From assembly GCA_026388255.1 (NCBI GenBank), contig JAPLKC010000083.1:1-64000 (forward strand): a DNA stretch of 64,000 nucleotides, written 5' to 3'. The DNA comes from Pseudomonadota bacterium. Lineage in GTDB: Bacteria > Desulfobacterota > Syntrophorhabdia > Syntrophorhabdales > Syntrophorhabdaceae. Below the pieces are notes generated by a model, which was not told where the DNA came from, did not search any database, and saw only the letters and a list, made by a program, of their open reading frames with translations. Below are positions 1 through 64,000 of the stretch, piece by piece (the stretch's first letter is position 1; each line of letters opens with the position of its first letter). A program made the position numbers and the translations under genes.

Positions 1-501
1 AAAAACGGCTGGACAACTGATGACAAAGAGATATTTAAACTTTTCCAGGGGGAAGTTGCGCTTGAACTTGCAGGCAATTCGGTTAAAACTGGTTGGACCA
101 CCGATGACAAAGAGATACTTATGCTACAAAAATACAGTAACAGCAACACTATTGCATTGGATCTTGCAAAGAATTCAGATAAAAACGGCTGGACAACCGA
201 TGACAAAGAGATACTCTCCCTCCACCATGGTCGCGTTGCGCTTAATCTTGCAAAGAATTCAGGTAAAACCGCCTGGACAACTGATGACAAAGAGATACTT
301 TCCCTTCATCAAGGGGGTGTTGCGTTCTGGCTATCAAAATGTCAGAAACTGTCTACAAGCGATAGCAAAATATTAGATCTGGTAGAAGCATATCGTAACC
401 AATACAACAAAAGGATTTTTAACCTGAGAAAAATAACTGTTTCAAAAGGGGTACAAAATATGAACAATAACCTTTCAATGACTAAAAGCTTCACGGATTG
501 A
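1..501 (+). CDS. Repeat-containing protein, 3' part only (5' end outside window)
   Basis: Frame 1 is open from the first base to TGA at 499-501, so the gene enters from the left of the window; 166 residues are visible. It contains four copies of a unit beginning GWTTDDKEIL, with the tryptophans at residues 4, 32, 64 and 92 (spacing 28, 32, 28), then a unique tail of about 60 residues ending in SMTKSFTD. Each unit reads as W-T-T-D-D-K-E-I followed about 10 residues later by VALNLAKNS, a layout that recalls Myb/SANT-like helical repeats (W, acidic pair, later IA..L). That resemblance is weak and I do not assign a function. It ends 10 bases before the recombinase gene and lies inside the same integrated element. 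Confidence 0.6.
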   Translation, partial: KNGWTTDDKEIFKLFQGEVALELAGNSVKTGWTTDDKEILMLQKYSNSNTIALDLAKNSDKNGWTTDDKEILSLHHGRVALNLAKNSGKTAWTTDDKEILSLHQGGVAFWLSKCQKLSTSDSKILDLVEAYRNQYNKRIFNLRKITVSKGVQNMNNNLSMTKSFTD

Positions 502-511
502 ACTCTTGACT

Positions 512-1783
512 ATGTCTCAACCTTCAATATATAATGCCCTTGGATTTGATATGAAGGGAATATCTCCAGAGGGCAAGTGTCCCATGTGCAAGAAATCTTT
601 CCGCTTTGATGCACGGAAACTGGCTTTCGTATGCATGGAACACAAAACAGAGGCCAAGAGATTTCTTGTCACTGTCTACTTCAAAGGAGAACGTATTCGC
701 AGAGCAACAAATCTTGACGGGGAAACGTTAACAACCTTTGCCCAAGCTTACGCACTCCTGAATCAGGCAGAAACAGAGAAACGAAACAAACGGTTCGATC
801 CAAAGAGATGGAAAAGCAGGGTTAAAATCAACTATCTTTTCGAGGTTCTCTTGTCAAAATGGCAAGACTCTAAAGAAGACTTGTTGAAAGAGGGGAGACG
901 ATCGCCCACTTATGTGTCTGAATTACCCACATACATAAACCGTTTTTTTATGCCCTGCTACGAGGGACACGACGTAAGGGAGATACTCAACCTTGATGAG
1001 CACTCAACCTATCTCTCGGCGTATCGTAAGGCCAATGGCGACCCTATTTCCCTTAAGTACAAGAAGAACGTTATGGAATGCCTGCAAAGCTTTTTTAATT
1101 GGCTTAGAAAGAAAAAATATATCTTAGAGTTACCGGAGTTTCCCGACACGATAGAAGTGCCTGAGCATGACCCGAAGACCATTTCACGAGATGTGCAGAT
1201 CAAGATACTTGCTTTTATCCCTGATGAACATAAACCTATTTTTACATGGTTGTTTTATCAAGGGTGCAGACCAGGAGAAGTACGGGCGCTCAAAGGCGAC
1301 TGTATTCTTGACGGAATGGAGCCACAAGACACCGTGAAGTATAAGAGAACCTTCAGCGATAACATTCTAATGGAGCATACAAAGACCAAAAATGTAAGAT
1401 TCAACTACATTTACCCTGAACCTCGAGCATTAATCCCACAGGTTCACCCTCTCTCTTTTGTGTTCACACATGGCGTGAAGGTTAAGAGACCATATAGCAA
1501 GCCTTTTCTCAACAAAATATACCGTCAGGCTTTAAAAGATTTTAACGAGGCCAACAACACAAATATTGACATTGGATTGTACGAGGCCACCAAACATAGC
1601 TTTGGGACTGAACAGGTAAATAAAGGAGTGCCTATCCAGTGGCTACAACAATGGTTTGGACATTCTTCACAGAAAATGACTGAAAAATATGCTAAGCTTA
1701 ATGTAGTGGACGTGTTTAGAAAATTGGATAATGTGATATCGATAGAACAAGCGAGGACAAGGGGTGCCAGTGACCACCAGTAA
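512..1783 (+). CDS. Tyrosine recombinase / integrase with N-terminal zinc-finger
   Basis: A 423-residue site-specific recombinase. The N-terminus has a CPMC...CMEH cluster (about residues 23-45) that looks like a small zinc-binding arm, followed by a core-binding region and the catalytic domain. Catalytic residues visible: Arg in GCRPGEVRAL (about residue 257), His in WFGHSSQKM and nucleophile Tyr in TEKYAKL near the C-terminus. The usual HxxR box reads YEATKHSFG, so Lys stands where Arg is normal and Glu where His is normal. A TTG in frame lies at 506, but ATG 512 is the natural start; no good ribosome binding site precedes either. The gene points at the duplicated tRNA 3' ends 43 bases downstream, as expected for an integrase at its attachment site. 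Confidence 0.85.
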   Translation: MSQPSIYNALGFDMKGISPEGKCPMCKKSFRFDARKLAFVCMEHKTEAKRFLVTVYFKGERIRRATNLDGETLTTFAQAYALLNQAETEKRNKRFDPKRWKSRVKINYLFEVLLSKWQDSKEDLLKEGRRSPTYVSELPTYINRFFMPCYEGHDVREILNLDEHSTYLSAYRKANGDPISLKYKKNVMECLQSFFNWLRKKKYILELPEFPDTIEVPEHDPKTISRDVQIKILAFIPDEHKPIFTWLFYQGCRPGEVRALKGDCILDGMEPQDTVKYKRTFSDNILMEHTKTKNVRFNYIYPEPRALIPQVHPLSFVFTHGVKVKRPYSKPFLNKIYRQALKDFNEANNTNIDIGLYEATKHSFGTEQVNKGVPIQWLQQWFGHSSQKMTEKYAKLNVVDVFRKLDNVISIEQARTRGASDHQ

Positions 1784-1825
1784 AACGCCAGTAAGTTACT
1801 CGTTAACCCAATACTGGCTTGACGG

Positions 1826-1889
1826 AAACAGGGTTCAAATCCCTGCCTCTCCGCCATAAACAGGGTTCAAATCCCTGCCTCTCCGCCAT
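1826..1889 (+). repeat. Two tandem 32-bp tRNA-Ser 3'-end copies (attachment-site scars)
   Basis: Positions 1826-1857 and 1858-1889 are identical, back to back. Each holds a T-arm (CAGGG-TTCAAAT-CCCTG), the acceptor 3' strand CCTCTCC, discriminator G and CCA. That is the last 28 bases of a tRNA gene, most likely tRNA-Ser given the G discriminator. No 5' half (GGAGAGG expected) lies upstream, so these are not functional tRNAs. Integrases of this family commonly recombine at tRNA 3' ends and leave such a duplicate at the distal end; the intact tRNA is inferred to lie beyond the left edge. Two copies suggest two insertions or an excision/re-insertion history. Confidence 0.8.
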
Positions 1890-1998
1890 TTTAATGCTAT
1901 GATGACCAACAGCGAATGGTTTTCATCAAGAAAGTCCGCAAGGGTATGCTAATTCACAAAAATTGTTGCAAATATCATTTTGTATTACCTTGGAATAT

Positions 1999-4128
1999 AT
2001 GAAAAAAGAACTCTCCATTACTCCAATAACAAAAGATTTTCTGCTGAAGGTTTTTAAGCTGGGGAAAAAACCTATGGGATTCAGCGAACTCGAAAAAAAT
2101 CTTCATTCCAACAGGAAGGACAGGAAAGTATTAAAAGCCACCTTGAACAGTATGCTCAAAGAGGGCTCAATAATCAAACTTAAAAACAAAAGATACGGCA
2201 TACCCTATGAGATGAACCTCCAGACAGGAACATTGTTTTGCACAAGAAGCGGAAACGGATTCCTGATACCCGATAAGAAAAAAGAAAAAGGCATGGACGA
2301 CATATTCATACCCGCAAGATTTATGGAAAACGCCTTCCATGGAGATAAGGTTATTGCAAGGATTGAACACACGATAAAAGGTAAAAAAGAAGGAAAAATC
2401 ATTAAAATTACGGAAAGGCGCATCAAGAACATAACGGGGTTTATAAGAATAGACAAAGATAAACTAAGCATGATCCCTGATGATGAGAGGATAAGACACA
2501 ATTTCATTATTTCTAAGAAACCGTTTAAAGCGCATATCAGCAATGACGATCTCGCAGCAGCCCGTATTACAAGATTCCCCGAGGAGGGTAGAAGCCCGGA
2601 ATGCAGCATAATAAAGGTTTTTAAAGGACTTAACGACATAAGCACGATAACTCAGTTTATCAGGTATAAACACGGCCTTCCTTTAAAGTTTAAAAAAAAT
2701 ACAGAGGCAGAGGCAAAACAACTTGCAGTATACGATCAAAACCAAAAAAGGGTTGATCTCAGAAGCCTGAAACATATCACCATAGATGGAGAATTTGCAA
2801 AAGACTTTGATGACGCAGTCTGCGTGGAAAAATCAAAAAAAGGGTATACCTTATATGTCTCAATAGCAGATGTTTCTTATTATGTTTTACCTGGTACAAG
2901 CCTTGACAATGAAGCCTTCGAAAGGGGAACCAGCATATACTTCCCCAAAACCGTTATTCCCATGCTTCCGAAAATATTGTCCAATGTTATATGCAGCTTA
3001 AACCCTCAGGAGGACAGGCTGTCTCTTACCGTCAGGCTTAACTACAATAACCACGGAGATTTGCTTCAGAGTTCTTTTCATCAATCAATCATTAAGAGTA
3101 TGATGAGGCTCACGTACAATAAAGTAGAAGCCGCTATAGTAAATAAAGACCTGAAGGCAAGGAAAGAGGTAAAAGATGTACTGTCCGAACTTGAATGGAT
3201 GAAAGAGCTTGCAACATTATTGGCAGAAAAGAGAGAAAGAAGGGGCAATCTCGATTTTGATTTGCCTGAGCCGGAGGTTACTCTGGATATAGAAGGGGGA
3301 ATCACCAGCATATTGAGAAGTGAAAGACTGTTTTCTCAAAGAATTATTGAAGAATTTATGATTGCAGCAAACGAGGCTGTAGCACAATTTTTGTCACAAA
3401 GCAATATACCCGCCATATACAGGGTACACGAACCCCCTGAACGCGAGAAGCTGTACGAATTCGAAAGGCTTTTGCATGCACTAACAGGAAATTATAGCAT
3501 AAAACAGAAAAGCAGCCTGGGCTTTCAATCCATACTTAATCAGGTCAAGGGTTCAGATTACGAATATCTCATAAATAGAGTTCTCCTAAAATCTATGAAA
3601 CAGGCAAAATATGCTTCTTCCAATAAAGGGCACTTTGGCCTTGCATCTGATTGTTACCTGCATTTTACATCGCCGATTAGAAGGTATCCCGATCTTATAT
3701 GCCATAGATCTCTCAAAAATGCTATAAATGGCAGCCCTATCATTTACAACCAACATGAGCTTGACAGTATGGCAACACACCTGTCGGAAAGAGAAAGGCT
3801 TGCGATGGAATCGGAGAGGGAAAGTGAAGACAGGATAAGGATTTTATTCATGAAGGATAAAATTGGCGAGGTGTATAACGGTATAATCTCTCATATTACT
3901 TCCTTTGGTTTCTTTGTTGAACTCTTTGATTTGTTTGTCGAAGGATTGGTACTTCTCACCGATCTCTACGACGACTACTATCTTTTTCAAGAAGAAAAGT
4001 TCCGGCTCATCGGCAGACGGACCAAAAAGATTTACCGTATAGGCGACAAGGTATGGGTCAAAGTAGTGCTTGCCGATGTGGAAAAGAAACAATTACACTT
4101 TAAACTCATGCAAAACCGCTATGAATAG
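1999..4128 (+). CDS. rnr: Ribonuclease R (RNase II/RNB family 3'-5' exoribonuclease)
   Basis: A cytoplasmic processive 3'-5' exoribonuclease of about 709 residues, normal for the family. Order: N-terminal winged-helix region (about 1-65), cold-shock/OB segment beginning GTLFCTRSGNGFL, RNB catalytic domain with the metal-binding cluster GEFAKDFDDAV at about residues 264-274, and a C-terminal S1 domain (GEVYNGIISHITSFGFFVEL). I chose ATG 1999 over the upstream TTG 1963 because RNase R begins with a short basic tail such as MKKELSIT. It heads a same-strand run (lptF, lptG and two more genes) and is the first host gene after the attachment-site repeats. Confidence 0.95.
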   Translation: MKKELSITPITKDFLLKVFKLGKKPMGFSELEKNLHSNRKDRKVLKATLNSMLKEGSIIKLKNKRYGIPYEMNLQTGTLFCTRSGNGFLIPDKKKEKGMDDIFIPARFMENAFHGDKVIARIEHTIKGKKEGKIIKITERRIKNITGFIRIDKDKLSMIPDDERIRHNFIISKKPFKAHISNDDLAAARITRFPEEGRSPECSIIKVFKGLNDISTITQFIRYKHGLPLKFKKNTEAEAKQLAVYDQNQKRVDLRSLKHITIDGEFAKDFDDAVCVEKSKKGYTLYVSIADVSYYVLPGTSLDNEAFERGTSIYFPKTVIPMLPKILSNVICSLNPQEDRLSLTVRLNYNNHGDLLQSSFHQSIIKSMMRLTYNKVEAAIVNKDLKARKEVKDVLSELEWMKELATLLAEKRERRGNLDFDLPEPEVTLDIEGGITSILRSERLFSQRIIEEFMIAANEAVAQFLSQSNIPAIYRVHEPPEREKLYEFERLLHALTGNYSIKQKSSLGFQSILNQVKGSDYEYLINRVLLKSMKQAKYASSNKGHFGLASDCYLHFTSPIRRYPDLICHRSLKNAINGSPIIYNQHELDSMATHLSERERLAMESERESEDRIRILFMKDKIGEVYNGIISHITSFGFFVELFDLFVEGLVLLTDLYDDYYLFQEEKFRLIGRRTKKIYRIGDKVWVKVVLADVEKKQLHFKLMQNRYE

Positions 4129-4147
4129 ACTACAGAGGGTCTTTCCG

Positions 4148-5341
4148 ATGTTAATTTATAAAATGAAATTCATCGGGAATCTGCAAAACAAATTCTATCT
4201 GTATCTGTTTAAAGAGCTTGCATACATACTTTGCTTAGCTCTCGGCATACTGACCTTTATACTCATAATGAGTAAAATGGGGAGAATAGCGGACCTTGTC
4301 ATAAACAGAGGGGTCGACCTGAAGGATATTATCTTTTTAATTATCTATTCTTCTCCGCCTTTTCTCGCCTTTACCCTACCCATGGCTTTTCTGTTATCAA
4401 CTATTGTTGTGCTTGGGAGACTATCAACAGAAAATGAGATACTTGCTTTAAAAGCAAGTGGCATAGATTTAAAATGCCTTTTTTATCCGATAGTTGCCAT
4501 TGGTATGATAATTACCATTGCAGGGCTGATAAACACAAATATACTACTGCCGAAAAGCGGCGAGTTATTCAGGGCGGCGTTGCTCAATGTTGTAAAAAAA
4601 GGTATATCTGTAGACGACAAGGAAGGGGTTTTCAATGATACAATATCCGGCGTAGTCATCTATATCGATAAAGTTGATACAAAGAATAAATCACTTTCAG
4701 GAATTGTTGTTTCCGATGACAGAGACAAGGACGTCAAACAGATGATATCGGCTGATAAAGGTTTTATAAATTACGACCCCGCATCTCTTGACCTTTTTTT
4801 TGTGCTGGAAGAAGGGAGTTTGCACAGATGGGAAAAGATAAATGATGTCTATAGAAATCTTTCTTTTAAAAATTATTCATTTTCCATAAATCTTACTAAT
4901 ATGTTGCCGGGCAACGTGTCTTTAAGAAAAAGACCATATGAGATGGACATAAAAGAATTAAGACAGTCTCTTTCAAGCGCAAGCCCGTCGGATAGATATG
5001 ATCTGCTTCTTGAAATCTACAAAAAATTCTCAATCCCTCTCTCATCATTAGCTTTTATATTTCTCACAATACCCCTGGGTGTGAGACGGAGGATAGAAGG
5101 CAAGTTTTCCGGCATTATATACAGTCTGTTATTATTCATTTTTTATTATATCCTGATGGCTTTTACTGAAAATGTCGGAAAAGCAATGCAACTGCCGGCA
5201 ATACTTACATCCTGCATACCAAATATAATAATAATTTCTATAGGCTTTAATCTTTTAAAACATTTGAATTCTGAAGAATACACAGGTATTTCACAAAAAC
5301 TAAAATATCTATGGGGATATTATCTTGAAAAGGCTAAATAG
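4148..5341 (+). CDS. lptF: LPS export permease LptF (YjgP/YjgQ family)
   Basis: Inner-membrane subunit of the LptB2FG exporter that lifts lipopolysaccharide out of the inner membrane. About 397 residues: two N-terminal membrane segments (FKELAYILCLALGILTF; FLAFTLPMAFLLSTIVVLG), the conserved STENEILALKASGI segment, a periplasmic jellyroll domain in the middle and more membrane segments at the C-terminus. Longer in-frame starts overlap rnr, but ATG 4148 has a GAGGG element 8 bases upstream and fits the family length. It is followed by lptG with a 17-base overlap. LptA, LptB and LptC are not in this window. Confidence 0.93.
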   Translation: MLIYKMKFIGNLQNKFYLYLFKELAYILCLALGILTFILIMSKMGRIADLVINRGVDLKDIIFLIIYSSPPFLAFTLPMAFLLSTIVVLGRLSTENEILALKASGIDLKCLFYPIVAIGMIITIAGLINTNILLPKSGELFRAALLNVVKKGISVDDKEGVFNDTISGVVIYIDKVDTKNKSLSGIVVSDDRDKDVKQMISADKGFINYDPASLDLFFVLEEGSLHRWEKINDVYRNLSFKNYSFSINLTNMLPGNVSLRKRPYEMDIKELRQSLSSASPSDRYDLLLEIYKKFSIPLSSLAFIFLTIPLGVRRRIEGKFSGIIYSLLLFIFYYILMAFTENVGKAMQLPAILTSCIPNIIIISIGFNLLKHLNSEEYTGISQKLKYLWGYYLEKAK

Positions 5342-6401
5342 ATACTTAGTTTCAAATGTTTTAAAAATATTATTGATCACAGAGTTTGCCGGACTCGTAT
5401 TGTTCATAACGATTGAGTTTTTTGAGCATATGGATATCTTTACATCATCCTTTAAAAATTTCATTTTAAGCATTTTTTACCTGTGCCTCAAAATCCCCTA
5501 TTGCTTCAACCTTATATTGCCGTTAACATTCCTCATCTCAATATTAATTCTCCTCATATTAATGATCAGGAACAATGAAATGGTTATCGTCAGGACATCC
5601 GGCATAAGTACAATCATGATTATGAAGCCGCTTATTTCTCTTTCCATAGTACTTATAATGTTTTCGTTTATCCTGTCAGAATGGATTATCCCTGTGGCCT
5701 TAAATAAATCGGAATACATTTATAGAATAAAGATAAAAAAAGAAGAACCATATGTATTCTTTAAAAATGGCAGGATATGGTTTAAAAGGGATAATGTTAT
5801 AAACAACATAGACTTTATTGATGTTAAAAAGGATATAATAAAAGGGCTCACTGTAATTGAGCTATCCGACGCATACACTATTAAAAAAAGGATAGATGCC
5901 AAGGAAGGTATATGGAAAAACGATTCATGGGTCTTTACTGATGTAGTCGAAAGGGCATTTGATGATAAGGGCATAAAATCAGTAAAAAAATATACACATT
6001 TAAAAGGTATTATAAGAGAACCGCCTTCAGTATTCAAAGTGATGGAAAAAGGCCCTGAAGAAATGGGCTATCGAGAACTTTCAAGTTATATAAAAAGGCT
6101 TAGAGCGGACGGGCATGATGTTCGAAGATATCTTGTTGACCTATATGACAAGATAGCATTTCCCTTCATTAACCTGATAATGGTATTTGCTGCATTCTCT
6201 GTCGGTTTAAGATATACCAAGACAAAACATATATCTATGGGGATATTTACGGGTATATGTCTTGGCGTACTATACTTCCTCTTTCATTATATTTCGTTAT
6301 CATTCGGACATTCAATATTTCCTCCTATTTTTGCTGCATGGTTTTCAAATATTATCTTTTTTTCTGCCGGTATAATAGGAATCGTTACACTAAGGACATA
6401 A
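5325..6401 (+). CDS. lptG: LPS export permease LptG (YjgP/YjgQ family)
   Basis: Second permease half of the Lpt exporter, 358 residues, with the same plan as LptF: N-terminal membrane helices, the NNEMVIVRTSGIS segment matching the NEI..K/R.SG motif of the family, a periplasmic domain, and C-terminal helices starting DKIAFPFINLIMVFAAFSVG. The start is TTG 5325 inside the end of lptF, with GGGG 8 bases upstream, so translation is probably coupled. Base composition here is very A+T-rich (one sampled line about 28% G+C). The pairing of two adjacent paralogues makes the LptF/LptG calls secure; which one is F and which is G follows gene order. Confidence 0.92.
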   Translation: MKRLNRYLVSNVLKILLITEFAGLVLFITIEFFEHMDIFTSSFKNFILSIFYLCLKIPYCFNLILPLTFLISILILLILMIRNNEMVIVRTSGISTIMIMKPLISLSIVLIMFSFILSEWIIPVALNKSEYIYRIKIKKEEPYVFFKNGRIWFKRDNVINNIDFIDVKKDIIKGLTVIELSDAYTIKKRIDAKEGIWKNDSWVFTDVVERAFDDKGIKSVKKYTHLKGIIREPPSVFKVMEKGPEEMGYRELSSYIKRLRADGHDVRRYLVDLYDKIAFPFINLIMVFAAFSVGLRYTKTKHISMGIFTGICLGVLYFLFHYISLSFGHSIFPPIFAAWFSNIIFFSAGIIGIVTLRT

Positions 6402-6407
6402 TATATC

Positions 6408-6884
6408 TTGAAAGCTTATCTTGATATAGAAACAGACAGATGGGGCAATATATCCGTAATAGGCATATATACCAAGCAAAAGGGTCTTCTACAACTGTAC
6501 GGTGATAATATCACCACAGAAAATGTCGAAATACTAATTTGCGAAACAAAGACAATTGTAACATTCAACGGCGACAGCTTTGACCTGCCTTTCATAAAGA
6601 AAAAATTACATCTCGATTTAAAAACAACCCATAAATCGCTCGATCTTTTTAAGGAAAAAAGGAGATTGGGGATCAAGGGCGGGTTAAAAGAGCTTGAGAA
6701 GAGGTTTGGAATAGCAAGAAAAACAGAGGGGATGAACGGTTATCACGCTATCAAGCTTTGGGAAAACTACACAAGACATGGGAGCAGCGAGGCACTTAAT
6801 CTTCTCCTTGAATACAACGGGGAAGATGTGGTAAACCTTATAAGTCTTGAATCTTGCTTGGCTAACTTCAAGGAAATGGAATAA
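6408..6884 (+). CDS. DEDDy-type 3'-5' exonuclease-like protein (RNase H-like, YprB type)
   Basis: A 158-residue RNase H-fold nuclease domain standing alone. Exo I motif YLDIETD gives D6 and E8, Exo II TFNGDSFDLPF gives D59, and Exo III YNGED gives Y136 and D140 (the YxxxD pattern of DEDDy enzymes). In related proteins (PF13482 type) this domain often carries an added TPR tail, absent here. The start is TTG 6408 with AAGGAC upstream, six bases after lptG ends; the gene ends on the A of the next gene's ATG. The substrate is unknown; DNA or RNA end processing is the inference. Confidence 0.75.
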   Translation: MKAYLDIETDRWGNISVIGIYTKQKGLLQLYGDNITTENVEILICETKTIVTFNGDSFDLPFIKKKLHLDLKTTHKSLDLFKEKRRLGIKGGLKELEKRFGIARKTEGMNGYHAIKLWENYTRHGSSEALNLLLEYNGEDVVNLISLESCLANFKEME

Positions 6885-7597
6885 TGACAGAAGGCTTTGA
6901 AATAGATGTTTTGAACAACAAAATCTCCGGTATTATGACTGCCCCTGATGGCGACAAAAAATACCCTTGCGTCATCCTTTCGCACGGACTTATCAGCTCA
7001 AAGGAAAGCTCGAAATATATTGCGCTGTCAGAAAGTCTGAACAACGCAGGAATAGCATCCTGCAGGTTTGATTACCATGGTTGCGGAGAAAGCGGAGGGA
7101 ATATAGAAGAAACAACGCTTACTACAAGGGTCGGGAATCTTAATGCAATTACGGAATACGTTGTCAATCATAGCCTCGTTGATGCGGATAAAATTGGTAT
7201 TCTGGGCAGCAGCTTTGGCGGATCTACGTGCATTATAAAAGCAGCAAGAGATAAGAGAATTAAATGTATAACACTGTGGGCGACACCGTACAGATTAGAA
7301 AAGAAAGAGGATGGCAGGATATCCGACATTGAGTTTAATGAATCTATTTATACGGATTTTCTGACCTACAATCTGCTGTCAGAGGCAGCGAAAGTATCCT
7401 GTGTATTGGTAGTACATGGAGAAATAGATGAAACTGTTCCCTGTTCCGAGGGAAAATCAATATACAAATGCCTGAAAAAGCCGAAAAAGCTTGAGATTAT
7501 AAAGGGTGCTGATCATATATTTTCAAATTTATCACACAGAGAAAAGGCGATCAACCTGTCCTTGAACTGGTTTAGAAGGTTTTTCCTGGGCAGTTAA
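6884..7597 (+). CDS. Alpha/beta hydrolase (serine esterase/peptidase-like)
   Basis: A 237-residue cytoplasmic alpha/beta hydrolase. It has the oxyanion segment LSHGLIS near residue 30, the nucleophile elbow GSSFGG (Ser about 108), an acidic residue in HGEIDETVP and the catalytic His in KGADHIF (about 212). It resembles the short-chain family of predicted dienelactone-hydrolase/acyl-peptidase-like proteins; no substrate can be read from the sequence. The start overlaps the stop of the upstream exonuclease by one base, so it is the last gene of the rnr-lptFG run. It converges with the next gene, two bases apart. Confidence 0.8.
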   Translation: MTEGFEIDVLNNKISGIMTAPDGDKKYPCVILSHGLISSKESSKYIALSESLNNAGIASCRFDYHGCGESGGNIEETTLTTRVGNLNAITEYVVNHSLVDADKIGILGSSFGGSTCIIKAARDKRIKCITLWATPYRLEKKEDGRISDIEFNESIYTDFLTYNLLSEAAKVSCVLVVHGEIDETVPCSEGKSIYKCLKKPKKLEIIKGADHIFSNLSHREKAINLSLNWFRRFFLGS

Positions 7598-7598
7598 A

Positions 7599-8285
7599 CT
7601 ATTCCTTTTTTTTTTTTTTTTTCGATTTTACTCTTTCCCTTATTAAATCCCCTACAACATTGCTTAACCCTATGCCCAGCGCAAGAGAAAGCGCCAGAAT
7701 AATTCCTCCGAATATTATCAGAAAGCTGATTGTTATAATGGTATTCCCTACACCTATATACTCAAATACAATGCCAAATGTAATAATGATCAGAAATATC
7801 CTCGTTACTTTTGCTATCAGGTCACCATATTTTATGTCTGAGTTTTCGCATGTCATAAGAATTACCCTGCTGATAAAATTACTGAAAATAATTCCCATTA
7901 TAATAATAAAAAGAGATACCACTATATGGGGCAAGGCACTCGAAACTCTTGTAGCATATTCGGTAAATTGTGATATGCCTATAAAATTCAAGCCGAAAGA
8001 GAAGAAAGCAATGATAAATATCCAATATACAATCTTACTTAGTATTACGGAAGGGAGTGTTTTAACCCCGCCTTTTTCCAATAAATTAACAATACCGACA
8101 TCGTTTGCCCATTTATCAAATCTAAATAAAATCAGGAGCTTGCCAAAAAGCTTTTTTATAAACCAGCTTATGATAAACCCCCCTATCATAACAATAACCA
8201 TGACGAGTATGTTAAGGAAGATTTCCGTAAAATATTCATATAAATCTAAAAACATATCTTTGAAAAAATCTTTCATACAAAGCAT
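7599..8285 (-). CDS. Multi-pass membrane protein, mechanosensitive-channel-like conserved TM helices
   Basis: A 228-residue, mostly hydrophobic protein with about five membrane helices. A glycine-rich amphipathic helix near the C-terminus (GGIILALSLALGIGLSNVVGDLI) resembles the pore-lining helices of the TM_helix/MscS-related family found in small bacterial channel proteins. It lacks the MscS beta domain, so gating and transport are inference only. The C-terminus ends in KSKKKKKKE, encoded by 17 consecutive T on the + strand (7606-7622). A second in-frame ATG at 8276 may be the true start. Its 5' end faces holA across 27 bases. Confidence 0.6.
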   Translation of the reverse strand: MLCMKDFFKDMFLDLYEYFTEIFLNILVMVIVMIGGFIISWFIKKLFGKLLILFRFDKWANDVGIVNLLEKGGVKTLPSVILSKIVYWIFIIAFFSFGLNFIGISQFTEYATRVSSALPHIVVSLFIIIMGIIFSNFISRVILMTCENSDIKYGDLIAKVTRIFLIIITFGIVFEYIGVGNTIITISFLIIFGGIILALSLALGIGLSNVVGDLIRERVKSKKKKKKE

Positions 8286-8312
8286 CTTATTAGATGTGAC
8301 TATTTATGTCAA

Positions 8313-9311
8313 TTGAAAAATACCGCATATTATAGTATCCTAAGCCGTATGAGCAACATCACGACAATTATAGGAACAAAGGAAAATATAACGGAAGACA
8401 TCCGTGTTTTTTCAGAAAAACTTATAGATAACCCTGAAATTCTTATTGTTACAAAGAAAGATATAAAAGATAAAGTGATAGAAAAATCGTCCGGGCTTTT
8501 TTTTGAGAAAAATACAGTACTGGTGCTTTTGGACCCTGAAACAGAACTTCTGGAAGAGATAAAAGGACAATTATTGTTACTGAAAGAAAAGATGCACATC
8601 ATCATATATTTGACGGCTGCTCCATCCTATACTCAAAGCCCGATTGAATGTACAACAATTATTATTAAAAAAGATAAGGAAAAACGGTTTAAGGATAGAG
8701 TGCTCGCTTTGCTTAAAAAATATAATAAAGTAATGACAGACAAAGGGTTCAAACTTTTCAGAGAGAGGGTTGCAGATGAATCAATGCTCGAATCAGAGTT
8801 GATGAAGCTCATAAATTACGTTGGCGTTAAAAAAGAGATAAAATCAGGCGACGTTAGATCTATCGTAACCGATACACACGAAGAAAACTTGCTGAATTTT
8901 TTTGATGTCATAGCACGGACCGATAAAAAAGAGATGCTGAACACATTAGAAACGCTTTTATCGAGCGGAATGAATATACTCGCAATTCAAGGCTTTTTAG
9001 TAAAACAGGCGAGATTAATGCTTCAGGCAAAAGATATGGAGGAAATCCTAAAAGTAAGTCACGAATACCCTGCTTTCTCAAAAATATTCAATAAATGGAA
9101 AGAAAGCATTGAGATGACACCGCTTGAGAAAAAACTGTACCTCCTTTATCAGAAGCCTTTTTATGCATATAAGCTATCAAAAACAAGTCAACGGTTTAAA
9201 AAAAAGGACCTGCTATCCTTTTTCAATATGCTTATGCATTTTGACACCAAAATAAAAAGCGGCACTAAACAAGATCGCATACGTCTGGAACATGGTTTAT
9301 TAGAGGCATAA
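8313..9311 (+). CDS. holA: DNA polymerase III delta subunit (clamp-loader subunit)
   Basis: A 332-residue HolA-type protein. Delta opens the beta sliding clamp as part of the clamp loader. The N-terminal AAA+-like domain lacks Walker motifs, as is usual for delta. The recognisable part is the C-terminal collar region with SSGMNILAIQGFLVKQARLML and the closing DTKIKSGTKQDRIRLEHGLLEA, which matches the family's D..iK.G......lE.ll ending. The start is uncertain: TTG 8313 or ATG 8349, neither with a clear ribosome binding site. It is followed immediately by the M50 peptidase gene. Confidence 0.85.
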   Translation: MKNTAYYSILSRMSNITTIIGTKENITEDIRVFSEKLIDNPEILIVTKKDIKDKVIEKSSGLFFEKNTVLVLLDPETELLEEIKGQLLLLKEKMHIIIYLTAAPSYTQSPIECTTIIIKKDKEKRFKDRVLALLKKYNKVMTDKGFKLFRERVADESMLESELMKLINYVGVKKEIKSGDVRSIVTDTHEENLLNFFDVIARTDKKEMLNTLETLLSSGMNILAIQGFLVKQARLMLQAKDMEEILKVSHEYPAFSKIFNKWKESIEMTPLEKKLYLLYQKPFYAYKLSKTSQRFKKKDLLSFFNMLMHFDTKIKSGTKQDRIRLEHGLLEA

Positions 9312-10112
9312 GTGATCCAAATAATACTTTTTTTGCTCACCATCGCATCTACATACCTTGTTGGAGGACCGCTATATAGCTTATCAATTATATCTATCCT
9401 GCTTGCACACGAAATGGGTCACTATTTTATGAGCAGGAAATACGGCATACCGGCAACTCTACCTTATTTTTTACCTTTTCCCCTTTCCCCTTTTGGCACA
9501 TTTGGAGCAATAATAAGGATCAAAGGCGTTTTTATCAACAAAAAGGTTTTATTTGACATCGGGGTAGCAGGGCCATTATCAGGTTTCGTCGTGTCTGTGC
9601 CATTCATAATTTTAGGCATTAAGTTATCCACAATCCAATCCGTGACTGGCAATACATCATACCTTCAACTCGGCGACCCCTTAATCTTCAAGATTGTTCA
9701 GCAGTTGTTGATAGGAGATATACCGAAAGGTTCTGACCTTGTCCTGCATCCTTTTGGTTATGCAGGATGGGTAGGCATGTTTGTGACGGCACTGAATCTT
9801 TTACCTGTTGGGCAACTTGATGGTGGTCATATTGTCTATGCAGTGTTCGGAGAAAAAAGCAAATGGGTCTTTGGCACAACCATCGTTGTACTCGGGGTAT
9901 TTTCAATTTTCTATAACCCCGGATGGCTGACACTCGTCATTATTCTTCTTTTTTTCGGTATGCGTCACCCGCAACCCTTTGACGCTGAAACCGAACTTGA
10001 CGATAAAAGAAAAATTATAGCTTTCGTTATACTTATAATATTTCTGCTTTCATTTACCCCTACCCCCTTTCCATCGTTAGACATAGGCAAGGGCAATGGA
10101 ATACCCATATAG
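9312..10112 (+). CDS. M50-family membrane metalloprotease (site-2 protease-like)
   Basis: A 266-residue integral membrane zinc protease. HEMGH at residues 33-37 is the HExxH zinc motif, and NLLPVGQLDGGH near residue 165 supplies the third ligand (Asp) in the NPDG-like motif, here PVGQLDG. About six membrane helices are visible. There is no PDZ domain, so it belongs with the compact M50 group rather than RseP. Start is GTG 9312 directly after the holA stop, with AGAGG upstream. Substrate unknown; regulated intramembrane proteolysis is the family role. Confidence 0.85.
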   Translation: MIQIILFLLTIASTYLVGGPLYSLSIISILLAHEMGHYFMSRKYGIPATLPYFLPFPLSPFGTFGAIIRIKGVFINKKVLFDIGVAGPLSGFVVSVPFIILGIKLSTIQSVTGNTSYLQLGDPLIFKIVQQLLIGDIPKGSDLVLHPFGYAGWVGMFVTALNLLPVGQLDGGHIVYAVFGEKSKWVFGTTIVVLGVFSIFYNPGWLTLVIILLFFGMRHPQPFDAETELDDKRKIIAFVILIIFLLSFTPTPFPSLDIGKGNGIPI

Positions 10113-10163
10113 CATCTCCTTCAACACCATATTGCAGGTAAAGATACTTTATTCAAAAAACAA

Positions 10164-10193
10164 AAAGCCTTCGCAGTAAACCGCGAAGGCTTT
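10164..10193. terminator. Bidirectional intrinsic terminator
   Basis: A perfect 11-bp stem (AAAGCCTTCGC at 10164-10174 with GCGAAGGCTTT at 10183-10193) and an 8-base loop. A-rich sequence on the left and T at the right let it serve the M50 gene (+) and the converging lipoprotein gene (-). Confidence 0.8.
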
Positions 10194-10214
10194 AAACACA
10201 GACAAGGATAGAAA

Positions 10215-10829
10215 CTAAAATGACGGTCTTACACTTTTTGCAGGCTGTAGATTAAGGCTTGTGATAACTTCAGAATCATTAACCACTTCCACAAAAGTCT
10301 TTCTTTTATCAAGAAGATCAAATACATCTTCTCTGGTAAAATATATGTGGATATATTCAATAAATCCTCCGTATTGATTACATTGTGAGAGATCCCTGAC
10401 CGGCCAGTATATTCCGAGAGCCAATCCTTCTATGTCATCCCTGTTTAGGTCTTCCTTTTTTATATAGTTCAAATATTTAGGAAAGTAAGTCCCGATCACA
10501 CTGGAAAATCTCTGCTCGGGTTTTGTTGTACTTTCATTAAAAACAATTTCAGAAGGTCTGATATTCATCATTATATAATGGAGTTTTTCATTTTTATCAT
10601 CATTAAGTATTGTCAGGCCTATACCCTCTTTATAAATATTCACATTGGAACTACTAAGCCTGAGGTAAATCCCTTTCAGCAGACTCTCGTTCTCCGCATA
10701 AAGCTTCTTCAACTTCGCATCATCATACGAAGTTTTCATGCTTTCTGCCTGGTTTGTGGCCATGTAAATCGGACCGGCAGCGCAGGAATAGAGAAAACTC
10801 AATAGACAAACCAATACTACCTTCTTCAT
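10215..10829 (-). CDS. Predicted lipoprotein, function unknown
   Basis: A 204-residue protein with a lipoprotein signal peptide: basic MKK, hydrophobic stretch, then lipobox LYSC with Cys at residue 16. The mature part is mixed alpha/beta with no domain I recognise; it contains a coiled region after the lipidation site (SYDDAKLKKLYAENESLLKGIY) and few cysteines. It lies one base downstream of the MerR-type gene and may be co-transcribed with the translation operon. An outer- or inner-membrane anchored role is inferred only from the lipobox. Confidence 0.7.
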   Translation of the reverse strand: MKKVVLVCLLSFLYSCAAGPIYMATNQAESMKTSYDDAKLKKLYAENESLLKGIYLRLSSSNVNIYKEGIGLTILNDDKNEKLHYIMMNIRPSEIVFNESTTKPEQRFSSVIGTYFPKYLNYIKKEDLNRDDIEGLALGIYWPVRDLSQCNQYGGFIEYIHIYFTREDVFDLLDKRKTFVEVVNDSEVITSLNLQPAKSVRPSF

Positions 10830-10830
10830 A

Positions 10831-11142
10831 TCAGCCTCTTTCTTTTAATATTTCTGCTATTTCTGTCAGTTCTTCCCGTATCTCATCCAAAATGTTCTTT
10901 CTGGTAGACATGAACTTTTTTGCTCCATCAATGGTAAACTTTCTTTCATATAAAAGTTTCTTTATAGTGAATATTGCATTAAGATCTTTTTTCTTATACA
11001 ACCTTTGCCCGTTAGCACTTTTTGAAGGTTTTATATCCTTGAATTCCTGTTCCCAGTATCTCAACACGTGTGGCTTGAGGCCTGTAATGTTACACACCTC
11101 TTTTATCCTGTAAAACATCCTGTCAGGGATATTCGACGTCAT
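10831..11142 (-). CDS. MerR-family small transcriptional regulator
   Basis: A 103-residue protein whose N-terminal 70 residues form a MerR winged-helix domain: YRIKEVCNITGLKPHVLRYWEQEF, then NGQRLYKKKDL. Only a short helix follows, with no effector domain and no metal-binding cysteines, so it is a bare DNA-binding MerR. A small merR right after ihfA and pheST is a common arrangement in deltaproteobacteria. It is 5 bases downstream of ihfA. Target genes are unknown. Confidence 0.85.
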   Translation of the reverse strand: MTSNIPDRMFYRIKEVCNITGLKPHVLRYWEQEFKDIKPSKSANGQRLYKKKDLNAIFTIKKLLYERKFTIDGAKKFMSTRKNILDEIREELTEIAEILKERG

Positions 11143-11147
11143 TTACT

Positions 11148-11426
11148 TTATTTACTGTTTATCTCATCTTTTAAAACCTGGCTAAGCCTGTAATTTAAAA
11201 CCTTCCTTTTACTTATTTCAATCTCATCCCCGGTCTGAGGATTTCTCCCTCTTCGTGACCTCTTCTGTTTTATGATAAAATTACCAAATCCTGAAACCTT
11301 GACATTCTCTCCCTTTGCCAATGTTTCCTTTATGATCTCAAAAAACAAGTCAACCAGATCTGCGCATTCACGTTTCGAAAGGCCAAGCCTTTCATATACG
11401 TTTGTAACTATTTCCGACTTTGTCAT
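11148..11426 (-). CDS. ihfA: Integration host factor alpha subunit
   Basis: A 92-residue HU/IHF-family DNA-bending protein. The body carries VSGFGNFIIKQKRSRRGRNPQTGDEI, the arm segment with the RNPQTG signature that inserts into the minor groove. The position directly after pheT is the classic place of himA/ihfA, which supports IHF alpha over HU. It normally pairs with IhfB, not seen here. GAGGGT upstream of the ATG serves as ribosome binding site. Confidence 0.9.
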   Translation of the reverse strand: MTKSEIVTNVYERLGLSKRECADLVDLFFEIIKETLAKGENVKVSGFGNFIIKQKRSRRGRNPQTGDEIEISKRKVLNYRLSQVLKDEINSK

Positions 11427-11435
11427 ATACCCTCC

Positions 11436-13817
11436 TTAAGTCCTCAATGTAATACCGTCTATAGCCGTAAGCTCTTGTATAATAACTCTCTGTAAATCGT
11501 TGACCTCTTCGTCCTTCAATGTGTCTTTATAAGACTGGAATACTACGCGGAATGATATGCTTTTCATCTCTTTTTTGAACATATCAAAAACACCGACCGA
11601 TTGTATCAAGGGTGAAACCTTTTTAATCTTATCAATTAACATGGATACATGTGTTTCATCATCCACGTAAAACGAAAAGTCTCTTGTTACATTTGGGTAT
11701 CTTGGCATAGGTTTGTACTTTGGTTCAATTTTACCAGTTTTTAAAATTATGTCAAACCTTAATTCAGCTCCATAAACTTTTTGTTCAATTTCGTATGACT
11801 TTAAAACTTCTTCTCTTATTTCCCCGATCCAGCCAATCTTTATACCATCCAACAACACATCAGCGGCATTAGTAGCGTTTAAAAAAGGCTCCAGGGTTCT
11901 TTCAAATGTAAATTCCAATCCGAACAAAGCAGCCGAGCCTTCCAAAATACCTTTTATGTCAAAGAAATCATAATCGATATATTTTTCTCTCCAGAAGTAT
12001 TCCCTTTCCTTTCCTGTTAAGGCAAAGCAGATAGCGGGATATTCAAGCGGGAGTCCGTCTTCATGCTCAAAAAATACCTTTCCCATCTCATAAAACTTTA
12101 AATTTTTCGAGCCTCTGTTTAAATTATAGGCAATATTTTTTAATAATCCGGCAACAATAAAAGTTCTCATCACCTCATATTCCTTTGATATCGGGTTTAA
12201 TATTTTTATGCAGGAAGTCCTTTCGTCATCAGGCGGGATTAAAAAACTTTCTATATCTTTTACGCAAAAAAATGCAAAATTTATTACTTCATAAAAACCG
12301 GCTGATCTTAAATAATCTTTCATAACTGCAAAATGCCGGTCTTTTGTATCCCTTTTTAGAGTCTTTAAAGCTGTAACAGGCGTTGTTGCCGGTATGGAAT
12401 CATAACCATATATACGAGCAACTTCTTCGATTATATCCACATATTCATTTATATCATGTCTGAAATTGGGCACTGAAACCAAAAAACCGTTTTCCTCTTC
12501 TTTTGTTATGTATAAGTCTATCGACCTCAAGGCGTTTACAATATCTTTATGTTCTATCGTTACCCCAAGGATATCATTTATTTTCCCTAAACTTACAAAA
12601 ATCTGCTTTATTTCCTTTTTATCGTATATTTCAGTTCTTCCACCTAAAATCGTTCCACCGGAGAGCTTGTTCATTAAAAAAGCCGCCCTCTTTGCAGCAA
12701 AATCAACATTATCAATATCAATACCTTTTTCAAATCTCGACGAAGCCTCTGATTTTAGACCCAATCTTCTTGCTGTTTTCCTTATAAACAGCGGATTAAA
12801 AAAAGCACTTTCAAGGGCAACGTCCTTTGTGTCAGGGGCAATCTCGGAATTCTCGCCGCCCATTATACCTGCAACTGCAACAGGTCCGTCGCCATCGCAT
12901 ATGAGTATATCACCTGTTTCAAGTTTTCTGTCTTCCCCGTCAAGTGTCCGGAAGATGGTTCCTGCATCGGTAAGTTTAACCCTTATTCTATTGCCTCTCA
13001 GCTTCCGGTAATCAAATGCATGAAGAGGTTGTCCGAGTTCGAGCATCACATAGTTTGTAACATCGACAATTGAGTTTATCGGTCTCATTCCACATTTCAT
13101 TATCCTGCTTCTCATCCAAAAAGGAGACTTATTGATGGTTATATCTTTTAACATCAATAATACGTACCTGGGGCACCCGTCAAGGTTTAGAACTTCAAGT
13201 GAAATATGATCGTTTATATCATCTTTTTCGTCTGTAATGTAATCAAATGGCAGCATCCTTGCCTTCTGGTTCAGGATACTTCCGACTTCCCTTGCTATCC
13301 CGTAAACGGATGAGCAGTCTCCTCTGTTTGGGGGTACATTTATATCAAGAATAAAATCTCTGAAATCTTCAATATCTTTAAGCTGCTTGCCTGCTATAAG
13401 ATCATCCTGTAAAATGAATATGCCGCTATGGTCATCAGTAAGGCCAAGCTCTTTTTCTGAGCAGAGCATACCCAAAGAAGTTATTCCTTTTATCTCTTTT
13501 TTCTCTAAAACCGTTCCGTCGGCCAGACGTGAGCCAATCATTGCAACGGGTACATTTTGACCTGCGTCAACATTCTTTGCACCACATACGATTGACACTA
13601 TATCTTTACCAACGTCAACTTTACACAAGGACAAATTGTCAGCATGGGGATGTTTTTCGACAGCCAAAACCTTACCGACTATTACATCATCGAAGGAAGG
13701 GATATATTCCTCCAGCGACTCGACCTCAAGACCGCGCATTGTAAGCCTTTTGGCAAGCTCGTGCGGGTCCATATCCATAACAACAAACTCTTTTAACCAT
13801 TCATAAGGAATTCTCAA
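11436..13817 (-). CDS. pheT: Phenylalanyl-tRNA synthetase beta subunit
   Basis: A 793-residue PheRS beta chain, standard length. It has the N-terminal EMAP/OB tRNA-binding domain (VGKVLAVEKHPHADNLSLCKVDVG, about residues 46-70), the B3/B4 editing region, B5 domain, a catalytic-like core and the C-terminal ferredoxin-fold anticodon-binding domain (YPNVTRDFSFYVD near residue 700). With PheS it forms the alpha2-beta2 enzyme that charges tRNA-Phe. It starts 9 bases downstream of pheS and is followed by ihfA. Confidence 0.97.
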   Translation of the reverse strand: MRIPYEWLKEFVVMDMDPHELAKRLTMRGLEVESLEEYIPSFDDVIVGKVLAVEKHPHADNLSLCKVDVGKDIVSIVCGAKNVDAGQNVPVAMIGSRLADGTVLEKKEIKGITSLGMLCSEKELGLTDDHSGIFILQDDLIAGKQLKDIEDFRDFILDINVPPNRGDCSSVYGIAREVGSILNQKARMLPFDYITDEKDDINDHISLEVLNLDGCPRYVLLMLKDITINKSPFWMRSRIMKCGMRPINSIVDVTNYVMLELGQPLHAFDYRKLRGNRIRVKLTDAGTIFRTLDGEDRKLETGDILICDGDGPVAVAGIMGGENSEIAPDTKDVALESAFFNPLFIRKTARRLGLKSEASSRFEKGIDIDNVDFAAKRAAFLMNKLSGGTILGGRTEIYDKKEIKQIFVSLGKINDILGVTIEHKDIVNALRSIDLYITKEEENGFLVSVPNFRHDINEYVDIIEEVARIYGYDSIPATTPVTALKTLKRDTKDRHFAVMKDYLRSAGFYEVINFAFFCVKDIESFLIPPDDERTSCIKILNPISKEYEVMRTFIVAGLLKNIAYNLNRGSKNLKFYEMGKVFFEHEDGLPLEYPAICFALTGKEREYFWREKYIDYDFFDIKGILEGSAALFGLEFTFERTLEPFLNATNAADVLLDGIKIGWIGEIREEVLKSYEIEQKVYGAELRFDIILKTGKIEPKYKPMPRYPNVTRDFSFYVDDETHVSMLIDKIKKVSPLIQSVGVFDMFKKEMKSISFRVVFQSYKDTLKDEEVNDLQRVIIQELTAIDGITLRT

Positions 13818-13826
13818 GATGTTACC

Positions 13827-14837
13827 TCAGAATTGTGAAAGAAATCGTATATCATTATAATAAAATTGCCTTATATCGTCTATGCCGAACCTCAGCATTG
13901 CAATCCTTTCTACGCCCATACCAAAGGCAAATCCGGTAACCTCTTCAGGATCATAACCGACAATCCTGAATACCTCCGGGTGCACCATACCTGAACCAAG
14001 TATCTCAAGCCAACCTGTGTCTTTACAAACCCTGCAGCCGACACCCCCGCATATCACACACCCGATATCTACTTCAGCAGAAGGTTCAGTAAAAGGAAAA
14101 TAGCTCGGCCTGAACCTTAAAAGCGTTTTGCTGCCGAACATCTCCTGAATAAAAATGCTCAATATGCCCTTTAAATCCGAAAACCTGATGTGTTTGTCTA
14201 CCATGAGCCCTTCAACCTGGTGGAACATGGGTGTGTGTGAAACATCACTGTCACACCTGTACACAGCACCGGGTGCAATAATCTTGACCGGGGGCAGTTG
14301 AGATTCCATTGTCCTGATCTGAACAGGCGATGTGTGTGTTCTCAGCACAATACCGGGTTTAATATAAAAAGTGTCCTGCATATCCCTGGCCGGATGGTCT
14401 TTCGGGATGTTTAGAGCTTCAAAATTATAATAGTCGATCTCAATATCCGGGCCTTCGGCTACAGAAAATCCGAGTGATGAAAATACTTTTATGATTTCAT
14501 CAAGCGTGTCCATTACAGGGTGTTTTTTACCGATAACAGGCCGTTTGCCGGGTACCGTAAAATCAATCCGGGATGCAAGGTCTCTTTTTCGTTTTTCTTC
14601 GGCTTCAAAATGTTCTTTTAACTCTTTTAACCTGTTTTCGGTCCATCCCTTGAGATCGTTTATCTCCCTGCCGAAGTTCTTCCTCTCGTCTTTATCAAGT
14701 GTCTTGATTTTATCTATTAATTCAATAAAAAGACCCTTTCTGCCTAAAAGGGAGATCCTTGCATTACTTAGATCATCAACAGTCTTTATGAAAGAGATTT
14801 CACTCTCAATTTTATTTTTAGATTCCTGTATGTCCAT
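13827..14837 (-). CDS. pheS: Phenylalanyl-tRNA synthetase alpha subunit
   Basis: A 336-residue class II synthetase catalytic subunit. An N-terminal coiled coil precedes the catalytic domain, which shows HPVMDTLDEI, the motif 2 region VYRCDSDVSHTPMFHQVEGL, and the motif 3 region GFAFGMGVERIAML near the C-terminus. FRPSYFPFTEPSAEVDI lines the amino-acid pocket. It is in the usual place between rplT and pheT; 93 bases separate it from rplT. Confidence 0.97.
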   Translation of the reverse strand: MDIQESKNKIESEISFIKTVDDLSNARISLLGRKGLFIELIDKIKTLDKDERKNFGREINDLKGWTENRLKELKEHFEAEEKRKRDLASRIDFTVPGKRPVIGKKHPVMDTLDEIIKVFSSLGFSVAEGPDIEIDYYNFEALNIPKDHPARDMQDTFYIKPGIVLRTHTSPVQIRTMESQLPPVKIIAPGAVYRCDSDVSHTPMFHQVEGLMVDKHIRFSDLKGILSIFIQEMFGSKTLLRFRPSYFPFTEPSAEVDIGCVICGGVGCRVCKDTGWLEILGSGMVHPEVFRIVGYDPEEVTGFAFGMGVERIAMLRFGIDDIRQFYYNDIRFLSQF

Positions 14838-14930
14838 ATTAAACCATATCCGGGTTATGTTTTATGAGCCACGGATTATAACCGGAAGTTCGAAACCCGA
14901 AATTATTTTGTTTATTATATTAATGGCAGT

Positions 14931-15290
14931 CTATTGAACCATTACTTGTCTAACTTTAGCCACAACATTCTCAAACCCGGTAGGATCATTAACAGCCATC
15001 TCCGCAAGAGACTTTCTGTTTAAAAAAATATTGGCCGCCTTCAACCCGTTGATAAACCTGCTATAAGGTATGCCATAGGATCTGCATGCAGCATTTATCC
15101 TTGTTATCCATAATGACCTGAAATCTCTCTTTCTCTGCCTTCTGTCCCGGTATGCATAGCTCAACGCTTTAAATACTGCACGTTTTGCCACGCTGTATGT
15201 TGTCCGCCTGCTCGCATTCATGCCTCTCGCGAGCTTCAAAATCTTTTTTCTTCTTCTTCTTGCTTTTACTCCTCTTTTTGCCCTGGGCAT
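14931..15290 (-). CDS. rplT: 50S ribosomal protein L20
   Basis: A 119-residue L20, full length, starting [18 protein letters not shown] and ending KVRQVMVQ. L20 is an early 23S rRNA assembly protein and in several bacteria also represses its own operon by binding the mRNA leader; no such leader structure was established here. It is 21 bases downstream of rpmI. Confidence 0.97.
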
Positions 15291-15311
15291 TTCTCTACAC
15301 CTCTTTCATTA

Positions 15312-15509
15312 TTATAAATAAGGTACTAACGATTTTATTCTCTTTATATCTGCGGGATGAACAGTATCAGACTGGGAAAGTCTTCTTTTCTCCTTTGGTG
15401 ATTTAGAAGAAAGAAGATGGCTGTGGTATGCCTTGCCCCTTTTTATCTTCCCCTTTGCAGTTACCTTTACCCTTTTTGCCAATCCCCTGTGGGACTTAAG
15501 CTTTGGCAT
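15312..15509 (-). CDS. rpmI: 50S ribosomal protein L35
   Basis: A 65-residue L35, starting MPKLKSHRGLAKRVKVTAKG and ending DIKRIKSLVPYL; both are family hallmarks. It has the normal length and a position 11 bases after infC in the infC-rpmI-rplT order. Confidence 0.97.
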   Translation of the reverse strand: MPKLKSHRGLAKRVKVTAKGKIKRGKAYHSHLLSSKSPKEKRRLSQSDTVHPADIKRIKSLVPYL

Positions 15510-15520
15510 AATCAGCCTCC

Positions 15521-16042
15521 TTATAGTGGAGCAAATACCATCACGATATTCCTACCATCAAATTTTGGTTTTTGTTCAAGTTCGCCTACATCCTTTATCT
15601 CTTCTATTATTTTCTGGGCAAGCTTTTCTCCCATGTCTGTACGGAAGACTTCTCTCCCTTTAAACATGATTATAATCTTCACTTTGCATTCTTCACCCAG
15701 AAAATCTCTAATATGCTTAATCTTAAACATAAGGTCGTGTCCATCGATCTTCAGCCCCAATTTCATCTCTTTGAGCTGAACAACACTCTGTTTTTTCTTT
15801 GCTTCCTGCAACTTTTTTGCAATCTGGTATTTATATTTTCCATAATCCATAATCTTGCAAACAGGAGGAATTGTTTTCGGGGAAACCTCTACTAAGTCAA
15901 ACCCTTGTTCTTTTGCCATCCTGAGCGCTTCAGACGTAAGGACAATACCAAGTTGCGTCCCGGCTTCGTCAATTAATCTTACTTCTTTTGCTTTTATCCG
16001 CTCGTTAATATTTATATCTTTTACACCACTATCTTTTCCTAT
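15521..16042 (-). CDS. infC: Translation initiation factor IF-3 with ATA start codon
   Basis: IF-3 of 173 residues, normal length only if it begins at ATA (complement of 16040-16042). The reading frame runs back from MAKEQGFDLVEV through ININERIKAKEVRLIDEAG to this ATA, and just upstream is an in-frame TGA (the thrS stop). No ATG, GTG or TTG exists in frame between that TGA and the Met at 15919, and starting at 15919 would remove the first third of the N-domain. A strong AGGAGGT (complement of 16051-16057) sits 8 bases before the ATA. infC is known for rare AUU-type starts, through which IF-3 limits its own synthesis. Confidence 0.92.
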   Translation of the reverse strand: MGKDSGVKDININERIKAKEVRLIDEAGTQLGIVLTSEALRMAKEQGFDLVEVSPKTIPPVCKIMDYGKYKYQIAKKLQEAKKKQSVVQLKEMKLGLKIDGHDLMFKIKHIRDFLGEECKVKIIIMFKGREVFRTDMGEKLAQKIIEEIKDVGELEQKPKFDGRNIVMVFAPL

Positions 16043-16048
16043 AAAAGC

Positions 16049-17797
16049 TCACCTCCTGGAAATATTATCCTCTTTCACTCTCTTTACAAAATCTTCCAAT
16101 TTTATATCTTTCAACTCACTGCCATCTCTTGCCCTTACGGTAATTGTATTTGATTCCATCTCTTTCTTGCCTGATATTACCATATAGGGAACTTTCTTTA
16201 CTATAGCTTCCCGTATCTTTAATCCGAGCTTCTCATTCCTCGTATCAAGTTCCGCCCTTATATCCTGATCAATCAATGTTTCGTAAATCATCTTAACATA
16301 ATCCGACTGTTCATCGGTAATATTCATTATTATTACCTGCACCGGAGAAAGCCATACAGGGAACTTGCCGCCATAATGCTCGATAAGCACACCGATAAAT
16401 CTTTCAATAGCTCCAAGAATAACCCTGTGCAGCATAACAGGCCTTTTTCTCATGCCGTCGCTATCGACATAATGAAGGTCAAACCTCTCGGGCAAGGCAA
16501 AATCGCATTGAATCGTAGCACACTGCCATTTTCTTCCGATAGCATCCTTAAGTTTAACATCAATTTTAGGCCCGTAAAAAGCTCCGTCGCCCTCATTTAT
16601 ATCAAAAGGGATATTCTGTGCTTCCAGAACCTCCTTTAATATCGTTTCAGCCTTATTCCAGTCTTCCAAGGCACCAATGAACTTGTCAGGTCTTGTGCTT
16701 ATCTCCATTTCATATTCAAAATTAAAGATTTTCATCGTGTCACGTATAAAGTTTATAATATTGAGTATTTCATTATGCAACTGATCCTGCCGCAGGAATA
16801 TATGCGCATCATCCTGCGTAAATTCTCTTACTCTCATCAACCCATGCAATACCCCTGACTTCTCATGCCTCGATACAGTACCAAGCTCAAAATACCGGAT
16901 CGGCAGATCCCTGTAGCTCCGTATGTCAGATTTATATACCATGATGTGTGCCAGGCAGTTCATGGGCTTGATCCCGTAATCAACATCATCTATCTTGGTA
17001 AAATACATATTTTCTCTGTAGTTTTCATAATGTCCCGACTTCTTCCACATATCCATCTTGAGTATGTGGGGCCCGTAAACAAATTGATAACCTCTTTTCA
17101 AATGTTCTTTTCTTTCAAAATCTTCAAGGAGGTACCGCAGCAATGCGCCATTGGGGTGATATATAACAAAACCGGCGCCCACCTCGTCGGATATACTGTA
17201 AAGGTCAAGCTCCTTCCCAAGTCTCCTGTGGTCTCTCTTTTTTATCTCCTCAAGAAATTGAAGATAATCCGCCAAAGACTTATCGTCCTGGAAGGCTGTC
17301 CCGTAAATCCTTGTAAGCATCTTGTTCTTTTCGTCGCCCCTCCAGTATGCACCGGCAAGGCTTAGAAGCTTAAAGGCCTTTATTTTCCCAGTTGACGGAA
17401 GATGAGGCCCCCTGCACAGGTCAATAAAATCATCCTGGGTATATATGCTCATTTCTTCGTCGTCAATGCCTTCGATAAGCTCCACTTTATATATTTCGCC
17501 CTGTTTCCTGAACATATCCAGGGCGTCTTCCTTCTTTATCATCCTTCTCTCGATGGGAACATCCTTTTTCGCAATTTCCTTCATACGTTCTTCGATCTTT
17601 ATAAGATCTTCATCAATAAAACCCGGCCCATAATCAAAATCGTAATAAAACCCCGTGTCTATCGAGGGGCCAATGGCAACCTTCACATCAGGAAAAAGCT
17701 GCCTCACAGCCTGAGCCATCAGATGAGAAGTGCTGTGTCTTAATATCTCAAGCGCTTCTTTTTTTTCCTGTTCTTTTTCCGTTAAAATTTCTTTCAT
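16049..17797 (-). CDS. thrS: Threonyl-tRNA synthetase lacking the N-terminal TGS domain
   Basis: A class II synthetase of 582 residues, against about 640 in most bacteria. It starts at [17 protein letters not shown], the beginning of the N2 editing domain, so the roughly 60-residue TGS (N1) domain is absent. Editing residues HSTSH and Cys in DLCRGPH are present. Zinc ligands are in KPMNCLAH, motif 2 in [13 protein letters not shown] and His in [14 protein letters not shown]. The C-terminal anticodon-binding domain is complete. The TGA stop overlaps the infC ribosome binding site, so the two genes are likely coupled. It is the first gene of the translation operon. Confidence 0.96.
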
Positions 17798-18381
17798 ATC
17801 AGCACCATGAAAACATTAATCAAATCGAGAGATATTTGTAACATTTTGTCTTTTCCTTGTCAATTCTTATAGTTAAACTGAAGCAACAATTTTTTAGGCG
17901 CTTGAAAGGATAAGGGGATAGCGCTTTAAGACCTTTGCAAAACTCTAAAAATGCCGTCATACCGGTGAAAACCGGTATCCAGAAGTAATTAAATTTACTG
18001 AATGTTGCTCGCGCAAGCATGACATAAAAGAGTGATCCGGTATTTTTGCAAAAATCTCGATTCACACAGACAAACACATGGGGTTCTATGTTTGATACCG
18101 ATTCAAATTCATAGATAGCACCCAGAGGGTACCCGGGCGCAGGCTTACTACCAAACAAGGTTATATTATTGAACGGAACTTAAGTACTCACAAATAAAAT
18201 ATCATATAATAACAATAGAATACGGAAATTTACTCGCTGGGTGCCCCACCAATACGGAACATTTTGTTAAACCTGTTAATATGTATAAGATATTGGTTTG
18301 CACTGTCAAGCACTATGCAATAATGTTACTTGCTACTTTAATCTCATCTCATAACATAGCGGAAGCTTATTGGTAAACGAT
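17798..18381. other. Gene-free stretch upstream of thrS
   Basis: 584 bases with no supported gene. It should contain the thrS promoter, but I could not single out a convincing one. It carries a dispersed repeat with a hairpin (17951-17985) and A+T-rich sequence. A minus-strand open frame across 17820-18158 reads through the repeat and is not credible. Confidence 0.5.
17951..17985. repeat. Dispersed palindromic repeat (CGTCATACCGGT...ACCGGTATCCAG type)
   Basis: The core is a perfect 8-bp stem (ATACCGGT 17959-17966, ACCGGTAT 17971-17978) closed by a GAAA tetraloop and flanked by CCGTC and CCAGA. This matches a widespread family of intergenic elements whose reverse frame reads WIPVFTGMT, a familiar spurious peptide. 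Only one copy is visible here; the family identity is from memory. Confidence 0.6.
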
Positions 18382-18699
18382 CTACAACAACCAACCAGAC
18401 AGCAAGCACTTAAGTTCAGATTGAAGGCAAATTGGTATGAAGCAAGGGGATACCCCTGGGAAAGGAACACTTTCCCCTGCCCGGATTGTGGCTTGAATCT
18501 CAGGAGAAAGTTTTAAAAGTGAAATAGTGCGGAACAAGGCAGGATAAGACTTTGCGGAGATTTGAGTAATTACATTCAATGTGAATGTAATTACGTCTGA
18601 TAGGTTTTCGGGTCTTCGGTTATAGCTTGTCAACTCACCCATTGCCTCGTCCACATCATGTCCCTTATCTGTAAATTTCACTTGAAAATGATTGTCCAA
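18382..18699 (-). pseudogene. Possible relic of a ParB/recombinase-like DNA-binding protein
   Basis: A 105-codon frame whose middle reads ISAKSYPALFRTISLLKLSPEIQATIRAGE. This resembles the helix-turn-helix of ParB-like or recombinase-associated proteins (..vsR.l.LLkLspEIq..Ir.Ge). After it the sequence loses the pattern, and the frame ends in an unrelated hydrophobic tail. There is no good ribosome binding site and the rest of such a protein is missing, so I read it as a decayed fragment. It may equally be chance. Confidence 0.35.
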
Positions 18700-18724
18700 T
18701 TAAGGACAATATTAAAGACTTGTT

Positions 18725-19810
18725 ATGAAACTTTATCTTTCTTCCCTTCAAATAATCTTCTTCGTTCTGATACAACTATTTTTAAACGGTTTTGCCTGCA
18801 ATGCAGAAACACTCTCAGCAGACTTAAAAAGCAAAAACCTCTCTTTCCAGTATATCGATGCACATAACCATCTTTTAGGACAATCCCCCTCACGATCGGG
18901 CATGAATCACGATTATGAAGGTGCTGCAAAAACGGCCCTTTCGAGAATGGACGCTTTTGGTATTCAAACGGCAGTAATACTGCCGCACCCTTTTGCCTAT
19001 GGCCAGCCCTTTTTCTATGACATTGGCGATTTCATCAGTACATTGAAAAAATATCCTGATCGATTTGCATTCATGGGAGGCGGGGGAACACTGAATGTTA
19101 TCATTAACCGCTCTTTTCACGAGGGAAGGTTAACAGAGGAGATTCGGAAAGAATTCGAGGAAATAACAACAAAGATCATATCTTCGGGCGCTGTGGGGTT
19201 TGGAGAAATGTCGGCAGAGCATCTTTCTCTCGGCGACAGGCATCCTTACCAGAGCACGCCCCCGGATCACCCTCTTTTCTTTTTTCTCTCAGATATTGCG
19301 GCAAAACATGGGATGGTGATAGATATTCACATGGAGGCTGTTTCCAGGGAGATGGCTGTGCCCGCAAGATTAAAATCGTCGAATAATCCAAAGCTGCTCC
19401 GACCAAATATTGAGGCTTTTGAAAGACTTCTTGCCCATAATCGCAGCACAAAAATTATCTGGGCGCACGCAGGCTGGGACAACACAGGGGACAGGACTGT
19501 GTTGTTAATGTCGGAACTCCTTACAAAGCATCCAAACCTTTTTATGAGCATAAAAATCGGCAGGGACAGCCTACCTGGAAACAGGCCCATGGATGAAAAT
19601 GGTTTAAAACCGGAATGGCTGGACTTTATCAGGAAATTCCCTGACCGTTTTATTATCGGGAGCGATGAATTCTTCTCCGCGCCTGGAATCGGTTACTCAT
19701 CACCTTCAAGGCTCGAAGCTACTTTCCATTTTCTTTCTCTTCTTCCCCATGACCTGGCTTACAAAATAGGCTTCGAGAATCCGAACCGTATTTTCAGGCT
19801 GAAAAAGTAA
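18725..19810 (+). CDS. Exported amidohydrolase-2 family metal-dependent hydrolase
   Basis: A 361-residue protein with a Sec signal peptide (hydrophobic SSLQIIFFVLIQLFLNGFA, cut near AETL) and a TIM-barrel amidohydrolase domain of the PF04909 type. Metal-binding signatures: DAHNH near residue 46, DIHME near 206, WAHAGW near 249 and GSDEF near 310. Relatives include decarboxylases and lactonases (ACMS decarboxylase type), so the reaction cannot be named. A periplasmic location is inferred. It stands alone, with relics on both sides. The ATG has only a weak ribosome binding site. Confidence 0.75.
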   Translation: MKLYLSSLQIIFFVLIQLFLNGFACNAETLSADLKSKNLSFQYIDAHNHLLGQSPSRSGMNHDYEGAAKTALSRMDAFGIQTAVILPHPFAYGQPFFYDIGDFISTLKKYPDRFAFMGGGGTLNVIINRSFHEGRLTEEIRKEFEEITTKIISSGAVGFGEMSAEHLSLGDRHPYQSTPPDHPLFFFLSDIAAKHGMVIDIHMEAVSREMAVPARLKSSNNPKLLRPNIEAFERLLAHNRSTKIIWAHAGWDNTGDRTVLLMSELLTKHPNLFMSIKIGRDSLPGNRPMDENGLKPEWLDFIRKFPDRFIIGSDEFFSAPGIGYSSPSRLEATFHFLSLLPHDLAYKIGFENPNRIFRLKK

Positions 19811-19954
19811 TCGCCGAAAGCGCTTCTCTTATTTTTGCATCTACAAGCTATAATGTTTGAAGGTTCTTAAAGATAAATCGTTAACATGTCAAAGAGATGA
19901 TAACACAAGGATCAGTCAGGGACCACGGTTTGGGCGATTGGCTGCACCGCTTGT

Positions 19955-20129
19955 TTATGCCAATTCCTTTATTATATGCCTTGCCAGATTCTCATCTATT
20001 TCAACATGCCTCGGGACAGGCTGTTTTTTGCCGGTTTTAGGATTTCTATATAAATCATGCCGGTCACCGTGCCTTACGAGCACACACCCGGCAGCAGTGA
20101 TTTTTTTTATCAGTTTCCTTTCTCTTCAT
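19955..20129 (-). pseudogene. hicA: hicA toxin gene disrupted by a one-base frameshift
   Basis: Downstream of hicB and overlapping it by four bases (ATGA). The ATG at 20129 opens MKRKE and then leaves frame. The hicB frame continued gives LIKKITAAGCVLVRHG and on to VPRHVEIDENLARHII, a complete HicA mRNA-interferase with its catalytic His (VRHGDRHDLY). The span is 175 bases, one too many for the expected 57 codons. Removing one A from the GGAAACTG stretch (extra T within 20114-20116 on the + strand) restores MKRKELIKKITAAGC exactly. So this is a recently inactivated toxin, or a sequencing error. Confidence 0.75.
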
Positions 20130-20323
20130 ACGTTCAAGGCAAGTTCTATGACTTCGTGATTTTCAGGTACATCTTCCATAGCCATAAGCATATAGGCATC
20201 TTTCATGTTTTTTTCGAGTTCTTCGAGGGTTTCTCCCTGGGTCATTATTTCTGGATGCTCAAGCAGTTTGCCAACCCAGAATTTTTCACCTTTCCAATAA
20301 ATCATTTTCAACTTTGTTTTCAT
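20126..20323 (-). CDS. hicB: HicB-family antitoxin
   Basis: A 65-residue HicB-like (UPF0150-type) protein: IYWKGEKFWVGKLLEHPEIMTQGETLEELEKNMKDAY. This is the partial RNase H-like HicB fold; no C-terminal DNA-binding domain is present. I place the start at 20323 because an AGGAGGTGGGCG element immediately precedes that ATG; a longer frame upstream lacks one. HicB neutralises HicA; here the partner hicA is frameshifted, which would leave an orphan antitoxin. Confidence 0.8.
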   Translation of the reverse strand: MKTKLKMIYWKGEKFWVGKLLEHPEIMTQGETLEELEKNMKDAYMLMAMEDVPENHEVIELALNV

Positions 20324-20721
20324 CGCCCACCTCCTTGCAGCCTCTTTTAATAAGAATACCATAAAGATATGAAGTATGTCCGTCTTTTATTTTCTGACAA
20401 AAGTTTTTAAAGCACTTCCTAATTTAATGAGTCTTATCTCCCTCTTTCGGCCGTCATCAATATACCAAAGCTTAATTTACTTTTTATAACATCCGGCAGA
20501 ACATTAAGGTCTTTATTTTGATATTATGCCCAAAAAAGCCATTATAAAACGGCAACTATATATAACAATACATTAATCACTTATCTCCACGGCAAAGCCG
20601 GAGAATACCGGTTTAATCAAAGGTACATGACGGAAGAGCAACTTAACCATATCGGGGTTTACCAATGAGGTTCTATTTTTGAAATAGTATGACTTATCGG
20701 CAAATCCTGCCAACAGTATCT
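20324..20721. other. Intergenic stretch between hicB and the thiolase operon
   Basis: About 400 bases without a supported gene. One startless open segment (about 20527-20670, +) would read KAGEYRFNQRYMTEEQLNHI before a stop; it may be a decayed gene end but matches nothing I know. The right edge leads into the operator/promoter of the thiolase operon. Confidence 0.4.
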
Positions 20722-20772
20722 AATCATCTAAAAAATGATGTTATTACAGATACAAATCGTCTAAAAAATGAT
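20722..20772. promoter_or_regulatory. Two direct-repeat operators upstream of the thiolase operon
   Basis: AATCATCTAAAAAATGAT at 20722-20739 and AATCGTCTAAAAAATGAT at 20755-20772 differ at one base and start 33 bases apart (about three helical turns). Each is itself near-palindromic (ATCAT...ATGAT). The second abuts the -35 box of the promoter. This is the layout of a repressor operator pair; the regulator is not in this window. Confidence 0.65.
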
Positions 20773-20800
20773 TGACAAATTTATGCATTTCATATTAAAT
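20772..20800 (+). promoter_or_regulatory. Sigma70-type promoter of the thiolase-crotonase-etfBA operon
   Basis: TTGACA at 20772-20777, a 17-base spacer and TTAAAT at 20795-20800, about 43 bases before the thiolase ATG. The -35 box touches the second operator repeat. Confidence 0.65.
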
Positions 20801-20843
20801 GTTTGTGAAATAATTATCAAATGATTTAAAAAAGGAGTGATTT

Positions 20844-22127
20844 ATGAAAGATGCGGTAATAGTTTCATGCGCGAGAACTGCAATAGGTCAATTCGGTCAG
20901 TCATTAAAAGATGTGCCTGTTGTAGAACTTGGCGGTATTGCAATTAAAGAAGCTGTAAAAAGGGCAGGAATCAGGCCGTCAAGGAACAAGGATAAGGAGT
21001 TTGCGCCTGATATTTTCGAAGGCAAAACAGAAACAGAACTGGAATCAAAATATTACGATTTTGACAGCAGCCTGAAAGAGGTAGAGATTGATGAAGTAAT
21101 CATGGGCAATGTTCTTCAGGGAGGATTAGGCCAGAATTCCGGAAGACAGGCAAGCATACGCGGTGGAATGCCGAAAGAAACACCGGCATATACGCTCAAC
21201 AAGGTATGCTCCTCCGGGTTAAGAACAATTATTAATGGTATACGGTCCATTGAATGTGGCGACAATGAAGTTGTGGTGGCCGGTGGAATGGAAAACATGA
21301 GCCTTGCACCATACGCTATGCCTTCTTTGCGTACCGGCGCCAGGATGTTTGACACAAAGGCAATCGACCTCATGGTTCTCGATGGTGTTTGGGAAATTTT
21401 CTACGGATATCACATGGGCATGACAGCAGAAAATATCGCTGAAAAATTCGGTATCACAAGGGAAGAGCAGGATACATTCAGTCTTGTAAGCCATCAGAGG
21501 GCAATGAAGGCCATTAAAGAAGGTCTGTTTAAAGATGAAATTGTCCCGGTTGTGATTCCTCAGAAAAAAGGCGACCCAATTATTTTCAGCACGGACGAAA
21601 GACCTATGGACACAACTCTGGAAAAAATGGCAAAGATTCCCACGGCATTTAAAAAAGGCGGAACAGTTACAGCAGGAAACGCGTCAGGCCTCAATGATGC
21701 AGCTTCGGCAGCAGTAATCATGTCCCGCGATAAGGCAAATGAACTGGGTATTAAACCTATGGCTAAAATGCTATCATGGGCAACCGGCGGTGTAGATCCT
21801 CAGTACATGGGGCTCGGACCCGTTCCCGCAGTGCGTAAAGCCTTAAAAAAAGCAGGCCTGACGCTTGATCAGATTGACCTTATCGAATTGAATGAAGCCT
21901 TTTCAGTCCAGGCACTCTCCTGCATGAGGGAACTGAAAGTTAACCCTGATAAATGCAACATGTTCGGAGGAGGCATCTCCCTTGGCCATCCCATCGGATG
22001 CACCGGCGCAAGACTTGTTACAACAGCACTATACCAGATGAGAAGGCTCGGGTTAAGGTATGGGCTTGTTTCTATGTGTATCGGCGGTGGCATGGGATTG
22101 GCTGCAATCTTCGAGTGCGAGAGGTAA
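20844..22127 (+). CDS. Thiolase (acetyl-CoA acyltransferase)
   Basis: Cytoplasmic thiolase of 427 residues, about 35 longer than usual. Catalytic set complete: Cys122 (NKVCSSG), His382 (GHPIG) and Cys412 (CIGGGMG). The extra length is an insertion at about residues 45-79 (RPSRNKDKEFAPDIFEG to SLKEVE), before IDEVIMGNV. The enzyme either cleaves 3-ketoacyl-CoA or condenses two acetyl-CoA; the crotonase and EtfBA next to it favour beta-oxidation-type flow. The ribosome binding site AAAGGAG is 7 bases upstream of ATG. It is the first gene of a four-gene operon, and its TAA overlaps the next ATG. Confidence 0.93.
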   Translation: MKDAVIVSCARTAIGQFGQSLKDVPVVELGGIAIKEAVKRAGIRPSRNKDKEFAPDIFEGKTETELESKYYDFDSSLKEVEIDEVIMGNVLQGGLGQNSGRQASIRGGMPKETPAYTLNKVCSSGLRTIINGIRSIECGDNEVVVAGGMENMSLAPYAMPSLRTGARMFDTKAIDLMVLDGVWEIFYGYHMGMTAENIAEKFGITREEQDTFSLVSHQRAMKAIKEGLFKDEIVPVVIPQKKGDPIIFSTDERPMDTTLEKMAKIPTAFKKGGTVTAGNASGLNDAASAAVIMSRDKANELGIKPMAKMLSWATGGVDPQYMGLGPVPAVRKALKKAGLTLDQIDLIELNEAFSVQALSCMRELKVNPDKCNMFGGGISLGHPIGCTGARLVTTALYQMRRLGLRYGLVSMCIGGGMGLAAIFECER

Positions 22128-22915
22128 TGGCCATGGAATATAAAAACTTAATAATTGATATAAAAGATGGCATTGCAATTGTTAAGATAAACAGGCCAAA
22201 GGCTTTGAATGCCCTGAACTCTGAAACAGTGAATGAGATAAAACTGGCGGCAGAATCATTAAATGAAAATAGAGATATAAGAGTTGTTATTCTTACCGGC
22301 GAAGGAGATAAGGCGTTTATTGCAGGCGCTGACATCCTTGAGATGAAGCCTATGACTGCCCTGGAAGGCATGGCCTTTTCCCATAATGGCCATGAAGCTT
22401 TTTCCAAGCTGGAAAACATGAGTAAACCGGTTATTGCCGCTGTAAACGGATACGCCCTTGGCGGAGGATTTGAAGTAGCGCTTGCCTGTGATTTTATTTA
22501 TGCTTCCGATAAAGCCAAAGTCGGTTTCCCTGAAACAACACTGGGGATATTCCCCGGTTTTGGAGGAACACAGAGAACGGCAAAACTTATCGGATTGGCA
22601 AAGACAAAGGAATTGATATTTACCGGTAAAACAATCTCGGCACAGGAAGCCTATGAATTGGGTCTTGTTAATAAAGTCGTTCCCCATGAGGAATTGATGA
22701 AGGAGGTAATGGCCCTTGCAGAAAAAATCAAAGCAAATGGGCCTATCTCTATCGGTCTTGCAAAGGAATGTATAAATAAGAGTTTATTCCTCGATATGGA
22801 TTCGGCATTAATGCTGGAGGCAAAGGATTTTGGTCTGTGTTTCGGCACAAAAGACCAGAAAGAAGGCATGACAGCATTCGTTGAAAAGAGAAAAGCCACC
22901 TTTACAGGTGAATAA
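22127..22915 (+). CDS. Enoyl-CoA hydratase / crotonase
   Basis: A 262-residue crotonase-fold enzyme hydrating 2-enoyl-CoA (probably crotonyl-CoA) to 3-hydroxyacyl-CoA. The oxyanion-hole segment is AFIAGADILEM. The two catalytic Glu of true hydratases are present, in GGGFEVALACD and GFPETTLGIFPGFGGTQR. The start is the ATG that overlaps the thiolase stop (TAATG), with GAGAGG before it. A 3-hydroxyacyl-CoA dehydrogenase is not encoded in this operon and must lie elsewhere. Confidence 0.93.
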   Translation: MAMEYKNLIIDIKDGIAIVKINRPKALNALNSETVNEIKLAAESLNENRDIRVVILTGEGDKAFIAGADILEMKPMTALEGMAFSHNGHEAFSKLENMSKPVIAAVNGYALGGGFEVALACDFIYASDKAKVGFPETTLGIFPGFGGTQRTAKLIGLAKTKELIFTGKTISAQEAYELGLVNKVVPHEELMKEVMALAEKIKANGPISIGLAKECINKSLFLDMDSALMLEAKDFGLCFGTKDQKEGMTAFVEKRKATFTGE

Positions 22916-22939
22916 TACAATAATAATAAGGAGGATACT

Positions 22940-23737
22940 GTGAAGATAGTTGTATGTATAAAACAGGTTCCTGATACAGAAGCTGAAATCAAGTGGGATA
23001 TACCGAAGGGGACACTCAAGAGAGACAGCATTGATACAATACCAAACCCCTTTGACGAATTTGCCTTTGAAGAAGCGTTACTCACAAGGGAAAACTATGA
23101 TGGAGACATCGTGGCTATCAGCATGGGTCCGGAAAAGGCAAATGATGTACTGAGGAATGCCCTTGCATTAACTGCAAACGAAGTATATCGCCTTACCGAT
23201 GACGCATTTGCAGGCTCCGACACGTTCGGAACTGCCTCGGTGCTTGCTGCCGGAATCAAGAAGATTGGAGACGTGGATCTCATCTTCTGCGGAAAACAGT
23301 CCACTGACGGGAGTACCGGTGTTGTAGGCGCAGAGATAGCTTCTATCCTCGGATATAGCCCTCTGACATATGTTTCTAAAATACGTCAGATTGATGCAGC
23401 AAATAAAAAAATAGTCGTTGAAAGGGTAATTGAAGGCGGCACTGAAGTCGTAGAGGCAAAATTGCCGGCCGTTGTCTCTGTTATCAAAGGGATTAACGAG
23501 CCTCGGCTCCCGAATCTTATGGGCATCAGAAAGGCTGCGAAGATTGAGATACCTCAGTGGAATGCAGATGACTTAGGTATTGATAAAGGCAAAGTCGGAA
23601 CAGCAGGTTCCTCTACAAAGGTTGTGGAGATCACCGTACCGCCTCCAAGGGGAGCAGGAGAAATCCTTAAGGGTGAGATCGAAGACGTCGCTAACATCGT
23701 GACCGACAAACTAATTGACATGAAAGTCATAAAATAA
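22940..23737 (+). CDS. etfB: Electron transfer flavoprotein beta subunit
   Basis: A 265-residue EtfB. GTG start preceded by AAGGAGG. It shows VVCIKQVPDTE at the N-terminus and FCGKQSTDGSTGVVGAEIA, the AMP/FAD-contacting segment. With EtfA it carries electrons from acyl-CoA dehydrogenases; in anaerobes some Etf pairs bifurcate, but nothing here (no added ferredoxin domain, no acyl-CoA dehydrogenase next door) decides that. Confidence 0.95.
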   Translation: MKIVVCIKQVPDTEAEIKWDIPKGTLKRDSIDTIPNPFDEFAFEEALLTRENYDGDIVAISMGPEKANDVLRNALALTANEVYRLTDDAFAGSDTFGTASVLAAGIKKIGDVDLIFCGKQSTDGSTGVVGAEIASILGYSPLTYVSKIRQIDAANKKIVVERVIEGGTEVVEAKLPAVVSVIKGINEPRLPNLMGIRKAAKIEIPQWNADDLGIDKGKVGTAGSSTKVVEITVPPPRGAGEILKGEIEDVANIVTDKLIDMKVIK

Positions 23738-23755
23738 CCTGGAGGAGGAAAGACA

Positions 23756-24742
23756 ATGGCTAACGATGTATGGGTATACATAGAACATAAAGACGGTGGC
23801 ATAGCACCGTTGTCATTTGAGTTACTGGGCATCGGAAAGGCAATGGCCAATGATCTGGGCTCAAACGTGTGCGCCTTCGCAATTGGCGAAAACGTTGATA
23901 ATATTGCCAAGGAAGCATTCTTTTATGGCGCCTCAAAGGTGTTCGCTGTTGAAGGCGAGGTTTTCAAAGGTTTCAGGTCAGAGGCTTATGCAAAGGTGGT
24001 AACCTTTCTGCTTGATAAATATAAACCGGAAGCTGCTCTCTTCAGGGCAACAACACAGGGTACGGATGTTGCAGCAGCAAGTGCAGCACAGCTTGGAATG
24101 GGTCTTTGCACAGATAGTATTGATCTTAAGGTAGAAGGCGGTCAGGTAAAAATGACCAGAGCAGCCTTTGGCGGTAACTATTCAGTTACAGTTGTAAATG
24201 AAAAGGCAAAACCGCAGATTGTTACAGTAAGACCAAAAGCATTTGCAATGCCGGAAAAAGATGATTCAAAGTCCGGTGAAGTAGTTAAAGAAGCCTTTTC
24301 TGTTGAAGAAAGTGATTTAAATACCAAAATCCTTGAGTTTAATAAGTCCGAAGTTGCGATAAACCTTGTTGAGGCAGATATTATCGTATCCGGAGGCAGG
24401 GGTCTCGGGAATGAAGATGGATTTAAAATTATTAAAGAACTTGCAGCTATGATCGGCGGAGCGGTAGGGGCATCCCGCGCAGCCGTCGACTCAGGCTGGA
24501 TATCCCAGGAACAGCAGGTCGGACAGACAGGCAAGACAGTAAAACCAAAAATATATATCGCCTGCGGTATCTCAGGTGCTATCCAGCACCTTGCAGGCAT
24601 GAGAACAGCAGACTGTATAGTGGCAATCAATAAAGATCCGGAAGCGCCTATTTTTAAAAATGCAACATATGGAATTGTAGGCGACTATAAGCAGGTTGTA
24701 CCAAAGCTGATAGAAAAATTCAAAGTTAAATTGAATAAGTAA
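23756..24742 (+). CDS. etfA: Electron transfer flavoprotein alpha subunit
   Basis: A 328-residue EtfA with the FAD-binding C-terminal half: VSGGRGLGNEDGF, SRAAVDSGW, QVGQTGKTVKPKIYIACGIS and AIQHLAGM. No extra iron-sulfur domain at the N-terminus. GGAGGAGG precedes ATG. It is the last gene of the operon, 19 bases after etfB, and is followed by a terminator. Confidence 0.95.
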   Translation: MANDVWVYIEHKDGGIAPLSFELLGIGKAMANDLGSNVCAFAIGENVDNIAKEAFFYGASKVFAVEGEVFKGFRSEAYAKVVTFLLDKYKPEAALFRATTQGTDVAAASAAQLGMGLCTDSIDLKVEGGQVKMTRAAFGGNYSVTVVNEKAKPQIVTVRPKAFAMPEKDDSKSGEVVKEAFSVEESDLNTKILEFNKSEVAINLVEADIIVSGGRGLGNEDGFKIIKELAAMIGGAVGASRAAVDSGWISQEQQVGQTGKTVKPKIYIACGISGAIQHLAGMRTADCIVAINKDPEAPIFKNATYGIVGDYKQVVPKLIEKFKVKLNK

Positions 24743-24761
24743 TAAAACTGTTAAATGAAAT

Positions 24762-24791
24762 AAAAAAGGGAGCATGCCAGCTCCCTTTTTT
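24762..24791 (+). terminator. Intrinsic terminator of the etfBA operon
   Basis: GGGAGC (24768-24773) pairs with GCTCCC (24780-24785); flanking A6 and T6 extend the stem and supply the U tract. Confidence 0.9.
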
Positions 24792-24865
24792 ATTTCTTAT
24801 TTATTCGTCCTGTCAGATCAATTTGCATTCCCTAAGGTTTGAGTGTATCTTATACCGTAAATATT

Positions 24866-25693
24866 ATGAAGGCGATTGAATACTGTATCGACTGCCTCAG
24901 TAGGCTTGCAGAAAAAACCTTACAACTATCATATGGTTATAATAGGAACACTTATTCACATTGCTGCGCTATAATCGAAAAACTGTTTAAAGAGGGAAAA
25001 TCTCCACCCGGAATTGCGAACGAAATACTTAGATACATTAAAAATGCAACAGGTGTTTATGATCCCTATGTTTTTTTAAAAGAGAAGGAGCTGAGGTTAG
25101 CAAGGAAGGCTTTTGAACAATTGGCAGACAGGTTTTCCGATTCTTTGGAAGGTGTAATTAAATTGTCAGCCCTGGGAAATTCTCTGGACTTTTTTACAGA
25201 CGATGCATGTGGTTTTGACATGAAGGGATTTATTTTTTCCGGTGATATGGATAAAATTGAAAATGAGATTTATATTAAAGGAAAAGATGTTTTGATACTT
25301 GGTGACAATGTTGGTGATTTTGTTTTTGACATACCCCTTGCAGAATTTCTTGAAAGCATGGGGAAACACGTATACTACGCTGTAAAAGAACATCCTGTGC
25401 AAAATGATCTGTCAATGCCGGATGCCTTAAAGTTTGAATTTGTAAAATTGTTCGATAATATTATATCTACTTGCACTGATGAAGTAGGTATTAGACTCGA
25501 GGAGATGAAAGGAAAGTTAAAAGATTTGTGGGAGACAGACGCAGTGGTAATTGCCAAAGGCATGGGTAACTATGAAACGATCTCGGAGTATCAGTCTGAA
25601 AGATCTGTTATTCATATTATGAAAGTAAAATGTCCTGCCGTTTCTAAGGCAGCGGGGTATAAAAAAGGAACATATGTAGCAAAATTGTGCTGA
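24866..25693 (+). CDS. DUF89 / ARMT1-like metal-dependent phosphatase-type protein
   Basis: A 275-residue DUF89 protein. Family marks: KLSALGNSLDFF, ILGDNVGDFVFD (the GDNaGE-like metal-binding Asp) and VIAKGMGNYET. Members are Mn/Co/Ni-dependent damage-control phosphatases acting on sugar or cofactor phosphates; the substrate here is unknown. The N-terminus has CIDCL..., typical of the archaeal/bacterial subfamily with Cys near the start. ATG 24866 is preferred over an upstream GTG at 24839. It stands alone between a terminator and the cbpA gene. Confidence 0.8.
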   Translation: MKAIEYCIDCLSRLAEKTLQLSYGYNRNTYSHCCAIIEKLFKEGKSPPGIANEILRYIKNATGVYDPYVFLKEKELRLARKAFEQLADRFSDSLEGVIKLSALGNSLDFFTDDACGFDMKGFIFSGDMDKIENEIYIKGKDVLILGDNVGDFVFDIPLAEFLESMGKHVYYAVKEHPVQNDLSMPDALKFEFVKLFDNIISTCTDEVGIRLEEMKGKLKDLWETDAVVIAKGMGNYETISEYQSERSVIHIMKVKCPAVSKAAGYKKGTYVAKLC

Positions 25694-25760
25694 TCTTAAA
25701 CTGATATTCTTAAAAAAGATAAAAAGATGTGTTTACGATTAGCAATTAACAATCTAAAAT

Positions 25761-25779
25761 TGATTTGCAAAACAAATCA
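25761..25779. promoter_or_regulatory. Inverted repeat just upstream of cbpA
   Basis: TGATTTG-CAAAA-CAAATCA is a perfect 7-bp inverted repeat ending about 5 bases before the ribosome binding region. It may be an operator or a small mRNA hairpin near the start. Confidence 0.45.
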
Positions 25780-25797
25780 TAATAGGTGGTGACAGGT

Positions 25798-26727
25798 ATG
25801 GCAAGAAAAAAAGATTATTATGAAACCCTTGGAGTTGCAAAAACAGCATCGGAAGAGGAAATGAAGAAGGCATACAGAAAACTTGCCCTGAAATACCATC
25901 CGGATAGAAATCCTGGGGACAAACCCGCTGAGGAAAAATTTAAGGAGATCAGTGAGGCCTATGCAGTATTAAGTGATCCGAAGAAGAGGAACCAGTACGA
26001 TACTCTTGGTATGGGCGGTTTTCAACAAAGCCATTCAGAAGAGGACATTTTCAGGGAATTTAACATGGGGGATCTGTTTAAGGACTTGGGTTTCGGGGGC
26101 GGAGATATCTTCAGTACCATCTTTGGTAAGCAGGGAGGCAGGGGTGGAAGACAGAGGTCACAGACGCGGGACTTTGGCGACTACATCACCAGAGAACGTG
26201 AGCCGTCAACAAATTTAGATCTCAACTATGAACTGGAAATCCCTTTTATGGATGCAATACATGGAAGCGAAAAAAGGATTTCCTTCACAACCCAGCACGG
26301 CTCAGAAGATGTAAACGTAAAGGTCCCGAAAGGCATCTCTACGGGCAAGAAATTAAGACTTCAAGGCAAGGGTGGCACAGACCCCTATACAGGTAGAAAG
26401 GGGGACCTTTACGTCACAATAAAAGTCGGGGAACATCCTGTGTTCAAAAGATCCGGCGAAGATCTCTATGTAACAAAAGAAATAAAACTTACCGATGCAT
26501 TACTCGGTACCAGCATTGAGGTTCCTTCAATTAACGGTCCCAAGCGTGTAACAATCCCGCCGGGGGTGCAAAGCCATTCAAAGGTACGGCTTAAAGGTCT
26601 TGGTGTGCCGGATTTAAAAAAAGACAGCGCAGGGGATCAGTATGTGGAAGTAATCATCAATATACCAAAAAAACTGACTGACAAACAGAAATCTCTTTTT
26701 GAAGAACTGAAAAAGGAAGGAATTTAA
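25798..26727 (+). CDS. cbpA: DnaJ-class co-chaperone, CbpA type
   Basis: A 309-residue Hsp40. J domain at residues 1-70 with HPD in KYHPDRNPG, a G/F-rich linker ([12 protein letters not shown]...GFGGGDIF), then C-terminal client-binding domains I and II ([40 protein letters not shown]). No CxxCxGxG zinc repeats, which separates it from DnaJ proper. It stimulates DnaK ATPase. The start is ATG 25798 behind GGTGGTGACAGG. Its TAA overlaps the ATG of the next gene. Confidence 0.92.
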
Positions 26728-27506
26728 TGCTGCCGAGGAGGCATATCCTTGATGTAATAGAGTTTGTAAAAGATGAAGATGATATTCTCGCCATGTCGAC
26801 AATCACCCTTGCTATAGATGCAGTAAAGTACATGGAACCGAAATCCAGGAGGGACCACCTTGTTGAAGCACTGGAGTTAAACGAATTTATCTGTTTTATG
26901 TTTCCTCTCAAGAGGCCGCAAAACAGGTCGTTGTTGTTTCATGTCGTATCTGATTTACTTGGTTTACTTCTGTACGGAGTACCGAAAAAAAGTAAACAGG
27001 CTCTTGAAAATCTGGAATCAATCAACTACTCTGAAAAAAATATGGAGGCTTACCCTGTTATAGAAGTATGGGATGCCATGAAAGACAATGTTTACTCAAA
27101 AAAACACGGGGCAATAAGCATAATAGATGGTTTTGTAAAAAAAATAAGGGTCGAGATGGATATTGCTGAGCGCTATCCTTTTGTAGAAGATATTTTTGAT
27201 AAATCAAAGGAATATATTTCAGAATGGCTTCCGGCTCTCTCAAGATATTATGATAAACGTACCAAAACAATTAAGAGTACATACGATAAATGGTGGTCTG
27301 TGTGGCTTTGTGATGAAAGAAAGGATATTATGCTGTCAGGAATGATAGACAGACTCTACGTACAGGCAGAAACAGAGTATGGCGTTACTATCGATAAGGA
27401 AAGCATCTTCTCATCAATCAGTCTTGACAAGGACGCAAATAGAAAAGAAAATGAGCGGTTTTCAGCGCTATACAAAAAAGGTATAAATTTATTGTTAAAA
27501 ATTTAG
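26727..27506 (+). CDS. Protein of unknown function, translationally coupled to cbpA
   Basis: A 259-residue soluble protein I do not recognise. It is predicted mostly helical and rich in Lys/Glu/Asp, with no signal peptide or membrane helix. It contains KWWSVWLCDERKDIMLSGMI near the middle of the C-terminal half. It shares the TAATG overlap with cbpA, and groES follows 100 bases later behind its own promoter. The position between an Hsp40 and the Hsp60 genes suggests a folding or stress role, but that is inference only. Confidence 0.7.
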   Translation: MLPRRHILDVIEFVKDEDDILAMSTITLAIDAVKYMEPKSRRDHLVEALELNEFICFMFPLKRPQNRSLLFHVVSDLLGLLLYGVPKKSKQALENLESINYSEKNMEAYPVIEVWDAMKDNVYSKKHGAISIIDGFVKKIRVEMDIAERYPFVEDIFDKSKEYISEWLPALSRYYDKRTKTIKSTYDKWWSVWLCDERKDIMLSGMIDRLYVQAETEYGVTIDKESIFSSISLDKDANRKENERFSALYKKGINLLLKI

Positions 27507-27515
27507 CAAGCGGTA

Positions 27516-27545
27516 TTGACAAAAAGGCCTTTATATCCTTATATT
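27516..27545 (+). promoter_or_regulatory. groESL promoter
   Basis: TTGACA (27516-27521), an 18-base spacer and TATATT (27540-27545), 62 bases before the groES ATG. Confidence 0.7.
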
Positions 27546-27549
27546 ATGT

Positions 27550-27576
27550 TTAGCAATCATTCGTGGCAATTGCCAA
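27550..27576. promoter_or_regulatory. CIRCE-like HrcA operator of groESL
   Basis: TTAGCAATC, 9 bases, then AATTGCCAA. The arm length and N9 spacing are those of CIRCE (TTAGCACTC-N9-GAGTGCTAA), with 7 of 9 arm positions pairing. It covers the expected transcription start. HrcA itself is not in the window. Confidence 0.6.
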
Positions 27577-27607
27577 AAATCAAATTTTACGAAGGGAGTG
27601 TGATACA

Positions 27608-27898
27608 ATGAAGATTAGACCATTGCAAGACAGGGTCCTTATAAAGAGGATCGAAGAAGAGGAAAAGACAAAAGGGGGTATTATAATCCCGGATGCAGCA
27701 AAAGAGAAGCCTCAGGAAGGTAAGGTTATAGCTGTAGGCGACGGCAAAACACTGGAGAACGGCACAAAGGCCCCTCTGACAGTAAAGGTTGGCGACAAGA
27801 TACTTTTCGGCAAATACTCAGGCACAGAAATTAAAGTCGATGGCGAAGAACATCTGATATTAAGAGAAGATGATATCCTCGCAATTGAAGAAGATTAA
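27608..27898 (+). CDS. groES: Co-chaperonin GroES (Hsp10)
   Basis: A 96-residue GroES beginning [20 protein letters not shown]. The mobile loop is [17 protein letters not shown], and the protein ends with DDILAIEED. It caps GroEL. ATG 27608 has AAGGGAG upstream; a longer frame starting at 27563 runs through the operator and is not credible. groEL follows after 15 bases. Confidence 0.97.
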
Positions 27899-29563
<1,665 letters not shown>

Positions 29564-29570
29564 AAAATGT

Positions 29571-29601
29571 GAGGGGACTTCTTCAAGTCCCCTCTTTTTT
29601 T
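29571..29601 (+). terminator. Intrinsic terminator after groEL
   Basis: GAGGGGACTT (29571-29580), loop CTTC, AAGTCCCCTC (29585-29594), then seven T. Perfect 10-bp stem. Confidence 0.92.
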
Positions 29602-29620
29602 AGCATTTTTTTAAGTAAGC

Positions 29621-29836
29621 TTATTTTTCCGCGTGATACTTGAATGAGATGCTGAGTCTTATACGGTAATTTGTTACCTTACCATTTTCTACTGTCACAT
29701 CCTGCTTGATTACCTCTGCAATACGTAAATCTTCAAGTGATTTCCCGGTAGTTTCAACGGCGATCTTTGCAGCATCTTCCCACGATTTTGGGCTTACCCC
29801 TACTATCTCAATGATTTTATACACGCTCCCAGCCAT
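29621..29836 (-). CDS. Dodecin (flavin storage/binding protein)
   Basis: A 71-residue dodecin: MAGSVYKIIEIVGVSPKSWE, with Trp in the flavin-stacking position, then DVTVENGKVTNYRIRLSISF. Dodecins form hollow dodecamers that hold flavin dimers and buffer free flavin. The gene stands alone; GGAGGG precedes the ATG. Confidence 0.92.
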   Translation of the reverse strand: MAGSVYKIIEIVGVSPKSWEDAAKIAVETTGKSLEDLRIAEVIKQDVTVENGKVTNYRIRLSISFKYHAEK

Positions 29837-29943
29837 ATCACCCTCCTTGATTTATTTTAACAGCATTTATAAAATTAATAATAGCATGGCTATGTGATAT
29901 GTCAAGCAGTAATCTCCGAGAGTTTCCGGGAAATGTCCAAAAC

Positions 29944-30840
29944 TTAAGCTTGCAGGCATACTTCGCCTGCCCTGCCTTCTATTTGCCCGTATACAGCTTC
30001 ACATACTGGGATGTTTTTATTGTTTTTCAACTCAACTGCAATATCTATGATCCTTTTATATGTATAGCCAAGTTCAAGTGTTTCTTCGATAAACATTTCA
30101 AGGAGACGCGACCACTTTTTTCCTTCCAGTTCCGTATGAACGGTAAGAATGTTCAGACCTTCTGTCAGGGCATTCAAGTAGAATTTACCAAGAGATATGA
30201 TTTCAGTGCCTGCAATGCCTACGACCTCGTCAAGGGTCGGGAGTGTGGTTGGAATTTCAAGAATCCCAAAAGATTTTCTGCCCATTTCCGGAAAAAATGG
30301 CGATGTTCCCCGGACATTACTTGTATAAACAAAATTATTTTCTTCAAAAAAACGCAATGCATGGGGGTTTGTCATCCATCCCGGTGCTGCAAAAGACTGC
30401 GGATCCCTATTTATTATCTCCTGATATGTGGTAGAAGCCTTTTGTAACTCTTCCCAAGTTTTTTCTTTGTTGAGATACTTTATGTGATCATGCCAGTAAA
30501 CATGGTCATGGCCATGAATACCCAATTCATGGCCTTCATCCATGATTTTATGAAGTAGATATATATTTTTTCTCGCTATCTCTGGTCCGGGCAGCAACAA
30601 GCCATAAAGAAGTGTCTTTATCCCGTAAGTGCTTACAACACCTACTCTACCTGCCTTTTTCAGAAACCCTTTTCTTGTGAACACCCTCTTTATTGTCCAG
30701 CCTGTATGGTCTTTACCCATAGGGACAAAAAAACTTGCATGAATGTTATATTTTTTAAAAATAGCCAGTAAAGCCGGCACACCTTTTCTCATGCCAGCAT
30801 AAGTGTCTACATCAACCTTTATCCCTATCAGTTTATTCAA
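29944..30840 (-). CDS. arnD: ArnD-like polysaccharide deacetylase (lipid A L-Ara4FN deformylase homologue)
   Basis: A 298-residue NodB-fold hydrolase. It matches ArnD along its length: GIKVDVDTYAGMRKGVPALL, HASFFVPMG, HELGIHGHDHVYW, SFAAPGWMTNP, IPTTLPTLDEVVG, LTVHTELEG. The metal-binding Asp and the HxxxH-type GIHGHDH are intact. ArnD deformylates undecaprenyl-phosphate-4-formamido-arabinose before its transfer to lipid A. No other arn gene lies in the window, so either the pathway is elsewhere or the substrate differs. Confidence 0.85.
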   Translation of the reverse strand: MNKLIGIKVDVDTYAGMRKGVPALLAIFKKYNIHASFFVPMGKDHTGWTIKRVFTRKGFLKKAGRVGVVSTYGIKTLLYGLLLPGPEIARKNIYLLHKIMDEGHELGIHGHDHVYWHDHIKYLNKEKTWEELQKASTTYQEIINRDPQSFAAPGWMTNPHALRFFEENNFVYTSNVRGTSPFFPEMGRKSFGILEIPTTLPTLDEVVGIAGTEIISLGKFYLNALTEGLNILTVHTELEGKKWSRLLEMFIEETLELGYTYKRIIDIAVELKNNKNIPVCEAVYGQIEGRAGEVCLQA

Positions 30841-31070
30841 GCTTCATCTCCTCTTGAGAAATTCGGCAAAATTGAGCCGTGCAAAGCCAGGCCTTGTAAC
30901 AGTCTTCCAAGTTTGTCGTATTTTATAGCAATAAATCTTCTCATATTATAAAATGTCAGACAACTAAAAATTTAATTATGCTATACTTTCTCTATAAAGG
31001 GTTTTAAAAGTTTCAAGAGCACCAAGTTCAAAAATATGGATAAAGCGCCGATTAAACTAAGGAGACTTTT

Positions 31071-31472
31071 ATGAAATATTTTGTTTTTGGCATCATAACT
31101 GTAATGTTTATCTTGCTGTCTGATATGAGTGTTTTTGCCCAGACAAAGGGAGGGGGCTGGCAGTTGTATTATGCCGATGAATCTGGCAGGTATTACTATG
31201 ATAAAGGAAGTATTGAGTCGCCCCAGAAAGGCGTTCTCAAGGTATGGCAAAGGATTACTGAAACAATAAGGGCAGGAGAAGAACAGGATAATTTCAAGAT
31301 ACAACTTCAGCTCAATTGCCGGGGAAAAACCTACGAGGTATTATCCTATATTGAGTATGACGGCACAGGCGAGAAAACACTGAATGCTCAGGAATATAAA
31401 GAAAAACGACCAAAAATCAGTCTTACACTTGGATCACGGATGGGAGTGCTATTCGAAAACATTTGTCCATAA
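31071..31472 (+). CDS. Small exported protein, surface-adhesin-E-like
   Basis: A 133-residue protein with a signal peptide (MKYFVFGIITVMFILLSDMSVFA, cut before QTKGG). The mature part reads WQLYYADESGRYYYDKGSI...LKVWQRI and ends SRMGVLFENICP. This follows the pattern W..Y....yYyD..Si....v.vW of small exported proteins of the adhesin E type. Two Cys (in NCRG and NICP) may form a disulfide. The ribosome binding site AAGGAG is in place. Function unknown. Confidence 0.65.
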   Translation: MKYFVFGIITVMFILLSDMSVFAQTKGGGWQLYYADESGRYYYDKGSIESPQKGVLKVWQRITETIRAGEEQDNFKIQLQLNCRGKTYEVLSYIEYDGTGEKTLNAQEYKEKRPKISLTLGSRMGVLFENICP

Positions 31473-31551
31473 GAGATGGGGATTGTTTCAGCTTGTCTGC
31501 TTTTCCGACAAACAAACAACCGAGAGTATTGTTCGTGCAAAAGTTTTTTAT

Positions 31552-31585
31552 AAACCATTCCTGCGCATATGCACAGGAATGGTTT
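31552..31585. terminator. Hairpin between converging genes
   Basis: AAACCATTCCTG (31552-31563) pairs perfectly with CAGGAATGGTTT (31574-31585). There is no clear U tract on either strand, so termination is likely but not certain. Confidence 0.5.
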
Positions 31586-31595
31586 GCTTATCTAC

Positions 31596-33509
31596 CTACC
31601 CACCCTTTTTTTCTACGTTTTCAATCATCAGTTTTGAAATAGCATGGGCAAAGGCAGTCGGGTCTTTGGGCCTTGAACCTTCCAATATAAGCGCCTGATC
31701 ATAGAGAAGTCCTATGTATTTCTGGAGGGTATTATCTGTTTTATCCTTTTCAAAGAGGTCGTTTATTGCCGTCAGGACATGATGTTCCGGATTTATTTCA
31801 AGCACCGGTTTCCTTTCAGGTACATCCTGACCCATTGATTTCAATATATTTTCCATCTGCGGGTCTATATCGCCCTCATCTGCAACCAGACAACAGGCAG
31901 AGTCTGTGAGCCTTCCGGAGAACCTGACATCTTTCACATCGTCCTTCAAGGCATCTTTAATAAAATCTATGAGCTTATCATATTTCTTTTTTGTTAATTC
32001 TTTCTCCTTCTTCTTTGTCTTGTCGAGGTCTATGTCTCCTTTAACAACAGACTTCAGCATCTTTCCTTTGTATTCAAATACGCTGAAGATGAAATCATCT
32101 ATATCATCCAGAAATACAAGCACCTCATATTCCTTCTCTTTAAAGGCTTCAAGATATGGTGATTTAAGCGCCTCGCCGGGCGTCGTCCCTGTTATATAGT
32201 AAATTTCATTCTGGCCTTCCTTCAGATCATTTAAATAATCCTGAAAAGACCTCAATCTGCCTTCCGGCGCACTTGTTGACGGAAAAAGGAGCAGATCGGC
32301 AACGGCTTCTCTCTTTGCAAAATCATAATGGATGCCCTCCTTTAAAACCCTGCCAAATTCCTTATAGAACACAAGGTAATTATCGTATTCATCCTTTTTC
32401 ATATCGCTTAATACATCAAGAACCTTCTTTGTAATATTTGTCTTAATGATATCAATCTGCCTGTTGTTCTGGAGCATCTCCCTGGAAATATTCAATGGAA
32501 GATCGGAAGAATCTACTACGCCCTTCACAAACCTCAGGTAAGGAGGTATCAGTTCTTCGCAATGCTCCATTATCTGCACCCTTTTGACATACAGCATCGG
32601 GCCCATTTGAAAGTCTTTATAGAGAATGTTAAAGGGTGACTTCGCAGGTATAAAAAGTAGTGTACTGAACTCGGATACACCTTCGGCTCTGTAATGGATC
32701 ACATTTGCCGGCTTTGAAGGATCATGAGAAAGGTGCTTGTAAAATTCAGCATACTCTTCTTCGGTAACTGCCGATTTATCTTTAAGCCATAGGGCTTTCA
32801 TCGAGTTGAGAGTCTCTTCCTCTTTGACCTTATACTTTTCCCCTTTCTTGAGTTCACTTTCCTTCTCATGCTCGACATCCATAACGATGGGGTGGCCGAT
32901 AAAATCAGAATACCGTTTAACAACACCACGTATCTCCCAGCTCTGGAAATATTTTTCTTCTTCTTTCGTCAGGTGGAGAATCACTTCTGTGCCTTTCTGT
33001 TCTTTTTCAATCTCTTCAATGGTAAACGTGCCGTCACCCGTTGACTCCCATTTGACGCCTTTTTTATCCTTTGTCCCTGCCTTCCTTGAGATAACACTAA
33101 CCTTATCGGCAACCATGAAAGATGAGTAGAAGCCTACGCCGAACTGGCCTATGAGTTCCGGATTGTCCTTTAGTTCTTTGCTTTGCAGGGCTTCGAGAAA
33201 TTCTTTTGTCCCTGAATGGGCTATTGTTCCAAGGGCCAGGATTATTTCATCTTTTGTCATTCCAATACCATTATCACTCACTGTTAATGTCCGGGTTTCT
33301 TTATCAGGGATAATTTTGATCTTCCAATTACTTTCGCTTTCAAGGATATCACCGTTTGTCAGTGATTCGTACTGGGCTCGGTCTATTGCATCCGATGCAT
33401 TGGAAATAAGCTCACGTAAAAAGACTTCCTTGTGTGAATAAAGAGAATGGATCATCAGGTCGAGTAATTGCTTTACTTCTGTTTTAAACTCCAATTTTTC
33501 AACAGTCAT
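31596..33509 (-). CDS. htpG: Molecular chaperone HtpG (Hsp90)
   Basis: A 637-residue Hsp90. The N-terminal GHKL ATPase has SNASDAIDRAQYE, VSDNGIGMTKDE and GQFGVGFYSSFMV, and the middle domain has VKGVVDSSDLPLNISREMLQ. The C-terminal dimerisation domain is complete. The start is ATG 33509; the frame extends to a GTG at 33518, but that GTG is part of the ribosome binding site GAGGTG. Cytoplasmic stress chaperone; no partner gene nearby. Confidence 0.97.
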   Translation of the reverse strand: MTVEKLEFKTEVKQLLDLMIHSLYSHKEVFLRELISNASDAIDRAQYESLTNGDILESESNWKIKIIPDKETRTLTVSDNGIGMTKDEIILALGTIAHSGTKEFLEALQSKELKDNPELIGQFGVGFYSSFMVADKVSVISRKAGTKDKKGVKWESTGDGTFTIEEIEKEQKGTEVILHLTKEEEKYFQSWEIRGVVKRYSDFIGHPIVMDVEHEKESELKKGEKYKVKEEETLNSMKALWLKDKSAVTEEEYAEFYKHLSHDPSKPANVIHYRAEGVSEFSTLLFIPAKSPFNILYKDFQMGPMLYVKRVQIMEHCEELIPPYLRFVKGVVDSSDLPLNISREMLQNNRQIDIIKTNITKKVLDVLSDMKKDEYDNYLVFYKEFGRVLKEGIHYDFAKREAVADLLLFPSTSAPEGRLRSFQDYLNDLKEGQNEIYYITGTTPGEALKSPYLEAFKEKEYEVLVFLDDIDDFIFSVFEYKGKMLKSVVKGDIDLDKTKKKEKELTKKKYDKLIDFIKDALKDDVKDVRFSGRLTDSACCLVADEGDIDPQMENILKSMGQDVPERKPVLEINPEHHVLTAINDLFEKDKTDNTLQKYIGLLYDQALILEGSRPKDPTAFAHAISKLMIENVEKKGG

Positions 33510-33644
33510 ATTTTTCACCTCTATTTTTTACATATATTTAACTACTCATAAACAGCGCAGGCTTTTTTATCTTTCATTATGATAAAAGTATTTGAATTTT
33601 TAAAACTGTTTTAATATAAAATGTAAGACATGTTTCCCTATAAA

Positions 33645-35915
33645 TCAACCATCCAGAATCCCTCTGAGCTTTTGTGAGAGTTGATCAATACCGAAGGGTT
33701 TCTGAATGAAGGCATGACAGCCGCATTCCATTATCTTTGTCGTCAAGTCGTTCATGCTATAACCACTTGATAATATAATCTTTGTATCTGAATTCATTGC
33801 CCTCAGAACATCGAATATCTCCCCACCGTTCATCTCAGGCATGATCATGTCCAGAATTACAACATCAATGTGTGCGCCTTGTTTTTCATAGATATCTATA
33901 GCCTCCTGTCCGCTTCTTGCAACAAGCACCTTATAGCCCAGCGTTTCAAGTATCTGCTTGCTTACATCAATTATTATATCTTCATCATCCACAAGTAGAA
34001 CAGTTTCGTTTCCATTTAAAATTTGTTGCACAACAGCCTTTTCTTCTGTAATATTTTTCATTGTGGCAGGCAAATAAATGTTAAACGTAGTGCCATAACC
34101 CTTTTCGCTGTATACATCGATAATGCCCCCGTGACCTTTGACTATGCCGTAAACCGTTGCAAGACCCAGACCTGTTCCCCGGCCCATTTCTTTGGTTGTA
34201 AAAAAAGGCTCGAAAATACGTTGCCTGGTATTTTCATCCATGCCAATGCCTGTATCAGTCACGGTTATTTTTACATAATTTCCGGGTTTTATAGAAAAAG
34301 ATGTTACATAGTGTTCGTCGAGAACTATATTTTCTGTTTCAAGATAGATTGTACCACCTCCCGGCATTGCCTGCCATGCATTAACATAGAGGTTGATAAG
34401 TATTTGTTCAATTTGTCCTTGATCAGCTTCAACAACCCAAAGGTCTTTCCAAAATTTTTTCTCGATGATAATCTCTTTTCGTGTTCTATTGAACATAGCG
34501 GAAGTTCTTTCCAGTATTTCGTTTATTGCGACAGGCTTAATCTCGTATCTCCCGCTTCTGGCAAATCCAAGCAGTTGTTTTGTAAGAGCTGCGCCGCTCT
34601 GTACCTGTTGCTCAATACTTCTCAACTTTTCATACTCCGGATGAGAAATATCTTTATTGAGGAGCATCAGAGATGCACACCCCTGTATACCCATCAGCAG
34701 GTTGTTGAAATCATGGGCTATGCCGCCTGCAAGGGTACCGATAGCCTCCATTTTTTGCGCCTGGCACAGCTCGGCTTCAAGCTTTTTTCTGTTGCTTATG
34801 TCTTCCAGAACCCCTTCGCAGTATAATGGCTTGCCTCCATTATCCCGCACTATCTGCGCATTTATAGACAACCAGATTAAGCTTCCGTCTCTTCGGCGGA
34901 TTTGAGTTTCCTGATTTCTCACCTCTCCTTTTTCGAAGATATTACGGGAAAATATATGCCGGTCTGCCGGGTCCGGATGTATCTGTTCCCAGACATCTGC
35001 CACATTACTTACAAGTTCTTCCTGAGAATCATACCCAAGTACACGTGCAAATGCAGGATTTGCACTTATCAGATGTCCGTCAAGCTTAGCCTGGAATATG
35101 CCCTCCAGGGCGCCTTCAAATATCTTTCTGTATTTTTCCTCTGCTCTTCTGAGCGCATCTTCGGCAAGTTTCTGGTTTGTAATATCCGTTATTGTGCATA
35201 CAAAACAGTCTACATTTTCATCATTATCTTTCATTGAGGAACTGTTTATAAGTACAGGCACATGCCTTCCATCCCTTGTCTGGAGAAGAATTTCATAATT
35301 TCTCGCTTCACCCTTTTCGATAAGCCTTATCATCCTTACCCCTTCAAGAGAATCAATATATCCAAATCCAAAAACCATCTCGATGTTGCTACCGATAAGT
35401 TCGTTTTCGCTATATCCCAAAAGATCGATTGTTCCTTTATTTACCGTTTTTATTTTCATATCAGGATCAATTACAATCAAGGCATCGATCATTGTACTCA
35501 TGATATTATCAGCATATGCCTTAGAGACGGTAGTTTTCTGAAGCTCTTCGGCCATCATGTTGAAAGAATTGGCAAGCAGACTCAGTTCGTCTTTCGGTCG
35601 AGCCTGTATCCTGTATGTCAGATCTCCCTTTCCTATTGTTTCTGTCCCGTTAATAATCTCCTTAATTGGCCTGACGAAATGTTTAATTGAAATATAAAGG
35701 ATTATGCCAAGGATTACCAAAGATGCTGCCAATAATAGCAAGAATGAAAAAATACTTTCACTTTTTCTTTCAATAAAATCTCTCACAGGATAACCGGGCC
35801 AAAATGACCATTGACCGGAGTTCAGGTAATTAACAGGGATAATATAAAAAAATAGAACATTGACCACCAGGTATGAGGCAAAAATATAAAAATATATCTT
35901 CCGGAAAAGATGCAT
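33645..35915 (-). CDS. Hybrid sensor histidine kinase (HAMP-PAS-PAS-HisKA-HATPase-REC)
   Basis: A 756-residue membrane kinase. Two N-terminal membrane helices (about 7-27 and 55-78) bracket a short periplasmic loop. HAMP follows, then two PAS domains ([33 protein letters not shown]). The phospho-acceptor His is in [13 protein letters not shown], and the ATPase has N and G boxes ([21 protein letters not shown]). The C-terminal receiver has Asp in [14 protein letters not shown] and Lys in FIQKPFG. PAS domains suggest an internal signal such as redox or small ligand. No response regulator with an output domain is adjacent. Confidence 0.92.
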
Positions 35916-36086
35916 CTATTTTTTTCTCCAAGCGGCAACAGCCTTTATAACTGCAGTTTTTGTCTTATATTTATTGATAAAAATTACTTTTGACATATTT
36001 GCTCCTGAAAAAAAGCCTTTCAGCATTACTTGCAGCATTCGATATATTTAATTGCCAAAAACCGGTTTTGTTTAGACATTATAATA

Positions 36087-36115
36087 CATTTATTGATATG
36101 GTTTATCAATAAATG
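36087..36115. promoter_or_regulatory. Perfect 12-bp inverted repeat upstream of the K+ channel gene
   Basis: CATTTATTGATA (36087-36098) and TATCAATAAATG (36104-36115), with a 5-base centre, lie right after TATAAT at 36080-36085 and 45 bases before the ATG. An operator over the transcription start, or a 5' UTR hairpin, would fit. Confidence 0.55.
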
Positions 36116-36160
36116 CGTTTATCATCAACTCTGTTAGTGTTATAATAAAAGACCTCTGTT

Positions 36161-37207
36161 ATGGATCGTATACCTAAAAAACTTTTACATATTCTGATAG
36201 CGATATCGCTTGTCATCGTAATAGGAACAGTCGGTTTTAAAATAATAGGCGGTCAAAAAACAACTCTTCTTGATGCACTATATATGACTGTGATCACAAT
36301 CTCTACGGTAGGATACGGAGATGTGATAGGACTTGACGATAAGCCGCTCGGCAAATTGTTTGCGATTGTATTCATATTCCTTGGTGCCGGTACGGTTGCC
36401 TATCTTCTTACAGCACTTGCTGCTTACATCATAGAAGGCGAGTTAAAAAGGGTTTTCAGGAGGAGAAGCATGGATAAAAGGATAGCAAAGCTTAAAAACC
36501 ACTATATAGTGTGTGGCGTCGGCTTAGTAGGGTTTTATATTGTACATGAACTCTATCATACAAGGAGACACCTGGTTGCAATAGATATGGATGAGACAAA
36601 GATGGATGAATTAAAAAGCCACAATATGAATATTGACGTAATCACAGGAGATGCAACAGAAAATGATGTGCTTGAAAGGGCAATGATCCAAAAAGCAAAG
36701 GGGCTTTTTGCCACGGCAACCTCAGATAATGATAATATCGTCATTGTCCTCACAGCAAAACAACTGAACCCGAATTTAAAAATTATCTCACGCTGTACAG
36801 ATACGAAAAATGTGGACAAATTAAAAAGGGCCGGAGCAGATACAGTTGTCGCCCTTAATTATATAGGCGGATTGAGAATGGCCTCTGAAATGATCAGGCC
36901 GCATGTAACATCTTTCCTCGACAAGATGTTAAGGGACAAAGACTCGCATCTAAGGGTGGAAGAGGTACATATACCGAAACATTCGCCTTATGCAGGGATG
37001 CCTTTGGAAGAGATAGACTTCAGAAGCATGGGGAATATACTGCTCATTGCAGTAAGAAAGGTTGATGGCGATTGGATTTATAATCCACATCCGAAAAGTA
37101 TCATTGAAAAGGAAATGAGCTTCATTATATTGGCTACAGCCGAGGAGAGAGAGATTCTTCAGGCACTCGTATCCGAGGAACCAAATCAATCAACGCTTAA
37201 CCTTTAG
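36161..37207 (+). CDS. Potassium channel with RCK (TrkA-N/TrkA-C) domains
   Basis: A 348-residue Kch/MthK-type channel: two membrane helices around a pore loop with selectivity filter TVGYGD at residues 49-54, then an RCK Rossmann domain (CGVGLVG at 119-124, acidic AIDMDE for nucleotide binding) and a C-terminal TrkA-C domain. RCK domains gate K+ flow in response to NAD(H), ATP or cations. It is a single gene, with the inverted repeat above as its likely control site. Confidence 0.92.
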   Translation: MDRIPKKLLHILIAISLVIVIGTVGFKIIGGQKTTLLDALYMTVITISTVGYGDVIGLDDKPLGKLFAIVFIFLGAGTVAYLLTALAAYIIEGELKRVFRRRSMDKRIAKLKNHYIVCGVGLVGFYIVHELYHTRRHLVAIDMDETKMDELKSHNMNIDVITGDATENDVLERAMIQKAKGLFATATSDNDNIVIVLTAKQLNPNLKIISRCTDTKNVDKLKRAGADTVVALNYIGGLRMASEMIRPHVTSFLDKMLRDKDSHLRVEEVHIPKHSPYAGMPLEEIDFRSMGNILLIAVRKVDGDWIYNPHPKSIIEKEMSFIILATAEEREILQALVSEEPNQSTLNL

Positions 37208-37232
37208 CATAATGGAGTGCAATGCCGGTTGG

Positions 37233-38786
37233 TTATTGTGACAAGACGCTTCCGGCGGTGTATTGATTGCCCTGTTCCATCATAAAAAAAGGCGCATGAT
37301 TTGAAGTGAAAAATTGCGGTTGTCTGCGCATAATTGACTGAACTGCAGGATCTCTTTTAAACTCTCTATCAAGGAATTCCCGTACCTGTCGCCTCCCCCA
37401 TCCTTCAGGATGTCTGAAATCAGTATAGAGCGACAGATCTCCTTCATAAAAGGCAACAGTATCAACTTCTCTTACCTCAGGACTGTTCACCGGGAGATTG
37501 AATACAGCAAGGTTTAAGAAATCAATATAATCGCTATGGGCGGCAACGAAAGAAAGGGTATTTCTTGCCTCCTCTATCGTTTCAGACGGAGTTCCAAAAA
37601 GGAGGTAGATATATGTGGAAATACCTGCTTCCTTTATTGCTTTAAGTGCTTTAGAAGCAGTTTTTACATCACAGCCTTTATTCATGTAGTCAAGCACGCG
37701 TTGATCGCCTGATTCAAGGCCGAGCTTCAACATTACACAACCTGAATCTTTAAGCGCCCGGCAAAAATCAGTATCTGTAAAGCAGTCAACCACCCTTGCG
37801 AAGCCATACCATGGAGCCCCGGGAGGACGTTCAACGATTTTTCTCATCATCACCGGACTAATTGCATTATCAGTAAGGTGAATCAAAACCGGACTAAATT
37901 GCCTGACAAGATAAGACAAGTCATCGATCACCGAATCAGGCCGGATTTGTGCATATATGTTTCCTTCCGCTTTTTCCGGGCAGAAGGAACATTGACTCCA
38001 GTAGCATCCTGTTGATGTGCTGAATGGTAAAATAAACCCTGGGGAGAGATAGTCTTTTACAGGAAGCAAGTCGTAAGATGGCCTGTAATCTCCTTTTTTC
38101 AATGCCTTCTTGCCGAAGATTTCAAGAAGTGGTATTTCCCCCGGCCCGGAAATACAATGGTCCAAAATACCTCCGAAGGGATTCTTCCACCCCGGATTTC
38201 TCATCCAGGAGGTGATAAGACCTCCGCCTCCAATCAACTTTACATGAGGAAACTCGCGTTTTAAAAAACCGATCATAGCAAAAGCAGTCAATGCCTGGCT
38301 GAGATAATTGATTGAAAAGCCTGCGGTTCCTATGCGCTCGCTTTTAACAAGCTCGGGCAAGCGCGTTGAAAAATATGGAAAAAAGGGATTTTCTTCAGGG
38401 TGTTCCGCTGCATACATCAGGTTGCTGCTTTTTAGAGGGGATAGGTTCGGATGATAATAATCGGCAAGACTCAACCGCGTCCCGCTTCCGGCAGAGGCGT
38501 ATTCCAGTATACGGTTTACATCCATAGCGGCCCGCTTGTACCGGTCAATATTCCTATAGATATCCCGGCCTTTAAGGGCATCGAGGTTGTGAGAGAGGTG
38601 GCGGAAAGCACGACGGGTCCATGTATCAGCCGGTTCCGGGGCATTATTTAAAAGATAGCATATGCCTTCTATATTTGCATCAATTATATGATGCCTGATA
38701 TTGGCGGCACGGAGCGCTCCTGAAAGTTTCCCAATACCTGCAGGGGGCTCACTGGGCTTAACGATAGGCGGATTTATCAGAATCAC
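37233..38786 (-). CDS. B12-binding-type radical SAM protein
   Basis: A 517-residue radical SAM enzyme with an N-terminal cobalamin-binding-like region (MILINPPIVKPSEPPAGIGKL and later GFSINYLSQAL, VKLIGGGGLIT). The cluster motif is CYWSQCSFC (about residues 258-266), a CX4CX2C spacing also seen in some B12-type radical SAM proteins instead of the usual CX3CX2C. Further on come LKLGLESGDQRVL and YLLFGTPSET. Product unknown; such enzymes methylate or rearrange unactivated carbons. Start is GTG 38786. A 47-codon frame overlaps its 5' end. Confidence 0.82.
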   Translation of the reverse strand: MILINPPIVKPSEPPAGIGKLSGALRAANIRHHIIDANIEGICYLLNNAPEPADTWTRRAFRHLSHNLDALKGRDIYRNIDRYKRAAMDVNRILEYASAGSGTRLSLADYYHPNLSPLKSSNLMYAAEHPEENPFFPYFSTRLPELVKSERIGTAGFSINYLSQALTAFAMIGFLKREFPHVKLIGGGGLITSWMRNPGWKNPFGGILDHCISGPGEIPLLEIFGKKALKKGDYRPSYDLLPVKDYLSPGFILPFSTSTGCYWSQCSFCPEKAEGNIYAQIRPDSVIDDLSYLVRQFSPVLIHLTDNAISPVMMRKIVERPPGAPWYGFARVVDCFTDTDFCRALKDSGCVMLKLGLESGDQRVLDYMNKGCDVKTASKALKAIKEAGISTYIYLLFGTPSETIEEARNTLSFVAAHSDYIDFLNLAVFNLPVNSPEVREVDTVAFYEGDLSLYTDFRHPEGWGRRQVREFLDREFKRDPAVQSIMRRQPQFFTSNHAPFFMMEQGNQYTAGSVLSQ

Positions 38787-38901
38787 TTTTTGTATGTTTC
38801 ACTGAATATTTTCCAGAGACAGGTAAATATTCTGTATTTGTATAGTTCATAACAATGGCCTTTTCATCAATCATCCGGAGAACCAAAGCAAAAAAGTTCA
38901 T
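38758..38901 (-). CDS. Possible small ORF overlapping the radical SAM start
   Basis: ATG at 38901 opens 47 codons (MNFFALVLRMIDEKAIVMNY..., ending SDKSAYR) and ends 29 bases inside the radical SAM gene in another frame. AGGAG lies 11 bases upstream, rather far. It could be a leader ORF for translational coupling or a small peptide substrate, but it may be chance. Confidence 0.3.
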   Translation of the reverse strand: MNFFALVLRMIDEKAIVMNYTNTEYLPVSGKYSVKHTKSDSDKSAYR

Positions 38902-38983
38902 GGTCTTTTGATCTCCTGTGGGAGGCACTCAAATAGCCGAGGTATAGCTGCTTTTGAAATAAACCATTAGCGCTGCCAACACA

Positions 38984-39478
38984 TTATTTTACCGTGTTAC
39001 CATTAATTTTTGTTAACATTTCTGCCAGATTTGTAAAATGCTTCCTTTCCTCTTCAATAATGCTGTCTATGGCACCATGATGCCTCTCCGACAGGAATTG
39101 TCTTGTCTCCTGATAATACAAAATCGAATCCAATTCCCGCTGCATGGCAAAACTGATAGCAGACGATATATCGCCCGTATCCGATAATTGCTGATTTGCT
39201 GCATCTTTTGTGAAAACAGCCTTGTTGTCTATGTAGTCCCGCAAATTTGCAATGTATTCCCCTTGAAAGCTTTCAGGGGGCCTATGTTCCCCTATTTTTG
39301 AAAGCATATTCTGGAATGTCTTTTTATGCCCTGTCTCTTCATCGGCAAGGTCGTTAAAAAACTTACGCACACCTTTGTCGCCCGCCTTGAGGGCTGCTTT
39401 TCGATAAAATATTTCGCCATCTTCTTCTATCCTTACTGCAAATTGTAAGATATCGGTTGCCTGTAAAAAAATTTCCAT
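38984..39478 (-). CDS. Ferritin-like / rubrerythrin-type diiron protein without rubredoxin domain
   Basis: A 164-residue four-helix protein. Helix motifs EEDGEIFYRKAA, LADEETGHKKTF (ExxH), RELDSILYYQE and IIEEERKHFTNL (EExxH) supply the six carboxylate/His ligands of a diiron site. The C-terminal rubredoxin CxxC pairs of true rubrerythrin are missing. In anaerobes such proteins help remove peroxide or store iron. GGAGAAC precedes the ATG. It is a single gene. Confidence 0.82.
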   Translation of the reverse strand: MEIFLQATDILQFAVRIEEDGEIFYRKAALKAGDKGVRKFFNDLADEETGHKKTFQNMLSKIGEHRPPESFQGEYIANLRDYIDNKAVFTKDAANQQLSDTGDISSAISFAMQRELDSILYYQETRQFLSERHHGAIDSIIEEERKHFTNLAEMLTKINGNTVK

Positions 39479-39785
39479 TATTGTTCTCCTTAACTAAAAT
39501 TAATCGGCCTTTGATGAGTTTATAAAAAGGTTTGTTTCTTGTCAATACATACTCAATAATAAAAAAACGGGGTTTCCGAATCAGGTCGGGATATTTCTTT
39601 CACGCTACCTGATTTTTGTTATTGACAATACGTAAGAGTATGAACTCAAGAACTCAAACTGTTTTATGCGCAACGACTTAAAAATTCAGGCAAAACTCCA
39701 ATTAAATAATTCTTGAAATGTTTAAGAAATTAAAGGATAATTAAAAGGGCTGCTTAACATATCCTGTTTTAAGGAGAAGGGGGCT
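39479..39785. other. Divergent intergenic region
   Basis: 307 bases between two divergent genes, expected to hold both promoters. AATCAGGT (39579-39586) and ACCTGATT (39607-39614) form an 8-bp inverted repeat with a 20-base centre, followed by T-rich sequence. A TTGACA at 39622 has no matching -10. Nothing else seen. Confidence 0.4.
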
Positions 39786-40067
39786 ATGGAAGGTATAAAA
39801 ACTATAGATGATCTGATCAGGGCTAAAAATTTAACCCCTGATGAAATGACACAGTTTAAAGACTTGATTGAAGAATTTAAAGACCGTGAAAAAAGGATCG
39901 CGGAGAATATCAGTACTGCCAAAGCCAATCTAAATCAGCTTATGTGTTCCATCGGGATGCTTGGCGAAAAAACATCTGTTTTAGGGAAGGTATTGCAATC
40001 ACTATTAAATGAAATGGATACTGCCCGGCTTAAGCTTATGCCTGATGAAAATTTCTATCGTGAATAA
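39786..40067 (+). CDS. Small coiled-coil protein, function unknown
   Basis: A 93-residue, largely helical and charged protein (FKDLIEEFKDREKRIAENI...), with one Cys and no signal or membrane segment. AAGGAGAAGGGGG right before the ATG is a strong ribosome binding site, which supports expression. I do not recognise the family. It precedes the yvlD-type gene by 63 bases on the same strand. Confidence 0.65.
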   Translation: MEGIKTIDDLIRAKNLTPDEMTQFKDLIEEFKDREKRIAENISTAKANLNQLMCSIGMLGEKTSVLGKVLQSLLNEMDTARLKLMPDENFYRE

Positions 40068-40130
40068 AAGTATTTTTCAGATTTTCAATAAATAAATTAA
40101 TTTTATGAAAACAGGTTGTATAATTAGGAT

Positions 40131-40478
40131 ATGATGCTGTTCCTTAAATGGCTTATAATGGCCGTATCAATAATCGTAAGCTCTTATCTTATTCCAGGTG
40201 TTAAAGTAAACGGTTTTTTTACCGCTTTATGGGTTGCATTTTTCCTCGGGATTGTCAATGTCCTGATAAAACCAATACTGATATTAATTACCCTGCCGAT
40301 TAATATTTTAACCTTGGGGTTGTTCACATTCGTCATAAATGCCCTGCTGATTTTACTGGCCTCATCGGTCTTAAAAGGGTTTGAAGTAAGTGGCTTCTGG
40401 ATCGCCGTCTTGTTCGGTATTGTGCTGTCACTTATAAATCATGTGATAGGATACTTGTTGGGGACAAAAACAAAATAG
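40131..40478 (+). CDS. YvlD / phage-holin-family-4-like membrane protein
   Basis: A 115-residue protein with four membrane helices. It matches the PF04020 family pattern: WLIMAVSIIVSSYLIPGVKVNGF, ALWVAFFLGIVNVLIKPIL, LPINILTLGLFTFVINALL, GFWIAVLFGIVLSLINHVIG. The holin name is historical; chromosomal members are linked to envelope stress. There are two ATG in a row at the start. Confidence 0.85.
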   Translation: MMLFLKWLIMAVSIIVSSYLIPGVKVNGFFTALWVAFFLGIVNVLIKPILILITLPINILTLGLFTFVINALLILLASSVLKGFEVSGFWIAVLFGIVLSLINHVIGYLLGTKTK

Positions 40479-40511
40479 TTTATCCTGATTTAATAAGATT
40501 AAGGTGGGTCT

Positions 40512-40639
40512 ATGAAGAACTTCATTACGTTTTCGTTTTTTACCTGCTACTTAGCTTCATTGTTGAAAAACCGAATGATGGATACAGTGATCCGGCGCAA
40601 TCAATCAAGGTTGCTGTCAATCAGGCGATCAAGAAATGA
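40512..40639 (+). pseudogene. Small exported peptide gene, apparently frameshifted at its start
   Basis: AAGGTGGG and ATG 40512 open MKN, but the sensible peptide is in another frame: LHYVFVFYLLLSFIVEKPND, then GYSDPAQSIKVAVNQAIKK. It stops at TGA 40637-40639, overlapping the next ATG by four bases. Adding one base after ATGAAGAA would join them into a 42-residue peptide with a hydrophobic N-terminus. The alternative is the intact 43-codon frame from the same ATG (40512-40643), whose sequence looks less protein-like. Confidence 0.4.
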
Positions 40640-41550
40640 TTAAGACTGCCTATATCGATTACCATGCGCTCACCGCCCTTTCCTTAATGCCTTCTTCAGA
40701 AGCCGGGAAACGTTTTCAAGACTCGCAGGCTATGCGTTCTTTGTGGAAAGAGTTCCGGGATGACAAGATAAACTTTGTGACAAGCAAAAAAGACATGGAA
40801 ATGGACATAATCCTCTATCTAAACAGGCATGGCTGTTGCATAACTGATACATTAAGGGCAGAAGATGCGATAGAAGAGTTTGAGAGATCGGGAATAGCAA
40901 ATAAGAACAGTATAAAACAGTATAAGAGAACTCTGCTGTTTTATGAACAGATAGAGGCTCTCCCGCAAGTTTTTGACAGGGATTCGCTTTTTGATTTTTT
41001 CAGGGATGATGTGCTTTGCTACGGGAATAAGAAGGTAATTGCAGATGATGAAATACAGAGCGTTCATGATATTCTTCAGGATTGTTCAAGCGAGTTGCAT
41101 CTATGGTATTCAGACGACCGATGGAAGAACTTGAAATATATTGATTATAAACTCAACCTGGACATACTTGCTTCCGTTTTGAAAAGACATAATTTAGATG
41201 CCGGATTTGAGGGAGACAGGGGCGAAGTGAATAGAAACCTCTTTGGACTGGTGAACAGGGTTATAGGGTTATGCAAAAAAAGTTACTGGAGGCTTCCGGT
41301 AGATATAAACCATGCCGATTTTATCATTAAAACTGTTTTGCAGAAATATAACTATTGTCAGGGAGAAAGAAACACCATGCATATATGTTGTTGTACAAGA
41401 AGCGGGGTAAGCCTTTTTTTAACAAGCGATTACGATTTAATCAGACGGTTTGATGAAAAAAAGCATATATTGCAGAATCATCCTGAATTTTCATCGATAA
41501 ATCTGCTTATGTTAAATCCTCCGGATATGGAAATACAAATAAGGACTTGA
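40636..41550 (+). CDS. Protein of unknown function (PIN-like features)
   Basis: A 304-residue soluble protein. It opens AYIDYHALTAL and near the end has VSLFLTSDYDLIRRF; an early Asp and a late S-D-Y-D-L on a strand end are the kind of marks seen in PIN-like nucleases. The middle is helical, and HICCCTRSGVSL contains three Cys in a row. No family was recognised with confidence. It starts within the stop of the small upstream frame (ATGA), suggesting coupling. Confidence 0.6.
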   Translation: MIKTAYIDYHALTALSLMPSSEAGKRFQDSQAMRSLWKEFRDDKINFVTSKKDMEMDIILYLNRHGCCITDTLRAEDAIEEFERSGIANKNSIKQYKRTLLFYEQIEALPQVFDRDSLFDFFRDDVLCYGNKKVIADDEIQSVHDILQDCSSELHLWYSDDRWKNLKYIDYKLNLDILASVLKRHNLDAGFEGDRGEVNRNLFGLVNRVIGLCKKSYWRLPVDINHADFIIKTVLQKYNYCQGERNTMHICCCTRSGVSLFLTSDYDLIRRFDEKKHILQNHPEFSSINLLMLNPPDMEIQIRT

Positions 41551-41628
41551 CATGCCTATCCCATATGTTGGAACAATATATATACGGCCTATGGCGTAAT
41601 ACAAATTATAATAAGAGGAGGTATGATT

Positions 41629-42282
41629 ATGAAGAAGATCTTTATTGTAATGCTTACATTATTGATCAGTGTTGCATTTGTTTCAGCCGTTTTTGCTCAG
41701 GCTAAGCCTGAAGCGGCGCCTGCAAAAGCTCCGGCAAAAGCTGAGAAAGCGTCGCCTGCTCCTGAAAAAGCAGTTGCTGAGAAACCTGCCGCCGAGAAAG
41801 CAGCCCCGGAAAAAGCGGCAGAACCGGAAAAACCAAAACCGAAACCAAAACCGAAAGGCGTTTTTATCGGCAATGTCTCCGCCGTTGATGCTGCAATGAA
41901 GACAGTTACAGTGGTAAGTAAATGGGGCACCAAGGGTGAACAGGGCTCAGTGACCTTTGCCCTCAACAACGCTTCATTTAAAGGCTACAAGTCTGCTGGA
42001 GATATCCAGGTAGGCGACAAAGCTGCCGTCAAATACACTAAGGACGGTATTGAAGTAAAGAAAATAGCCGGTAAGAAACCGGAAAAGGCAAAAAAAGAAG
42101 CAGCAAAACCCAAAAAGGGCTTCAAGGATGTAGACGCAAATAAAGACGGTAAAATAACGATTGAAGAGTTGGTTATCATTTTTGTCAATATTACACCGGA
42201 ACAGTTTAAACAGTTTGATAAAAACAACGACGGCGCCCTGGACGAAAATGAGTATAAAGATGCTATAAAAGCAATGAAATAA
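41629..42282 (+). CDS. Exported EF-hand protein with Ala/Lys/Pro/Glu-rich linker
   Basis: A 217-residue exported protein. Signal peptide MKKIFIVMLTLLISVAFVSAVFA, a low-complexity linker of about 50 residues made of AKPE words, then a small beta domain (GVFIGNVSAVDAAMKTVTVV ... VGDKAAVKYT), a second basic linker and two calcium-binding EF-hands (DVDANKDGKITIEEL and FDKNNDGALDENEY). Calcium binding is expected; the role is unknown. GAGGAGGT suits ATG 41629, not the ATG at 41623 which touches it. A terminator follows. Confidence 0.75.
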   Translation: MKKIFIVMLTLLISVAFVSAVFAQAKPEAAPAKAPAKAEKASPAPEKAVAEKPAAEKAAPEKAAEPEKPKPKPKPKGVFIGNVSAVDAAMKTVTVVSKWGTKGEQGSVTFALNNASFKGYKSAGDIQVGDKAAVKYTKDGIEVKKIAGKKPEKAKKEAAKPKKGFKDVDANKDGKITIEELVIIFVNITPEQFKQFDKNNDGALDENEYKDAIKAMK

Positions 42283-42304
42283 TCACTTAAAAGTACGGCA
42301 CACT

Positions 42305-42346
42305 AATAACCCACCGCAGATTCCCTGTGGTGGGTTATTTTTTTTT
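42305..42346. terminator. Strong bidirectional terminator
   Basis: AATAACCCACCGCAG (42305-42319), loop ATTCC, CTGTGGTGGGTTATT (42325-42339), then T-rich sequence to 42346. A 15-bp stem with one G-U, between the EF-hand gene and the converging ferredoxin-like gene. Confidence 0.9.
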
Positions 42347-42347
42347 A

Positions 42348-43133
42348 TTACATCTTTTCTTTTTTCAGGATTTTGCCACTGGCGCTTATAACAACGATCT
42401 CCATTGGAATTTTTTCTCCTGAAAGTTCCATTCCCTGACGGACAATTACGGGCAGCTTTGAGCAGCAGGGAACTTCCATTATGAGAACAGTAACGCTCCT
42501 GATGCCTGCATTTTTAAATATTTCTGCAAATTTGTTGATGTATTCTTCGGTATCATCGAATTTAGGACAGCCAATAAGCACTGTCCTGCCTTTCAGGAAG
42601 TCTTTGTGAAAGGCAGGGTAAGCAACAGGCGTACAGTCTGCGGCCACAAGAATATCGGCATTCTTAAGAAACGGGGCAGTTGGAGGGATAAGCTTGATTT
42701 GTACCGGCCAGTGCATGAGGGAGGAATCGGCAACTGTCAATGACGATGGATGGTTGGCAGCTTCACAGGGGGAAGAAAAGATCTGCATGTGGGTGGATGG
42801 GCAGCCGCAGGGGAGAACTTCGGTGTTGAGTGTTGAATTTTGAGTGTTGAGTGTCTCAGCACCGGATATCGGGGTCTGGAAAAATTCTTTGTTTTTGAAA
42901 TGCTGCTCAACTGCTTCAGTATCAAAGGCTTCTGCTTCCCGTTCCACTATCTTCAGAGCACCTTCGGGACACTCTCCAATACAAGCAGCAAGGCCATCAC
43001 AGTAGTTTTCAGATACAAGTGTGGCTTTACCGTTGATAAGTTCTATCGCCCCCTCTGCACAGGCCGAAACACACTGGCCACAACCATTGCAGAGCCCTTC
43101 ATCTATCTCTATTATGTTCCTTTTCATTTTCAT
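42348..43133 (-). CDS. 4Fe-4S ferredoxin-like protein associated with hybrid cluster protein
   Basis: A 261-residue protein. The N-terminal two-cluster ferredoxin domain has CNGCGQCVSACAEGAI and CDGLAACIGECPEGAL. After a linker comes a domain with further Cys (LPCGCPSTH, LIGCPKFDD, VPCCSKLP). Proteins of this kind sit beside hcp in anaerobes and are thought to pass electrons to it. The linker TLNTQNSTLNTE is encoded by an internal DNA repeat. GGGAGGAATGTAG precedes the ATG. It lies 46 bases downstream of hcp, same strand. Confidence 0.88.
   Translation of the reverse strand: MKMKRNIIEIDEGLCNGCGQCVSACAEGAIELINGKATLVSENYCDGLAACIGECPEGALKIVEREAEAFDTEAVEQHFKNKEFFQTPISGAETLNTQNSTLNTEVLPCGCPSTHMQIFSSPCEAANHPSSLTVADSSLMHWPVQIKLIPPTAPFLKNADILVAADCTPVAYPAFHKDFLKGRTVLIGCPKFDDTEEYINKFAEIFKNAGIRSVTVLIMEVPCCSKLPVIVRQGMELSGEKIPMEIVVISASGKILKKEKM
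42824..42854. repeat. Short internal repeat inside the ferredoxin-like gene
   Basis: TGTTGAGTGTTGA (42824-42836) and TGAGTGTTGAGTGT (42841-42854) share the GAGTGTTGA core. They encode a Thr/Asn/Ser linker between the ferredoxin and C-terminal domains. It looks like an in-frame insertion of an intergenic-type repeat. Confidence 0.5.
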
Positions 43134-43179
43134 CTACATTCCTCCCATATCATTTGATACCAAGTTGCCTTTATCATCT

Positions 43180-44808
43180 TCATCCTAATATCGCCTTCAG
43201 ATCTTCATCCGGTGTTGCAATCGGTTTGATGTCAAATGTCCTTATCAACACATCCAGCACATTCGGGGTAACAAAAGCAGGGAGTGTCGGGCCAAGACGG
43301 ATATTTCTGATGCCGAGATAGAATAAAGTCAGCAGGATTGCTACAGCCTTCTGTTCATACCAGGAAAGGATGAACGAGAGAGGCAGGTCGTTTACGCTGA
43401 CATTAAAGGCATTTGAAAGGGCAACTGCAATCTGTATCGCTGAGTATGCATCGTTACACTGCCCGATATCGAGAAGCCTCGGGATGCCGCCAATATCGCC
43501 CAGGTCTTTGTCGAAAAAACGGAACTTGCCGCAAGCAAGGGTCAATACTATACAATCTTTCGGGATTTTTTCCACAAACTCTGTATAATAGTTCCTGCCG
43601 GGTTTTGCCCCATCGCAACCCGCAACAAGGAAGAAATGACGTATGTCTTTGTTTTTGACTGCTTCTATTACCTTGTCTGCTACACTCATAACGGTATTTC
43701 TGGCAAATCCCACCATAACGGACTTACCGTTGGTATCTTCGGCGAATCCTTGCATAGACAGGGCTTTTTCGATAACAGGAGCAAAATTACGGTCAGAGAT
43801 GTGTGCAACACCCGGCCATCCCACCGTGCCAGCAGTAAATATGCTGTCCATATATGTATCCAGCGGTTTCTGAATACAATTTGTAGTCATCAGGATTGCG
43901 CCGGGGAATTGGGCAAAATCTTTATGCTGGTTCTGCCATGCAGTTCCATAATGTCCATAAAAATGAGGATATTTTTTCAGTTCCGGATATCCGTGCGCCG
44001 GGAGCATCTCGCCGTGGGTGTACACAAAGACGCCTTTATCAGCAGTCTGCTTCAGAATATCTTCGAGGTCTTTCAGGTCATGTCCGGAGACGAGGATGGC
44101 CTTGCCTTTCTTTGCGCCAAGGGGCACCTTTGCAGGAACAGGATGCCCGTATGCACCTGTATTTGCGGCATCGAGTATTTCCATGGCTTTTAAATTAATC
44201 TCGCCGCATTTGAGCACAAGGGGCAAAAGATCATTCAGCATGAGATTTTCTTCTGTAAGCGCTGAAAGAGCATTATATGTAAATACGTAGATGGCATCGT
44301 CTTCCCTGCCGAGAAGTTGTGCATGGTAAGCATAGGCAGCAACACCTTTGAGCCCGAAGAGAAGAATATGTTTCAACGAGCGAATATCCTCACTATTGGC
44401 AGGATATGACTCCAACCCGACCTGTTCCCCCTGTTTGATAAGGCCCTCAAGGGTGGTTTCGGGCTTAAATTTTGTCTTTGTTTCTATTGGGTCAATATTC
44501 ACTCCTGTTGCCTTAACCTTTTCCTTTAAAGCATCCCTTAATGAAACGCTACGGTTGATCAACACTATAAAACGTTCCGGATCAAAGTCTACATTAGTCA
44601 AAGTTGAAAAAAGGGCTTCGAGGGTAAATATATCGGTCTCCTGGTCTATAATACCCACCCCTCTGGCGGCAATTGCATAGTACGAGAGTTCTATAATCGT
44701 ATAAACGAGAAGATCCTGAAGAGCTGCAACATCGGGCTGTTTACCACATACACCGGCCTTTGTGCATCCCTCGCCTTTTGCCGTTTGTTCACATTGATAA
44801 CAAAACAT
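43180..44808 (-). CDS. hcp: Hybrid cluster protein (hydroxylamine reductase / NO-detoxification)
   Basis: A 542-residue class I Hcp. The N-terminal [4Fe-4S] motif is C3-x2-C6-x8-C15-x5-C21. The hybrid-cluster ligands are visible around VSGHDLKDLE, THGEMLPAHGYPELK, TTNCIQKP, VAGCDGAKPGR, LTLACGKFRF and DIGQCNDAYS. It reduces hydroxylamine in vitro and is tied to nitric-oxide defence in vivo. AAAGGAGGT precedes the ATG. An FNR-like site lies about 130 bases upstream, and the ferredoxin-like gene follows. Confidence 0.96.
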   Translation of the reverse strand: MFCYQCEQTAKGEGCTKAGVCGKQPDVAALQDLLVYTIIELSYYAIAARGVGIIDQETDIFTLEALFSTLTNVDFDPERFIVLINRSVSLRDALKEKVKATGVNIDPIETKTKFKPETTLEGLIKQGEQVGLESYPANSEDIRSLKHILLFGLKGVAAYAYHAQLLGREDDAIYVFTYNALSALTEENLMLNDLLPLVLKCGEINLKAMEILDAANTGAYGHPVPAKVPLGAKKGKAILVSGHDLKDLEDILKQTADKGVFVYTHGEMLPAHGYPELKKYPHFYGHYGTAWQNQHKDFAQFPGAILMTTNCIQKPLDTYMDSIFTAGTVGWPGVAHISDRNFAPVIEKALSMQGFAEDTNGKSVMVGFARNTVMSVADKVIEAVKNKDIRHFFLVAGCDGAKPGRNYYTEFVEKIPKDCIVLTLACGKFRFFDKDLGDIGGIPRLLDIGQCNDAYSAIQIAVALSNAFNVSVNDLPLSFILSWYEQKAVAILLTLFYLGIRNIRLGPTLPAFVTPNVLDVLIRTFDIKPIATPDEDLKAILG

Positions 44809-45157
44809 ATAAACCTCCTTTTGGATTAAGCGACAGGTGCTGAGTTTTTAGTTTTAAGTAAAAATCAAAACCAATCACTTATATTATTGTTATACACAAT
44901 ATATTGCAGATTTGCGGGACAATCCTTGACTTAGATCAAAAATAAGGGAAATATGACAAATTAAGGATTGAAACTCACTGTAGCAGAGCTGTGAGGGATC
45001 TGTCGATCGAAGGATCATCTGACACCCGCAAATTTGCTTGACATCATCTTTAAACAGGAGGAAAATAGGGAAATCTTAATACGTTAATAATTAGATTTTC
45101 AGATATTGACGGCTTAATAAATTGGCATAACTTTAAGGTATGATAAGAGGAGGAAAA
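44809..45157. other. Divergent regulatory region hcp / FMN-binding protein
   Basis: 349 bases between divergent genes. It holds an FNR-like palindrome (44936-44949) and should contain both promoters. The remainder shows no gene; GATCGAAGGATC at 45005-45016 is a small unexplained near-palindrome. Confidence 0.45.
44936..44949. promoter_or_regulatory. FNR/CRP-family operator
   Basis: TTGACTTAGATCAA matches the FNR consensus TTGAT-N4-ATCAA at 9 of 10 fixed positions. It fits anaerobic or NO-responsive control of hcp by a CRP/FNR-family factor (HcpR or NNR type); the regulator gene is not present. Confidence 0.6.
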
Positions 45158-45568
45158 ATGACTAAAGAAGAAATAATCAGCTTTGTGAACGCAAACCCGG
45201 TCTGCTACCTTGCTACGGTTGAAGGCAACTCACCACATGTCCGTGCCATGGGGATGTATAAGGCTGACGAAAGAGGAATCATTCTTCAAACGGGCACAAT
45301 TAAGGGTATGTACAGGGAGATTGCCCAAAATCCGAAAATTGAGCTGTGTTTTAACGGAGGAGAGAAAGTTGTGCGTGTAAGCGGGACTGCCGAGTTTATA
45401 GAGGATCAGGATCTCAAAGAGGAAATTATAAAGGCACGGCTTTTCCTGAAACCATTAGTGGATACTCAGGGCTATGATGTCATAAAAGTTTTTCGTGTTA
45501 CTAATGCTGTGGCTACTGTCTGGACAATGGCTGCCAATCTCGAACCCATGGAATTTATTAAGCTGTAG
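45158..45568 (+). CDS. Pyridoxamine 5'-phosphate oxidase-like FMN-binding protein
   Basis: A 136-residue split-barrel flavoprotein: FVNANPVCYLATVEGNSPHVRAMG, LQTGTIKGMYREIAQNPKIELCF, VVRVSGTAEFI. It resembles the small PNPOx-like family of FMN/F420-type redox proteins; the substrate is unknown. ATG 45158 follows AGAGGAGG; a longer frame from 45140 begins within that site. It is divergent from hcp and may share its control region. Confidence 0.82.
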   Translation: MTKEEIISFVNANPVCYLATVEGNSPHVRAMGMYKADERGIILQTGTIKGMYREIAQNPKIELCFNGGEKVVRVSGTAEFIEDQDLKEEIIKARLFLKPLVDTQGYDVIKVFRVTNAVATVWTMAANLEPMEFIKL

Positions 45569-45686
45569 CAAGTATCGTTAGATACCCATGGGTAAGTCCG
45601 TGGCATTACAAATACACGCGTTTTGTGAACAACCGCATTCACTCACGTTTAAAAACGTGGTTTCTGTATAAAACTTCAGGCATGTC

Positions 45687-47333
45687 TTACACCCTGAACC
45701 CGCCTATAACGCTCTCAAGGTTGACGGATAGATTGGCCAGTTCTTGAGATGCCCTGGCTATCTGTATGGAATTGCCTGATGTATCTTTTGAAACCGATGC
45801 GATAGAATCTATATCTTTGTTGATCTCTTCCGAGGTAGCCGCCATTTCTTCAGTTGCCGATGCTATCTGCTGTACCATGACGTGAAGTTGCTCTACGCCT
45901 CCTACTATGTTGCGCAATACATCTCCGGCCTGCGTGGATAAAATAACGCCTGATTTCACTTCCTTTGTTATGTTCTCCATGGATAGAACAATCTGATGGA
46001 CTTCGCTCTGAATGGCTTTAATCATCCCTCCTATCTTAGCGGTAGCATTACCGGCTCTTTCTGCAAGCTTTTTCACTTCATCGGCAACAACTGCAAAGCC
46101 CCGCCCCACATCTCCGGCCCGGGCAGCCTCAATGGCGGCATTGAGCGCCAAAAGATTCGTTTGGTCCGCTATATCGTCAATTACCGTTACGATTTCTCCT
46201 ATCTGATTGGAGCGGTCGCCCAGTGATTTGATCAACTGTGCCGATTCATCGATTGTTTTTGCTATGGATTTTATCTTTTCAACCGAACTGTCTACAACTA
46301 CCTCCCCGTTCTTTGCTAAATTAGCTGTTTCTGTTGCAGAAGTTTCTATGCTGGATGTATTTTTCGCAATGTCGAGTATTGTTTGTGACATTTCCTCTGA
46401 AGCAGTTGCAACCTGTGTCGCCCTGCCGGCTTGTTCCCCTGCTCCCTGGGACATCAATTCAGAACTTGAATTTAACTGGTGGCTTGCTGATGCAATATTC
46501 CCTGCAGCGGTCTTAACCCCGCTAATAATACGCTGAAGCTTCATTACCATATCTTTCATAGCTCCTAGAAGCTGACTTGTCTCATCTGTTCCAGTAACCT
46601 CTATAAGGGCGGTTAAATCACCTTCGGCAATCCTTTGTGCAACCAGGACCCCTTCTCTTAACGGTTTTGTAATGCTCCTTGCAAGAAAGGAAGCAAGGAA
46701 TATTGCAAAAACAAAGACTACAGCCCCGATGATCAGGAGGAAATAGCGGGCCCTTGTGTAAGTTGTATATGCATCTTTTGCTCCGATGCCGATACGTTCC
46801 TGCTGATACTTTACCATCACGTTACACGCCTCGGTGAGCATGGCGGATATCTGGAGAGACCCGGACAGCATAGTACTTGCCTGGCCGATATTGCCGGCCG
46901 CAGCTTGCTCGATTATCTTGTCGTTTGCGTTATAGACGATTGTAATATTCTGTTTGATCTCTTCGATAAGCTCCTTTCCTTTTGCTGTGTTTTCCAGTGT
47001 CTCAAGCTTCTTAAGCGAGGTATTGTAGACCTCCCGGGCATCGTCGATCTTCTTCTTCTCGGCCTTTGCCACAGACTCATCATTGGCCAACACAATGGTG
47101 AGCATGCTCTTGTCAAGTGTGCTGACAGCGTTCTGTATTACATAGGCAAGTTCAATCTTCGCATTATCTACCTTGATAATCCGCTCAAGCTTGCCGTTAA
47201 TGCCATACAGACTCCATATACCGGTTATGGTAAGTATGACCATAAAAGCAATAATGAGCCCTAACCCAACTCCTAATCGCGCTTTTATCGTAAGGTTTCC
47301 TAAATGCATAATTCTGAATATTTTTAAACCCAT
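45687..47333 (-). CDS. Methyl-accepting chemotaxis protein
   Basis: A 548-residue chemoreceptor. N-terminal membrane helix (about 20-42), a four-helix-bundle periplasmic sensor (KLERIIKVDNAKIELAYVIQNAVSTLDKS...), second membrane helix (about 200-220), HAMP, and a cytoplasmic signalling hairpin with the tip IVTVIDDIADQTNLLALNAA. It has no C-terminal receptor-methylase pentapeptide. GAGAGGTGAGCAT precedes the ATG. The promoter upstream has a perfect sigma28 -10 box, which ties the gene to the flagellar regulon. Confidence 0.95.
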   Translation of the reverse strand: MGLKIFRIMHLGNLTIKARLGVGLGLIIAFMVILTITGIWSLYGINGKLERIIKVDNAKIELAYVIQNAVSTLDKSMLTIVLANDESVAKAEKKKIDDAREVYNTSLKKLETLENTAKGKELIEEIKQNITIVYNANDKIIEQAAAGNIGQASTMLSGSLQISAMLTEACNVMVKYQQERIGIGAKDAYTTYTRARYFLLIIGAVVFVFAIFLASFLARSITKPLREGVLVAQRIAEGDLTALIEVTGTDETSQLLGAMKDMVMKLQRIISGVKTAAGNIASASHQLNSSSELMSQGAGEQAGRATQVATASEEMSQTILDIAKNTSSIETSATETANLAKNGEVVVDSSVEKIKSIAKTIDESAQLIKSLGDRSNQIGEIVTVIDDIADQTNLLALNAAIEAARAGDVGRGFAVVADEVKKLAERAGNATAKIGGMIKAIQSEVHQIVLSMENITKEVKSGVILSTQAGDVLRNIVGGVEQLHVMVQQIASATEEMAATSEEINKDIDSIASVSKDTSGNSIQIARASQELANLSVNLESVIGGFRV

Positions 47334-47424
47334 ATGCTCACCTCTCTGTATATTTTATGAAATATATTTTATTTCGTCTGCTTTACCCGGAGGTAAAATA
47401 TAATTCATCAAACTTTTGAAACAC

Positions 47425-47451
47425 TTATCGGCAAATTAAAATTATTATTAA
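47425..47451 (-). promoter_or_regulatory. Sigma28 (FliA) type promoter of the MCP gene
   Basis: On the minus strand GCCGATAA (complement of 47425-47432) is a perfect sigma28 -10 element. Eleven bases upstream of it TTAATAAT (complement of 47444-47451) is a partial match to TAAAGTTT. About 90 bases before the start codon. Confidence 0.6.
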
Positions 47452-47700
47452 GGAAAAACAGGGGTAATCCAAATAAATCTTGTTTTTTCCATCATTTCCA
47501 GCATCTACACTTTCCAGTTTTTAAACTTTTTGCCCTTCTGCTCACCGTAATATAGCAGGTGGAGAGATGATTACCAATTTCCTGAAGAGTATATCCATAA
47601 ATGTTCTTTGGGCTTTGATCTTTTTCTGCTATAATGACGGATACCCATTCTGCTTAAAGGTATAATATTCAAAAATCTTTTCAGATATTTTTGGAATGTA
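47452..47700. other. Intergenic, rest of the MCP upstream region
   Basis: Nothing definite. A+T-rich sequence leading to the LETM1-like gene, whose promoter I could not pin down. Confidence 0.4.
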
Positions 47701-48000
47701 ATGATAAAGCATTTAATAACATCACAAATCAAAAAAAATATAGATTTAATTACAAACGAAACAAGAGAAATTGAGGGTTTTACAAAACTATTGATGAAAC
47801 ATAGAAACTCCGGGGTAAAATGGACGCAGGAAGAAAAATCCCAATTAAAGCACTCTTTACGTCGAATTGCTATGTATGTACCGATATTGTTTGTATTCCT
47901 TCTTCCCTTCGGCACATTGCTTCTTCCAGTTTTGGCAGAAAGTCTTGACAGAAGGAAAGCCAAACGGGCGGCAATTAATCAGGATTCTCACAGCCTGTAA
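47701..48000 (+). CDS. Small LETM1-like domain protein
   Basis: A 99-residue protein. The last two thirds, KWTQEEKSQLKHSLRRIAMYVPILFVFLLPFGTLLLPVLAESLDRRK, resemble the signature of the LETM1 ribosome-binding/membrane region of mitochondrial cation-transport proteins, including the LLP...LLPvl core. One hydrophobic helix. Short bacterial proteins with only this segment exist; their function is not known to me. No good ribosome binding site is visible. Confidence 0.6.
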   Translation: MIKHLITSQIKKNIDLITNETREIEGFTKLLMKHRNSGVKWTQEEKSQLKHSLRRIAMYVPILFVFLLPFGTLLLPVLAESLDRRKAKRAAINQDSHSL

Positions 48001-48002
48001 CA

Positions 48003-48076
48003 ATGAACCACCCCGCGGTAAATTGCGGGGTAACAATCTCGAAGCAAGCTTCGGTGCATGAACTTGCGGAGAAATC
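48003..48076. repeat. Dispersed repeat with two hairpins
   Basis: ACCCCGC (48010-48016) pairs with GCGGGGT (48025-48031), and CGAAGC (48040-48045) with GCTTCG (48048-48053). The reverse strand reads HAPKLASRLLPRNLPRG, a spurious peptide I associate with intergenic repeats in several genomes. No second copy lies in this window. Confidence 0.5.
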
Positions 48077-48117
48077 AGAGAAACAAAGACATCAGACAAT
48101 AATGATGGAGGCATTTT

Positions 48118-49704
48118 TTGGATTTAATAATAAGCAATTTGCGAATATTCGCTGAAAAAGACAGGGTGGATGAATATATAAAGGCTGCCTCTCAAAAAAT
48201 GAACATTAGCGAAGAAGATATAAAATTCTCTAAAATACTCAGCAAATCGCTTGATGCAAGGAGCAAAAAACAGTTCTATTACGAAATGTCAATAGTTGTA
48301 AGTATTTCTGATAGTTTCGACAACAAAGAAAATTTCCCTGTCTACATTGGAAATATAAAGGCAGAAAGGAAAGCAAAAAACATTAAGGAGAGACCTGTAA
48401 TAGTAGGTTTTGGTCCTGCCGGTATGTTCGCCGCCCTTGAGCTGATTGATTATGGAATTCAACCCTTAATATTTGAAAGAGGCAAAAAGATAGAAGAGCG
48501 CTCCATTGATGTTCAAAGATTTTTGAATGAAAGAGATCTGGACCCTGAATCAAATATCCAGTTTGGTGAAGGCGGCGCCGGTTCATATTCAGATGGAAAG
48601 TTATTTTCCAGGATAAAAAATTCTGAAAATGTAAGCAGGGTTCTTGATACCTTTATTAAGTTCGGCGCCCCTGAAGAAATTGGGTATATCAGCAAACCCC
48701 ATCTGGGAACAGACGTGTTGCGGCGGATAGTCAAGAATATACGTAGCTATATCCTTGAAAGAGGCGGCGAAATATTTTATGCCTCAAAAATGACGGACAT
48801 ACTGATATCAGACGGCAAAGCCTTTGGCGTAGTGATAAATGGAGATAAAGAACATCGTTCTTCAATGATCTATCTTGCATTAGGACATTCTGCGCGCGAT
48901 ACTTTTGAGATGATTCATAAAAAAGGTATTGCCATTGAGCAGAAGCCGATTTCAGTCGGTGTGAGAATAGAACATCCTGCCGAAACTATTAATCTTATAA
49001 GATATGGTAATAAATATAAGGACTTTCCCGGTATAGGGGCTGCTGATTATTCCTTTACCTATACCAATAGAAAAATAGGAAGGGGGGTGTATACATTCTG
49101 CATGTGCCCCGGAGGCGAAATATTAAATGCTTCATCTGAAAACGGCATGTTGGTGCTAAACGGTATGAGCTACTCGACAAGATCATCGCTATACTCAAAT
49201 TCAGCGATTGTTGTAACTTGTCACACAGATGATTATGGGTCAACCCATCCGTTGGCCGGTATTGAGTTTCAAAGAGACATAGAGAGAAAGGCTTTTAAAG
49301 CCGGAGGTGATAAATGGGAAGCCCCTGCACAAAATCTGTTGGATTTTTTATCCGGGAGGATCTCCGACAGCTTGAACAGGAATTCGTACAGGATGGGGGT
49401 TGTGGCTGTTAACATGAAGGATATCTTCCCGAAGTTCGTAGATGAAGCGCTTTTAATGGCATTTAATAAATGGAAAGAGGATTATCCGTTATTTGTTTCA
49501 GACCATGCGATTTTGTTAGGCGCAGAAACAAGAACTTCCTCCCCTGTGAGGATTAAGCGTACCGAAGAATATGAATCAATAAATATAAAAAACCTGTATC
49601 CTATTGGAGAAGGTTCCGGTTACGCAGGTGGCATAACAAGTTCGGCCGCTGATGCCATAAAAGCAGTGGAAAGCAGTCTGTCAAATATTGACAGTTCCAG
49701 ATAA
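48118..49704 (+). CDS. FAD-dependent oxidoreductase (COG2509 type)
   Basis: A 528-residue flavoprotein. The FAD-binding Rossmann motif is VIVGFGPAGMFAALEL at about residues 98-113, followed by IFERGKKIEER, FGEGGAGSYSDGKL and the C-terminal YPIGEGSGYAGGITSSAADAI. The N-terminal 90 residues form the small domain seen in this uncharacterised dehydrogenase family. Substrate unknown. Start is TTG 48118 with GGAGG 7 bases upstream. Confidence 0.85.
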   Translation: MDLIISNLRIFAEKDRVDEYIKAASQKMNISEEDIKFSKILSKSLDARSKKQFYYEMSIVVSISDSFDNKENFPVYIGNIKAERKAKNIKERPVIVGFGPAGMFAALELIDYGIQPLIFERGKKIEERSIDVQRFLNERDLDPESNIQFGEGGAGSYSDGKLFSRIKNSENVSRVLDTFIKFGAPEEIGYISKPHLGTDVLRRIVKNIRSYILERGGEIFYASKMTDILISDGKAFGVVINGDKEHRSSMIYLALGHSARDTFEMIHKKGIAIEQKPISVGVRIEHPAETINLIRYGNKYKDFPGIGAADYSFTYTNRKIGRGVYTFCMCPGGEILNASSENGMLVLNGMSYSTRSSLYSNSAIVVTCHTDDYGSTHPLAGIEFQRDIERKAFKAGGDKWEAPAQNLLDFLSGRISDSLNRNSYRMGVVAVNMKDIFPKFVDEALLMAFNKWKEDYPLFVSDHAILLGAETRTSSPVRIKRTEEYESINIKNLYPIGEGSGYAGGITSSAADAIKAVESSLSNIDSSR

Positions 49705-49766
49705 GGGATCACTGCTAAATATTTTTTACAGTGCAAATTTCGGCAGATTTACCTCTTACAGTTTAT

Positions 49767-50933
49767 TTATATCTTCTTTTGATTAACAACCATTGTGAAG
49801 AGCAGCGCTACACCTATGAGTACCGATGCAGCGGTTATGAAAGAAAAATAGTATCCAAAACTGCCTGCGATAATACCTGCGGCAAGAGGACCCGTAGTAT
49901 GGCCGATATCCATAATTGATCCGAGTATTCCCATTGCAGAACCCCGTGCAGACCGGCTTAAATCTGCTATAAATGCCGATGTAGCCGAGGTTAGCGTCGA
50001 CATGCTGATTCCAAATAAAATACTAAGTACAACAAAAGGTATAAAAGAACCGAATAGTGCAAATCCCCCTATGGACATTGCACCGAGAAGGGCTCCAATG
50101 ATGATCTGGGGCGGCCTGCCATGTCTGTCGGAAATGCGGCCCATCAGCGGTTTTGTAAGGGCGAGGCTGATAACCTGCGCAGAAAGGCATATGCCTGTTT
50201 CGTAGGCATTCAGGCCGCTTTTAAGTGCATAAAGCGGGAGAAAGGTTTCGAAAGTGCCATACGCAAAAAGCACCGCCGCCTCAGCGCTGCTTGTTACAAG
50301 GATGACGGGGTTCGATATAACGCCCGTTAATGATTTAATAGTTTCAGTCCAGTTCCTAAGATGCTGGATGTTTTTTTCAGGCTCAGGTGTTTTTAGGATA
50401 AAGATGAGAGCAAGGATGCCTGCTGCACTACACACCATATAAACAACGTCATAGCTCAATGACGGGTTAAAGACCAGAAACCCGATAAGCGCACCGCCTG
50501 CAAGAGGAGCCATAAACCGGCCAAGAAGGGTCGCCGTTGAGAACCAACCCATTTTCTCCCCACGCTCGATATGAAAAAGGTCGGCAACATAGGCCAGCGC
50601 TACAGGTCCAAAGGCAGCGGTTGCAAGCCCGTGATAAAACCTTATAAGTGCAAGCTGCCAGAGTTTTGTAACAAAAAAATAGAGGAAGGGCGCTGTCGCA
50701 AAGACAATCGCCGAGCATATAAGTATCTTCCTTCTACCCAGCCTGTCGGAGAACATGCCCACAGGTATGCTGAACAGCACACCGGTAAAGGCCGAGACAG
50801 CGGCAATACTGCCTACGGCTGCAGGCTCTGCGCCGAGATATGATGCAAAAAGCGGAAGAACAGGACTTTTGGCAATTGTAGAGCTGAATATTGCGCAAAA
50901 ACCGGCGATGCAAAGCAATAGAAAGGGGCTCAT
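49767..50933 (-). CDS. MFS transporter
   Basis: A 388-residue permease with 12 predicted membrane helices. The MFS signature between helices 2 and 3 is GMFSDRLGRRK, and the equivalent in the second half is GRISDRHGRPP. It resembles drug/metabolite exporters. It is the last gene of the left arm of the metal-chelate block, 56 bases after the binding-protein gene, so it may export a small chelator made or modified by this locus. That role is inferred from position alone. Base composition is clearly richer in G+C than genes to the left. Confidence 0.85.
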   Translation of the reverse strand: MSPFLLLCIAGFCAIFSSTIAKSPVLPLFASYLGAEPAAVGSIAAVSAFTGVLFSIPVGMFSDRLGRRKILICSAIVFATAPFLYFFVTKLWQLALIRFYHGLATAAFGPVALAYVADLFHIERGEKMGWFSTATLLGRFMAPLAGGALIGFLVFNPSLSYDVVYMVCSAAGILALIFILKTPEPEKNIQHLRNWTETIKSLTGVISNPVILVTSSAEAAVLFAYGTFETFLPLYALKSGLNAYETGICLSAQVISLALTKPLMGRISDRHGRPPQIIIGALLGAMSIGGFALFGSFIPFVVLSILFGISMSTLTSATSAFIADLSRSARGSAMGILGSIMDIGHTTGPLAAGIIAGSFGYYFSFITAASVLIGVALLFTMVVNQKKI

Positions 50934-50989
50934 GTATTCACCGCGTTAATTTAACATATGTCTGAACAAATTTAAATACTTAACCCCAG

Positions 50990-52096
50990 TTAAGGGCTGG
51001 TGAGTTTGAATTTTTCCAAACCTGCCGGAGGTGTGTGTTTCAGAATGCTGTTCACGTCATCGGTGCTCAGCACGTGGTGGTAAAATCGTGCATAGTAACT
51101 TTTAAGTTCTCCTTCAAGGTCAAGATTATGAAATTTATCAGGATGAAGGATTTTGGCAAGCCACATGGCGAAAAGAAAAACCTCGCTGCTTCCGTGGCCC
51201 CAATGGAAGACTCCTTCTGGACAGGTATATACCTTTTCTTCTTTTACCGCCTTAATTACCTGCCAGCGTGGATCAGCGTCTATTGCGTTTGCGGAGGTAA
51301 GACCACCCACGACAATTACATCAGGATTCCACGCTATAATCTGCTCCATTGAAGCATCGGCAAAGTAGGTATCCAGATCCTTAGACGCAAAGGTGCCTCC
51401 TGCCATCTCCACAAGCCAGTGGCCCAGAGAATAGCGGCCCTGAGTGCCGAAAATATTTCTGCCGGCAATATAATAGACTTTCGGTCTTTTGCTCTCAGGA
51501 ATCCGGGACGTCACAGTCAGTAATCTCTTTACGCGCTTGTCGTAGTAATCGCAATAAGCATCGGCAATCTTTTTGGCCTTTTCACCGAGCACCTCCCCGT
51601 AAAAACGGATATCCTCCTTGTAGCCTTGTATGAACTGCGCCATAGTCTTCGGCATCTGTCTGCCTGAAGTGGGGCAGACCACAGGGATGCCTGCGGCTGA
51701 CATTTTTTCTATCTGTTGGCTCATGTTCCAGTAGAAAACGAGATCGATCCCCATGGAAAGGATTTTTTCTACATCAGGATCAGAGTAGGAGGGCATGATT
51801 TGCATTGTCTTCAGAGCAGGGTTCAGTTTTTGTGACCATGGCGGTTGCTTGATGGACATGACGGCTACCTTGTCTGCTGAACCCAGCAGAAAAACCTTTT
51901 CATAAGAAGGTCCGAAAAAGCAGGCAATCCGTTGAGGGTCTACCGGTATCTTGACGGTCCTCCCGATCCGGTCAATAACTGTTTTTGTCTTTTCAGCAGC
52001 AGCACCTTCAGAGCTTGAAAACAAACCGAGCAAAACAAAGAATATGCCGATAAGGCAACTGGAAATGATTCTCCACATAAATTTATCTCTTATCAC
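50990..52096 (-). CDS. ABC transporter periplasmic binding protein (PF01497, Fe/B12-type)
   Basis: A 368-residue exported protein: signal peptide to about SEGAAA, then TKTVIDRIGRTVKIPVDPQRIACF, the standard opening of siderophore/cobalamin binding proteins, and GIDLVFYW, WNPDVIVVGG and DPRWQVIKAVKEEKVYTCPEG. It is about 100 residues longer than BtuF. It delivers a metal chelate to the permease encoded two genes upstream. Its ATG overlaps the stop of the methyltransferase gene by 4 bases. Confidence 0.88.
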   Translation of the reverse strand: MIRDKFMWRIISSCLIGIFFVLLGLFSSSEGAAAEKTKTVIDRIGRTVKIPVDPQRIACFFGPSYEKVFLLGSADKVAVMSIKQPPWSQKLNPALKTMQIMPSYSDPDVEKILSMGIDLVFYWNMSQQIEKMSAAGIPVVCPTSGRQMPKTMAQFIQGYKEDIRFYGEVLGEKAKKIADAYCDYYDKRVKRLLTVTSRIPESKRPKVYYIAGRNIFGTQGRYSLGHWLVEMAGGTFASKDLDTYFADASMEQIIAWNPDVIVVGGLTSANAIDADPRWQVIKAVKEEKVYTCPEGVFHWGHGSSEVFLFAMWLAKILHPDKFHNLDLEGELKSYYARFYHHVLSTDDVNSILKHTPPAGLEKFKLTSP

Positions 52097-52755
52097 CTTT
52101 CTTTCTCCACATAGATCCAGAACCCCGAATCGTCATTAATAATCTCATATCGGTTAAAACCGGCTTTCGCCATAACCCCCTCAAAATAAGGAATATTATT
52201 TTTCCGGTACTTGAATTTCGGTCTTTTATCCCATCCCTTATCGATGGCGCTCATCCTTCTTCCTATCTCTTCACTCAGTTCTGTCGAACCGGCGCCGCCT
52301 CCTACATAGCCCTTGCCACCCGGTTTGAGAACTCTTCTGATCTCACGAAAAGCCGTGGGTTTGTTTTTCCAGAAGCGCATGGAGCCTCTGCTCACCACGA
52401 GCGTTGCAGCGTCATCCTGAAAGGGCATACGATGCACATCACCCACGATAGGCGTAATTCGCTCTGTCAGCCCGGCTGCAATAATGTTTTCTTTAGCCAT
52501 GGGGGAAATCTGCGAAGAAAAATCCATGGCGTATGTAACAAACCTGGTTCTTTTTGTTACGGCTACAGCAAGATTTGCCGGACCGCTGCCCACATCTATG
52601 CACAGACCGTCCTCAATGGCACAGCGCTCTATAATCCGATCTGCTATGACAGGGTATATGGGGGCGAAGACCTCGTTGGCAATACGGGTGTATTCCTGAG
52701 CCCTTTCAGCATCAAATTTTTTGTAACCCCTGGAATTCCAGGCTATTTTACTCAT
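52093..52755 (-). CDS. Class I SAM-dependent methyltransferase inside the ABC operon
   Basis: A 220-residue Rossmann-fold methyltransferase. Motif I is CIDVGSGPANLAVAV, the acidic residue is in YAMDFSSQ, the motif II region is VGDVHRMPFQDDAATLVVSRGSM, and motif III follows RVLKPGGKGYVGGG. The start at 52755 has AAAGGAGAAAT directly before it; a longer frame overlaps the permease gene. It is wedged between permease and binding protein with tight spacing, so its product should act on the imported ligand or its chelator. Confidence 0.88.
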   Translation of the reverse strand: MSKIAWNSRGYKKFDAERAQEYTRIANEVFAPIYPVIADRIIERCAIEDGLCIDVGSGPANLAVAVTKRTRFVTYAMDFSSQISPMAKENIIAAGLTERITPIVGDVHRMPFQDDAATLVVSRGSMRFWKNKPTAFREIRRVLKPGGKGYVGGGAGSTELSEEIGRRMSAIDKGWDKRPKFKYRKNNIPYFEGVMAKAGFNRYEIINDDSGFWIYVEKER

Positions 52756-52796
52756 ATTTCTCCTTTTCTGCGTTTTGTAAACACTTGTGCAGTATC

Positions 52797-53816
52797 TCAG
52801 TTCTGCCATTCCCCTTTACGTTCATTGGTAATGAGCAAATAGGCAAAAAAAGGGGCGCCGATAAGAGAAGTTAAAATGCCTACCGGTATTTCCCCGCCTG
52901 GCAATACTCGGGCCAGCGTGTCCATAACGAGCATAAATATGCCGCCCGAAAGCGCCGCAAAGGGGATGAGTGCATCATGGTCAGAACCAACGATGATCCT
53001 CGCCATATGGGGAACCACAAGTCCAACCCAGCCGATGTTTCCGCACACCGACACCGATGCTGCAACTATGAGCGTGGTTATGAGGATATAGATAAACCTG
53101 GCGCGAGGTACGTCAATACCGAGGGTTGTGGCATCTTCATCGCCCATGGCCATTGGATTGAGCCACCAGCGGAGCACATAGATAAAAATCAATCCGAGGA
53201 TGATAATGGAAGAAGCCCGTATGGCATCTGCCCAAACGACGCTGTTGAAACTCCCCATTGTCCAGAATACGATTGCAGGCAATTGTTGATAGGGGTCTGC
53301 CCTGTATTTGAGAAAGGAGACGCCAGCCGTGAAGAGGGCGGAAATGATGACGCCCGCAAGGACAAGACTCGTCACGGAATTGCCGCCTCGACGGCCGATC
53401 TGGTAGGCAAGGAATACGGCGATAAGCCCCCAGAGAAATGCCGACGATCCCACTGCCCAGGCTGAACCGCCGGCAAAGAGGATAGCCAGCGTAGCGCCAA
53501 AGCTCGCCCCTGAACTCACACCGAGGATACTCGGAGAAACAAGAGGGTTCCGGAAAAGGCCCTGGAAAACTGCCCCGGAAACCGAGAGCGCCGCCCCTAC
53601 CAATACGGCAACAATTACCCGTGGAAGACGCACTGAGAAAAGAACCATGGAGGGAGTCAACAGGGTTCCCTTCCCATCACCTCCTTTCAGCGCAGAGAAT
53701 ACAACCTGAATGAGGGTGTCAAGGCCAATCCGGTAACGGCCCAGCGTCAGAGCTGTAATGGCAACCCCCAAAAGGATCAACACTGCAAGTAACATGGGAA
53801 TCTTATGATGTCTCAT
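52797..53816 (-). CDS. ABC transporter permease, FecCD/BtuC family
   Basis: A 339-residue permease with about ten helices. Family segments: RLPRVIVAVLVGAALSVSGAVFQGLFRNPLVSPSILGVSSGA, WTMGSFNSVVWAD, GNIGWVGLVVPHMARIIVGSDHDALIPF and the C-terminal GEIPVGILTSLIGAPFFAYLL. Type II importer for iron-siderophore, heme or cobalamin-like ligands. 8 bases separate it from the ATPase gene. Confidence 0.94.
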   Translation of the reverse strand: MRHHKIPMLLAVLILLGVAITALTLGRYRIGLDTLIQVVFSALKGGDGKGTLLTPSMVLFSVRLPRVIVAVLVGAALSVSGAVFQGLFRNPLVSPSILGVSSGASFGATLAILFAGGSAWAVGSSAFLWGLIAVFLAYQIGRRGGNSVTSLVLAGVIISALFTAGVSFLKYRADPYQQLPAIVFWTMGSFNSVVWADAIRASSIIILGLIFIYVLRWWLNPMAMGDEDATTLGIDVPRARFIYILITTLIVAASVSVCGNIGWVGLVVPHMARIIVGSDHDALIPFAALSGGIFMLVMDTLARVLPGGEIPVGILTSLIGAPFFAYLLITNERKGEWQN

Positions 53817-53824
53817 ACCTTATC

Positions 53825-54637
53825 TCATCTTCGCACCGGGACCACAACCGATGTCCCCTCCGACGTGTTTTCTACCCGAACCTTCATTCCATAGACCTGT
53901 TCCAATGTATCTTGTTCGAAGACAGCATCTTTCGATCCCTCCTTATAAAGCCTTCCAGCCTTAAGCATCACCATACGGTCACAGTATCGTGCTGCCAGGT
54001 TAGGGTCATGGAGACTGACCAGCGTGGTCAGGTGCTTTTTCTTCGTTACATCCCGTATAACATCCATAAGCATGAACTGATTTTTGAAATCAAGGTGAGA
54101 TGTGGGTTCATCGAGAAGGAGGATTTGGGTATCCTGGAAGAGTGCCCGCGCCAGAAGAACAAGCTGTTTCTCTCCTCCACTCAATTCATTAAAAAAACGT
54201 TCCGCAAGGGCGGCAATACCAAGTCCGTCCATTGCGGCTTCAGCTTCGGAATAGTCCCGTGCCGATGGAAGCCTGAATCGAGTCAATCTTGCCGCTCTAC
54301 CCATGACCACCATCTGCAGGGCTGTGAAAGAGAAAACAACCGTAGTTTGCTGGGGCACAACAGCCATCAGTCTCGCAACATCACGCCTCCCCAGCCGCCT
54401 CACACTATTGCCTTCTACTTGAACAGAACCGTCTTTTGGAGTAAGAACCCCGTCAATACACTTGAGAAGAGTAGTCTTTCCTGATGCATTAGGGCCAAGG
54501 AGCCCACAAATTGTATCTCTCTCAACGGAAAAGGTGATATCTTGCAGGACAGGTCTTTGCCCATAACCGAAATTTAGTTTAATGACAGACAGGACCGGTT
54601 CGATCCGGTCTCCCTTTTCAATGGGATATGTATTCAT
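53825..54637 (-). CDS. ABC transporter ATPase, FepC/BtuD family
   Basis: A 270-residue ATPase. Walker A GPNASGKTT, Q-loop VVPQQT, signature LSGGEKQ, Walker B ILLLDEPTSHLD and switch His in VSLHDPN. First gene of the left unit; its start is 86 bases from the central inverted repeat. Works with the permease and binding protein downstream. Confidence 0.95.
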   Translation of the reverse strand: MNTYPIEKGDRIEPVLSVIKLNFGYGQRPVLQDITFSVERDTICGLLGPNASGKTTLLKCIDGVLTPKDGSVQVEGNSVRRLGRRDVARLMAVVPQQTTVVFSFTALQMVVMGRAARLTRFRLPSARDYSEAEAAMDGLGIAALAERFFNELSGGEKQLVLLARALFQDTQILLLDEPTSHLDFKNQFMLMDVIRDVTKKKHLTTLVSLHDPNLAARYCDRMVMLKAGRLYKEGSKDAVFEQDTLEQVYGMKVRVENTSEGTSVVVPVRR

Positions 54638-54906
54638 GACTTAATATATCACCTATTGAAACCACTAAGGAACAAACATTATATAATAGTACAATATTTA
54701 ACTAATAATAATATATTCAAACCAATATACTTGACATGGCACGTTTCTTATGTCAAGTATATTTTCCAAACCTGCATCATCGCCAGGCCTGCTCTGTTTG
54801 TATTAAGTTTCACGGAAAAACAAAGGGGTTGCCGCATGGAAAGAATAGGCTTCTTTAACGGGATTGCCCGGAAAGAACGATAACATAAAATATTTTGGGG
54901 TGAAAA
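54638..54906. other. Divergent control region of the two ABC units
   Basis: 269 bases. Contains the 14-bp inverted repeat (54724-54763), a TATAAT at 54682-54687, and a small GC hairpin CGGG-ATTG-CCCG at 54859-54870 in the leader of the right unit. I see no known riboswitch with confidence. Confidence 0.5.
54724..54763. promoter_or_regulatory. Perfect 14-bp inverted repeat, likely shared operator
   Basis: AATATACTTGACAT (54724-54737), 12 bases, ATGTCAAGTATATT (54750-54763). Each arm carries a TTGACA in opposite directions, so a bound regulator could block both divergent promoters at once. It does not match NikR or ModE sites as I know them. Confidence 0.65.
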
Positions 54907-55773
54907 ATGACGATAATGGAAGAAACTCTCGATTTGCTCAAAACGTTCTATAAGAAGAATGGACTTGATTCTGCTCAATTGTTTCGGATCGGCCTCAGAT
55001 CCGGCTGGACAGCTATTTTAGGCACAGGAAAACTATGCGGAACCGCCTTCAGGTTTTCTGGCCCTCATAACGTATACCAGACAACAGAGCCGGACATTGA
55101 GGTGATCGATAAGCTTGCAGGCAGGGACCTTATGGATATTGCCGGTAAGTATTTAAACTCTGATATCATGCAGATGAGGTCCATTGCCGTCGCAGCAATT
55201 AGCGCCCTTTCACAGCCCTTTCTTACCGTTGAGTCCCTGGCGGAAAGAAGATTCCAGGTTGAAGATGACCGGGATTACTTGTATGGCATCCTGAAGCCTG
55301 ATGATGTAGTCACGCTTATAGGGTATGGAGGCATGACTCAGAATATCCTGGGAAGATGCAAAGAACTGCATATTGCGGACATGAGACCCGTCCACTCGCT
55401 CCCTGCCATGTTAATGAGGGAAGATGTTAAAGATAATCATGAGCCTGTTTTTATTCATGGGCCAGATGAAGATGAAGCACTGCTCAATAAGTCTGATGTC
55501 GTTGTTATGACAGCCTCCAGCCTTGTTAATGGTACATTTGATGATCTGATATGTTACGCAGCCACGGCGAGGGTCAAATGCCTCTACGGAGCCAGTGCAT
55601 CCATTATTCCCGATGTGCTGATCAAGCATGGTGTGAGTTTCATTATGTCGCACCATGTAAGAGACCCCGACAAATTTATTGAATCCATGGACAGTGATAC
55701 AAATATGGAACAGTCGATCAGGAATTATCAGCCCTATCAGGTTATTAGCGCTGCAAAAGGAGACCCTAAATGA
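54907..55773 (+). CDS. DUF364 protein (putative heavy-metal chelation family), copy 1
   Basis: A 288-residue cytoplasmic protein with an N-terminal DUF4213 domain (SAQLFRIGLRSGWTAILGT...GTAFRF) and C-terminal DUF364 Rossmann-like domain (DVVTLIGYGGMTQNI, DVVVMTASSLVNGTFDDL, CLYGASASIIPDVLIKHG). The family has been suggested to chelate heavy metals or bind a SAM-like ligand, without proof. It is the first gene of the right unit and overlaps the binding-protein gene by 4 bases. GGGGTG precedes the ATG. Confidence 0.88.
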   Translation: MTIMEETLDLLKTFYKKNGLDSAQLFRIGLRSGWTAILGTGKLCGTAFRFSGPHNVYQTTEPDIEVIDKLAGRDLMDIAGKYLNSDIMQMRSIAVAAISALSQPFLTVESLAERRFQVEDDRDYLYGILKPDDVVTLIGYGGMTQNILGRCKELHIADMRPVHSLPAMLMREDVKDNHEPVFIHGPDEDEALLNKSDVVVMTASSLVNGTFDDLICYAATARVKCLYGASASIIPDVLIKHGVSFIMSHHVRDPDKFIESMDSDTNMEQSIRNYQPYQVISAAKGDPK

Positions 55774-56864
55774 ACTCAAGAATTACCGTATACTTTACTG
55801 TAACCGTTGTTTTTATATTCTCTATTCTCGCAGGGCAGGCCGCTGCAAAATCCCAGGTTGTCCGTACGATCACCGATATGACGGGCAGGCAGATCAAAGT
55901 GCCTGATCCGCTCACCAGAGTAGCTCTCTTCGGTGGACCAACGGGACAGATCGCCTATATACTGGGCGCCAGAAACCAGTTATGTGCCGTAACAAGTACA
56001 CTCAGAGGATCGGACCTGATTCTTGCCTTTGACCCATCCATTCAAAAACTGCCTGCCCCCCGAAGCACAAGCGGTCACGTAAACATCGAGGAACTGCTCG
56101 CAGCCGATGCGCAGCTTGTTATTGCCGGTACTTTCGACGGAACTATTGTGGAGAAAAAGACCCGTATACCCGTTGCATATACTGAAAGCAACATGAACCA
56201 TGGCCTCGATCTCTTAAAGAGAGAGATGCGTTTCTACGCCGATGTTTTCCAAAAACAGGACCGTGCAGAGAAATATATTGTTTACCTGGAGAAGACGATA
56301 GCTTTTGTCAGGTCTCGTACTAAGGATATCCCCCAGTCAGAACGAAAGACACTCTTTAACGGATACGGCCCCAACCATCTCGTCACCCTTGGCGGCGATA
56401 CCTTCATGCATGAGCGTATTGAGACAGCCGGCTGCATTGATGCCGCAGCATCCATCAGCTCTGCCGGAGTCAAGGAAGGGCTCCACTCAGGACTCGCTGA
56501 GATGTCCATGGAAAAAATACTGGGCTGGAATCCCGATATTCTTGTCATTGATTCAGGAGACCCGGCTGATATATACAAGAATCCCAAATGGAAAAGTATC
56601 AAGGCTGTGCAGAATAAAAAGGTCTACAAACAGCCTGTGGGCGTCTTTATATGGGATCGTCCTACTGCTGAGGCGGCTGTACTGCACCCTTTATGGCTTG
56701 CAAAAACAGCATACCCGGAACACTTTAAGGATGTGAATCTCGTAAAGGAGGTGCAGCGGTTCTACAGGGAAATAATGGGCTTTAATCTGACTCGCGACAT
56801 GGCTGGAGCAGTCCTTGCTGGAAAGCTGGGTATCAGGTTTGTAGGCAACTCAGGGAGAAAATAG
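55770..56864 (+). CDS. ABC transporter periplasmic binding protein, right unit
   Basis: A 364-residue exported protein: signal peptide ending near GQAAA, then RTITDMTGRQIKVPDPLTRVALFGGP, EELLAADAQLVIAG, WNPDILVIDSGDP and WKSIKAVQNKKVYKQPVG. Same PF01497 family and size class as the left-unit protein but clearly divergent. It starts within the stop of the DUF364 gene (ATGA). The sequence segment NMNHGLDLL may line the ligand site; the ligand is unknown. Confidence 0.88.
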   Translation: MNSRITVYFTVTVVFIFSILAGQAAAKSQVVRTITDMTGRQIKVPDPLTRVALFGGPTGQIAYILGARNQLCAVTSTLRGSDLILAFDPSIQKLPAPRSTSGHVNIEELLAADAQLVIAGTFDGTIVEKKTRIPVAYTESNMNHGLDLLKREMRFYADVFQKQDRAEKYIVYLEKTIAFVRSRTKDIPQSERKTLFNGYGPNHLVTLGGDTFMHERIETAGCIDAAASISSAGVKEGLHSGLAEMSMEKILGWNPDILVIDSGDPADIYKNPKWKSIKAVQNKKVYKQPVGVFIWDRPTAEAAVLHPLWLAKTAYPEHFKDVNLVKEVQRFYREIMGFNLTRDMAGAVLAGKLGIRFVGNSGRK

Positions 56865-56873
56865 GTACTGTAA

Positions 56874-57905
56874 GTGGAATCCAATAAAAAAACCGGCATT
56901 CATCTTGATCCGGTGAAACTTCAGATTTTCCTGGTGGTGCTGCTTGCGGGTGTTTCCATAACAGCGCTCATGTCAGGTCAATTGAGGATTCATCCCTATG
57001 AAGTTGTCCGTATCCTTCTGTCAGGGGTTTTCCCGCTCGAGAAAACCTGGAGTCCAACCCTCGAATCAGTACTCTTCGATGTCCGTCTCCCCAGACTTCT
57101 CGCCGGTCTCCTTGTCGGCGCGGGACTTTCCATTTCCGGTGCTGCATTTCAGGGTCTCTTTCGCAATCCCCTTGTTTCGCCTCATATCCTTGGTGTCTCA
57201 GCAGGAGCAGGTCTTGGCGCAGCCCTGGCTATCCTCTTTTTCGGCAATATATTTATGGTTCAACTTCTTTCCTTTCTTTTCGGGCTTCTCGCTGTGCTCA
57301 TGACTTATAGCCTAAGCAGGGTTTATCGGACAACGCCCGTTTTAATGCTCGTTCTCTCGGGCATGATAGTGGGGGCTCTCTTTTCGGCTGCCACCTCGCT
57401 TCTCAAGTATATCGCCGATCCGGTGAATCAGATGCCTTCCATCGTCTTCTGGATGTTGGGTTCGTTGAACAACGCATCCAACAAGGATATGATTATTGCA
57501 GGGCCCGTTATGCTGGCAGGCATTATCGTCCTTCTTCTTATCCGCTGGCGCATCAACCTCCTTGCCATGGGTGAGGAGGAAGCGCGCTCTCTTGGTATAG
57601 ACACAGGCCGCATAAGGGCTGTTATTATCGTCTGCGCCACTGTCATCTCAGCCTCTGCCGTATCTATCTCCGGCATCATAGGCTGGATCGGGCTTGTCAT
57701 CCCCCACATCGGAAGAATACTCGTCGGCCCCGATAACAAAAGGCTCCTCCCTGTGGCGACCCTCATCGGCGCCATCTACCTTGTCGTGGTGGACACTATC
57801 GCCCGCACCGCAATAGAATCGGAGATTCCCATAGGCATCCTTACCGCCATGGTAGGAGCGCCTATCTTTGCCTATCTGCTGCGTAAGAACAGGTCAGGGT
57901 GGTAA
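56874..57905 (+). CDS. ABC transporter permease, FecCD/BtuC family, right unit
   Basis: A 343-residue permease. Family segments RLPRLLAGLLVGAGLSISGAAFQGLFRNPLVSPHILGVSAGAG, WMLGSLNNASNKD, GIIGWIGLVIPHIGRILVGPDNKRLLP and EIPIGILTAMVGAPIFAYLL. Closely similar to the left-unit permease, which suggests duplication of the transporter. GTG start at 56874. The ATPase gene follows after 3 bases. Confidence 0.94.
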   Translation: MESNKKTGIHLDPVKLQIFLVVLLAGVSITALMSGQLRIHPYEVVRILLSGVFPLEKTWSPTLESVLFDVRLPRLLAGLLVGAGLSISGAAFQGLFRNPLVSPHILGVSAGAGLGAALAILFFGNIFMVQLLSFLFGLLAVLMTYSLSRVYRTTPVLMLVLSGMIVGALFSAATSLLKYIADPVNQMPSIVFWMLGSLNNASNKDMIIAGPVMLAGIIVLLLIRWRINLLAMGEEEARSLGIDTGRIRAVIIVCATVISASAVSISGIIGWIGLVIPHIGRILVGPDNKRLLPVATLIGAIYLVVVDTIARTAIESEIPIGILTAMVGAPIFAYLLRKNRSGW

Positions 57906-57908
57906 CAT

Positions 57909-58775
57909 ATGCAAGATAGTCTTCGTATTGAAGGGCTTTCTTTCTCATACAGTGGTAATCTGGCCGATGCAGTATTCCGGGAGGTAAATTTATTCGTCGA
58001 ACCAGGGAGTGTCTTTTGCCTCCTCGGCCCAAACGGAACAGGAAAGTCTACCCTCCTCAAATGCATCAGCGGACTGCTCTACCCCGGAAAAGGAAGGGTC
58101 CTGGTGCACGGCAGAGATATTTCTTTGCTCCGGGCTGCGGATGTAGCTCGGGAGCTTGGTTATGTGCCCCAGAGTCAGGTATCCGCCTTTCCTTTTCTTG
58201 TTGAAGACATCGTCGTCATGGGCCGGGCACCCCACCTCAATGTGTTCGCATCGCCCAAACCCCGCGACGTACAGATCGCCTACGACTCCATGGAGACCGT
58301 CGGCATTGTCTCTCTCGCCAAAAGACCCTGCACAAACCTGAGTGGAGGGGAATGGCAGCTCACTCTCATCGCCCGAGCCCTCGCACAGGAACCGCGCATT
58401 ATGGTCCTCGACGAACCTACATCTCATCTCGATATGGGCAATCAAATGAAGATTCTTCGTGTTGTTCAGGGGCTGGCAGAAAGAGGATTGGCCATCATCA
58501 TGGCCTCTCATTTCCCGGATCACGCCTTTTTACTGGCAAGTCAAGTGGCTATTCTTAATTATGGCCGCATCGTGCAACAGGGATCACCGGAAGAAGTTAT
58601 CACCGACGATAATATGTGCGACACTTACGGTGTCGACGTAAAGGTTCTCTACGTCGGAGAGGGTGTTGACCGCAAGGCATGTTTTCCTTCTCACCGTTCA
58701 GGCCTGCAACCCTCAACAGATCGAGAGCCAAATACACAAAATATCCTAAGTAAATCACATAAGGAGCGTCAATAA
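57909..58775 (+). CDS. ABC transporter ATPase, FepC/BtuD family, right unit
   Basis: A 288-residue ATPase. Walker A GPNGTGKSTL, Q-loop YVPQSQ, signature LSGGEWQ, Walker B IMVLDEPTSHLD and switch His in MASHFPDH (the usual Asp after His is Phe). A C-terminal tail of about 35 extra residues follows the nucleotide-binding domain. Its TAA overlaps the ATG of the deaminase gene, so the two are translated together. Confidence 0.95.
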   Translation: MQDSLRIEGLSFSYSGNLADAVFREVNLFVEPGSVFCLLGPNGTGKSTLLKCISGLLYPGKGRVLVHGRDISLLRAADVARELGYVPQSQVSAFPFLVEDIVVMGRAPHLNVFASPKPRDVQIAYDSMETVGIVSLAKRPCTNLSGGEWQLTLIARALAQEPRIMVLDEPTSHLDMGNQMKILRVVQGLAERGLAIIMASHFPDHAFLLASQVAILNYGRIVQQGSPEEVITDDNMCDTYGVDVKVLYVGEGVDRKACFPSHRSGLQPSTDREPNTQNILSKSHKERQ

Positions 58776-59461
58776 TGAATCATTTTCGGCCAACTATACC
58801 TTCTTCCAGGCCCCTGATAGTATTTCTTGTCGTTGTCATCTCACTTGCCTCCGTTGCTTGCGGCTTCGCCCAGGACAACAGACGGAAGGCGTGGCTTGCC
58901 GAACTCGGTGAGATTGAAAAACAGGTGAATACCTTTGTACCTGATCCGGCTCATCCCGATGATCCTTTTATTTTGGTTACCCTGAAAGAAGCAATTGAGG
59001 GCAGCAGGGAAGAGAACGGCGGTATAGGCGCGTGTCTTGTCCGGGAGGCCACCGGCGAGATTGTGGAACGGGGCCACAACCGCCAATTTGAACCATATTA
59101 CCGTAGCGACCTACATGCTGAAATGGATCTGCTAACCCGCTATGAAGACAGGATCAAAGCCATAAGACCAGGAGGTAGGGGAAACCCATCCACTGCAGAA
59201 ACACGGAAAATGGCAGGACTTGTCCTTTACACCTCTGTCGAACCCTGCCCCATGTGTCTAACCCGCATTATCAATACCGGCCTGAAAAAAGTCCTCCATG
59301 CAGCGCCTGATGAGACAGGTGGTATGGCGCAAAGAATCTCCGGCTTACCTCCTTTTTGGCAGGACATGACCAAGGGTAACGTTTATCAGGCAGCAAACTG
59401 CTCGCCTGAACTTGTGGCCATCGCCAAGCGTCTCTTTCGTCCTATGGGTGGTAGAAGGTAG
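58775..59461 (+). CDS. Exported cytidine/guanine-deaminase-fold enzyme
   Basis: A 228-residue protein with a signal peptide (hydrophobic LIVFLVVVISLASVACGFA, cut before QDN; Cys29 could also be a poor lipobox). The mature part has the deaminase zinc set: H114-A-E116 in LHAEMDLL, C158 and C161 in EPCPMCLTRI. The fold and PCxxC spacing are those of TadA/guanine deaminases, normally cytoplasmic. Export is unusual. Coupled by overlap to the ABC ATPase and followed by the TonB receptor, so it probably acts on the imported molecule in the periplasm. Confidence 0.82.
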   Translation: MNHFRPTIPSSRPLIVFLVVVISLASVACGFAQDNRRKAWLAELGEIEKQVNTFVPDPAHPDDPFILVTLKEAIEGSREENGGIGACLVREATGEIVERGHNRQFEPYYRSDLHAEMDLLTRYEDRIKAIRPGGRGNPSTAETRKMAGLVLYTSVEPCPMCLTRIINTGLKKVLHAAPDETGGMAQRISGLPPFWQDMTKGNVYQAANCSPELVAIAKRLFRPMGGRR

Positions 59462-59609
59462 TATTGGTTATTTTATATCTTCATTAGTTATATTAATATA
59501 CTATTGTTACTATTTTGCTTGATTATGACATATAATTCGGTATAAAAATATTATTTGGAAATTGCCGATCTTATCAAGTTCGGACATTCAATTATTTCTG
59601 GGAGGATTT

Positions 59610-61748
59610 ATGAAACGTATCTGCATGATATTGGTGGCCCTGCTGATTTTCGCCCTGGGCATGCCCTCCGCTTATGCCGAAGAGCCTAAAGCGCCGGACC
59701 AGGCAAAGGCTCAACAGGCCGTTCCGGCCAAAACCCCACAAAAGGATTATCAACCCTTCAGTCTTGGCGAACTCTATGTGACGGGAGACAAGCTTCCAGT
59801 AGCACAGGAGGTTACTCAGACAACTGAGATTACGGCCGAGGATATTACGGCAACAAACAGCAAGACCGTTGCTGAGGCACTATCTCATGCACCTGGAATT
59901 TCAGTCACTACGGGCCGTAAAAACTCTCCTTATGTAAACATTCATGGGATCGACCAGAGTAAAACGCTGGTGCTTATCGACGGCGTACCTTACTACGAGA
60001 CGTCCTACGGAAGCCTTGACCTCAACAGCATCCCCGCAGACAACATTGCCAAAATTGAGATACAAAAGGGTGTATCCTCGGTTCTCAACGGACCCAACGG
60101 GCTTGCTGGAGTTATCAATATTATCACCAAGAAAGCCACGGAACGCCCTGCTGTCGGCGCTCTGTTAGAGGCGGGAGACTACGAGTCTCGCCGTTTTACC
60201 TTCTGGCACGGGATGAAGGTAAAAAAAGTCAATTACTGGCTAAGCTATGATCATCAGGAATCTAGAGGGTGGTTGCTATCACGTGATTTCGATCCGCGTT
60301 TGACCAGGCTTGTTTACAGAACCCCCAACTCGACTCCATCCTACGTCCTCGAAAGTGGCGGCAAGAGAAATAATTCATATTCCAAAATGGACGGTTTATG
60401 GGCTAAGGTAGGCGTTGAACCTACACCCGGATCAGAGTACTATATCAATTTTCACTATATCCAGAGAGACCGGGAAGCGCCCGCCTCTCTTCTCGATGAT
60501 CAGAACAGGATTACTCTGCCACGTCCCGCGTTCTCGCAGTTGTGGCAGATGCCCAAGTACGACAATTGGGGCGTTGACCTCAGTGGACAACAAAAACTTG
60601 GTGACAGAGTCACTCTCAAGGGGAAACTCTTCTATCACAGCCATGTTGATGACCTTGTATCACTTAAGACTCCAGACTATACAGGTTACCTTTCCACAAG
60701 CCGCTATAAGGACAATATGATTGGCGGATCTCTTGCATCCGATATCAAACTGGCAGAGATAGATACCCTGAAGTTAGCCTTCAACTATCGCCGGGACACA
60801 CATGAAGAACGTTCTGATACCTATCTTCCTTTTCAGGAAGCCGTTTCATATACAGGCTCATTTGGTATCGAGAATGAACTAAAACCTATAAAAAACCTCT
60901 CCCTTGTCGGCGGAGCCAGTTATGATTGGTTTAATGTCTCAAAATCCACCCAGAATGTGACAAGCACAGTGGCGGCAACACAAGGAGTCCTAACAAGCGT
61001 TAAGAGCCTTAAAAGACCTGATGACGACATGCTCAATCCTATGCTCGGGGCTACCTACACCTTCGATGAAGGCACCAAGATCTTTGCCTCCTGGGCCCGA
61101 AAGGTTCGTTTCCCCACCCTGTCTACCCTATATTCTTCAACCGCAGGCAACCCTGATCTGAGGCCGGAAAAAAGTATGAACTATGTTGTCGGAGCCTCGC
61201 GAGGTATTACCAAATATGCCCGTGGAGAAGCTTCCTTCTTTGTGCACGACATCGAAGACTACATATCCCGTGATGGCCCAAGCACAATCGCGATATATCG
61301 GAACTATGGAAAAATATTCATGTATGGTGCAGAACTCTCTGCCGAGGTATTCCCAGTTAAAGACCTCACCATTAAGGCATCCTATACTTACAATAACGCA
61401 ACAGACAAAAGTACGGGAACTGTAACCGACAGGGTAACATACGTCCCGACACACAAAGCTGATTTGTCAGTTAAATACCTCATTCCCGTCATAGCAACCA
61501 ATATAGATTTAACAGGCACATATGTGGGCTATATGTGGGGGCAGTTACCGACAGCCTCCAGTCCGTTGACATCAGCAGATGGAACAGGTGACTACTTTAT
61601 CGCAGACATCCGGCTTTCCAGAAATATCTATAAAAATCTTGAAGCCTATTTTGTAGCAAAAAACATATTCGACAGGAACTACGACCAGCAGATAGGTTTT
61701 CCGGCCCCCGGAAGGAACCTCTTCATTGGTTTAAAGGCAAGCTACTAA
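59610..61748 (+). CDS. TonB-dependent outer-membrane receptor
   Basis: A 712-residue receptor. Signal peptide to about AYA, a short Ala/Pro/Gln-rich stretch, then LGELYVTGD as TonB-box region. The plug has TVAEALSHAPGISV, VLIDGVPYYE and IEIQKGVSSVLNGPNGLAGVINIITKK. The 22-strand barrel closes with GRNLFIGLKASY, with a terminal aromatic as usual. It brings a large chelate across the outer membrane for the adjacent importer. GGGAGGA suits ATG 59610; a longer frame begins at 59562. A strong terminator follows. Confidence 0.95.
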   Translation: MKRICMILVALLIFALGMPSAYAEEPKAPDQAKAQQAVPAKTPQKDYQPFSLGELYVTGDKLPVAQEVTQTTEITAEDITATNSKTVAEALSHAPGISVTTGRKNSPYVNIHGIDQSKTLVLIDGVPYYETSYGSLDLNSIPADNIAKIEIQKGVSSVLNGPNGLAGVINIITKKATERPAVGALLEAGDYESRRFTFWHGMKVKKVNYWLSYDHQESRGWLLSRDFDPRLTRLVYRTPNSTPSYVLESGGKRNNSYSKMDGLWAKVGVEPTPGSEYYINFHYIQRDREAPASLLDDQNRITLPRPAFSQLWQMPKYDNWGVDLSGQQKLGDRVTLKGKLFYHSHVDDLVSLKTPDYTGYLSTSRYKDNMIGGSLASDIKLAEIDTLKLAFNYRRDTHEERSDTYLPFQEAVSYTGSFGIENELKPIKNLSLVGGASYDWFNVSKSTQNVTSTVAATQGVLTSVKSLKRPDDDMLNPMLGATYTFDEGTKIFASWARKVRFPTLSTLYSSTAGNPDLRPEKSMNYVVGASRGITKYARGEASFFVHDIEDYISRDGPSTIAIYRNYGKIFMYGAELSAEVFPVKDLTIKASYTYNNATDKSTGTVTDRVTYVPTHKADLSVKYLIPVIATNIDLTGTYVGYMWGQLPTASSPLTSADGTGDYFIADIRLSRNIYKNLEAYFVAKNIFDRNYDQQIGFPAPGRNLFIGLKASY

Positions 61749-61797
61749 GTAAAAGACTACAAGGAAGAACAGATGGGTGGGTACGTCTGACCCTGAC

Positions 61798-61833
61798 AAA
61801 AGAAGAGGCTGCCATTCGGCAGCCTCTTCTTTT
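61798..61833. terminator. Strong intrinsic terminator after the TonB receptor
   Basis: AAAAGAAGAGGCTGCC (61798-61813), loop ATTC, GGCAGCCTCTTCTTTT (61818-61833). Perfect 16-bp stem, symmetrical. Confidence 0.92.
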
Positions 61834-61936
61834 CTTTCTATAACCTTGACCGGCTCTATATGTATGCGGGCAGTTAACCTTGAACAGGGAAAAGTCTGGT
61901 TCACGAATGTGACATGCAAATTTTAAAAGGCACAAT

Positions 61937-62749
61937 ATGATAATAACGGAAACGATAAGCATTATTGAAGGACTATACGGAGAGAGCTTAAAACGTATAA
62001 CTATTGAGAGAATCGTAATGGGGATATTTTTTTCCGGCGTTAAACTGTCCAATGGATGCGGAGGGGTTTCTTATACGCCCGTCTCCGAGATTCATGATGA
62101 TCTATGCCATGCAAGCCCGATATTCACGAAAGACAGACCTGTTATGCTTAAGGGCATGTCTGCTTACGAAGTCCTGAATAATTTGAGTGATACCCCGATG
62201 CACAAAACAATAAAAATTGTTGTATTGAACGCACTATCCAGCTTTTTCCTTACCAGTGAAAGATATTTTATCATCGAAGACAGCGATGTTATGGACAGCA
62301 TAAATCTGGACGTTACAAAAAGGATCGGTATGGTAGGGGCATTCCCCCCTTTTCTCGAGCGCCTAAAAAAGGTTGGTAATATTCAACTCAACGTAATTGA
62401 AAGAAGAAGAGAGAGCCTGATAGGTGACAATGCAAAGTATTTTATACCAGCAGAAGATACGCAGTCAGTAATCCCTCTTTGTGATACGGTAATCATTACA
62501 GGGGCCTCTATCGCTAATGGAACCATAGATGAGCTTCTGAGTTATGTAAGATCAGATGCACAGGTGATAGTTACAGGACCTACGGCAAGTTTTCTGCCTG
62601 ATGCCTTTTTCAAAAGAAACGTTAACGTTGTGAGCGGTGTATTGGTAACAAGGCCTGAGGAAGCCCTTGACATGCTTTCAGAGGGTGTAGGCGCATACCA
62701 CCTCTTTAAAAAATGTGTGAAGAAGATAAACATATTTGACAGGGTGTAA
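61937..62749 (+). CDS. DUF364 protein, copy 2
   Basis: A 270-residue homologue of the DUF364 gene at the start of the right unit, with the same two-part plan: ERIVMGIFFSGVKLSNGCGGVSY at the N-terminus and KRIGMVGAFPPFLERL, DTVIITGASIANGTIDELL, VIVTGPTASFLPDAFFKRNV at the C-terminus. It keeps a Cys in SNGCGG that copy 1 lacks. It lies beyond the terminator, in lower-G+C sequence, with FmdE and a methyltransferase downstream. TAACCTTGA occurs twice (61841, 61875) in its upstream region. Confidence 0.85.
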   Translation: MIITETISIIEGLYGESLKRITIERIVMGIFFSGVKLSNGCGGVSYTPVSEIHDDLCHASPIFTKDRPVMLKGMSAYEVLNNLSDTPMHKTIKIVVLNALSSFFLTSERYFIIEDSDVMDSINLDVTKRIGMVGAFPPFLERLKKVGNIQLNVIERRRESLIGDNAKYFIPAEDTQSVIPLCDTVIITGASIANGTIDELLSYVRSDAQVIVTGPTASFLPDAFFKRNVNVVSGVLVTRPEEALDMLSEGVGAYHLFKKCVKKINIFDRV

Positions 62750-62790
62750 CTGAAGATGGAGCAACCATATATAAAAAGGAGACATACTCT

Positions 62791-63390
62791 ATGGATACAG
62801 ACAATCTTGATTTGGAAATATGCCTTGAAGAGGCAAAGGCGTTTCATGGCGATTTTTGCGCAGGGATTGCAATCGGTACAAGAATGTCAATTCTCGGGCT
62901 CAAAGCAATAGGTATAGACGACCCAAAAGGGAAAGACAGAAAGGATATTATTGTGTTTGCCGAAACAGACAGGTGTGTGACGGATGCAATCCTGGCGACA
63001 ACCGGCTGCCATCCGGGCAAACGGACTATGAAGATATTTGATTACGGCAAGATGGCTGCTACATTTGTAAATCTGAAGACAGGCAAAGCGGTTCGGGTTT
63101 TCTTGAAAAATAAAGACGGCAATAGGAAGGTTACACGCGAAGAGCTTGAAAAATCGTCTGATCCAAATGCCTACGTAACGATGCCGGAAGAAGATCTTTT
63201 TAACATCGTTCAAGTATCTGTAGATCTGAAACCGGAGGATATGCCGGGCAAACCTCTCCAGATTGTGACCTGTTCCTCCTGCGGAGAGCGTATTATGGAC
63301 AAGAGGGAAGTATACAGAGACGGCAGTATTTTATGCAGACCCTGTGCAGAGGATAAACGTTACTATACATTAATTAACCAAGGTCAGTGA
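62791..63390 (+). CDS. FmdE-family protein with C-terminal zinc finger
   Basis: A 199-residue FmdE/Tra-1-type protein. The core has FHGDFCAGIAIGTRMS (His19, Cys23), ETDRCVTDAILATTGCHPGKRT and KIFDYGKMAATF. The C-terminal treble-clef zinc finger has C161, C164, C182 and C185 (CSSC...CRPC). FmdE was named for its gene's link to molybdenum formylmethanofuran dehydrogenase in methanogens; in anaerobic bacteria relatives sit with DUF364 and ABC importers. A role in metal or cofactor handling is inferred. AAAAGGAG precedes the ATG. Confidence 0.88.
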   Translation: MDTDNLDLEICLEEAKAFHGDFCAGIAIGTRMSILGLKAIGIDDPKGKDRKDIIVFAETDRCVTDAILATTGCHPGKRTMKIFDYGKMAATFVNLKTGKAVRVFLKNKDGNRKVTREELEKSSDPNAYVTMPEEDLFNIVQVSVDLKPEDMPGKPLQIVTCSSCGERIMDKREVYRDGSILCRPCAEDKRYYTLINQGQ

Positions 63391-63436
63391 AACAATAAAA
63401 TATCCTTAAGAATTTATATTTTGAGGTAACAGTGTT

Positions 63437-64000
63437 ATGAATTTTAAAACAATTGACTGGAATGACGCATGGAAAGAGGCGAGGGCTAAATGTAACTTCC
63501 AGGAGCGGGACAGCGCTTTCTGGAACAAAAGGGCACCGGATTTTGCTGAAATTTCAATGAAAACAGGATATGCCGAGGCATTTCTGAAAATCATGAATCC
63601 AAAAAAAAATTGGAGCATTTTTGATATGGCCTGTGGCGCCGGCACGCTTGCCATTCCTTTTGCAAGACATGTTAAATCCGTTACAGCAGTCGATTTTTCG
63701 GAGAAAATGCTGGAGATTCTCCAGGAACAATGTATTCAGGTCGGGATCGCCAATGTCAGGACAGTCAAGGCAAGCTGGGAAGATAACTGGAGCAAAGCCG
63801 GTATAGGGCTTCATGACGTTGCCATAGCTTCGCGTTCACTTGTAGTGCATGATCTCCGGCATGGTATTACAAAATTGAATAACATCGCACGAAAACGGGT
63901 GTATATCTCCACAATTGTAGATGACGGTCCCCATGACAGGCACATATTTGAAGCTGTCGGCAGAGAGTTTAATGCGGGACCCGACTACATATACAATTAC
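63437..64000 (+). CDS. SAM-dependent methyltransferase, 5' part (runs off window)
   Basis: 188 codons are visible with no stop before the right edge. Class I methyltransferase: motif I IFDMACGAGTLAIPFA, the acidic end of strand 2 in VTAVDFSEKML, then VKASWEDNW. An N-terminal helix region (FKTIDWNDAWKEARAK) resembles methyltransferases found beside siderophore-type ABC importers. ATG 63437 follows TTGAGGTAACAGTGTT. It is 46 bases after fmdE, likely the same transcript, and parallels the methyltransferase in the left unit. Confidence 0.85.
   Translation, partial: MNFKTIDWNDAWKEARAKCNFQERDSAFWNKRAPDFAEISMKTGYAEAFLKIMNPKKNWSIFDMACGAGTLAIPFARHVKSVTAVDFSEKMLEILQEQCIQVGIANVRTVKASWEDNWSKAGIGLHDVAIASRSLVVHDLRHGITKLNNIARKRVYISTIVDDGPHDRHIFEAVGREFNAGPDYIYNY

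Follow-up and report, generated by a model that had tools for sequence, protein, structure and literature searches.

Two complete FecCD-type importers lie back to back beside a TonB receptor at positions 49767-64000 of the 64,000-nucleotide stretch analyzed here (the window), and the question is which ligand they bring into the cell. Genomic context suggests that the locus is probably part of a TonB-dependent island for acquisition of a group-6 metal (tungstate and/or molybdate) with two MolBC-type importers.

Gene content and extent of the island

All fourteen genes that the initial annotation placed in this region were recovered in position, or very nearly so, and carry the domains assigned to them. 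They are listed below with one terminator-like repeat.

49767..50933, minus strand: MFS transporter of 388 aa, possible exporter (profile matches)
50990..52096, minus strand: SBP1, Peripla_BP_2 binding protein of importer 1 (MolA/HI1472 third best PDB match, E=2e-20)
52093..52809, minus strand: MT1, class I SAM methyltransferase (profile match; orthologue in genome G039)
52797..53816, minus strand: PERM1, FecCD permease of importer 1 (top PDB match MolB, HI1471)
53825..54637, minus strand: ATP1, ABC ATPase of importer 1 (Walker and signature motifs in the sequence)
54907..55773, plus strand: DUF364a, divergent DUF364 protein (DUF364 above cut-off, DUF4213 below)
55770..56864, plus strand: SBP2, periplasmic binding protein of importer 2 (MolA/HI1472 second PDB match, E=1.1e-23)
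56874..57905, plus strand: PERM2, FecCD permease of importer 2 (PDB matches MolB, 250.6 bits, then FhuB, 198.3)
57909..58775, plus strand: ATP2, ABC ATPase of importer 2 (seen in the sequence)
58775..59461, plus strand: DEAM, exported CDA-fold deaminase (HAE and PCPMC motifs)
59610..61748 (open frame from 59562), plus strand: TonB-dependent outer-membrane receptor (plug, barrel, signal peptide)
61805..61826, plus strand: terminator-like inverted repeat GAGGCTGCCA-TT-CGGCAGCCTC, 3' of the receptor gene
61937..62749, plus strand: DUF364b, full DUF4213-DUF364 protein (profile match)
62791..63390, plus strand: FmdE domain with DksA/TraR zinc finger (profile match)
63437..64000, plus strand: MT2, class I SAM methyltransferase (the window end falls within the gene, which runs to contig position 64258)

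Each importer set comprises a FecCD permease, an ABC ATPase and a Peripla_BP_2 binding protein. Profile searches matched FecCD (E=4.4e-88), the two Peripla_BP_2 proteins (2.7e-23 and 3.6e-20), the MFS transporter (6.7e-55), two class I methyltransferases and a TonB receptor with plug and barrel. Neighboring genes are spaced as in an operon, overlapping by 1 bp or 4 bp at DUF364a/SBP2, ATP2/DEAM and MT1/SBP1. The signal peptide MKRICMILVALLIFALGMPSAYA begins at 59610, which makes this position, and not 59562, the probable start of the receptor, and the terminator-like hairpin at 61805 suggests that DUF364b, FmdE and MT2 form a separate transcription unit. No common operator motif was found when the divergent promoters were compared, and an Rfam search of the window gave no match, and thus no cobalamin riboswitch.

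The island exceeds the window, continuing on the same contig to about 79.4 kb. Genes for TonB, ExbB and ExbD lie about 16 kb downstream of the receptor and, with its plug, barrel and signal peptide, supply the general features of TonB-dependent transport. The part outside the window also encodes an exported metallophosphoesterase and a core partner, an exported c-haem protein in which SUOX-like regions are fused to a tetrapyrrole-methylase (TP_methylase) domain. This protein has a CxxCH haem site and a conserved TP_methylase GDP motif; its methylase domain is closest to precorrin-4 methyltransferases (CobM/CbiF), and no conserved Mo-ligating Cys was seen in its SUOX-like domains. The island is coherent and patchy in its distribution, and was not found in the one congener searched.

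Related loci and the imported ligand

Deltaproteobacteria bacterium UBA2221 (G039), from the same order and another family, contains eleven orthologues with 38-78% identity, including the exported deaminase. Among the window genes compared (MT1 54%, PERM1 70%, ATP1 64%, SBP2 67%, PERM2 78%, ATP2 66% and the receptor 58%), orthologues occur in the same layout at 54-78% identity in a different family, which indicates that the arrangement is more than chance. The MT1 orthologue occupies the same place, the SBP1 orthologue is split by a frame break, and the MFS gene was not found in the UBA2221 cluster. This cluster adjoins genes for MOT1 (PF16983, E=1.9e-55) and a molybdenum-storage-protein homologue (E=2.6e-67 to 2ogx_B); in the window's genome the storage-protein orthologue (79%) is located beside that genome's own TupABC-like genes.

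Molybdenum and tungsten genes recurred beside the module in other relatives. Within the same family, an apparent operon in G014 encodes the receptor, the SUOX-TP_methylase protein, an APC permease, TonB, ExbB, ExbD, two TupA-like proteins, TupB and TupC, with a divergent HTH_17/PBP_like regulator, and one in G004 encodes a radical SAM protein, a 379-aa protein, the receptor, MT2 (50% identical), PERM2 (43% identical), ATP2, MoeA and a binding protein, the ATP2 homologue overlapping moeA by 4 bp. G361 and G221 have genes for a SUOX protein, WtpA (E=1.5e-126, above cut-off), the receptor, an EF-hand-type protein, ExbB, TonB, a SUOX-like protein and the deaminase. G171 combines the receptor, SUOX-TP_methylase, TonB, ExbB, ExbD, FmdE, a TupA-like protein and a formate-dehydrogenase-like protein, the FmdE-like gene coming after ExbB/ExbD and before the TupA-like gene, and the module adjoins TupABC in G229 and ModABC in G352. 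The TupA-like proteins of these loci score under the NCBIfam equivalog cut-off. In most loci a SUOX-TP_methylase gene is the neighbor of the receptor homologue, and an APC permease gene is near most SUOX-TP_methylase genes.

Strict molybdenum/tungsten markers were detected at 6 of 16 SUOX-TP_methylase loci and at none of 20 random 20-kb control regions (Fisher p=0.004), a test that is partly circular, with several marker sequences taken from the target loci and controls drawn from three genomes. The other ten loci had no strict marker within the stretch retrieved. Two further candidate indicators were set aside: AOR-family genes, with eight matches in the window's genome, occur in 41 of 44 genomes with or without the module, and the pattern of ModA among relatives is mixed (one marginal match of 71 bits in the window's genome vs. 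a strong 220 in its congener).

The initial annotation had proposed a metal-related import locus and had found no gene that names the ligand. The proposal of a metal-related locus is supported. In the window, no molybdenum/tungsten transporter of a named family was detected and FmdE is the sole direct link to these metals. Because the receptor or importer genes of relatives accompany TupABC, WtpA, ModABC, MOT1, the storage protein, MoeA or formate dehydrogenase, the ligand may provisionally be named as tungstate/molybdate, either as the oxyanion or as a complex.

Accessory enzymes and alternative ligands

Both permeases found MolB (HI1471) first among solved structures, with leads of 37 and 52 bits, and MolA was third for SBP1 and second for SBP2, behind structural-genomics chains whose titles name no ligand. 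The window permeases are also close kin of their FecCD counterparts from siderophore, haem and B12 systems. The receptor fell below every NCBIfam equivalog or subfamily cut-off (148 bits vs. 317, 141.8 vs. 223.5 and 120.9 vs. 599.7).

Uptake and remodelling of a corrinoid, haem or other tetrapyrrole, with the receptor feeding BtuC/HmuU-like importers and the exported TP_methylase proteins and methyltransferases modifying the ligand, is an unlikely alternative that draws on several features of these loci. Haemin and B12 are among the receptor's best general models, the exported fusions are closest to CobM/CbiF, CcsA/ResB haem-handling pairs adjoin SUOX-TP_methylase genes in several genomes, and cobalamin genes are near the module in G244 and G286. 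However, both permeases are nearer MolB than HmuU or BtuC and scored far under the BtuC equivalog cut-offs (235 and 256 bits vs. 461; 200 and 208 vs. 334), and the CcsA/ResB pair is accounted for by the CxxCH site of the exported protein. No cobalamin biosynthesis gene was seen across the island, and the window and the G039, G014 and G004 clusters showed none for cobalamin or haem; those clusters do have genes for Tup proteins, MoeA, MOT1 and the storage protein.

A ferric-siderophore system composed of the receptor, two FecCD importers, the MFS exporter and modifying enzymes, with molybdenum/tungsten genes merely nearby in some genomes, is quite improbable. The receptor resembles the TonB-siderophore subfamily while scoring under its cut-off of 223.5, the FecCD architecture is generic, and the MFS protein has weak matches, far under cut-off, to the metallophore exporters BcbE and CntE. 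Against this, a siderophore synthetase, a ferric reductase and a Fur-type gene were all not seen, and the operon-level linkage to tungstate/molybdate genes is repeated in independent families.

The deaminase, an enzyme of TadA/guanine/cytosine deaminase type, matched a CDA-type profile (E=7.9e-12), has an N-terminal signal sequence and retains the zinc motifs HAE and PCPMC. Assignment as the TadA tRNA adenosine deaminase was rejected (23.9 bits vs. an equivalog cut-off of 150, and a signal sequence in place of a cytosolic location). In G039, G265, G170, G361 and G221 its gene again neighbors these importers or receptors, and it is missing from most copies of the module. A deaminase search of the genome collection found UBA2221 as the only genome, and a plasmid search yielded one distant Deinococcus deaminase and nothing else. 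AlphaFold modeling with two sequences per alignment reached a pLDDT of 54 for the deaminase and 39 for the SUOX-TP_methylase protein, too poor for fold searches.

Salvage of an intact molybdo- or tungstopterin dinucleotide, trimmed by the deaminase and metallophosphoesterase, bound by the SUOX-like domains and imported through FecCD for MoeA, is very improbable: the deaminase kind, the exported phosphoesterase, the SUOX-like domains and MoeA within the G004 operon fit it, but TupABC and WtpA carry the free oxyanion, the SUOX-like domains lack a conserved Mo-ligating Cys, and most module copies lack the deaminase.

DUF364 (PF04016) was detected in three island proteins (73.5, 139.3 and 133.7 bits vs. 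a gathering cut-off of 23), with E-values of 1.7e-20 for DUF364a and 9.3e-41 for DUF364b. The genome context of this family includes tungstate and molybdate transport (PMC2954201). The expectation that DUF364 genes would be conserved beside these importers is not supported: in a 395-genome phylum sample no other genome gave a DUF364a homologue at E<=1e-12, and no DUF364 gene was present in the G039 and G004 clusters. The DUF364-phosphoesterase pair alone recurs in G395, near a TonB/FecCD cluster and formate dehydrogenase. The FmdE protein (PF02663, 108.9 bits vs. a gathering cut-off of 22.9, E=2.6e-31) has a C-terminal DksA/TraR zinc finger, and no formylmethanofuran dehydrogenase operon gene was seen around it in the island. 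DUF364 and FmdE were rejected as defining parts of the system and are accessory to the copy in the window's genome.

Proposed route and comparison with known systems

For a tungstate/molybdate island, we infer the ligand, the direction and order of the steps and the role of each enzyme as follows. The ligand would probably arrive as a complex of a size that porins do not admit, or in a form too scarce for entry through them. The receptor (59610-61748), energized by the downstream TonB-ExbB-ExbD, would move it into the periplasm, where the deaminase, the c-haem SUOX-like/tetrapyrrole-methylase proteins and the metallophosphoesterase may process it. SBP1-PERM1-ATP1 and SBP2-PERM2-ATP2, as MolBC-A-like type II importers, would take the metal or complex inward, and in the cytosol DUF364, FmdE, methyltransferases and radical SAM proteins may handle the ligand or pass the metal to cofactor synthesis. 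Deamination would occur outside and methylation inside. There is a slim chance that the cargo of this TonB route is instead an organic cofactor, or a tetrapyrrole-type chelate, bearing molybdenum or tungsten. Its chemistry would then be altered in the periplasm by the exported methylase fusion, with SAM supplied across the inner membrane by the APC permease, and the deaminase would trim it ahead of type II import.

Iron complexes, haem, B12 and sugars are well-documented cargoes of TonB-dependent transport. Our literature search found mention of molybdophores and no paper describing TonB-dependent transport of molybdenum or tungsten, a 2024 review of TonB-dependent uptake named neither metal as a substrate, and nothing on point was found for DUF364 together with FmdE. 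If the proposal is correct, anaerobes rich in tungsten-type enzymes have an outer-membrane entry path reserved for these metals, and it becomes possible to test directly what DUF364, FmdE, the exported haem/methylase fusion and the radical-SAM partner family do.

The window importers share a FecCD permease, ABC ATPase and Peripla_BP_2 binding protein with MolBC-A of Haemophilus influenzae (HI1470-1472). MolBC-A is a type II importer with a reported low affinity, and molybdate and tungstate are ligands of its binding protein (PMC4031551). The window importers differ from it in being paired and in having as company a TonB receptor, the TonB energy genes, exported enzymes and methyltransferases. 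The layout of outer-membrane receptor, TonB-ExbB-ExbD and type II importer is that of siderophore, haem and B12 systems with FecCD/BtuCD importers, but no equivalog cut-off was reached and the island's neighbors in relatives are molybdenum/tungsten genes. TupABC, WtpABC and ModABC, found in apparent operons with or adjoining the receptor module in G014, G229, G361/G221, G171 and G352, are type I importers with another fold; the window has none of them and has FecCD importers in that role. Dhaf4260 (PDB 3l5o) shares the DUF364 Pfam domain and has a published tungstate/molybdate transport context, whereas DUF364a is strongly divergent and confined to the window's genome within the sample. Finally, the downstream exported proteins share the TP_methylase domain and GDP motif with the precorrin methyltransferases CobM/CbiF but are exported and fused to SUOX-like regions with CxxCH, and would work where cytosolic SAM is not available.

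Extent of the predicted import locus

The genome that contains the window, which spans positions 1-64000 of contig C83, is 3.83 Mb in 147 contigs and is 98% complete. All of the genes that the initial annotation had named for positions 49767-64000 were present with convincing domain scores. The GC content was 0.465 across 49767-79400 compared with 0.403 upstream of 49767, and the window genes ahead of 49.7 kb, identified from their sequences, were ordinary (pheS/pheT, thrS, groEL, htpG and similar). Positions 1-501 of the window encode a protein with short tandem repeats (GWTTDDKE-type units), truncated at the window start.

The island continues past the window on contig C83 with an APC permease and then an exported SUOX-like (Oxidored_molyb) protein fused to a tetrapyrrole methylase (SUOX-TP_methylase). 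Downstream, a second such protein carries a CSECH motif and a SUOX-only protein carries CGECH. This part also holds a radical SAM gene paired with one for an unnamed 387-aa protein, TonB, ExbB and ExbD genes, and a third DUF364 gene that overlaps an exported metallophosphoesterase gene by 4 bp. Contig positions are obtained by adding 62999 to positions in L003, the stretch of C83 past the window:

L003:2747-4588 (C83 65746-67587), first exported SUOX-like/TP_methylase protein
L003:6602-8353 (C83 69601-71352), second exported SUOX-like/TP_methylase protein
L003:10751-11914 with L003:11887-12894, 387-aa protein and AmmeMemoRadiSam-like radical SAM gene

The 387-aa protein had no Pfam, NCBIfam or convincing PDB match. 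Its family adjoins an AmmeMemoRadiSam-like radical SAM gene in the window's genome and three relatives (G265, G170 and G004), with FecCD or receptor genes near in all four.

Conservation among relatives

SUOX-TP_methylase matches were detected in 23 of 395 genomes sampled from the phylum (about 6%), and class-level searches added more. Annotation of the neighbourhoods by BLAST against reference proteins revealed a recurrent core of TonB-dependent receptor, SUOX-TP_methylase and APC permease, often with ExbB, ExbD and TonB. A CcsA/ResB pair lies beside the module in several genomes, which fits the presence of a CxxCH (haem site) motif in 20 of the 24 SUOX-TP_methylase family members that were aligned. 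An exported EF-hand/DUF6802-like protein with weak lanmodulin similarity adjoins ExbB in three module loci (L064:15390-17339, L076:6665-8503 and L101:1137-3038).

Across the 395 genomes, deaminase orthologues were found in G361, G221, G265 and G170, with more distant ones in two others. One congener and twelve other genera of the family that were searched lacked an orthologue and gave weak matches to general deaminases only. Similar-looking putative B12-binding radical SAM proteins are encoded at 37233-38786 of the window and at L070:2426-3952; such genes are no more than about 25 kb away from the deaminase locus in both the window's genome and G170, which may be coincidence.

The exported deaminase does occur beside the same importers in a relative. 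Deltaproteobacteria bacterium UBA2221 (same order, different family) has a close deaminase orthologue on a contig that retains TonB, APC, two SUOX-TP_methylase genes, receptor, deaminase, ATP2, PERM2 and SBP2, and a divergent arm of ATP1, PERM1, MT1 and SBP1, the last split by a frame break. Identity to the window's genome was 38-78% over the eleven gene pairs compared. Directly past this cluster are genes for a molybdate transporter of the MOT1 family and for a molybdenum storage protein beta subunit homologue (E=2.6e-67), as well as the decayed remains of an importer. In the window's genome the orthologue of this storage-protein homologue (79%) is on another contig, next to TupABC-like genes. 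Between the MOT1 and storage-protein genes, L025:5491-6315 holds a decayed extra binding protein/FecCD permease and a 387-aa family remnant.

Molybdenum and tungsten genes beside the module

In G014, a single same-strand run comprises the receptor, TonB-ExbB-ExbD, two TupA genes, TupB and TupC. An apparent operon in G004 contains receptor, MT2, PERM2, ATP2 and MoeA (MoeA_N and MoCF_biosynth domains). In G361 and G221, WtpA (above the cut-off, tested in G361) separates the receptor from the SUOX protein, and in G171 FmdE and a TupA-like gene lie 3' of ExbD, followed by a formate-dehydrogenase-like gene. The module adjoins a regulator and TupABC in G229, a regulator of the same kind in G231 and ModABC in G352. 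G395 has a receptor/ExbBD/TonB/importer cluster with formate dehydrogenase, the phosphoesterase (57%) and a DUF364 protein. At L143:13781-16930, formate dehydrogenase alpha is in two reading frames, possibly with a selenocysteine TGA at the break. ModA was strong in the congener G001 (220 bits) and only marginal in the window's genome (71 bits); the island may therefore take the place of ModABC in this genome.

Sixteen SUOX-TP_methylase loci for which at least about 10 kb of sequence was available were compared with twenty 20-kb control regions placed arbitrarily in G361, G315 and G171; two of these regions had regulator-like matches. Strict markers (TupA, ModA, WtpA, MOT1, storage protein and FmdE) were detected in 6/16 loci and 0/20 controls (Fisher p=0.004), in 5/15 loci when the window locus was removed (p=0.009) and, with the regulator counted too, in 7/16 loci and 2/20 controls (p=0.026), values that serve as a guide only, because similar loci were merged by hand to a single one per genus and several of the markers used as references were taken from the target loci.

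Accessory enzymes, cargo and importers

The roles of the deaminase, methyltransferase, DUF364, FmdE, radical SAM, APC and TP_methylase proteins are ones that we infer. The TP_methylase protein has an N-terminal signal sequence and the GDP motif of its TP_methylase region is kept in 95% or more of the 21 sequences compared, which together raise the question of how SAM would be supplied outside the cytosol. The APC permease, near the SUOX-TP_methylase gene in most loci, is a candidate SAM supplier on position alone.

The presence of a TonB receptor implies that porins do not suffice for the ligand, because of either its size or its scarcity. Where TupABC, WtpA or ModABC is the partner, the oxyanion has to be present in the periplasm; in loci with FecCD importers as partners, the cargo could be a complex or, as with MolA, the oxyanion itself. 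A 2024 review on TonB-dependent substrates does not mention molybdenum or tungsten, and a targeted search covering part of the literature found no TonB-dependent uptake of either, although an earlier description elsewhere is possible.

The window permeases fall far below BtuC equivalog cut-offs. The best solved-structure match of both PERM1 and PERM2 is MolB, and MolA is within the top three structure matches of SBP1 and SBP2. Given this likeness and the operon partners in relatives, the cargo predicted from sequence is most likely tungstate or molybdate, free or complexed. Both importers resemble MolBC-A of Haemophilus influenzae, the permeases through MolB and the binding proteins through MolA. 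MolBC-A belongs to the type II importers, and molybdate and tungstate are both ligands of its binding protein (PMC4031551).
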